Of a stretch of 24,300 nt of DNA, positions 1 to 24,300 are shown piece after piece. The translations under genes were made by a program, and so were the position numbers. How positions within the stretch are numbered: position 1 is the first letter of the stretch; each line of letters starts with the position of its first letter. The notes beneath the pieces are model-generated. The model made no database searches. It was given only the letters and a program-made list of their open reading frames with translations, and was not told the origin of the DNA. Source of the DNA: a virus; IMG/VR virus record IMGVR_UViG_3300042456_000439, positions 1-24,300 of that record; one strand, given 5' to 3'.

Positions 1-533
1 CTGAACCTATTGAAGGTTTTGAAGGTTTTATGGTAGATAAAGATGATGAGAGCAAAGGTAAGTATGCTGGTCAAATTGGTAAAGTAAAAGCTAGCCAGTA
101 TGCATATGCAGATGGTGAAACTAAAAGCGGTATCAAGATTGAAAGAGACAAGTCCTTAATGATCTTCTTGAAAACTCTATGTACTAATTTAGGTTTATCT
201 AAATGGTTTGATGAGCAAGATAACATGCATGAGACTATTGAAGATTTTGTAGCTGCATTTAACAAAACTGCTCCATTTAAGAATATCTATATGGATTTCT
301 GTATTGCCGGTAAAGAATATGTTGGTAAAACAGGTTATACAAACTATGATTTGTATTTACCAAAAGGTGATAGAGGAAGATATGCATTTGGAGATGCAGA
401 AGCAGGTAAGATCATGGTATATGATGAAGCTACTCACTTAAAAAAGACAGAAGTAAAAGAGGTTAAAAACTTTGGAGATGATGATGATTTATCAGTTCCA
501 TTTAAGACTTCAACTGATTTCAGCTTAGACTAA
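1..533 (+). CDS. Putative ssDNA-binding protein, 5'-truncated by window edge
   Basis: The reading frame is open to the left edge: nine in-frame codons (EPIEGFEGF) precede the first visible ATG at 30, so that ATG is probably internal and the gene starts outside the window. The visible part is about 176 residues. It is rich in aromatic and Lys/Gly residues, for example KYAGQIGKVKASQYAYADG and YTNYDLYLPKGDRGRYAFG. It ends in an acidic stretch (NFGDDDDLSVPF) followed by a short tail. A beta-rich body with an acidic C-terminus, next to primase and ahead of polymerase, fits the SSB slot of crAss-like replication blocks. That assignment rests on context and a general likeness to phage proteins I remember, not on a diagnostic motif. 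A strong terminator follows directly, so the gene ends a transcription unit. Confidence 0.5.
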   Translation, partial: EPIEGFEGFMVDKDDESKGKYAGQIGKVKASQYAYADGETKSGIKIERDKSLMIFLKTLCTNLGLSKWFDEQDNMHETIEDFVAAFNKTAPFKNIYMDFCIAGKEYVGKTGYTNYDLYLPKGDRGRYAFGDAEAGKIMVYDEATHLKKTEVKEVKNFGDDDDLSVPFKTSTDFSLD

Positions 534-544
534 TTAAACTAGTC

Positions 545-579
545 AAAGGGAGTCAGATATTACTTTTGGCTCCCTTTTT
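545..579 (+). terminator. Rho-independent terminator after the SSB-like gene
   Basis: The stem GGGAGTCA (548-555) pairs with TGGCTCCC (567-574), with one G-T wobble and an 11-base loop. AAA on the 5' side pairs with the first Ts of the following tract (575-579). It lies 14 bases after the stop codon. An AACTAG hexamer sits just upstream at 537-542. Confidence 0.85.
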
Positions 580-595
580 ATTTTAATTAAGTGCT

Positions 596-1579
596 ATGAT
601 TTCAACTAAGAACATAATATCTGAATTAAAACAGGTACCAAAAGAATGGGTATTTGAGTATTATTTAAATCTGAAGGAAAAACTTACAGGTCAAGATATA
701 AAAATGCTTTCTGCATTTAATCCTAAAGATAAAGTACCATCAATGTTTGTGTATTTTGACACTACATCAAACTGTTATAAGTTCAAGGACTTTTCATCTG
801 GTAATCAAGGAGATACAATAGCTTTGGTAATGTACTTGTTTAACTTACAAGGAAGAGAACATGCTGCTGCTAAGATTATGAATGACTATAGTTCTTATCT
901 TAAGAACAATGTTGTAGTACAAAAGACTGAGTTTAAGATCCATGATAAGTTCAAGGTAGTTGATTATGAAATGAGGCATTGGAATTCATTGGATCAAGAG
1001 TACTGGATGAAGTATAAGATTGGTTCCGGGCTCCTTGATAGATATAATGTGGTGCCTTTAGAGTTTTTTACAATGGAGAAAGAGGAATTAGATGGTAGAG
1101 TAACTTCATTTAGTTTTAAAAGACCATATATGTATGGTTACTTTAGAAATGATGGTAGTCTGTATAAAATCTATATGCCTAAGAACACTGATAAGAAGTT
1201 TATAAAGGTTGAAAATTATATTCAGGGCACAGACCAGTTAAAGCATGACAGCAAATATCTTCTGATTACATCTTCACTTAAGGACTTAATGGCTTTTCAT
1301 AAACTTGGTATTAGTAATATTGAGGTTATTGCTCCGGACAGTGAGAATACTATGATTGGAGAAAAAGCTATGGGAGAACTTAGTAAACTGTATAAATCTA
1401 TAATTGTGCTGTTTGATAATGATGATCCGGGAATTAAGGCTGCTGAGAGATACAATATAAAGTATGGAATCAAGCATATTATTCTTCCTATGGAGAAAGA
1501 TCTATCAGACTCAGTTAAGATGCATGGTATAGATAAAGTTAGAGAAGTGTTATTTCCATTATTAAAACAAGTATTATGA
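596..1579 (+). CDS. DnaG-family (TOPRIM) primase with degenerate zinc-ribbon domain
   Basis: This 327-residue protein should make RNA primers for phage DNA replication. Residues about 38-95 resemble the N-terminal CHC2-type zinc-binding domain of DnaG: the segment around YKFKDFSSGNQGD and DTIALVMYLF matches its fold signature. However, only one cysteine (C60) is present, so zinc ligands are missing. Residues about 221-300 look like a TOPRIM core: YLLITSSLKD (221-230), then VLFDNDDPG with D274 and D276 as the metal-binding DxD pair. The position usually held by the catalytic Glu of the first TOPRIM motif appears to be Ser226 or Ser227. I recall a similar TSSLKD variant in other phage primases. 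It follows a terminator, so it likely heads the 596-6545 transcription unit. Its stop overlaps the next start (ATGA). Confidence 0.8.
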   Translation: MISTKNIISELKQVPKEWVFEYYLNLKEKLTGQDIKMLSAFNPKDKVPSMFVYFDTTSNCYKFKDFSSGNQGDTIALVMYLFNLQGREHAAAKIMNDYSSYLKNNVVVQKTEFKIHDKFKVVDYEMRHWNSLDQEYWMKYKIGSGLLDRYNVVPLEFFTMEKEELDGRVTSFSFKRPYMYGYFRNDGSLYKIYMPKNTDKKFIKVENYIQGTDQLKHDSKYLLITSSLKDLMAFHKLGISNIEVIAPDSENTMIGEKAMGELSKLYKSIIVLFDNDDPGIKAAERYNIKYGIKHIILPMEKDLSDSVKMHGIDKVREVLFPLLKQVL

Positions 1580-1863
1580 GTTTAGAAAGAACAATAAATG
1601 ACCTTGAAAAACATCTTGATTATGCAAATAGTTATTTATTTGATTTAAAAGGAGAAGTTGAAGAAGATCTAAAGACTTTTAATGAAATGATAGATACTTA
1701 TAAAGAAGAAATATCTACACTTGAAGAACAAAACATGCTTCTTGAAGAAAATGCAGAACTGTGGAAAAAAGAAAATGCTATTTTGAACATTGAGTTGATG
1801 GACTTACATTTACAAGTACAAACATTAAAGAATGAGTTGGATATACAAAAATCAAGAGTTTAA
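1576..1863 (+). CDS. Small coiled-coil protein
   Basis: This 95-residue protein is almost entirely predicted helix. Leu, Ile and Met recur in heptad-like spacing, with many Glu and Lys (for example EEISTLEEQNMLLEENAELW), which is typical of a parallel coiled coil. It has no catalytic motif. The start ATG overlaps the primase stop by 4 bases (ATGA), implying translational coupling. Its 3' end overlaps the next gene by 32 bases in another frame. It could be a dimeric scaffold or adaptor for the adjacent primase, but that is inference from position only. Confidence 0.7.
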   Translation: MSLERTINDLEKHLDYANSYLFDLKGEVEEDLKTFNEMIDTYKEEISTLEEQNMLLEENAELWKKENAILNIELMDLHLQVQTLKNELDIQKSRV

Positions 1864-2257
1864 TGTATCACACATTCCTGATGGACATGTAGGGTTCATT
1901 TACATTATGACTGCTATTATTGATGGTAAGTCTGTTGCATACATTGGTAAGAAGAACTTCTTTGCTAACGTAAAGAGACCATTAGGTAAAAAAGCTTTGG
2001 CTATGAGTACTGATAAAAGGCTCAAAAAATACAGCCGGGAACTAAGACCTGACTTTATGAACTACTATAGTAGTAACAAAGTTCTTAAAGATGCTCACAA
2101 AGCTGGAGTAACTATCAAAAGAGAAATTCTTATGATATGTACTACACAGATGGAGCTAACTTATCAAGAAACAAAGCACCAGTTTTTATATGAGGTGCTT
2201 GAGAAAAAAGAATTCCTAAACGGAAATATATTAGGTAGGTTTTATAAAATCAAATAG
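1832..2257 (+). CDS. GIY-YIG nuclease, SegE-like
   Basis: This 141-residue protein carries the GIY-YIG nuclease signature: GFIYIM (21-26) followed by AYIGKK (36-41). Further on are YYSSNKVL (78-85), KREIL (96-100), the likely catalytic Glu in TYQETKHQF (E113) and a late Asn in FLNGNI (N130). The order and spacing match the SegE-type GIY-YIG family of phages. The ATG at 1832 is needed because the next Met lies inside the GIY motif. This costs a 32-base overlap with the coiled-coil gene. Such enzymes cut DNA as homing endonucleases or serve in phage DNA metabolism. Nothing here shows an intron or a free-standing homing insertion, and the gene sits snugly in the operon. The stop is TAG. Confidence 0.75.
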   Translation: MSWIYKNQEFNVSHIPDGHVGFIYIMTAIIDGKSVAYIGKKNFFANVKRPLGKKALAMSTDKRLKKYSRELRPDFMNYYSSNKVLKDAHKAGVTIKREILMICTTQMELTYQETKHQFLYEVLEKKEFLNGNILGRFYKIK

Positions 2258-2259
2258 TT

Positions 2260-2664
2260 ATGACAGAAAATGAATTAACAGGTCTTCTTCTTAAGTTGGC
2301 TGATATAGGTATTACTGGTATTAAAGTAAAATATGATGGTGCTGGAGATTCCGGTGCCATAGAATGGATAGGTTATACAAAAGAACCTTGTGAAACTCCA
2401 GAAGATGTAATTGATAGAGTAAATGATTGGGACAATGAATATACTTTAACTAATCTAGATGTGGGACTTTATAGCTTAGTTGAAGATTTTGTTCAAAGCA
2501 AACTTCTTGATGATATAGAAGACTGGTGGAATAATGAAGGTGGTTGGGGTGATGTAGGTATATGTGTTCCTTCAGGAAAATATGTTATAAATAATCACAT
2601 AAGAATTACTGAGACTGAAGATTATTTTCATGATGGAGATTTATTAAGTAAAACAGAAGAATAA
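2260..2664 (+). CDS. Acidic small protein, DUF6878-like
   Basis: This 134-residue protein is strongly acidic. Its pattern recalls the DUF6878 family: a GAGDSGAIEWIGY segment near residue 27, then a tryptophan-rich WWNNEGGWGDV segment near residue 88. The function of that family is unknown to me. The start lies two bases after the previous TAG stop, and the end overlaps the next ATG by one base (TAATG). The protein is soluble, without signal peptide or membrane segment. The family call is from memory of the motif pair and should be verified by profile search; the coding call is firm from length and coupling. Confidence 0.65.
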   Translation: MTENELTGLLLKLADIGITGIKVKYDGAGDSGAIEWIGYTKEPCETPEDVIDRVNDWDNEYTLTNLDVGLYSLVEDFVQSKLLDDIEDWWNNEGGWGDVGICVPSGKYVINNHIRITETEDYFHDGDLLSKTEE

Positions 2665-2831
2665 TGGAAGATTTTGAAAGATGGTTAATTGATGAGGTTG
2701 AGACTCAGACATTGACAGATGAATTAAAAGATGAGATAATCCAAAGAGTAGCTGAACTATATGATGATGCTTATTTGGAAGGAAAAGAACAAATGAAGTT
2801 TGAAATTACTGATTATATAAATAACCTATAA
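2664..2831 (+). CDS. Small acidic helical protein (55 aa)
   Basis: This short reading frame fills the gap between the DUF6878-like and DUF6915-like genes exactly. Its ATG overlaps the upstream TAA (TAATG at 2662-2666), and its own TAA overlaps the next ATG by one base (2829-2833). It starts MEDFERWLIDEVE and ends FEITDYINNL, with many Glu and Asp and likely two or three helices. I recognise no family. The one-base overlaps on both sides are the main evidence that it is translated. Confidence 0.65.
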   Translation: MEDFERWLIDEVETQTLTDELKDEIIQRVAELYDDAYLEGKEQMKFEITDYINNL

Positions 2832-3178
2832 TGGCGCATCCTTTAGAGCACAGCAAATCATCTGTAAGAAAATGGAAAGGTCAAGTGTCTGATTATCAGG
2901 CTATTCATGAGTGGCTAGATGAAACTAAGGCTTGGATTGGACATAGTAAACACAGAATGTTCCGGCACCATAGTGAAGGTATATTTGAACTAGAAAAGAT
3001 TTTTGGTAAATCTTTTGTCAACTCAGATGGAATTACTGTATATACAAGATATGTTGGAGAACAACATGTCAAAGAGGATTGCAATGGATATATTCCTACT
3101 GCAAAAGAATGGATTACGATGATAGCTTCAGGAAAACCTGAATCTTGGGCTATAAAAACTCTAAAAATAGAAGATTAA
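2831..3178 (+). CDS. DUF6915-like protein
   Basis: This 115-residue protein begins MAHPLEHSKSSVRKWKG and contains the phrases IHEWLDETKAW, HRMFRHHSEGIF and VGEQHVKEDCNGYIP. These match what I remember of the DUF6915 family found in phages and bacteria. The clustered His, Asp and Glu residues (HSKHRMFRHHSEG and GEQHVKED) could form a metal site, but no activity is known to me. Start and stop both overlap neighbours by one base (TAATG), placing it firmly in the coupled small-gene run. Confidence 0.65.
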   Translation: MAHPLEHSKSSVRKWKGQVSDYQAIHEWLDETKAWIGHSKHRMFRHHSEGIFELEKIFGKSFVNSDGITVYTRYVGEQHVKEDCNGYIPTAKEWITMIASGKPESWAIKTLKIED

Positions 3179-3507
3179 TGATAAAAAAAGAACAATGTGT
3201 GCCAGGTACAATAGTTAAAGTAAACAAAAAACACACAAAATGGAATTCCAGTGTTCAATTAGGTGTTACTAATCCGGATGTTCTTTTTGCATTTCCTCAT
3301 AATAGTTATGAGTTAGGAGATACATCTTTAGGTATTTTACCAGGAAATAATTTAGAAATATTAAGCAAACCTAAAAGAAGTGAAGCTGGTACAATAGTAA
3401 CTTTTAAAATATTATCAACAGGAGCAATTGCATCTACTTGGTGGATATGCATCATGCATAAAGTTGATATTGTTAAATCTAATATGAATTTAAAAATTGA
3501 AGACTGA
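3178..3507 (+). CDS. Hypothetical small beta-rich protein
   Basis: This 109-residue protein (MIKKEQCVPGTIVKVNKK...) is rich in Val, Ile, Gly and Thr. Repeated short strands such as PGTIVKVNKK and AGTIVTFKIL suggest a small beta-barrel (SH3 or OB-like). That is only an impression. The same frame is open upstream to an ATG at 3145, but 3178 is chosen because it overlaps the previous stop (TAATG) like the rest of this run. The gene ends in LKIED, the same five residues that end the preceding protein, and its TGA overlaps the next ATG. Confidence 0.6.
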   Translation: MIKKEQCVPGTIVKVNKKHTKWNSSVQLGVTNPDVLFAFPHNSYELGDTSLGILPGNNLEILSKPKRSEAGTIVTFKILSTGAIASTWWICIMHKVDIVKSNMNLKIED

Positions 3508-3905
3508 TGAGTAAAATTAAATTTGACAAAGAAGAAACAAAGAATTTATTAAACATGCTAAAGTCTGGTGATTCTGAGAATCACACTATAGCATTTCAAG
3601 CATTGGAGAATGCTGACCTTAAAAACTATAAAGGTGAGTTGCTTGTATTGTACAAGTATGCTAAACTTAGTGCTAGTACTTGGGAGAAAGAAGCTCCTAA
3701 AGCACATAAAATACTATCAAAGCTTACTGTAAGTTTTGATAATTTAACTAGTGGTAAATGTTTGTCTATAATGACATCAGATAATGCTAGTAAAGATTCT
3801 ATAGAGTTATTTCTAGAGAATTTTGTTGTTGATATGGTTGGGTTCCTAGAACAACTAGGGTATCCGGCAGATAAGTTTAATATTAACATAGAACTAAAAG
3901 AGTAA
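3507..3905 (+). CDS. Hypothetical helical protein
   Basis: This 132-residue protein of mixed charge is mostly helical by composition (KEETKNLLNMLKSG, LVLYKYAKLSASTWEKEAPK). I recognise no family, signal peptide or membrane segment. It is coupled to both neighbours through TGATG and TAATG junctions. It lies immediately before the VWA-metallopeptidase gene, so a role with that protein and the AAA+ ATPase is possible but not shown. Confidence 0.6.
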   Translation: MSKIKFDKEETKNLLNMLKSGDSENHTIAFQALENADLKNYKGELLVLYKYAKLSASTWEKEAPKAHKILSKLTVSFDNLTSGKCLSIMTSDNASKDSIELFLENFVVDMVGFLEQLGYPADKFNINIELKE

Positions 3906-5209
3906 TGGATAAAGTTCAAAGTTTAAGTAAAACTAGTAAAGACTTAATGTTGAAAGAGCCCTATTATGGGTTCTTTCTCATTATGCTCAATAAGCTGTGG
4001 GACAAAAGAAGAGTTCCTACAGCTGGTGTAAGTAAGAATGGTATTAATTATCAGCTTACAATTAATGATGATTTCTGGGAAAGTCTAAGTGAACAACATA
4101 GACTTGGTTTGCTTAAGCATGAATTACTGCATATAGCATTTGGACATCTCACAACCTTTTTTAAGTTTTCTGATAAAAGACTGGCTAATGTTGCCATGGA
4201 TATGGAGATTAATCAATATATTGATCTTGCATGGCTCCCAGGTGGTGATATTAGTAAAGAAGATTTTGATGCAATCAAAGAAGAAATAAAAACTGAGATT
4301 GCTGCAGCAAGAGAAAGAGATGCTCCAATAGAAGAATTAAAAGCAATTGCTGATAAACTTCCTAGTAGAGGTATCATGATTGATGATTATGCTGACATGA
4401 ATCTTGATAGAAAAGCTGGTTGTAGATATTATTATGACAAGCTTAAAGAAGCTCAGGAAAAGAAAGAGAAGGATGGTACCTGTGGTGATAAGAATATGGA
4501 TAGTCTTCTTGATGATATTGAAAATGGAGATATTCCGGATCATGGTACATGGGAAGACTTTGACAATCTTACTGAAGCTGAGCAAAAGTTAATTGACAAG
4601 CAGTTACAGAAAGTATTAACTGATGCTAAAGAACAAACTGAGAAAAAGAGAGGTACTGTTCCTGGAGAGATTGAAGGGTTGATAGTTGTAGAGGAAATTG
4701 TACCACCTAAGTTTGATTGGCGGGGTTATATCAGAAGATTTACTGGTGTAAGTACTAAAGTTTTTACTAAGAAGATTAGGAGAAAAGAGAATAGAAGATT
4801 CAGTGACAATCCGGGTCTTAAGATCAAGATGAAACAACATATGTTGTTAGCCATTGACACTTCTGGTTCTGTAAGTAATGATGAACTAGTTGAATTTATG
4901 AATGAGATTCATCATATTTATAAAGCTGGTGTAGATATTACTGTAGTACAATGTGATACACATATTAGAAGTATTGAACCGTATAGAGGCAAGAATGAAA
5001 TTGCCGTCCATGGTAGAGGAGGAACTTATTTTGATCCTGTCTTAGAGTATTATAATGAGAATAGTAAAAAGTTTACTAGTCTAGTATATTTTACTGATGG
5101 TGAATGTGATGCCAATGTAAAACCTAAAGGTAATGTTCTATGGGTTTTGTCTGAAAGATCATATATGAACAACAGCCTTCCTGGAAAGGTTATCAAATTG
5201 GAGTTATGA
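3905..5209 (+). CDS. VWA-like protein with N-terminal metallopeptidase-type domain (DUF2201 type)
   Basis: This 434-residue protein has two domains. The N-terminal part holds HELLHIAFGH (72-81), an HExxH zinc motif with a third His at 81, as in the putative metallopeptidase domain paired with VWA in DUF2201 proteins. A charged middle region (about 130-260) links to a C-terminal von Willebrand A-type domain. That domain has a MIDAS motif D318-T-S-G-S (LLAIDTSGSVS), a conserved Thr in RGGTYFD (T374) and an Asp in YFTDGECD (D398). VWA proteins of this kind usually work with a MoxR-type AAA+ ATPase, and one lies one gene downstream (5376-6545). Yutin and colleagues noted such ATPase-VWA pairs in crAss-like phages. 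Together they may remodel or insert metal into a partner; the target is unknown. Confidence 0.8.
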   Translation: MDKVQSLSKTSKDLMLKEPYYGFFLIMLNKLWDKRRVPTAGVSKNGINYQLTINDDFWESLSEQHRLGLLKHELLHIAFGHLTTFFKFSDKRLANVAMDMEINQYIDLAWLPGGDISKEDFDAIKEEIKTEIAAARERDAPIEELKAIADKLPSRGIMIDDYADMNLDRKAGCRYYYDKLKEAQEKKEKDGTCGDKNMDSLLDDIENGDIPDHGTWEDFDNLTEAEQKLIDKQLQKVLTDAKEQTEKKRGTVPGEIEGLIVVEEIVPPKFDWRGYIRRFTGVSTKVFTKKIRRKENRRFSDNPGLKIKMKQHMLLAIDTSGSVSNDELVEFMNEIHHIYKAGVDITVVQCDTHIRSIEPYRGKNEIAVHGRGGTYFDPVLEYYNENSKKFTSLVYFTDGECDANVKPKGNVLWVLSERSYMNNSLPGKVIKLEL

Positions 5210-5358
5210 AAAAGTACAGTGGAAAATTAGAAACTAACTTTTATTGGATTATTCCATTCTTAGTTGGTGTAAGTAAAAGTAATGTTGATAATAAAGCTAA
5301 TGTATATGCCTTGCATATCACACCTTTATTTGAGATAGGATTAAATTGGAAATATTAA
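5206..5358 (+). CDS. Small peptide (50 aa) between VWA and AAA+ genes
   Basis: The reading frame starts with an ATGA overlap on the VWA stop codon (5206-5209) and ends at TAA 5356-5358, 17 bases before the AAA+ start. The product begins MKKYSGKLETNFYW and has one moderately hydrophobic stretch (FYWIIPFLVGV) and another near its C-terminus (LHITPLFEIGLNW). It is too short for a confident membrane call. I recognise no family. Coupling by overlap is the main evidence. Confidence 0.5.
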   Translation: MKKYSGKLETNFYWIIPFLVGVSKSNVDNKANVYALHITPLFEIGLNWKY

Positions 5359-5375
5359 TTAGTAAAAAGAAAAAC

Positions 5376-6545
5376 ATGAGTCAAGTACAATTAAATGTAG
5401 AAGAGTTAAAGAGCTTTATTAAGCATATGGTTAATAATAACCAACATATTCAAGCAGAAGGTAAGGTTCCGGTTGCTGTAAATATTGAAGGTGATGCTGG
5501 TCTTGGTAAGACTTCAGCTATCATGCAGTTGGGTAAAGAAATGAATATGCAAGTGGTAAAGCTTAATTTGTCTCAGTTAGAAGAATTAGGTGACTTAGTT
5601 GGTTTTCCTGTTAAGGAATTTGAAATACAAAATGCAGAAGGTAAAACTACCTGGATTAATGAAGCTCAGATAGATGCAGCTGTAAAGAAAGGATATAAAG
5701 TAATTGGTAAGCGCATGTCACATGCTGCTCCTGAGTGGATTCAGGGTAAAGGAGAAGGTGGTTTCTTGATTCTTGATGATTATACCAGAGCTGACCATAG
5801 ATTTATGCAAGCTACCATGGAAATCTTGGACCGTCAAGAATATGTATCATGGAAGCTTCCTAAGAACTGGCATGTAATCTTAACTACTAATCCAGACAAT
5901 GGTGACTATAATGTTACTAGTCTTGATGTAGCTCAGAAGACAAGATTTATTTCTGTTGAGTTAAAGTATGATGTGAATGTGTGGGCTAAGTGGGCTGAGA
6001 CTGCAGGAATAGATGGTAGATGTATCAATTTTATGTTGATGCACCCGGAACTTGTAACTCAAAGAATTAATCCAAGAGCAATCACTACATTCTTCAATGC
6101 AATTAGTTCTGTTCCTAAGTTTGAGGATAGCTTGCCTTTAATTCAAATGATTGGTGAGGGTTCTGTTGGTGTAGACTTTAGTTCTATGTTTACTATGTTC
6201 ATTAACAATAAGTTAGATAGAATTATTAGTCCTGAAGATACTTTGACCAAGGATGAGCAGTATGTAATGAATGCATTAACAAATGCTGTTGGTAAAGATG
6301 ATGACTTTAGAGCAGATATATCAAGTGTAATCGCAACCAGATTGATAAATTATTCATTGGTATTTGCAGAGACTAAGAGTATTCCGGCACCTATGGTTCA
6401 GAGATTAATTAAACTTACTACAGACTGTGATGCATTTACAGATGACCTTAGATATTATATGATTAAGGAGATTGTAAATGGTAACAAGACTAAGTTTGCT
6501 CAGTTGATGATGAATCAACACGTGGTAAAGATGGCTGTCAAGTAA
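5376..6545 (+). CDS. MoxR-type AAA+ ATPase
   Basis: This 389-residue ATPase has a Walker A motif GDAGLGKT (39-46), Walker B FLILDD (130-135) and a sensor-1 segment LTTNPDNGDY (about 170-179). These are arranged as in MoxR/RavA-like AAA+ proteins. A TTG in the same frame at 5346 would add ten residues, but the ATG at 5376 in an A-rich context (GAAAAACATG) is the better start. It should form a hexameric ring that drives conformational change in a substrate presented by the VWA protein encoded just upstream. It is the last gene before the 6603-6627 terminator, so it closes the 596-6545 unit. Confidence 0.85.
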   Translation: MSQVQLNVEELKSFIKHMVNNNQHIQAEGKVPVAVNIEGDAGLGKTSAIMQLGKEMNMQVVKLNLSQLEELGDLVGFPVKEFEIQNAEGKTTWINEAQIDAAVKKGYKVIGKRMSHAAPEWIQGKGEGGFLILDDYTRADHRFMQATMEILDRQEYVSWKLPKNWHVILTTNPDNGDYNVTSLDVAQKTRFISVELKYDVNVWAKWAETAGIDGRCINFMLMHPELVTQRINPRAITTFFNAISSVPKFEDSLPLIQMIGEGSVGVDFSSMFTMFINNKLDRIISPEDTLTKDEQYVMNALTNAVGKDDDFRADISSVIATRLINYSLVFAETKSIPAPMVQRLIKLTTDCDAFTDDLRYYMIKEIVNGNKTKFAQLMMNQHVVKMAVK

Positions 6546-6602
6546 GACAAACATTAAGCAGTTTCCCACTAAAAGAAACTATAATCAAATTAATACAAAC
6601 AT

Positions 6603-6627
6603 AAGGGGAGGTAATACTCCCCTTTTT
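6603..6627 (+). terminator. Rho-independent terminator after the AAA+ gene
   Basis: The perfect stem GGGGAG (6605-6610) and CTCCCC (6617-6622) has a six-base loop (GTAATA). It is flanked by AA and TT that extend it by two pairs, and TTTTT follows (6623-6627). The 95-base gap between the AAA+ and 436-residue genes holds only this and AT-rich spacer. Confidence 0.9.
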
Positions 6628-6640
6628 AAACATTAAAACA

Positions 6641-7951
6641 ATGGATTTATATTTGCAAATAGAATTTGATATTGATGACTATTCTGTTGATATCAGACCT
6701 ATGGTATTGTCTAAAGATGAAATAACTCTTAATTATACAACTGAACCTTATGTTCCAAGTAAAGGAGATAAGTTTTACTTTTTGCCGGGAGTTAATATTC
6801 CAAGAATAAAACTAAAAGACTTAAGTCTTGAGCATAAAATTAAAACTGTAAGAGATATAAATGATGCTACTCATATCTTTGCTGGTAATGGTACTATGCA
6901 TAAAATGATGAGCAGACAATGGCATAACACTCTTTCTAAATCTATATTTCTAGCTTATATTGATTGCATAAAAGATCAGATGGATGATTACTATCTAGAA
7001 AAGATTAATGCTGCATTTGAGCATTATACACTAGATAAGATTATTGTAAGATTCAGTGGCTGGTACTTTAAAAATAATACATCAATTAGTCATCCTAAGT
7101 ATGCAGAAATTATGGCATGTGGGATTGCAGATAGCATGAACTATGATTCACATGCTTTTTATTCTGCTGATGAATCTTATGAAGGTGTATTAAAACAATT
7201 AGCTACTGTAACTGTGTATCCGGAAGATGCATTACTAGTACATGTAAATGGTGAAGATGCTGCAGTTATTGATGCTATTATGTTTGAGCAAATATCTGAT
7301 ATGTTCAAGAGTTCTGATAAAGACAATCATGTTCTTGCAATGGAAATTATGGCTAATTGTAACTACAAAGAAAGTTTACTTTATATAGAGCTCCTATTTA
7401 AAGATTTTGCAAATGTGATAAGTAATACACATACTAAGAACCATGTTAATTTCAAAAGTCTTATTAGCTATCTAGGTAAGAATAAAAATTACTTATATAC
7501 TGATATTGATGGTGTTATGAATTCCCTTACTGATAAAGGTGTTCTTGATATTGACAAGATTAATGTTATCATGGATAAATATCATAGTGAAATTATGAGT
7601 GGTGGTGATTCAAGATATTTCAAAGTAAAAACAGTTACTGTTAATGAAGATACTCTAGCTTTATTGAATAATAATTATACTTATGAAATACTTCAGGATT
7701 ATCAACCAGAGGTTGTTGATATCCAGGCAGAACCTGAAGAGGAAATTGAAGAGCTTGAAATAGCTGATGAAGATATGGTAGCGGCATTTACTAATCTTGA
7801 AAGAAATGAACTTAAGTCAGAGTTAATAGCATTAGAAGAAGCAAATCCTGTTTCCGAATCTGAATTAAATAACCTGGCGGAAGAACCAGAATTACTATCA
7901 AATAACCAGCAAATAGAAGAGACAAATGATACAGACTTTGATTGGTTCTGA
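6641..7951 (+). CDS. Hypothetical protein with long acidic C-terminal tail
   Basis: This 436-residue protein of unknown family has a mixed alpha/beta body of about 355 residues. After that comes a tail dominated by Glu, Asp, Leu and Asn (EPEEEIEELEIADEDM...). The tail ends in NDTDFDWF, an acidic tip with terminal aromatics like the SSB C-terminal peptide. It opens a new transcription unit after a terminator and overlaps the exonuclease gene by 26 bases. By neighbourhood it is a replication or recombination factor. The tip suggests it docks onto a protein that normally binds SSB, which is inference. Confidence 0.65.
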   Translation: MDLYLQIEFDIDDYSVDIRPMVLSKDEITLNYTTEPYVPSKGDKFYFLPGVNIPRIKLKDLSLEHKIKTVRDINDATHIFAGNGTMHKMMSRQWHNTLSKSIFLAYIDCIKDQMDDYYLEKINAAFEHYTLDKIIVRFSGWYFKNNTSISHPKYAEIMACGIADSMNYDSHAFYSADESYEGVLKQLATVTVYPEDALLVHVNGEDAAVIDAIMFEQISDMFKSSDKDNHVLAMEIMANCNYKESLLYIELLFKDFANVISNTHTKNHVNFKSLISYLGKNKNYLYTDIDGVMNSLTDKGVLDIDKINVIMDKYHSEIMSGGDSRYFKVKTVTVNEDTLALLNNNYTYEILQDYQPEVVDIQAEPEEEIEELEIADEDMVAAFTNLERNELKSELIALEEANPVSESELNNLAEEPELLSNNQQIEETNDTDFDWF

Positions 7952-8930
7952 TGAACTAGAACAGTTTTACAAGAAAAAGTTTTATTTCAGCTATAGTGGC
8001 ATTAATAAGCTTTTGTTTTCACCGGTTATGTTTTACAATCATTATGTTTTAAATCAGAGAGAGGACAGTACTGACGCGCATCTTGTAGGAGGGCGCGTCC
8101 TTCACTGTCTCTTATTTGAGCCTGACAAGTATGATGATTACTTTATATCCATGCCGGGGAAATTCCCTACTGATAGCCAAAGAAAAATAATTGACAGTAT
8201 TTTCAAATATCATTTGGTAGTTGGAAATAATACATTAACTTTGGGAGACTACTCACAAGAGATACTCACACATCTACTCACAGCAAATCTTTATCAAACA
8301 CTCAAGACAGATCAACAAAGACTTGACAAGATTCTGACACCAGAAAACATTGAGTATTTTGCTTTTCTTAAACTTAGTCTAGACAAAACAACAGTAGATC
8401 AACCTACTTTGGATGGCTGCAAGGTTGCCGTTGAAGTACTGAGAAGTAATAAAGATGTGAGAGCTTTATTACAGCTAGACAAAGATGAAGCAGATGAAAG
8501 TATCCAAGCTTACAATGAGTTGCACATTAAAGCTGAGCTTGAAGATTTACCTTTTGGTTTTCATGGTGTTCTTGATAATGTAGTTGTTGATTACAATTCA
8601 AAAACTCTATTTATCAATGACTTAAAGACACTTGGTAAATCAATACAAGACTTTCCGGACTCAGTTGAGTACTATAGATACTGGATTCAAGCAGTAATTT
8701 ACAGTATTCTTGCAAAAAGAAAGTTCAATGTTGATGATGATTGGAATATACAGATTACATTTATAGTGATTGATAAGTATAACCAAGTTTATCCTTACCA
8801 AGTTTCTTCAGAAACACTAGTTAAATGGGAAAAAGACTTTGCAGACATAATCCAGAAAGTAAAATGGCATTATGAAAACAAAAGATATGACTTACCATAT
8901 GAGCTAGCATTAGGTAATGTAAAATTGTAA
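7926..8930 (+). CDS. PD-(D/E)XK exonuclease, RecE/Cas4-like
   Basis: This 334-residue nuclease has FSYSGINKLLFSP (21-33), then GRVLHCLLFEP (56-66), the Gly-x-x-x-His and Glu helix typical of RecE-like phage exonucleases. The core follows: D217 in HGVLDNVVVD and D232-L-K234 in INDLKT form the D...D-x-K active site. The helix YYRYWIQAVIYS after it matches the conserved QxxxY helix. Expected role: 5'-3' resection of dsDNA for recombination, or host DNA breakdown. ATG 7926 is used because the TGATG at 7949-7953 opens a frame that closes at once. The first coding part contains an unusually GC-rich inverted repeat (8073-8099). Confidence 0.8.
   Translation: MIQTLIGSDELEQFYKKKFYFSYSGINKLLFSPVMFYNHYVLNQREDSTDAHLVGGRVLHCLLFEPDKYDDYFISMPGKFPTDSQRKIIDSIFKYHLVVGNNTLTLGDYSQEILTHLLTANLYQTLKTDQQRLDKILTPENIEYFAFLKLSLDKTTVDQPTLDGCKVAVEVLRSNKDVRALLQLDKDEADESIQAYNELHIKAELEDLPFGFHGVLDNVVVDYNSKTLFINDLKTLGKSIQDFPDSVEYYRYWIQAVIYSILAKRKFNVDDDWNIQITFIVIDKYNQVYPYQVSSETLVKWEKDFADIIQKVKWHYENKRYDLPYELALGNVKL
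8073..8099. repeat. GC-rich 7-bp perfect inverted repeat inside the exonuclease gene
   Basis: GACGCGC (8073-8079) and GCGCGTC (8093-8099) are exact inverted copies around a 13-base spacer. They carry four CpG dinucleotides in DNA that is otherwise AT-rich and poor in GCGC. They encode parts of the segment TDAHLVGGRVLH that leads into the conserved nuclease helix. Confidence 0.8.
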
Positions 8931-8935
8931 ATGTT

Positions 8936-9508
8936 ATGGCAATAAATGCGCTTTATAGAAAGTATTTTCAAAAGTCTAAGATATTCTTGTATCCACTCTT
9001 AGGCATTAAAAAAGGTAACATAGTACCATCTGAAACTTATTTAAGTTGGAATGATAGCTATGGTCCCGAGGATGCAAAATTAATATGTGTTTATGACTCA
9101 GATTACACAAGTACTTTTCTAAACTTTGAAGAGAATGTTTTGCTTAAGCATAACAGACTTTGTGATCATGTAAGACTAAATCCTAATCTTACAGTATGCA
9201 CATTTGATTTTTCTGATTTAAAAGATGATTGGATGTTGTTCATAGATGGCAAGTACAGCCAGATGAATGACTTAATAAAGCGCAAAATTTTAACTTATTT
9301 TGAAAAGAATAGTGGAAACTATGTTTATATACAAAGCTACTTGTATCCTAAAAAACATATGAGCAAGTATGCTGAGCTATTAGATGTGCCCATAGATTTA
9401 TTAGAATCTGTTGGGGAACTCTGTGATAAGCCTGATCTAGAAAAAGAAAAATTATTGATTGAGGTGGCAGATTTGGAAAATATTAACAATTCTAGATTAT
9501 CTTTGTAA
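8936..9508 (+). CDS. Hypothetical protein
   Basis: This 190-residue protein starts MAINALYRKYFQKSKIFLYP five bases after the exonuclease stop. An ATG at 8931 closes immediately, which fixes the start at 8936. The sequence is rich in Tyr, Leu, Lys and Asp, with segments like YLSWNDSYGPEDAKLICVYDSDY and a helical acidic end. I recognise no family, membrane segment or catalytic motif. Its place directly after the exonuclease suggests a role in DNA processing. A possible promoter for the next gene lies within its last codons. Confidence 0.6.
   Translation: MAINALYRKYFQKSKIFLYPLLGIKKGNIVPSETYLSWNDSYGPEDAKLICVYDSDYTSTFLNFEENVLLKHNRLCDHVRLNPNLTVCTFDFSDLKDDWMLFIDGKYSQMNDLIKRKILTYFEKNSGNYVYIQSYLYPKKHMSKYAELLDVPIDLLESVGELCDKPDLEKEKLLIEVADLENINNSRLSL
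9472..9505 (+). promoter_or_regulatory. Possible Bacteroidota-type promoter for the 129-aa gene
   Basis: TTTG (9472-9475) and TATCTTTG (9498-9505) match the -33 TTTG and -7 TAnnTTTG elements of Bacteroides promoters. The 22-base spacing is slightly longer than the usual about 20. A start near 9510 would leave a leader of about 15 bases before the ATG at 9526. Short AT-rich elements like these occur by chance, so this is tentative. Confidence 0.3.
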
Positions 9509-9525
9509 AATTAAAACCAATTAAA

Positions 9526-9915
9526 ATGAGTGAAAACACAATGATGCTTGTCCAGGCTACATGGAATGAAAAACAAACTTTTAGATTAATCCCTATTGCA
9601 GATGCATGTCCTTATGTAGAATGTATCTTTGATCCAGACACAAAAGTGTTTGTAATTATCTCTAAACTTTCTAAAACAACATTACATATGTTGCCTAAGT
9701 TAGATGATAATGGTGATCCAATTGCTGTTAAAAGTGCAAGACCTAACGGAAGAACTTTTAGAGAAGAGAGACACAAGATTGAAGTATTCCAAGAATTCTA
9801 TGTAGAAGATAAAACTGCTATGGAAGAAATTATCAAGTTGTTTGCATTTAATGCAAAGAAATTTGATTACAAAAAGTTCTTAGGAACTGAGAAACCTGAA
9901 GAGGCTGCTGTTTAG
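9526..9915 (+). CDS. Hypothetical protein, probably a single-gene unit
   Basis: This 129-residue soluble protein (MSENTMMLVQATWNEKQTFRL...) has alternating hydrophobic strands in its first half (PYVECIFDPDTKVFVIISKL). A basic middle (VKSARPNGRTFREERHK) and a helical C-terminal half ending KPEEAAV follow. I recognise no family. It is preceded by a possible promoter and followed within 21 bases by a strong terminator, suggesting separate and perhaps abundant expression. The stop is a double TAG TAG. Confidence 0.6.
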   Translation: MSENTMMLVQATWNEKQTFRLIPIADACPYVECIFDPDTKVFVIISKLSKTTLHMLPKLDDNGDPIAVKSARPNGRTFREERHKIEVFQEFYVEDKTAMEEIIKLFAFNAKKFDYKKFLGTEKPEEAAV

Positions 9916-9935
9916 TAGTTTTAAGTTAACCGGGA

Positions 9936-9963
9936 GGGAGGCTTTAACTAGTCTCCCTTTTTT
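9936..9963 (+). terminator. Rho-independent terminator after the 129-aa gene
   Basis: GGGAGGC (9936-9942) pairs with GTCTCCC (9951-9957), including one G-T wobble, and TTTTTT follows (9958-9963). The loop contains AACTAG and TTAACT. The latter is complementary to AGTTAA at 9924-9929 just upstream. The rest of the 90-base gap (9964-10005) shows no further structure that I can support. Confidence 0.85.
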
Positions 9964-10005
9964 ATTAATCATAACGGGGGAACAGCTTAACTGAACAAGT
10001 CTAAT

Positions 10006-10239
10006 ATGGGAGATATAGAATACGGACGTTGTGATGTATGTAGGTTAGCTGATAATCTAATTAGAACTTATTATTACTTTCCAATTAAGTGTGAATGTTG
10101 TGGGCCGGTACATCATGAATATGTAAGGCACTGTATAAACTGTACACCGGAAATGCCTGCAGAAACAAATGTACATTTAAAAACTAAAAAATTACTTGAT
10201 CCAATTCATGAAGGTTTATTTAAAAAAGTAAAAAGATGA
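10006..10239 (+). CDS. Small zinc-ribbon-like protein
   Basis: This 77-residue protein has three CxxC pairs: C9-C12, C29-C32 (with an extra C31) and C43-C46, plus H36 and H37. That is enough for one or two structural zinc sites. A basic C-terminal end (LKTKKLLDPIHEGLFKKVKR) would suit nucleic-acid contact. Its TGA overlaps the DNA polymerase ATG (ATGA at 10236-10239), so the two are translationally coupled. It may be a polymerase accessory or a transcription-type zinc ribbon; the exact family is not recognised. Confidence 0.65.
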   Translation: MGDIEYGRCDVCRLADNLIRTYYYFPIKCECCGPVHHEYVRHCINCTPEMPAETNVHLKTKKLLDPIHEGLFKKVKR

Positions 10240-12143
10240 GTAGTACTAGGACCCATTACGTCATGGATTATGAAACACTTGCCAATTGTTTTTTGGCTGT
10301 GTTTGAGGACATTAAGACTGAGCATCAAGAAGTATTTGTTATTCATGAGTCACAGAATGATATTGTACCTTTCTTAACTTTCTTAATGCAAAATATTAAT
10401 AGAGAAGAATGGCATGTTAGCTTTAATGGTTTAGGATTTGACAGTCAAATTACTCAACACTTTTTAGCTAATGGTCATCAGCTATTAGAAATGAATGGAC
10501 AAGACATTGCAAGATTTATCTATGATAAAGCACAAGATGTTATCCGGAGACAGAATGAAGGTGAGTTCTTAGAATTTAGTCCAAGAGATATTAAAATCAG
10601 ACAGGTTGATGTATTTAAACTGAATCACTGGGATAATCCAGCTAAGAGATCTAGTTTAAAGTGGATTCAGTTCAGTATGGATTGGAAGAATATCATTGAC
10701 ATGCCTATACACCACAGTACTGATGTGGTAGAAGAACAGATTCCGGAGATTATCAAATATTGTATTAATGATGTTAAGTCTACTAAACAGATTATGATGC
10801 TAAGTAAAGAGCAGATTAATCTTAGAAAAGCTTTAACAGAAGAATATAACATTGATTTATTCTCTGCATCTGAGCCAAGAATATCTAAAGAATTATTCCT
10901 GCATTTCCTGAGCAAACAAACTGGTATCAAGAAGTATGACCTTAGACAAATGAGAACTCATAGGCCTAAGATTACTGTTAATGATATCATACTACCTTAT
11001 ATAGAGTTTAAGACAGCTACATTCCAGAACCTGTTGAGAAAATTTAGAGAGGTAGAAATTTACCCGGGAGAAACTAAAGGAGGCTTTAAGTATTCTGTAC
11101 AGTATAAAGGAGTTAAAACAGATTATGGTCTTGGTGGTATTCATGGTGCCCGCAGTAGTAAGGTTTATCAATCTAATACAGACATGGTTATCATGACAAG
11201 TGATGTTACCAGTTTTTATCCTAATCTTGCTATTAGAAATAAATGGGCCCCGGGGCATTTACCAAAAGAAGAATTCTGTGCTCTGTATGAATGGTTCTTT
11301 GAAGAAAGAAAGAAGATACCAAAGAAAGATCCTAAGAATTATGTGTATAAGATCATATTGAATTCAACTTATGGTTTATCCAATGATGCTAATGCATTCC
11401 TGTATGATCCTGAATTCACTATGAGGATTACTATTAATGGTCAGCTTAGTTTAACTATGTTGTATGAGATGATTTGTGAAGAGATTCCGGGAGCTGTACC
11501 ACTAATGCAAAATACAGATGGTCTTGAGACTATGATTCCAAGAGAGTATGTAGATAAGTATATGGAGATTTGTGCCCGGTGGGAGAAGCTTACCAACTTA
11601 CAATTGGAACATGATACCTATTCTAAGATTGTACTAGGTGATGTGAATAATTATATTGCTGTTACTGAAGATGGGAAGTCAAAGTGTAAAGGTAGATTTG
11701 AGTATAAAGACTTAGCTCTTCATAAAAACAAGAGCTTCTTAATTATACCTAAAGCTCTACATGCATATTTTGTAGATGGTATTGAGCCGGAAAAGTTTCT
11801 GGCAGATAACCAAAACATATTTGACTATTGTGGAGGAGTTAAGATTAAAGGTGATTGGAAGTTTATTGACCACAGTATTGTAGATGGAGAATTTATTAAG
11901 AAAGATTTGCAACATACTATAAGGTATTTTATCTCTGAGACCGGCAGTAAGATTATTAAGACTAACCTGTTGGACGGTAGAGAAATACAAATAGAATCTG
12001 GTCCATGGATGCAGACAGTATTCATAGACTATGTAGAAAAACCATTTTCTGATTATAAGATAAATACAAAGTTCTATCTGGAAAAGATTAAGAAAGAGAT
12101 AGAAGGATTAGAACCTAATAGAAACCAATTAAGTCTATTTTAA
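10236..12143 (+). CDS. Family B DNA polymerase with 3'-5' exonuclease domain
   Basis: This 635-residue replicative polymerase is short for family B. The proofreading exonuclease is visible as Exo I MDYETL (D11, E13), Exo II FNGLGFDSQ (N64, D69) and Exo III KYCINDVK (Y175, D179). The polymerase site is visible as motif A DVTSFYPN (D323), motif B KIILNSTYG (K372, N376, Y379, G380) and motif C QNTDGLE (D428). Motif C has Asn where many family members have the first Asp of DTD, but keeps the metal-binding Asp. The last residues, NQLSLF, match the bacterial beta-clamp binding consensus QL(S/D)LF. It is coupled to the zinc-ribbon gene by ATGA and followed one base later by the DUF932-like gene. Confidence 0.9.
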   Translation: MSSTRTHYVMDYETLANCFLAVFEDIKTEHQEVFVIHESQNDIVPFLTFLMQNINREEWHVSFNGLGFDSQITQHFLANGHQLLEMNGQDIARFIYDKAQDVIRRQNEGEFLEFSPRDIKIRQVDVFKLNHWDNPAKRSSLKWIQFSMDWKNIIDMPIHHSTDVVEEQIPEIIKYCINDVKSTKQIMMLSKEQINLRKALTEEYNIDLFSASEPRISKELFLHFLSKQTGIKKYDLRQMRTHRPKITVNDIILPYIEFKTATFQNLLRKFREVEIYPGETKGGFKYSVQYKGVKTDYGLGGIHGARSSKVYQSNTDMVIMTSDVTSFYPNLAIRNKWAPGHLPKEEFCALYEWFFEERKKIPKKDPKNYVYKIILNSTYGLSNDANAFLYDPEFTMRITINGQLSLTMLYEMICEEIPGAVPLMQNTDGLETMIPREYVDKYMEICARWEKLTNLQLEHDTYSKIVLGDVNNYIAVTEDGKSKCKGRFEYKDLALHKNKSFLIIPKALHAYFVDGIEPEKFLADNQNIFDYCGGVKIKGDWKFIDHSIVDGEFIKKDLQHTIRYFISETGSKIIKTNLLDGREIQIESGPWMQTVFIDYVEKPFSDYKINTKFYLEKIKKEIEGLEPNRNQLSLF

Positions 12144-12144
12144 A

Positions 12145-13368
12145 ATGCCAAAAAGAATTCAAAACACAACAAAGGCACAACTAATAAGTGTGCCTTTACC
12201 AGTTCATGGTACTAGTTATACTGTAATTAGTCACCAATTTGTTATTGATTATGCATATCAAGCCCTAGCTAATGCAGGATTTGGAATTGTAGAAGAGGAA
12301 TACAGATGCAATGCTGATGGACAAATAGCTCAAGGAATTTATAAACTTAATTATAATAATGACCCTGAGTTGTCAATGATGTTTGCTTGGACAAACAGTT
12401 ATAATAAACAAGTAAAGTTTAAATGTGTAGTTGGTGGTTATATTAATACTTCCGGAACAGTAATGACATCCGGAGATATTGGAACATGGTCTAGAAAACA
12501 CACAGGCTCTGCTGATACTGAAACTAAAGATACTATTGATACTCAGATTAAGAATGCTCACATGTATTATGACCAACTAGTAGCTGATAAAGCTGCTATG
12601 GAGGGAATAAGCTTGAACAGAAGAAGGCAAGCACAGCTTTTGGGTATCTTATTTGCTGAATATCAGATACTTACAACAGAACAAGCTAGTGTAATTAGAC
12701 AAGAAATGGATAAGCCAAGTAATGTCTTTGCTGATACTAATAGTCTCTGGGCTTTCTATAATTATGCAACTATTGCTTTGCAGTATTCTCATCCAAGAAC
12801 ATGGATGGAGGACCAAAGAATCTTGCATTATTTTATCAATACTGTTATTGCTCAAAGTAAGCCGGCTCCTGTGGCGGTAGAAGAAGAACCGGAAGTGGAA
12901 GAGGAAGTAGCAGTAGTAGTTGATCCTTTGTATGTTGTTCCTAATCAAACTAATATCTTAGATCAGATTGCAGAAGTAGAAATGCAACTACCTGATAATC
13001 AAGTGGTGCAAGAAGAGGTAGAAATAGATACTTCTCTGCACCAGTTAGATGAAATCATTCTAGATACTAATGAAGCTGACTTAGATTCAATGATTGTACC
13101 TGAAGAACAACTTGAAGTACTTGAAGAAGAACCTGAAGATACATTTCAGCAAGATGATGTAGTTCATTATACTGATCCTGCAGGTAATACATTTGAGGCT
13201 CCAATAGTTACTGATGAATTTGCTTTGGAAGATAATCTAGAAGAAGCTAACTTTGATACATTAGAAACTGAAGAAGAAAAAGTAGAAGACAGTTTATCTG
13301 ATTTTGATTTAGATTTTGTTACTGATGATTCTGAAGAAGATGAGGATGATATTCCTGACTTCTTCTAA
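12145..13368 (+). CDS. DUF932-like protein with long acidic SSB-like tail
   Basis: This 407-residue protein has an N-terminal body (about 1-235). That part contains FVIDYAYQALANAGFGI, MMFAWTNSYNKQVKF, WSRKHTGSAD, LNRRRQAQLLGIL and LWAFYNYATIALQ. This set resembles phage DUF932 proteins, sometimes seen next to replication genes. From about residue 235 on, the chain is dominated by Glu, Asp and Val. It ends EEDEDDIPDFF, very close to the DDDIPF tip of bacterial SSB. It begins one base after the polymerase stop and is the last gene before the 13411 terminator. The DUF932 call is moderate; the tail is directly visible. It could recruit SSB-binding host proteins to the phage replisome. Confidence 0.6.
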   Translation: MPKRIQNTTKAQLISVPLPVHGTSYTVISHQFVIDYAYQALANAGFGIVEEEYRCNADGQIAQGIYKLNYNNDPELSMMFAWTNSYNKQVKFKCVVGGYINTSGTVMTSGDIGTWSRKHTGSADTETKDTIDTQIKNAHMYYDQLVADKAAMEGISLNRRRQAQLLGILFAEYQILTTEQASVIRQEMDKPSNVFADTNSLWAFYNYATIALQYSHPRTWMEDQRILHYFINTVIAQSKPAPVAVEEEPEVEEEVAVVVDPLYVVPNQTNILDQIAEVEMQLPDNQVVQEEVEIDTSLHQLDEIILDTNEADLDSMIVPEEQLEVLEEEPEDTFQQDDVVHYTDPAGNTFEAPIVTDEFALEDNLEEANFDTLETEEEKVEDSLSDFDLDFVTDDSEEDEDDIPDFF

Positions 13369-13370
13369 AG

Positions 13371-13394
13371 AACCTGGCCTGAGAAGGCGGGGTT
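13371..13394 (+). other. Two-step hairpin with GAGA tetraloop
   Basis: AACC (13371-13374) pairs with GGTT (13391-13394), and GCCT (13377-13380) pairs with AGGC (13385-13388). The two stems enclose a T-G wobble and a G-G mismatch, and the GAGA loop (13381-13384) is of GNRA type. It lies between the DUF932-like stop and the terminator and has no U-tract, so it is not itself a terminator. Confidence 0.55.
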
Positions 13395-13410
13395 AAACAA
13401 TTATCAACTA

Positions 13411-13440
13411 GGGGATGCAGAAATGTGTCCCCTTTTTTTT
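13411..13440 (+). terminator. Rho-independent terminator with GAAA tetraloop
   Basis: GGGGATGCA (13411-13419) pairs with TGTGTCCCC (13424-13432) through nine pairs, two of them G-T wobbles. The loop is GAAA (13420-13423), and a run of nine Ts follows. AACTAG overlaps the 5' edge (13406-13411). Confidence 0.9.
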
Positions 13441-13452
13441 TAAATTTACAGT

Positions 13453-13860
13453 ATGGAAAAACAACTAAAAGCAGTTCAAATCTTTCATGAAGCATTTGGA
13501 CAAGAGAATGGAAAATGGCCAAGACCATTAGAGTCAGATGAATATCTGTTAAGACATACTCTAATGAAAGAAGAGAATGATGAGTACTTACAAGCATGTG
13601 CAGAAAACTCTTTAGTTGAGATTGCAGATGCATTAGGTGATCAGTTATACATTCTGTGTGGTACTATACTTAAACATGGTATGCAACACATAATAACAGA
13701 TGTATTTGATGAGATTCAAGCAAGTAACATGAGTAAACTTGGTGAAGACGGGAAACCTATTCTAAGAGAAGATGGTAAAATACTTAAAGGTCCCGGATTC
13801 TTCAGACCAAACTTAAGTAAATTTATTAAAGTTGATAAAGATGCATCCAATAACATTTAG
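13453..13860 (+). CDS. MazG-like / phosphoribosyl-ATP pyrophosphohydrolase-like enzyme
   Basis: This 135-residue all-alpha protein has the metal-binding pattern of the MazG superfamily. KEENDEY (39-45) supplies the first Glu cluster and EIADALGDQLY (56-66) the second acidic cluster. The helix DVFDEIQASNMSKLG (83-97) is typical of phage members. These enzymes hydrolyse nucleoside triphosphates to monophosphate and pyrophosphate. In phages they may adjust dNTP pools or remove non-canonical nucleotides; MazG-type activity on ppGpp has also been proposed. The ATG lies 12 bases after the terminator T-run, so any promoter must overlap the terminator or be read through. The stop is TAG. Confidence 0.8.
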   Translation: MEKQLKAVQIFHEAFGQENGKWPRPLESDEYLLRHTLMKEENDEYLQACAENSLVEIADALGDQLYILCGTILKHGMQHIITDVFDEIQASNMSKLGEDGKPILREDGKILKGPGFFRPNLSKFIKVDKDASNNI

Positions 13861-14017
13861 AAAAGCAATGATTGAGGCCTACATGGCTGGAGCAGAAGCA
13901 ATGGCAAGTGGAGATATTGATATCCCTAATAAAAAAGATGCCAAAGATTGGTATGATAATGAATACGGAGTTGCACCAAAAGAAGAGTGTGACTGCTGTG
14001 AAGAAAATGATGATTAA
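13841..14017 (+). CDS. Small hypothetical protein (58 aa)
   Basis: The frame is open from a TTG at 13832, but the ATG at 13841 (MHPITFRKAMIEAYMAG...) is the natural start. It overlaps the MazG-like gene by 20 bases. The product has an N-terminal amphipathic helix (FRKAMIEAYMAGAEAMASG) and an acidic, cysteine-containing end (EECDCCEENDD). The three clustered cysteines could bind a metal. I recognise no family. It is the last rightward gene before the convergence point. Confidence 0.55.
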   Translation: MHPITFRKAMIEAYMAGAEAMASGDIDIPNKKDAKDWYDNEYGVAPKEECDCCEENDD

Positions 14018-14020
14018 CTA

Positions 14021-14050
14021 GGGGAGCTGTAATGGCTCCCCTTTTTTTTT
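14021..14050 (+). terminator. Rho-independent terminator at the convergence point
   Basis: GGGGAGCT (14021-14028) pairs with GGCTCCCC (14034-14041), with one wobble and the loop GTAAT, and nine Ts follow (14042-14050). AACTAG overlaps its 5' edge (14016-14021). It stops rightward transcripts before they run into the leftward giant genes. Read leftward the hairpin has no U-tract, so it would be weak in that direction. Confidence 0.9.
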
Positions 14051-14058
14051 CTCACCGG

Positions 14059-17000
14059 TTATTTAGCAAATGTAGACTTAAAGCTTTTAACTGCTTCATC
14101 TGGTGAGAATGTATAACCAGAGAAACCCATCAGCTTTAAGAAGTATGCCCAAGATTTGTTAGAACCTTTATCCCATACACCAGTTTGTTTTTGATAGGTT
14201 AGTTTATCTTCATCCCAAGTTAATAAAAACTGATCAAAGAACTTAACAAATCTATCTATAGTACCTGTAATAGCAGATGGTGATTTAGCAATCCTCCAGA
14301 AATCCGCAGGACTTAGATATGAAAAAGTCTCACTCCTCATTCTAATAGCTTGATACATCATAAAGTAATATGCATATGGTAAATCTTCTTTTTCTTCTCC
14401 ATCATCTCCGGTACCCATAAATTCTAATGCTAGAATAAGTGCTCCTAATGCTGCAATGATTGTAAGCTCTGCCACTACTTTTCTAATCTGTGCTTTTTCA
14501 AATGGTGAGTATGTACTCCACTGTTTAAAGATTTGAGTTTTGTATCTGTATGTATCTTTAACTAAAGTTCTTAAGAACACTCTGTACATACCTTCTGTAG
14601 CACCACCAAGTTCTTCATCAAATGAAGCTGACTTAAATCTTCTTTTTATACCTTGGTATAAGTGTTTACGGTACATTAATACAAGTCTACCTCCGGCATA
14701 TCTTTGTAACACACCTTTATCAAAGTCATTATATACACCATGCATTTTTTTATTCAGTGCATGTAATGTATTCATAAAGTCTTGTCTTTGTTTTTCATCA
14801 AAGTCTTTTCTTTCTATAGTACCATCAGCACTAGCTGCATCTATTTGTACTTTATACTCTTTTACTTTTTTCCTATTTTCATCAGTAGTCATTTCATATA
14901 GTATAGGACCATACTTTTCATGAGCTTCTAATAATGTGATTTCTTCACCTGTTTCTTTATCTATAACTTTTGTAGCATCCATTAATGCAAGCATTGTCTT
15001 TACTTGAATTTCATGTTCTGCAAAGTTTTGATTAAAGAATAAAGTATTTGTTCTAAAGAATTTGTTTGCTACACTAGCTGAAACATTTTTACCATACTCA
15101 TCTTTAAAGTTACCTTGTATAGGGTCATAATACTCAGTCAATCTACCTAACCAACTTTCAGCTTTAAGTCTTCCAAAGTCAGCCATATTATCTCCTATTG
15201 TTGCCCAGTATTTGGCTCCGCCTTTTACTAAGTTTTTTCCATTAAAGTATTCACCACCGGCTGCTTCAATTGCAACCTGGATATTACCTTGAATGTTATT
15301 AGCTGTACCTTTAAGTATATCCATAGAAAGTGTAGTAACTGCTGATATACCCATAGCAGTATTTACAATCTTTGATAACTCAAGGCCCCAGATTTTTTCT
15401 GCTTTCTGTGATTCTCCTTGTACAACCATTTCTAAAAATGCTTCCAAGTGCATCTTAGAATAAGAAGTACCATTTGATTTTATATATTCATCAAATCCTA
15501 GTTTTTTAGCAGCAATGTTTAAGATAGATTCACCGGAAGCTGTTGTTACAGCAGTTTCTCTTTCACCAATTATACTTCTGAAAGCTGTGATTTCTGCATG
15601 AATTTCATTCATAGCATTATATCTTCTAGCCATTGAACCAAATTGTAATACAGATTTAATTAAATCTACACTAACATCATCAGCATCCATTGGTTGTGTA
15701 TAATATACAGGTAGCATGGTCATCTTTTCACCAGATAAACTTGCTCTACCATATGGTCTAGTGTCTATTTCATTACCTTCACTGCTAAGATTAGCACCAT
15801 ATAATGCTTGGTCATAGCTTTGAATTGATACTGATTCTTTTAAGTTTGTTTTAACTAAGTTACCAGCTCCTTTTCTATATAACCTTTCATAGTCTTCCAT
15901 AGGAATAGAAGGAAGAATATACCCCATTCTTTGAGACTCAGGTAATAATTCTTGATCTTTTAAGTATATGTCTGTCAGATACTTATGATATTCTCCTTCT
16001 GGTGATATTGGTTGACCTTCTTCATTGTATAGTTTCAACCATTTTTTATTTATGTACTTATCTGATGGTTCTGTTAACTCACCATAAAATGTTTTGACAC
16101 CTGTTTTTTTATCAACATATTCTACTTTTGAAAGCCATTCTTCATATTCTTCATTAGTAATGATACCTTTATTTAACTCATCCCGTTTATTATTTGTTAT
16201 TTTTTGAATTTCTTCAGTAGATTTTGGTTGTCTGTTTTGTTTATACCACTGGTTTCTTTTTATCTTCCATTCCTTTAATCTAGCTTCATACTCTAATACT
16301 TCTTCTGCAGGAGAGTCAGGAGTAATTTTTGGTTTTGGATTTGTTTTGTAAAATGCTTGTTCTGCATCTTTATATAAATTAAGATCATACTTTTGTACAA
16401 AAGACATCTTTTTATCAAAGACAAGTTCACCATTTTCTTTTACAGGCTTCCCTTTAATATCTCTTCTTAATACAGAAATTTCTTCATAAAGACCTGCATT
16501 AAATTCTGCAATATTGTTAATGCTTCTTCCGGATTTATCTCTAAATTCTTTAAGTTTTTCTACAGCTTCATCTCTCTCAGCTATATCTTCCATTCTGGAT
16601 CCTTCAAACTGAGACTTAACCATCTTAGCAAATAAAGCTAGAGCACTGTCTTCTGAACTTATTAATGGGTTGAGTAAGTAATCAAAGACACCTTCATCCT
16701 TTAATGACATTTTAAGAATGTTTTCCATTCTCTCTTTGTCAATAAGCATGTTTTGCCATTTGGTTAATTCTTTTTGAGCTGCATTAATGTCACTTGCTTT
16801 TGCAGCATCAGATAGTTCAGAAGCTCTAATTTTTTGAATTCTTTCTTGATAGGTTTTGATCTGTTCATTTATAGTACCTACATTTCTTGTATTTCTTTGG
16901 GCTACTAATACTTCAGCTAATAATGGAGTGATCTCATTTATGTAAGCTGTTCTAATAAAGTTTCTAATTTCAAGTGCTGTAGTTAATTTATCTTGTGGAG

Positions 17001-17559
17001 TATACTCAGACAAGCTTTTTCTTTCTACAGGTTTTCCAAAGTATTCTATAGCATCTGACTTTGATATTTCATCTAGTATAGAATAGTTATTAGCAAAGTC
17101 ATTAATGTTTACCAGACCTTCTAAAAAATCTTTGTTATTTATTTTACCATCTTTAAAATCAGCTACTAAGCTTTTAAAATATTTTTTAGCACCAAGAGCT
17201 TTTTCAAATGAATCTTCTATAAATAGATTTATAGACTCAACACCATTTAGTTCATTAACCATCTTAGTTAATCTAGCTAATTGGGCTTCTTGCTCTCTTT
17301 GGTTTTTAAGTTTTTTTCTACTAAGCTCATACTTCTTTTCTTCCAAGAATACTTTTACTTTTTGCAAAGCTTCAGCAAAGTCTTTAGGAGCTTCTTCTGC
17401 AGGAATATTTGGATTATCTTGAAGTAATTCTTCAAACTCATCATCTTGTTCTTTTACTAATTTGTTCCATTCTTCCAGTGCACGTTCTTCATTGCCATTT
17501 TCTTGGGCAAGAAGTTTTTTCCATTCTTCACTGTTTTTATTTGGGCAACTTCCTAACAT
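14059..17559 (-). CDS. Large virion-associated or ejected protein, unassigned
   Basis: This 1166-residue protein lies directly downstream of the virion RNA polymerase gene; its ATG overlaps that gene's TAG stop by 7 bases (17553-17559). It begins MLGSCPNKNSEEWKKLL, a Cys-Pro-Asn-Lys-Asn opening I associate with large multidomain phage proteins. Residues about 10-450 are highly charged and helical, likely partly coiled coil. The middle contains alternating polar segments without a catalytic motif I can name. One hydrophobic segment lies near residues 1028-1048 (VAELTIIAALGALILALEFMG), followed by an acidic patch and an aromatic-rich C-terminus. Size, place and strand fit the large cargo or ejection proteins carried with the polymerase in crAss-like virions. 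The single membrane segment could help cross the host envelope, which is inference. Confidence 0.6.
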   Translation of the reverse strand: MLGSCPNKNSEEWKKLLAQENGNEERALEEWNKLVKEQDDEFEELLQDNPNIPAEEAPKDFAEALQKVKVFLEEKKYELSRKKLKNQREQEAQLARLTKMVNELNGVESINLFIEDSFEKALGAKKYFKSLVADFKDGKINNKDFLEGLVNINDFANNYSILDEISKSDAIEYFGKPVERKSLSEYTPQDKLTTALEIRNFIRTAYINEITPLLAEVLVAQRNTRNVGTINEQIKTYQERIQKIRASELSDAAKASDINAAQKELTKWQNMLIDKERMENILKMSLKDEGVFDYLLNPLISSEDSALALFAKMVKSQFEGSRMEDIAERDEAVEKLKEFRDKSGRSINNIAEFNAGLYEEISVLRRDIKGKPVKENGELVFDKKMSFVQKYDLNLYKDAEQAFYKTNPKPKITPDSPAEEVLEYEARLKEWKIKRNQWYKQNRQPKSTEEIQKITNNKRDELNKGIITNEEYEEWLSKVEYVDKKTGVKTFYGELTEPSDKYINKKWLKLYNEEGQPISPEGEYHKYLTDIYLKDQELLPESQRMGYILPSIPMEDYERLYRKGAGNLVKTNLKESVSIQSYDQALYGANLSSEGNEIDTRPYGRASLSGEKMTMLPVYYTQPMDADDVSVDLIKSVLQFGSMARRYNAMNEIHAEITAFRSIIGERETAVTTASGESILNIAAKKLGFDEYIKSNGTSYSKMHLEAFLEMVVQGESQKAEKIWGLELSKIVNTAMGISAVTTLSMDILKGTANNIQGNIQVAIEAAGGEYFNGKNLVKGGAKYWATIGDNMADFGRLKAESWLGRLTEYYDPIQGNFKDEYGKNVSASVANKFFRTNTLFFNQNFAEHEIQVKTMLALMDATKVIDKETGEEITLLEAHEKYGPILYEMTTDENRKKVKEYKVQIDAASADGTIERKDFDEKQRQDFMNTLHALNKKMHGVYNDFDKGVLQRYAGGRLVLMYRKHLYQGIKRRFKSASFDEELGGATEGMYRVFLRTLVKDTYRYKTQIFKQWSTYSPFEKAQIRKVVAELTIIAALGALILALEFMGTGDDGEEKEDLPYAYYFMMYQAIRMRSETFSYLSPADFWRIAKSPSAITGTIDRFVKFFDQFLLTWDEDKLTYQKQTGVWDKGSNKSWAYFLKLMGFSGYTFSPDEAVKSFKSTFAK

Positions 17560-20500
17560 AGCTTATCAAGTATTTTTGTTATTTTGTTATAGTCTTCTTG
17601 GGTTTTTGCTTCTGCTAAATTATTGATTATATCAACAATATCATAACCTCTTTCTGCTAATTGTTCTTCTATATTAGTAGTAGCTCTTAGAGTGATGAGT
17701 CTATCAAGGGCTTTATCAATTACTTCAGGATCCACAGGTGCATCAAGACCTGGTTCAGTTTCCTGTTTACCAGTCTCCATATTAATGTTTCTCAAGTATA
17801 TTTCACCGGTTGTGGCATCTACTAAATCATAGTTACCAAACTTATTTAGTCTATACATTCTATTCTCTGAAGTAAATGTCTGAGGTTGAACACCATTGTT
17901 TTTAGCAACTAGATCATTGTATACATTCATGTCTGTATCAATTGTAGCTTCAGGTTTTGGGCTTATAGATGTTTCAGTAGATTGAGTAAATCTTTGGTAC
18001 CCAGTTCTTCCAACTTCAATATAGTTACCTTTTTCAATAGCATCATAAGATAATCCTACTTCTCCTGATCCTCTATCTGTAAAATCAGCTTCTTCTATAG
18101 GTATTAAATATGCATATACAGTAGGATTATTTTCCCCATAGTTTATAGCATAATATGAAGCTTCTTTAATTGCTCTATTATAGTCAAATAAATCATCTCC
18201 TTCTTCATTTGTATAAAATAACATTTGACCTTCATATCTTGCACCCATTGACTCTGCTATTCTTCTAGCATTTTCATTTCTAAATTCACCTGTATATTGT
18301 TTAGATCTATTAGGTTTATCAAATTTTTGACCTCCATGAAAACCTAAAATATATTTTTCACCATCTTTATTTACCTTTTTTAATTCTTCTAAACTATTAT
18401 TTAATAACTGCTGTAGATTTTTTTCAAACTCTTCTTTAGGAATTGATGTTGTAACTTCACCAGGTTGAGTAGATGGTTGTGTAAATCTTTTTAATGCTGT
18501 TTCAAGATCATTTATATATAGTTTACTTCTTCTGATAGTATCAGGATTACCATATTTATCAGCTCCTATTTGTAATTGTTCTTTCTGCCTAGAAATCTCT
18601 TTAACTAACTCATCTTTAGCAAAAGGTTTTAAATATTTTTCTACACCAGACTTTAACTCTTCAGAATAAGTTTCATTATATATTTTATTCACTTCATCTA
18701 TTGTTAAAAGAATTGGTGCATTAGCAGTATCCTTATAATCTATTGTTCTATAAGGACTTTGCCAAATATAATTATCTATAATTTGAAAGTCAGTAATTTT
18801 TGGTTTAGGAGCTGTATATAAGTTAATTAAAAAGTCTACAAACTCTTTTGGTAAATTTTCATTTATAAAGGCATCTATTTCTGATCTTCTTAGATTTCTT
18901 TTTGTTTCAGGGTTTGTTACTTGCTTATATAAATTTGAATTAGTGTCATACTTATAAAGATTAAATGCTACATTTTTATCTAAGTCTTTTTTTGGTGTTA
19001 TCATAAATTCTGAATCACCAACTGTAAATACAGCACTACCATAATCAAGACCAGTTTTAATTTCTTTTACATTATTTATTTCAGCCGGTTTTGTATAAAC
19101 TTTAGCTTCAGATGGTTCAGTAGATGGTTGTTTCCAGTTATATTTATTAATTAAATAATCTAAAGCTGAAGCATGTGAAGGCTCTCCTAATTCAGCATAA
19201 TACTGAAGTTGTCTTCCTTTTAATTTGCCAGATTTTAAAATATCTAAAATAAAAGCTCTTCTTTCTGGTTTAACATTTATAAATTTATCTGTAGTAAGCC
19301 AATCAATGTAATTTAAAACAGCTTCTTTTGTAGAATTTGTTTTAATTGTTCCTGTTCTATTAAAACTAGCCCAAGGATTTGAGAAGCTTTTTACATCACT
19401 ATCTACTTCCATAGTGTATACTCTACCTTTATCTTTTGCTTCTTTTACATTAGCATCCCTGTCATACTTACCATCTTTAGTTTTTATATTAGAAATGACA
19501 ATATTTGGAGACAAAGTTTTATTACCTAATTGAGAATATATTGTTTCAAAATCTTGAGTAGATGGTTGAGTAGGAGCTTGAGAAGCAGTGTTTTTATAAA
19601 CATCTCTGATAGCTTGTTTACCAGCTTCATTTATTTCTCTAGTACCAACACCAGCAAATTTCTTTGTTAAAACAGGAGTATCAGTTTGATCAAATCTACC
19701 TTTCTGTCCTGGTATATCTGAGTCTACAAGTCCTTCTGGATTATACTTCATCCAAACATTATAATTTAGATCAAATACATATACTGGTTTACCAAGATTA
19801 ATGGCCATTTGTACAGCATATCCAGTACCACCATCAACTTGAAGAGCTTTTACTTTATAACCTTTGCTATTAGTATCACCTTCTTCTAAAATTTTACCCA
19901 CTGCAAATACTGCATCTGCTGCTTTAGCTTGAAGATAATCTCTTCTTACTAGTCCACCTGAATAATAAATACTTTTTCCTTCCGCATTTTTAGCATTAGG
20001 ATTATTCCAATCATATGTTAATGGTTTTCTTCCTAAATCACTAGCAGCTTTTTGATATGCATCTTCAACTTCTTTAATTTGTTCAGGAGTGAGTTTTTGT
20101 AAAGTCTGTGGTTTATAATCTACTTGTTTTCCTATTCCAAATTCTTTACCTATTTCAGCCCATGCTGTATCACTACCTATTGCTCCACCGGAATAGTTTG
20201 TATATTCTGGTAACTGATTAGTAGGTTCTGTAGGTTGAACATCTTCTTTCTTAGTGATATGCATACCTGTTGCAAGGTTTACATTCTCATAGTAGTACTC
20301 ACCGGTCTCTTGATCCAGCATGTCATATGTACCATATTGATTTTTAATCCATATAGCACTTTGCGGCATACCTTGTCTCTTACCGGTAGCGGAGTTATAG
20401 AATGCAGGGAATAAAGTTTTAGATGTAAAGAATCTTTCAGGTCTTTTGCCTCCAAGTTTTTTAACCATTTGGTTAAATAAATCTACATCTTCCTGGTTTA

Positions 20501-23500
20501 TTAATCTTACTAGAACTATATTTTCTCCTTCCTCATCATCAAATGTTTCTAATGTACCATCATTACTTGGTTTAGATGCTTCTGATGTTGCAAGATCACT
20601 ATGAATATATCCTTCAGGAGAAACAAGATAGTTCTTAAACTTATCCATGCTAACAACTGTTTCAAATATTTCATCCAGTGTTTCAGTGCTTAAGTAATTA
20701 CTAATGAATGCTTTAGATCCAGCAGTAAGAATATCTTTATATTCTACAGGATCTAATGCTTTAACAAAACCTAATCTTGTTTTACCTACACCATGCTGAT
20801 AGAACATGTTAAGTGAGAACAAATTAAACATCTCAGATATTCTTTGGTTATCACTTTCATTTTCTTCATCAGATTTATTTTTGTTCTGAACTTTAGTTAC
20901 ACTTGGGTCAGCTAAGTTTCTAAGATTGTTATAATATACGGAAGCTAGTTCTCCTTGGGCCTCTTTCTGGTTATTTAACTGTAGAACTTTTACACCATCT
21001 GTATTTGTACCTGGAGTTAATTGAGCTGTGATAGGATAATTAACTTTAAGTGTATCACCAAACTCATTAATTAAATTCAACAAAGAATCAGAATAACTAT
21101 ATTTGGTTTTACCCATGATATACTTATTATTGAAGCTAGCTCCTAGGGCTCTTTCTGATATGTAACTTTCATATGCATCATTAGCATTACCCATAGCAAG
21201 TACTCTTCTTAGGAAGTCACTATTGTTTTCAAGAGATTCAATTGGGTGATTTACTCTATTAGACTCTCTAGCTATAACATATCTGTAATAACTTGCTAAT
21301 GTTTGAAACGGATCATCTTTGATTTTAAATGTATCTAAACCTCTAGAACCATAATTATTCTCAGCCGTACTTGTTTCTAAGTATGCTTTGTTTGCATAAT
21401 CAGTTTCAATTCTGCGGGTATTAATTGCAATACCTTCTTCTACTATTTCAACATCTGTATCTAACTCATCTACTTTAATAACTGGTCTGTTATCTGTATA
21501 AGTATCTGGGATATTTACTAGTTCTCCTTTTGCATTACGGAAGTTAGACAAATAGTTTTGATAGATATAGTTTATTACTGCATTGTTAAACAATGTACTG
21601 AATCTTTCTTGTCCATTTATACCTTTACCAAATGTAGGGTTGTTTCTAATTTTAGAAGCTTTAGATTGATCTACAAATGCATTACTGATATATTTAGTTA
21701 TCTCAGGATTAAGCCTTAGATTAAACAAAGGCTCTGTAAGCTTTTTAATTAAATCATCTTGATTAAATGAAGATAGTATAGATTCTTTAAGTAATCTATT
21801 TAAGAAGTCTTGATCTATTGAGTTACTCTTTCTTAATTCTTCATAAGATTCCATTCTTTTAAGCACCTGTTGTACTGTAGTAAGCTTACCAGTATCCGGG
21901 GAGAATGTCTGTTGCAAATCATTCATAGCTTTAAACTGTCTTTCCAGTTCAAGATAGTTCATGAATAATGCAAGAGCCGTCATTGACTTGTTATCTTTTA
22001 CACCATCTTTTAGTGTTTTTGTAGCAAGATTTCCTTTTGGTAAATACTTATTTGATAACACTTCGGTAGCAAAAGCAAAGTTCTCTGTACTGTTTATAGC
22101 ATTGCTGTAAAAATAAACTGTAGAATCATTACTCATATTTTCCATGGTAGATATTCTCTCAATATTTTCAGGAGCTAAACCACCACTATTTAATTTAGCC
22201 AACAATTCTTTTAAAGTAATTTCTTTAACACCGGATACTTTCTTTATTTTGTAATAATACTTTTGGTCTTCACCTGTAATCTTTAAACCATTAAGAACAT
22301 ATCTTAATTTAGCTACATTGATTTCATCATATAATGGAGTTAAATCAGCTTGGTAAAAATTCTTAAGCAAATTGTTTATGATATTATTTGCAGGACTACC
22401 TTTTTCTTTTTTACCAATTATGCTAGAATATGCACTTTTACTTAATTTTTCTTTTTCAAAATACTCAGCAATAAGAGGTTGGTTTAAGAAAAAGAATATT
22501 TGTTCCTCATCTACTCCGGCCTGAAGCATGTAACTAAATACATCCATAGCTTCCGGAACCAATTTTAATTCAAATGGGAATGATTCTTTAGCTCTATCTA
22601 AGATACCTTGTAGAGAGTGAGATGATACATCAGATATGCGGGAACCTCTTTGAGTTCTTTCTCCAGATAATGATATAACTTCTTGACCTTGAGCATTTCT
22701 AGTTTTGTTATGAGCAAATCTCATAACTACAGGTAATGTGTAACCTGTCTCTATAGTTTTATTTAATGCTTCAATGAAAGCAGAAGCTTTATATGTAGCC
22801 GGCATTATAGCACCTACAGATTTATATATAGGGTGACTCTTAGTTAACTTAGCCATTATACCCAATGAAGCTTCTAAAGATAAGTTAGCATCATGTTTGT
22901 ATAAGTTATAAGTAGCCTCAAGTACTCTAGTTGGACTAATTACAGTTTTTCTTTTGCCATTTTTATCAGCTGCAGAAAGTTTAGGTGCCTGACCATGAGT
23001 ATTATCATATCTGTTGTAACCTGTTTTGTTTTCTTCTAACTCAGGTACATATGTGTCTACCAGATAAGTTCCATTTGGCTTAGTTAAATAAGCATAGTTT
23101 TCCGGCAACATTAGGATTTCTACAGCAGCATTTTTAAATCTGTTTTGTAGATACTTTTTCTGTTCAGCAATTAGAGCTCTTGAAGATGGTCTTCCTTTTA
23201 TAGACTTCTTAGCTTTCTCAAGTGCTTGAGTTTCTTTAAGTAGAGTTTCAAAGTTATCTACTCCTTTAGAAACAACTTTACCTTCTCTGTCTATATTAGG
23301 GAAAGTCATAAATAACTTATCACCGTCAAAGTCAGATCCAGCTTTTGCAACTATCTCAGTTGGTACTATAATACTATTACCAAATGCTTCAGGTAAGAAA
23401 TGCCATACTGTTGCTGCTTCAATTGTATTGGTAGCATCATTAGGGATCCTTGGACCAAACATAGTTACAGCATCCTTATTAGCTTCTAACCATTTAGGAT

Positions 23501-24300
23501 CTTTGATAACTTCATTAAGTCTATCAATAGTAGATATTGTTTCACCATCTGTGTGCTTGCCGTTTAGGAGCTTAACAAACTCTCCTTGTAAAGCCACAGC
23601 AACTTTCATTTCATTACTTCTTCCACCTTTGTTTCTGATATAAAAAGGAAGAGTGTTTGTACCCATCCATTTTTTAATCTCTTTAAGATCAGTTAAAGTA
23701 GTGTATTCAGAATCCCAAATACCATTGGTAAATGTAGATGGAGTTTGTACTAATGGTTCTCCATTAGTTTTTTGTTTGATTAACCCATTCTGTAAAAAGC
23801 TCATGATAAGCTTTTCAACTGTATCAGCTTCTGGATGCAATGATAAATCCATTGCTAGCTCCTCATCATTGGCAGTGTTGAGTAATCTAATTAAGTGCTC
23901 AGGAGTATCTCTATTTTTTAATTCATCTCTGATAACTTCAACAAATTGTTTTAAGTTACCAACAGCTCTACCGTCAATAAACTCAAAGCCAATCTCACTT
24001 AGTAATTCTTCTTTTAATATTTCTGAGTAATCTTTTACTGCAGATAAATACTCATCAAGTACTGGTTTGTTTTTCTCATTAATTAACTTACCTTCTTTAT
24101 ATAAGTTATCAAGTAATATACCTCTGGTCTGTGTTGCAATAGGAAGAGAGCCCTTAAAGTGTTCATTAATAACCGTAACCTCTTTTAAGTTGGCCATGTA
24201 AATTGGATTTACAGTAAATAGCATATCCTCTTTAATAGCTTTATCATCTTTGCTAGCAAAAATGTTATCTACTTCACGGTCACTTGTTAAATTGGCACCT
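17553..24300 (-). CDS. crAss-like virion RNA polymerase polyprotein, 5'-truncated by window edge
   Basis: At least 2248 residues are visible. The frame is open to the right edge (25 codons precede the first ATG at 24224), so the true start lies outside. Residue numbers count from that ATG. The catalytic metal-binding loop is SDFDGDKLF, with DFDGD at 298-302. It is preceded by FGPRIPNDATNT and FLPEAFGNSIIVP, matching the layout before the active site of multisubunit RNA polymerase beta'. DFDGD is the known motif of the crAss-like phage phi14:2 gp66, a single-chain polymerase packaged in the virion and injected to transcribe early genes. Residues to about 1240 are probably polymerase body. Then come a repeated module (copy A), SLOG, DUF4326-like and possible ADP-ribosyltransferase domains, copy B and a short helical end. 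The stop is TAG. Confidence 0.85.
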   Translation of the reverse strand, partial: GANLTSDREVDNIFASKDDKAIKEDMLFTVNPIYMANLKEVTVINEHFKGSLPIATQTRGILLDNLYKEGKLINEKNKPVLDEYLSAVKDYSEILKEELLSEIGFEFIDGRAVGNLKQFVEVIRDELKNRDTPEHLIRLLNTANDEELAMDLSLHPEADTVEKLIMSFLQNGLIKQKTNGEPLVQTPSTFTNGIWDSEYTTLTDLKEIKKWMGTNTLPFYIRNKGGRSNEMKVAVALQGEFVKLLNGKHTDGETISTIDRLNEVIKDPKWLEANKDAVTMFGPRIPNDATNTIEAATVWHFLPEAFGNSIIVPTEIVAKAGSDFDGDKLFMTFPNIDREGKVVSKGVDNFETLLKETQALEKAKKSIKGRPSSRALIAEQKKYLQNRFKNAAVEILMLPENYAYLTKPNGTYLVDTYVPELEENKTGYNRYDNTHGQAPKLSAADKNGKRKTVISPTRVLEATYNLYKHDANLSLEASLGIMAKLTKSHPIYKSVGAIMPATYKASAFIEALNKTIETGYTLPVVMRFAHNKTRNAQGQEVISLSGERTQRGSRISDVSSHSLQGILDRAKESFPFELKLVPEAMDVFSYMLQAGVDEEQIFFFLNQPLIAEYFEKEKLSKSAYSSIIGKKEKGSPANNIINNLLKNFYQADLTPLYDEINVAKLRYVLNGLKITGEDQKYYYKIKKVSGVKEITLKELLAKLNSGGLAPENIERISTMENMSNDSTVYFYSNAINSTENFAFATEVLSNKYLPKGNLATKTLKDGVKDNKSMTALALFMNYLELERQFKAMNDLQQTFSPDTGKLTTVQQVLKRMESYEELRKSNSIDQDFLNRLLKESILSSFNQDDLIKKLTEPLFNLRLNPEITKYISNAFVDQSKASKIRNNPTFGKGINGQERFSTLFNNAVINYIYQNYLSNFRNAKGELVNIPDTYTDNRPVIKVDELDTDVEIVEEGIAINTRRIETDYANKAYLETSTAENNYGSRGLDTFKIKDDPFQTLASYYRYVIARESNRVNHPIESLENNSDFLRRVLAMGNANDAYESYISERALGASFNNKYIMGKTKYSYSDSLLNLINEFGDTLKVNYPITAQLTPGTNTDGVKVLQLNNQKEAQGELASVYYNNLRNLADPSVTKVQNKNKSDEENESDNQRISEMFNLFSLNMFYQHGVGKTRLGFVKALDPVEYKDILTAGSKAFISNYLSTETLDEIFETVVSMDKFKNYLVSPEGYIHSDLATSEASKPSNDGTLETFDDEEGENIVLVRLINQEDVDLFNQMVKKLGGKRPERFFTSKTLFPAFYNSATGKRQGMPQSAIWIKNQYGTYDMLDQETGEYYYENVNLATGMHITKKEDVQPTEPTNQLPEYTNYSGGAIGSDTAWAEIGKEFGIGKQVDYKPQTLQKLTPEQIKEVEDAYQKAASDLGRKPLTYDWNNPNAKNAEGKSIYYSGGLVRRDYLQAKAADAVFAVGKILEEGDTNSKGYKVKALQVDGGTGYAVQMAINLGKPVYVFDLNYNVWMKYNPEGLVDSDIPGQKGRFDQTDTPVLTKKFAGVGTREINEAGKQAIRDVYKNTASQAPTQPSTQDFETIYSQLGNKTLSPNIVISNIKTKDGKYDRDANVKEAKDKGRVYTMEVDSDVKSFSNPWASFNRTGTIKTNSTKEAVLNYIDWLTTDKFINVKPERRAFILDILKSGKLKGRQLQYYAELGEPSHASALDYLINKYNWKQPSTEPSEAKVYTKPAEINNVKEIKTGLDYGSAVFTVGDSEFMITPKKDLDKNVAFNLYKYDTNSNLYKQVTNPETKRNLRRSEIDAFINENLPKEFVDFLINLYTAPKPKITDFQIIDNYIWQSPYRTIDYKDTANAPILLTIDEVNKIYNETYSEELKSGVEKYLKPFAKDELVKEISRQKEQLQIGADKYGNPDTIRRSKLYINDLETALKRFTQPSTQPGEVTTSIPKEEFEKNLQQLLNNSLEELKKVNKDGEKYILGFHGGQKFDKPNRSKQYTGEFRNENARRIAESMGARYEGQMLFYTNEEGDDLFDYNRAIKEASYYAINYGENNPTVYAYLIPIEEADFTDRGSGEVGLSYDAIEKGNYIEVGRTGYQRFTQSTETSISPKPEATIDTDMNVYNDLVAKNNGVQPQTFTSENRMYRLNKFGNYDLVDATTGEIYLRNINMETGKQETEPGLDAPVDPEVIDKALDRLITLRATTNIEEQLAERGYDIVDIINNLAEAKTQEDYNKITKILDKLC
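17755..17939 (-). repeat. Module copy B of the duplicated protein segment
   Basis: It encodes about residues 2096-2157 and pairs with copy A (20250-20489) in the same orientation. The conserved core is the (I/L)N-x-(Y/F)-G-x-YD-(M/L)-(L/V)-D-x-x-TGE-(Y/I)-Y series followed by N-(V/I)-N-(L/M)-x-TG. It sits just before the C-terminal helical tail of the polyprotein. Confidence 0.75.
17975..17995 (-). repeat. Linker repeat 4 (RFTQSTE-type)
   Basis: CAGTAGATTGAGTAAATCTTT shares its start with linker 2 and its end (GTAAATCTTT) with the sequence after linker 3. It separates the ADP-ribosyltransferase-like segment from module copy B and encodes RFTQSTETS. Confidence 0.6.
17995..18440 (-). other. 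Possible ADP-ribosyltransferase-like domain
   Basis: About residues 1930-2077, bounded by two repeat linkers. YILGFHGGQKFDKP recalls the YHGT-type first strand of ADP-ribosyltransferase folds. MLFYTNEEGD and IKEASYYAINYGENNPTVYAYLI recall the following YFT strand and the helix with alternating Tyr. A late Glu in GEVGLSYDAIEKG could be the third catalytic position. No one residue proves the fold, so this is tentative. Confidence 0.35.
18467..18479 (-). repeat. Linker repeat 3 (QPSTQ-type)
   Basis: GAGTAGATGGTTG is identical to linker 1 and is followed on the + strand by TGTAAATCTTT. It lies before the possible ADP-ribosyltransferase-like domain (phrase RFTQPSTQPG). Confidence 0.7.
19118..19130 (-). 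repeat. Linker repeat 2 (QPSTE-type)
   Basis: CAGTAGATGGTTG differs from linker 1 by one base. It lies directly after the DUF4326-like domain, in the phrase QPSTEPSEAK. Confidence 0.7.
19135..19500 (-). other. DUF4326-like domain
   Basis: About residues 1576-1696. NPWASFNRTGTIKTNSTKEAVLNY and then LKGRQLQYYAELGEPSHASALDYL follow the plan of DUF4326. That plan is a GNPF-type loop, a short helix carrying EAVxxYxxWL, and an LRGKxLxCxC...CHAxxLxxL ending, here with Cys replaced. DUF4326 has no known function to me but often travels with SLOG-type and nucleotide-related domains. Moderate confidence from motif spacing. Confidence 0.5.
19556..19568 (-). repeat. Linker repeat 1 (QPSTQ-type)
   Basis: GAGTAGATGGTTG on the + strand encodes Gln-Pro-Ser-Thr-Gln on the coding strand. 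It joins the SLOG domain to the DUF4326-like domain (phrase APTQPSTQDF). Confidence 0.7.
19620..20200 (-). other. Circularly permuted YpsA-type SLOG domain
   Basis: About residues 1342-1535 of the polyprotein. The order is YSGGAIGSDTAW (1344-1355), then RRDYLQAKAADAVFAVG, GGTGYAVQMAINLGKPVYVFD (around 1463-1482) and finally FAGVGTREINEAG (1522-1535). In ordinary phage SLOG proteins the VGSRE-like strand comes first and the SGGAxGxD loop second; here the order is swapped. That is the hallmark of the cpYpsA (putative molybdenum carrier) group. SLOG folds bind nucleotides or nucleotide-derived ligands, sometimes NAD-related. Confidence 0.7.
20250..20489 (-). repeat. Module copy A of a duplicated protein segment
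   Basis: It encodes about residues 1246-1325. Key phrases are LFNQMVKKLGG, FFTSKTLF, IKNQYGTYDMLDQETGEYYY and NVNLATG. It aligns with copy B at 17755-17939, where the same order reads VYNDLVAKNNG, TFTSENRMY, LNKFGNYDLVDATTGEIYL and NINMETG. Copy A carries about 20 extra residues after the FTS segment. The last part reads like a small beta-hairpin describing a Tyr-Asp-x-x-Asp turn. Confidence 0.75.
23319..23333 (-). other. RNA polymerase active-site motif DFDGD
   Basis: Codons for Asp-Phe-Asp-Gly-Asp lie in one run; the three Asp would chelate the catalytic magnesium. The surrounding KAGSDFDGDKLFM matches the DxDGD signature shared by crAss-like phage polymerases and the eukaryotic RNA-dependent polymerase (QDE-1) group. 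The other catalytic half (beta-like double-psi barrel lysines) should lie in the missing N-terminal part. Confidence 0.9.

Follow-up and report, generated by a model that had tools for sequence, protein, structure and literature searches.

Two proteins from the replication region of a probable crAss-like phage, P436 and P407, end in short acidic-aromatic tips which are conserved among relatives, whilst the linkers before them vary freely. We suggest that through these C-terminal motifs the phage replication proteins dock onto replication hubs and stay tethered there, a reading drawn from sequence patterns to which we give an even chance of being correct. P436 (6641..7951, + strand) is a 436 aa protein with the C-terminus ...EETNDTDFDWF, and P407 (12145..13368, + strand) is a 407 aa protein with the C-terminus ...DSEEDEDDIPDFF (EEDEDDIPDFF). 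The first-pass annotation had reported the ends NDTDFDWF and EEDEDDIPDFF after long acidic tails, and both ORFs and both ends were confirmed. It had also described the two as unrelated bodies in one replication region sharing the same style of tip. This was borne out, as the bodies of P436 and P407 gave a profile-profile probability of only 0.1%.

The phage and its replication block

The window, by which we mean the whole 24.3 kb stretch of an IMG/VR record analysed here, contains a replication block together with a portion of the large transcription-type proteins of what appears to be a crAss-like phage. The TerL of a close relative, G005, matched 128 phage records at approximately 24% identity. 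These were mostly Bacteroidota and crAss phages, and included phages of Flavobacterium, Bacteroides and Cellulophaga as well as uncultured crAss phages. The block of G005 runs DnaB, X, Sak4-like, SSB-like and primase, which is the order seen in the gut crAss phage cr4_1. The window phage is most simply placed as crAss-like, with a distant TerL match and an uncertain order-level placement. Because of the TerL relatives of G005 and a block order matching cr4_1, we infer that the host belongs to the Bacteroidota. All relatives are related by descent and hence correlated, and the tip frequencies within the clade are given on dereplicated sets. Also kept in the block (3905-6545) are a metallopeptidase/VWA (DUF2201) protein and, directly after it, a MoxR-like AAA ATPase.

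Conserved tips on fast-evolving acidic tails

The P436 tip DFDWF lies at 7934..7948 (+ strand). Among 91 relatives WF is the final pair in 80, and 86 fit the broader pattern Phi-x-W-x(1,2). The tip is not universal, having been lost in several P436 lineages (EHIE, EEVEV, HTESHRL). The P407 tip IPDFF lies at 13351..13365 (+ strand). Here FF ends 62 of 81 relatives and FxF a further 6, PDFF is present in 42, and some F/L-aromatic variant is found in 80 of 81. Most P436 and P407 proteins place a Phe at the very C-terminus. The exceptions are some P407 relatives that add one residue after the last Phe (DFDFA, DFDFN) and some P436 relatives that end WIE or WVE. Conservation in relatives had been put forward in the first-pass annotation as a check on its reading, and with WF in 80/91 P436 and FF or FxF in 68/81 P407 proteins that reading was not refuted.

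Both linkers vary freely and the acidic tails are fast-evolving, yet the tips are kept. Mean entropy in P436 and P407 was approximately 3.1 bits over the 30 positions before the tip, against 0.6-0.8 bits for the last two positions. Over the last 60 residues the median net negative charge was 15 in P436 relatives and 19 in P407 relatives. The ends are also specific to these proteins on a genome-wide scale. Only 10 of the 612 ORFs in five near-complete relatives (113-123 kb) end [FW]xF or [FW]F, and nine of the 10 are P436 or P407. The tip pattern is thus far from chance. No description of the P436 or P407 tips was found in the open-licence literature.

The AlphaFold model of P436 has an overall pLDDT of 81.8, with most of the body (approximately residues 1-350) at 90 or more and the acidic disordered tail below 50. 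The body may comprise a BRCT-like part and helices. Its BRCT-like similarity was weak in a VIA structural comparison (Z 5.6), and with this middling score a BRCT identity was kept out of our claims. Many relatives carry a second conserved segment in the P436 tail, ELKSELIALEE, possibly a further binding helix.

The P407 model likewise consists of a confident body and a long, acidic, disordered tail. The body (approximately residues 1-240) is DUF932, as judged by profile in relatives and by predicted fold. The DUF932 profile PF06067 matched 29 of 55 P407 relatives (best E 8.6e-9), with the window copy itself below threshold, and the model matched DUF932/TIGR03299 models in BFVD with E values down to 8.6e-10. 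A VIA structural comparison of P407 gave a middling Z of 7.7, which was also left out of our claims. Foldseek searches of the PDB returned no match for the body of either protein, and neither P436 nor P407 matched among annotated phages; P436 belongs to no recognised family. Profiles of P436, P407 and the SSB-like protein found nothing convincing among PDB sequences.

P407 resembles the DUF932/TIGR03299 phage- and plasmid-like proteins in its body but not in its end. DUF932 proteins of Bacteroidota genomes have neither the acidic tail nor the tip, indicating that the P407 tail is an addition. In the sister clade most P407 proteins end DTFEEFKI and have no long tail. These distant P407 relatives were reached by querying with outgroup sequences, an approach that did not work for P436. 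The P407 tail contains two conserved islands, DPNQTNxLDQIAE (helix) and YTDPxGNTFEAPIV, the latter including the conserved segment YTDPxGNTFEAP and predicted as a hairpin (pLDDT approximately 85).

Relation to the bacterial SSB tip

The E. coli SSB C-terminal tip (SSB-Ct) is DFDDDIPF. The phage ends had been called SSB-like in the first-pass annotation, and the likeness proved to be partial. A conserved acidic run with an aromatic end, borne on a variable disordered linker, is common to both, but the window-clade tips are WF or DFF rather than PF, the bodies are not SSB and some P407 tips are longer by one residue. A final Pro-Phe was found in 73 of 78 sampled Bacteroidota SSB reading frames, mostly as DDLPF, compared with 1 of 91 P436 relatives, and none of 81 P407 relatives ended in LPF or IPF. 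In the pockets that read SSB tips, the terminal Phe is buried and its carboxylate is bound (PMC10164576). Strict SSB-Ct docking therefore seems less likely for the P407 relatives that extend past the last Phe.

Outside the window clade, some P436 proteins carry the exact host tip. In L609, a distant orthologue matched by profile with 99.2% probability (E 9e-20), the end is HHTDDLPF, and two others end YALPF (L592) and NILPF (L077). A partial protein at the P436 position in L598 ends NDLPF, so that LPF in P436 is known from four distant proteins, of which this one is incomplete. Across 50 sister-clade loci four ORFs end in a hydrophobic residue followed by PF, three of which are P436-position proteins; many other sister-clade P436 proteins have no tip. 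In gut crAss phages the LPF end is found on gp34 (YP_010112564.1 family), in 11 of 11 sequences. Its gene lies between the Sak4-like gene and the primase, as does the SSB-like gene of the window phage, but between the gp34 family and either P436 or the SSB-like protein of the window no homology could be detected, and the equivalence is positional only. The cr4_1 copy of gp34 (L381:12887-13492) and its ten relatives, which always end with the host SSB tip LPF, may be a phage SSB.

The earlier suggestion that the SSB tip had been moved to other phage proteins gains support from the LPF ends of distant P436 orthologues and positional equivalents, together with those of gp34. Thus crAss-like phages do carry the host SSB tip on proteins of their replication region, P436 being one of them. 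The P436 tip probably descends from the SSB tip or is its equivalent.

The SSB-like protein at the left of the window (C-terminal part, 1..533, + strand) is cut by the window edge. Contig L001, which has a P436 match at 100% identity, carries the uncut gene, encoding 227 aa. The first-pass annotation was correct that this protein has no SSB-type tip. It does, however, have a conserved end of its own, DF[SN]LD, in 46 of 49 relatives (DFSLD at 516-530 in the window). No Pfam, PHROG or PDB sequence match was obtained for it, and none of 20 long relatives matched the SSB OB-fold profile (PF00436), although controls were positive. An SSB identity for this protein is therefore tentative.

A docking model for the P436 and P407 tips

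We propose that the folded bodies of P436 and P407 (DUF932) would be located at the phage replication/recombination complex. From each body would extend a flexible acidic linker, free in sequence and length, carrying a terminal aromatic plug. The plug would dock on a replication hub protein, in a hydrophobic pocket set in a basic surface. For P436 this pocket is most likely the one reading host SSB tips, given that the host end itself (LPF/DDLPF) is found on distant orthologues. Candidate partners of P407 are a host SSB-partner, the clamp and a phage-internal protein. Both recruitment and titration of host proteins had been suggested for the tips. Recruitment seems the more plausible, as both tips are attached to conserved bodies encoded within the replication block, whilst titration is unsupported.

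T7 gp2.5 has an acidic tail that acts within its own replisome. By analogy, the tips of P436 and P407 could bind the phage primase, helicase, Sak4-like protein or exonuclease, which is the most credible of the alternatives but in our view a doubtful one. The genes all belong to a single conserved replication block, and the tip types shift by clade, as expected of coevolving phage partners. The LPF of distant P436 orthologues is nevertheless the tip of host SSB, pointing to a host pocket at least in those phages.

The PolB end and the sliding clamp

The gene between P436 and P407 encodes a family B DNA polymerase (PolB; 10236..12143, + strand; PHROG 1252, E 1.2e-141). Its C-terminal QLSLF (12126..12140, + strand) was overlooked in the earlier description. 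This sequence is the published beta-clamp consensus, and in E. coli Pol II the motif is also found in the C-terminal tail (PMC11139829). The end Q..LF was kept in 56 of 56 PolB relatives and in nearly all sister-clade sequences. A variant form is present in four gut crAss PolBs, and the end was not found in PolBs sampled from other phages. A search of 20 long relatives for a DnaN domain gave no match. Given the PolB motif and the lack of a detected phage DnaN, the phage most likely uses the host beta clamp via PolB. In the docking model PolB QLSLF, on the host beta clamp, and the P436 and P407 tips would together form a set of tethers.

The tips of P436 and P407 could themselves be clamp motifs, binding the host beta clamp or a phage clamp that escaped detection. 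In phage T4 the clamp gp45 is bound by gp43, gp55 and gp33, each using a similar short motif at its C-terminus, and the gp55 linker is highly divergent (PMC2988020). T4 is thus a case of several phage proteins sharing acidic-hydrophobic C-terminal plugs on variable linkers, and its tips (SLDFLFG, SLDFLYEAND and TLDFLL) are closer to DFDWF than to DDIPF. The clamp motif on PolB of the same phage also fits this explanation. However, the T4 core [ST]LDFL is only loosely similar to the P436 and P407 tips, and T4 encodes its clamp whilst none was detected here, with no DnaN match in the 20 long relatives. A search for T4-type clamps found no match in control genomes and so carries no weight. Unlike PolB, whose end fits the beta-clamp motif QL[SD]LF, DFDWF and IPDFF have neither its Leu pattern nor the Gln that is important for beta binding. 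Changing the last Phe to Trp in the Pol III alpha motif weakens binding (PMC11139829). In addition, PolB keeps QLxLF throughout whereas the other tips differ by clade, and the LPF of P436 orthologues fits SSB rather than a clamp. Clamp binding by P436 and P407 is therefore unlikely.

Selection on the tips at the protein level

In P407 the two tip Phe codons are synonymously mixed (54 TTC/37 TTT and 53 TTC/40 TTT), and no overlapping ORF was present in 187 of 192 loci. Selection on the P407 tip thus acts on the protein.

The P436 tip is encoded where two genes overlap. The exonuclease ORF begins at 7926 and shares its first bases with the last nine codons of P436 (overlap 7926..7951, + strand, +1 frame), and the same arrangement is found in nearly all relatives ending WF. 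The tip could on this account simply reflect constraint that the exonuclease start imposes on the DNA. If the exonuclease alone were selected, its wobble bases would be expected to vary. Instead, the exonuclease-frame Gly in the overlap is GGT in 105/105 sequences, compared with 527/1070 (49%) elsewhere in the same genes, and the exonuclease-frame Leu is TTG in all 105, whilst wobble bases just downstream vary. The frozen wobble bases include the first bases of the P436 Trp, Phe and stop codons, indicating that the P436 tip is selected at the protein level. Furthermore, three relatives lacking the overlap still end EF[NR]W[IV]E. The Trp and Phe of P436 are selected in their own right, beyond the exonuclease constraint. 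An overlap artefact as the source of the tip is largely rejected by the wobble pattern, and we consider it highly improbable. An RNA-level element at the overlap is a slight further possibility.

Equally remote is the idea that the tips are protease recognition tags setting protein lifetime: ClpXP of some Streptococcus mutans strains degrades proteins ending LPF, SSBs included, but this recognition is strain-limited, failed in other streptococci tested and was impaired when LPF was altered (PMC5143411), and the proteins described here end in WF and FF.

The host tip as a possible mobile tag

Extending the docking model across crAss-like phages, the host SSB tip might be a mobile recruitment tag, carried by gp34 in gut phages and by P436 in the sister lineage. 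In the window clade it would have changed into novel kinds of tip, both on P436 and on a DUF932 protein with an acquired acidic tail, making DUF932 a replication hub that gathers host factors beside a host-clamp-tethered PolB. This wider scheme is speculative and we hold it with little confidence.

crAss-like phages are among the most abundant gut phages, and little is known of how their polymerase and accessory proteins are coupled to the replication of the host. The ends described here amount to a small set of candidate docking peptides that can be tested (LPF, D[FIL][DE]WF, PDFF, DFSLD and QLxLF). They also offer an initial lead on what the P436 family does, and on the role of DUF932, which is common but has no known function.

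Two further features were observed. On the reverse strand of the window, 17553-24224 encodes a 2223 aa protein with the RNA-polymerase-type motif GSDFDGD; a separate region of this protein matches proteins annotated as DprA-like in crAss phages or as RNA polymerase in N4-like phages. In the relative L078, at 7349-9609 and 14117-17166, the AAA and PolB genes are split by inserted ORFs that resemble mobile introns or homing endonucleases.

Follow-up and report, generated by a model that had tools for sequence, protein, structure and literature searches.

Apparently exchangeable cargo modules at the C-terminus of a crAss-like virion RNA polymerase

Phages and conjugative elements encode polyvalent proteins, large multi-domain polypeptides that combine disparate activities, including ADP-ribosyltransferases (ART), in variable order and are predicted to be injected (PMC5512222). 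The RNA polymerase (RNAP)-bearing cases described there are N4-like, with a T7-type fold, and crAss-like phages, whose RNAP is of the two-barrel type, go unmentioned in the text of Iyer et al. 2017 (PMC5512222). N4-like virion RNA polymerases (vRNAPs; Schitoviridae) are giant injected enzymes; their lack of cysteine is known and has been attributed to passage through the tail and periplasm (PMC3715699, PMC3915230). Among crAss-like phages, phi14:2 gp077 (2180 aa) is annotated as structural from MS/MS, and the crAss001 virion contains the homologous proteins, for which ejection in a partly unfolded state has been proposed (PMC10172136). In phages, the suggested task of SLOG, Macro, NADAR, and DUF4326-type domains is the processing or sensing of immune signals derived from NAD+/ADPr, and that of ARTs is the modification of host macromolecules (PMC9503650, PMC5512222). 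Such counter-defence modules are exchanged among viruses, and Macro, NADAR, SLOG, and Nudix typically stand alone (PMC9503650), whereas in the locus described here domains of this kind appear to be strung on the polymerase that starts the infection.

The DNA analysed, hereafter the window, is one whole IMG/VR fragment of 24,300 bases. Replication genes (primase, ATPase, exonuclease VIII-like protein, and DNA polymerase) form a block on its plus strand, and two giant ORFs lie on its minus strand, at 14059-17559 (1166 aa) and 17553-24299 (open at the contig edge). The giant-protein block thus lies opposite in strand to the replication block, as in the Crassvirales-type vRNAP arrangement. All features given below lie on the minus strand. 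The polymerase core (20505-24299), which continues off the contig, aligned with phi14:2 gp077 in hhalign (probability 97%, E 1e-10) and retained the catalytic DxDxD loop, AKAGSDFDGDKLF in the alignment against TKTGSDFDIDKMY; the loop reads AGSDFDGDKLF, with DFDGD at 23319-23333. This homology and the retained loop identify the giant protein, at the level of sequence, as a predicted Crassvirales-type (phi14:2-type) vRNAP, in agreement with the preliminary description. An N4-like reading (T7-type single-subunit) was rejected, as the core aligned to the crAss-like vRNAP instead. The protein had been read as 2223 residues long; its identity as a polymerase stood, but the start of that ORF is an internal ATG. 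Since the reading frame runs open to the contig edge and complete polymerases in relatives comprise ~4.1-4.7 thousand residues (including 4129-4613 aa), the window holds only the C-terminal half.

Like phi14:2 gp077 and crAss001 gp47/gp50/gp49, the protein belongs to a block of genes with terminal cysteines whose products in those phages are virion proteins by MS, and it shares its catalytic core with gp077. The phi14:2 and crAss001 vRNAPs differ in being compact (gp077, 2180 aa), and our scan found in them no SLOG signature and no bay of the kind described below. PDB sequence searches with the window protein and with the polymerase alignment found no relative, and Pfam gave no significant match on the whole window protein or on its tail. 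The capsid, portal, and terminase hallmarks of Crassvirales were absent from the 24-kb fragment; the phrog_2 terminase profile had no match in four relatives, although divergent terminases may escape this profile.

We then examined the part of the protein beyond the core, for which an accessory cassette between two copies of one module had been proposed. Copy A (residues 1246-1326; 20247-20489) and copy B (residues 2098-2157; 17754-17933) proved to be genuine repeats. Their BLOSUM62 local score was 108, against a mean of 31.7 (sd 5.2, maximum 59) in 5000 shuffles, and pairwise BLASTP gave an E-value of 1e-11. A profile built from either copy found two copies in every complete relative of the clade. 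These relatives show two copies with differing cargo between them, and not one conserved fold free of repeats and variable content.

Copy B does not form a unit by itself but makes up one conserved block with the C-terminal ~62 residues, a helical segment (residues 2162-2223; 17556-17741). In these outgroups (e.g. L028, L032, L034, L035, L051, and L054), B and the last ~62 residues are encoded apart from the polymerase, in a ~300-aa gene just downstream of the polymerase gene; the C-terminal half of its product is homologous to B plus the C-terminal block (E 1e-17 to 1e-29). In the polymerase tree, the A/B proteins formed one clade (17 rows, support 100/100) and the separate-gene phages another group. 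Given this arrangement in the outgroups, the simplest history would be that the bay was closed by one fusion, of the polymerase gene with its downstream gene, plus an extra boundary copy beside the core; as to direction, we infer a fusion in the A/B lineage and not a fission in the other group. The earlier proposal of module duplication followed by cargo loading thus holds for the duplication and is refined to a downstream-gene fusion plus an extra copy, with linker-mediated exchange at strain level. Block genes fuse in more than one way: in L041/L042, the front of the last block protein (2003 aa) is fused to the N-terminal domain of the ~300-aa protein, yet the terminal cysteines persist.

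The interval between A and B in the window spans ~770 residues, as previously described, and consists of separable modules split by four T/S/Q/P linkers. Linker 1 (VQPTEPTNQLPE; 20205-20240), at the left end of a block common to the window and L034, is followed by cargo module 1 (residues 1339-1545; 19590-20210). This module is supported as a SLOG (DprA-like) domain: phrog_768 matched 15 of 15 homologues (1.5e-6 for the window), weak LDcluster4, DNA_processg_A, and cpYpsA matches each appeared in single homologues, and the structure model of the module had a pLDDT of about 90. After linker 2 (TASQAPTQPSTQ; 19554-19589) comes module 2 (residues 1558-1697; 19134-19553), a mobile module present in at least nine relatives. 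Linker 3 (KQPSTEPSE; 19107-19133) leads to module 3 (residues 1707-1914; 18483-19106), for which our scans found no relative. Linker 4 (FTQPSTQPGE; 18456-18485) precedes module 4 (residues 1925-2075; 18000-18452), for which they found a single relative, in L090 (58%), where it directly precedes a linker and then SLOG. That relative lies in a 2167-aa ORF ending in TQC (L090:3-6503), in which module 4, SLOG, a macro-like stretch, ART-PolyVal, an SF1 helicase, and an HExxH stretch are joined through TQPST-type linkers.

Of the domain names given in the preliminary description, SLOG was upheld by phrog_768, but its circular permutation, a DUF4326-like domain, and an ART fold were not. Circularly permuted SLOG (cpYpsA, PF12694) had no match in the window; DUF4326 (PF14216) matched 0 of 8 records at E<=1; ART-PolyVal (PF18760) had no match in the window, module 4 included, and Foldseek gave nothing significant, although ART-PolyVal does match other modules, in L020 and L090. 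With both structure models, Foldseek returned no PDB match at E<=0.001, and no family profile matched modules 2, 3, or 4. The window load is therefore SLOG plus three domains without a family match. The NP(F/W)...A..Y..WL...H pattern of module 2 recalls DUF4326 minus its cysteines, although the profile does not match; if the two are related, cysteine was purged from a motif.

To compare tails among relatives, we used 80 loci fetched with a polymerase profile. In close relatives, residues 3-1326/1347 were 68-92% identical and the C-terminal block 60-80%, while the interval between them differed. Locus L005 had flanks 92% identical to those of the window and unrelated cargo; in L009, the polymerase was just 39% identical and the SLOG domain 88-89% identical. 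Across the 80 loci, 76 tail pairs had stretches in common whose identity exceeded that of the cores by 15 points or more, with a maximum of 90% vs 25%. The 14 complete proteins with both A and B showed 13 different module orders, which bears out the variable content proposed earlier. Their modules included SLOG, AlkB-type dioxygenase, NADAR, macro-like, ART, ASCH-like, and P-loop types as well as unknowns. Of 55 tails, 12 matched 2OG-Fe(II) oxygenase, five ART-PolyVal, four NADAR, three Phage_30_3, and three helicases, and the HxD...H...Rx5R motif was intact in at least six AlkB-type modules. The comparison with related phages also yielded near-identical polymerases bearing different modules: L020, L021, and L022 show 99.7-99.9% DNA identity along 12.8 kb that reach into the tail and differ in their modules thereafter, the switch point between L020 and L021 being the linker GPTQPSVRKT.

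From these sequence comparisons, the A-to-B interval is best described as an exchangeable cargo bay at the polymerase C-terminus. An integral, vertically inherited polymerase part, used in DNA handling or regulation, would also lie in frame at the C-terminus and leave something between A and B in every complete clade member, as is seen. However, identical polymerases carry different inserts, and modules ~90% identical occur on polymerases that are 25-39% identical. We therefore regard this explanation as very improbable and, for the A-B interval, as refuted, though A, B, and the C-terminal block may yet belong to the polymerase proper. The suspicion that variable tails are metagenome assembly chimeras arises from the fact that relatives with the full A...B arrangement are all metagenome contigs. 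It is countered by L021 and L044, which come from different metagenomes and are 100% identical across the L020/L021-type junction; L005 and L008 likewise agree. Moreover, every join is in frame, at a linker, and keeps zero cysteine, and the named complete crassvirus genomes cr113_1, cr130_1, and cr272_1 bear SLOG at the end of a giant protein with the RNAP motif. Chimerism can hardly be credited at all. With whole modules exchanged at linkers, closely related phages would bear different first-minute toolkits on the same polymerase.

The ends of exchanged blocks clustered at linkers. These ends (n = 116) lay a median of 15.5 nt from the nearest linker, vs 219 nt for random positions, as measured with a linker pattern that misses some linkers. 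A 17-mer of linker DNA (<=2 mismatches) had 15 occurrences in the tails (148 kb) and none in the flanking DNA (1.26 Mb), and an exact linker 21-mer was present in six viral contigs out of 2.9 million, each time in a long ORF of the giant-protein kind, and absent from the genome collection. These observations suggest that linker DNA serves as a handle for homologous recombination. The rival is that linker DNA is kept merely through peptide and codon bias, with illegitimate recombination sorted by selection for in-frame joins; low-complexity linkers tolerate joins, so that selection alone would concentrate surviving breakpoints there. Codon usage, however, predicts far less uniform linkers: QPST is written CAACCATCTACT in 16/23 cases (5% expected) and TQPT ACTCAACCTACT in 25/36 (9% expected), counts in which copies that moved together are not independent. 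We consider the rival a serious possibility, if somewhat doubtful. Part of the likeness of linker DNA could also stem from common descent of modules that moved recently, and not from a selected handle.

Cysteine content bears on whether the cargo is delivered. With the last 15 residues excluded, 66 tails contained 0 cysteines in 47,912 residues, while other window genes had 8.7 per 1000 residues and six stand-alone SLOG homologues in other phages had 1-4 each. At the level of sequence, the strongest sign that polymerase and cargo travel together is that cysteine exclusion spans the whole cargo, as in injected N4-like vRNAPs; those of Klebsiella phage Pylas and Alteromonas phage PT15-A5, which bear SLOG, have no cysteine in 3819 and 3495 residues. 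The MS-detected homologues in phi14:2 and crAss001 virions lend further support, and the cargo is thus probably packaged and injected with the polymerase. It might instead be cleaved off in the producing cell, or be active late in infection alone; proteases are frequent in polyvalent proteins, which may undergo processing (PMC5512222). This is unlikely, as cysteine exclusion remains strict through the cargo to the last residues, as in N4-like vRNAPs (PMC3715699, PMC3915230), and the sole cysteine, which is conserved, lies behind the cargo at the extreme C-terminus.

That residue, C2223 (codon 17556-17558), is the only cysteine among the 2223 residues, and the downstream 1166-aa protein of the transcription block (14059-17559) likewise has a sole cysteine, C5 (17545-17547). 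We examined this pattern in the window, L004-L089, L091 (phi14:2), and L092 (crAss001). The 177 distinct block proteins (397,812 residues) contained 251 cysteines, 219 of which were terminal (<=10 residues from the N-terminus or <=15 from the C-terminus) vs 2.8 expected. Along the gene order, the first protein had a C-terminal cysteine only, the middle ones both, and the last an N-terminal one only. Among 125 tallied junctions, 101 were cysteine-cysteine, 15 had neither (mostly non-block neighbours), and nine were mixed. In phi14:2, gp078 has one cysteine (1797, the last residue), gp077 two (3 and 2179), and gp076 one (3). In crAss001, gp47 has one (2339 of 2341), gp50 has three (5, 1334, and 2404), and gp49 has one (5); gp47 follows the pattern despite being encoded on the opposite strand. 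In phages with a separate ~300-aa gene, cysteines are present at both junctions; in the fused form, the internal cysteines are gone.

Overlapping start codons (A-TGT-TAG, as in the window) were rejected as a general cause, because phi14:2 gp077, which ends in ECK, is separated from gp076 by 2 nt, crAss001 gp47 is encoded on the opposite strand, and many proteins end in ..CKL or ..CGG; overlap also leaves the N-terminal cysteines and the absence of cysteine elsewhere unexplained. Intramolecular circularisation was rejected, as the first and last proteins have one terminal cysteine only. A cysteine-coupled train is conceivable, and we would put it a little short of an even chance: the C-terminal cysteine of one giant and the N-terminal cysteine of its successor would be paired, probably by a disulfide of the mature virion, the cargo-bearing polymerase being one wagon, with ordered tail passage and release by reduction in the host cytoplasm. 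As part of the same tentative proposal, fusion of two wagons would remove the coupling cysteines, as in the window's clade. Disulfides occur in crAss001 virions, and none is reported for the giant block proteins in the text searched (PMC10172136). In a literature search that took in few subscription papers, we found no paper describing terminal cysteines or polyvalent proteins in crassviruses. The pattern offers a direct, cheap test of the ordering and ejection of giant proteins through a narrow tail.

SLOG is common to two unrelated injected polymerases, the crAss-like one and the gammaproteobacterial N4-like one. The SLOG domains of the Pylas and PT15-A5 vRNAPs (L002, L003) are 42% and 29% identical to that of the window; they differ in lying near residue 1000 of ~3500-3800, outside any C-terminal bay, on proteins that lack terminal cysteines. 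In public crassvirus genomes, several giant proteins that bear the RNAP DxDxD motif have been labelled 'DprA-like' or 'DNA helicase' (cr113_1 gp38, L098; cr130_1 gp79, L099; cr50_1 gp59, L102) or hypothetical (cr272_1 gp23, L100), and in three of them (cr113_1, cr130_1, and cr272_1) SLOG lies near the C-terminus. Polymerase-borne cargo accounts for such misannotations of giant polymerase proteins as 'DprA-like' or 'DNA helicase'.

Taken together, we consider it likely that the window encodes a cargo bay on an injected crAss-like vRNAP, with linker-borne module exchange, an origin by fusion, and a counter-defence role, delivery and role being the inferred parts. In the proposed arrangement, the polymerase core would be followed by A, by two to about six small domains with T/S/Q/P linkers, by B, and by the helical C-terminal block. 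Cargo domains would be gained, lost, and reordered as whole modules, through recombination with breakpoints in or beside linkers, which are near-identical in DNA from module to module and from phage to phage. A fusion that joined the polymerase gene to its downstream neighbour (B and C-terminal block) would have closed the bay, A being an extra copy. The entire polypeptide, free of cysteine, would be packaged and threaded into the host, so that the cargo could act ahead of any phage gene expression. SLOG, macro-like, and NADAR domains may bind or clear NAD+/ADP-ribose signals or adducts, AlkB-type dioxygenase may repair or demethylate nucleic acid, and ART may modify host proteins. The recognisable modules in relatives are the proposed NAD+/ADPr set plus AlkB-type repair, and the most likely job of the cargo would be pre-emptive counter-defence and template protection, a role carried over from domain families in relatives and from literature predictions.

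The cassette is thus a variant of the polyvalent proteins, as had been suggested, with several disparate enzymatic domains in variable order in relatives attached to a vRNAP. It differs from those described (PMC5512222) in that the bay is bounded by duplicated modules, with near-identical linker DNA and strain-level exchange; this exchange is more dynamic than the preliminary description proposed. Crassviruses are among the most abundant gut viruses. A polymerase-borne, fast-exchanged toolkit names concrete genes through which their injected proteins may shape the first minutes of infection, and would mean that close relatives may differ in the defences they can meet.
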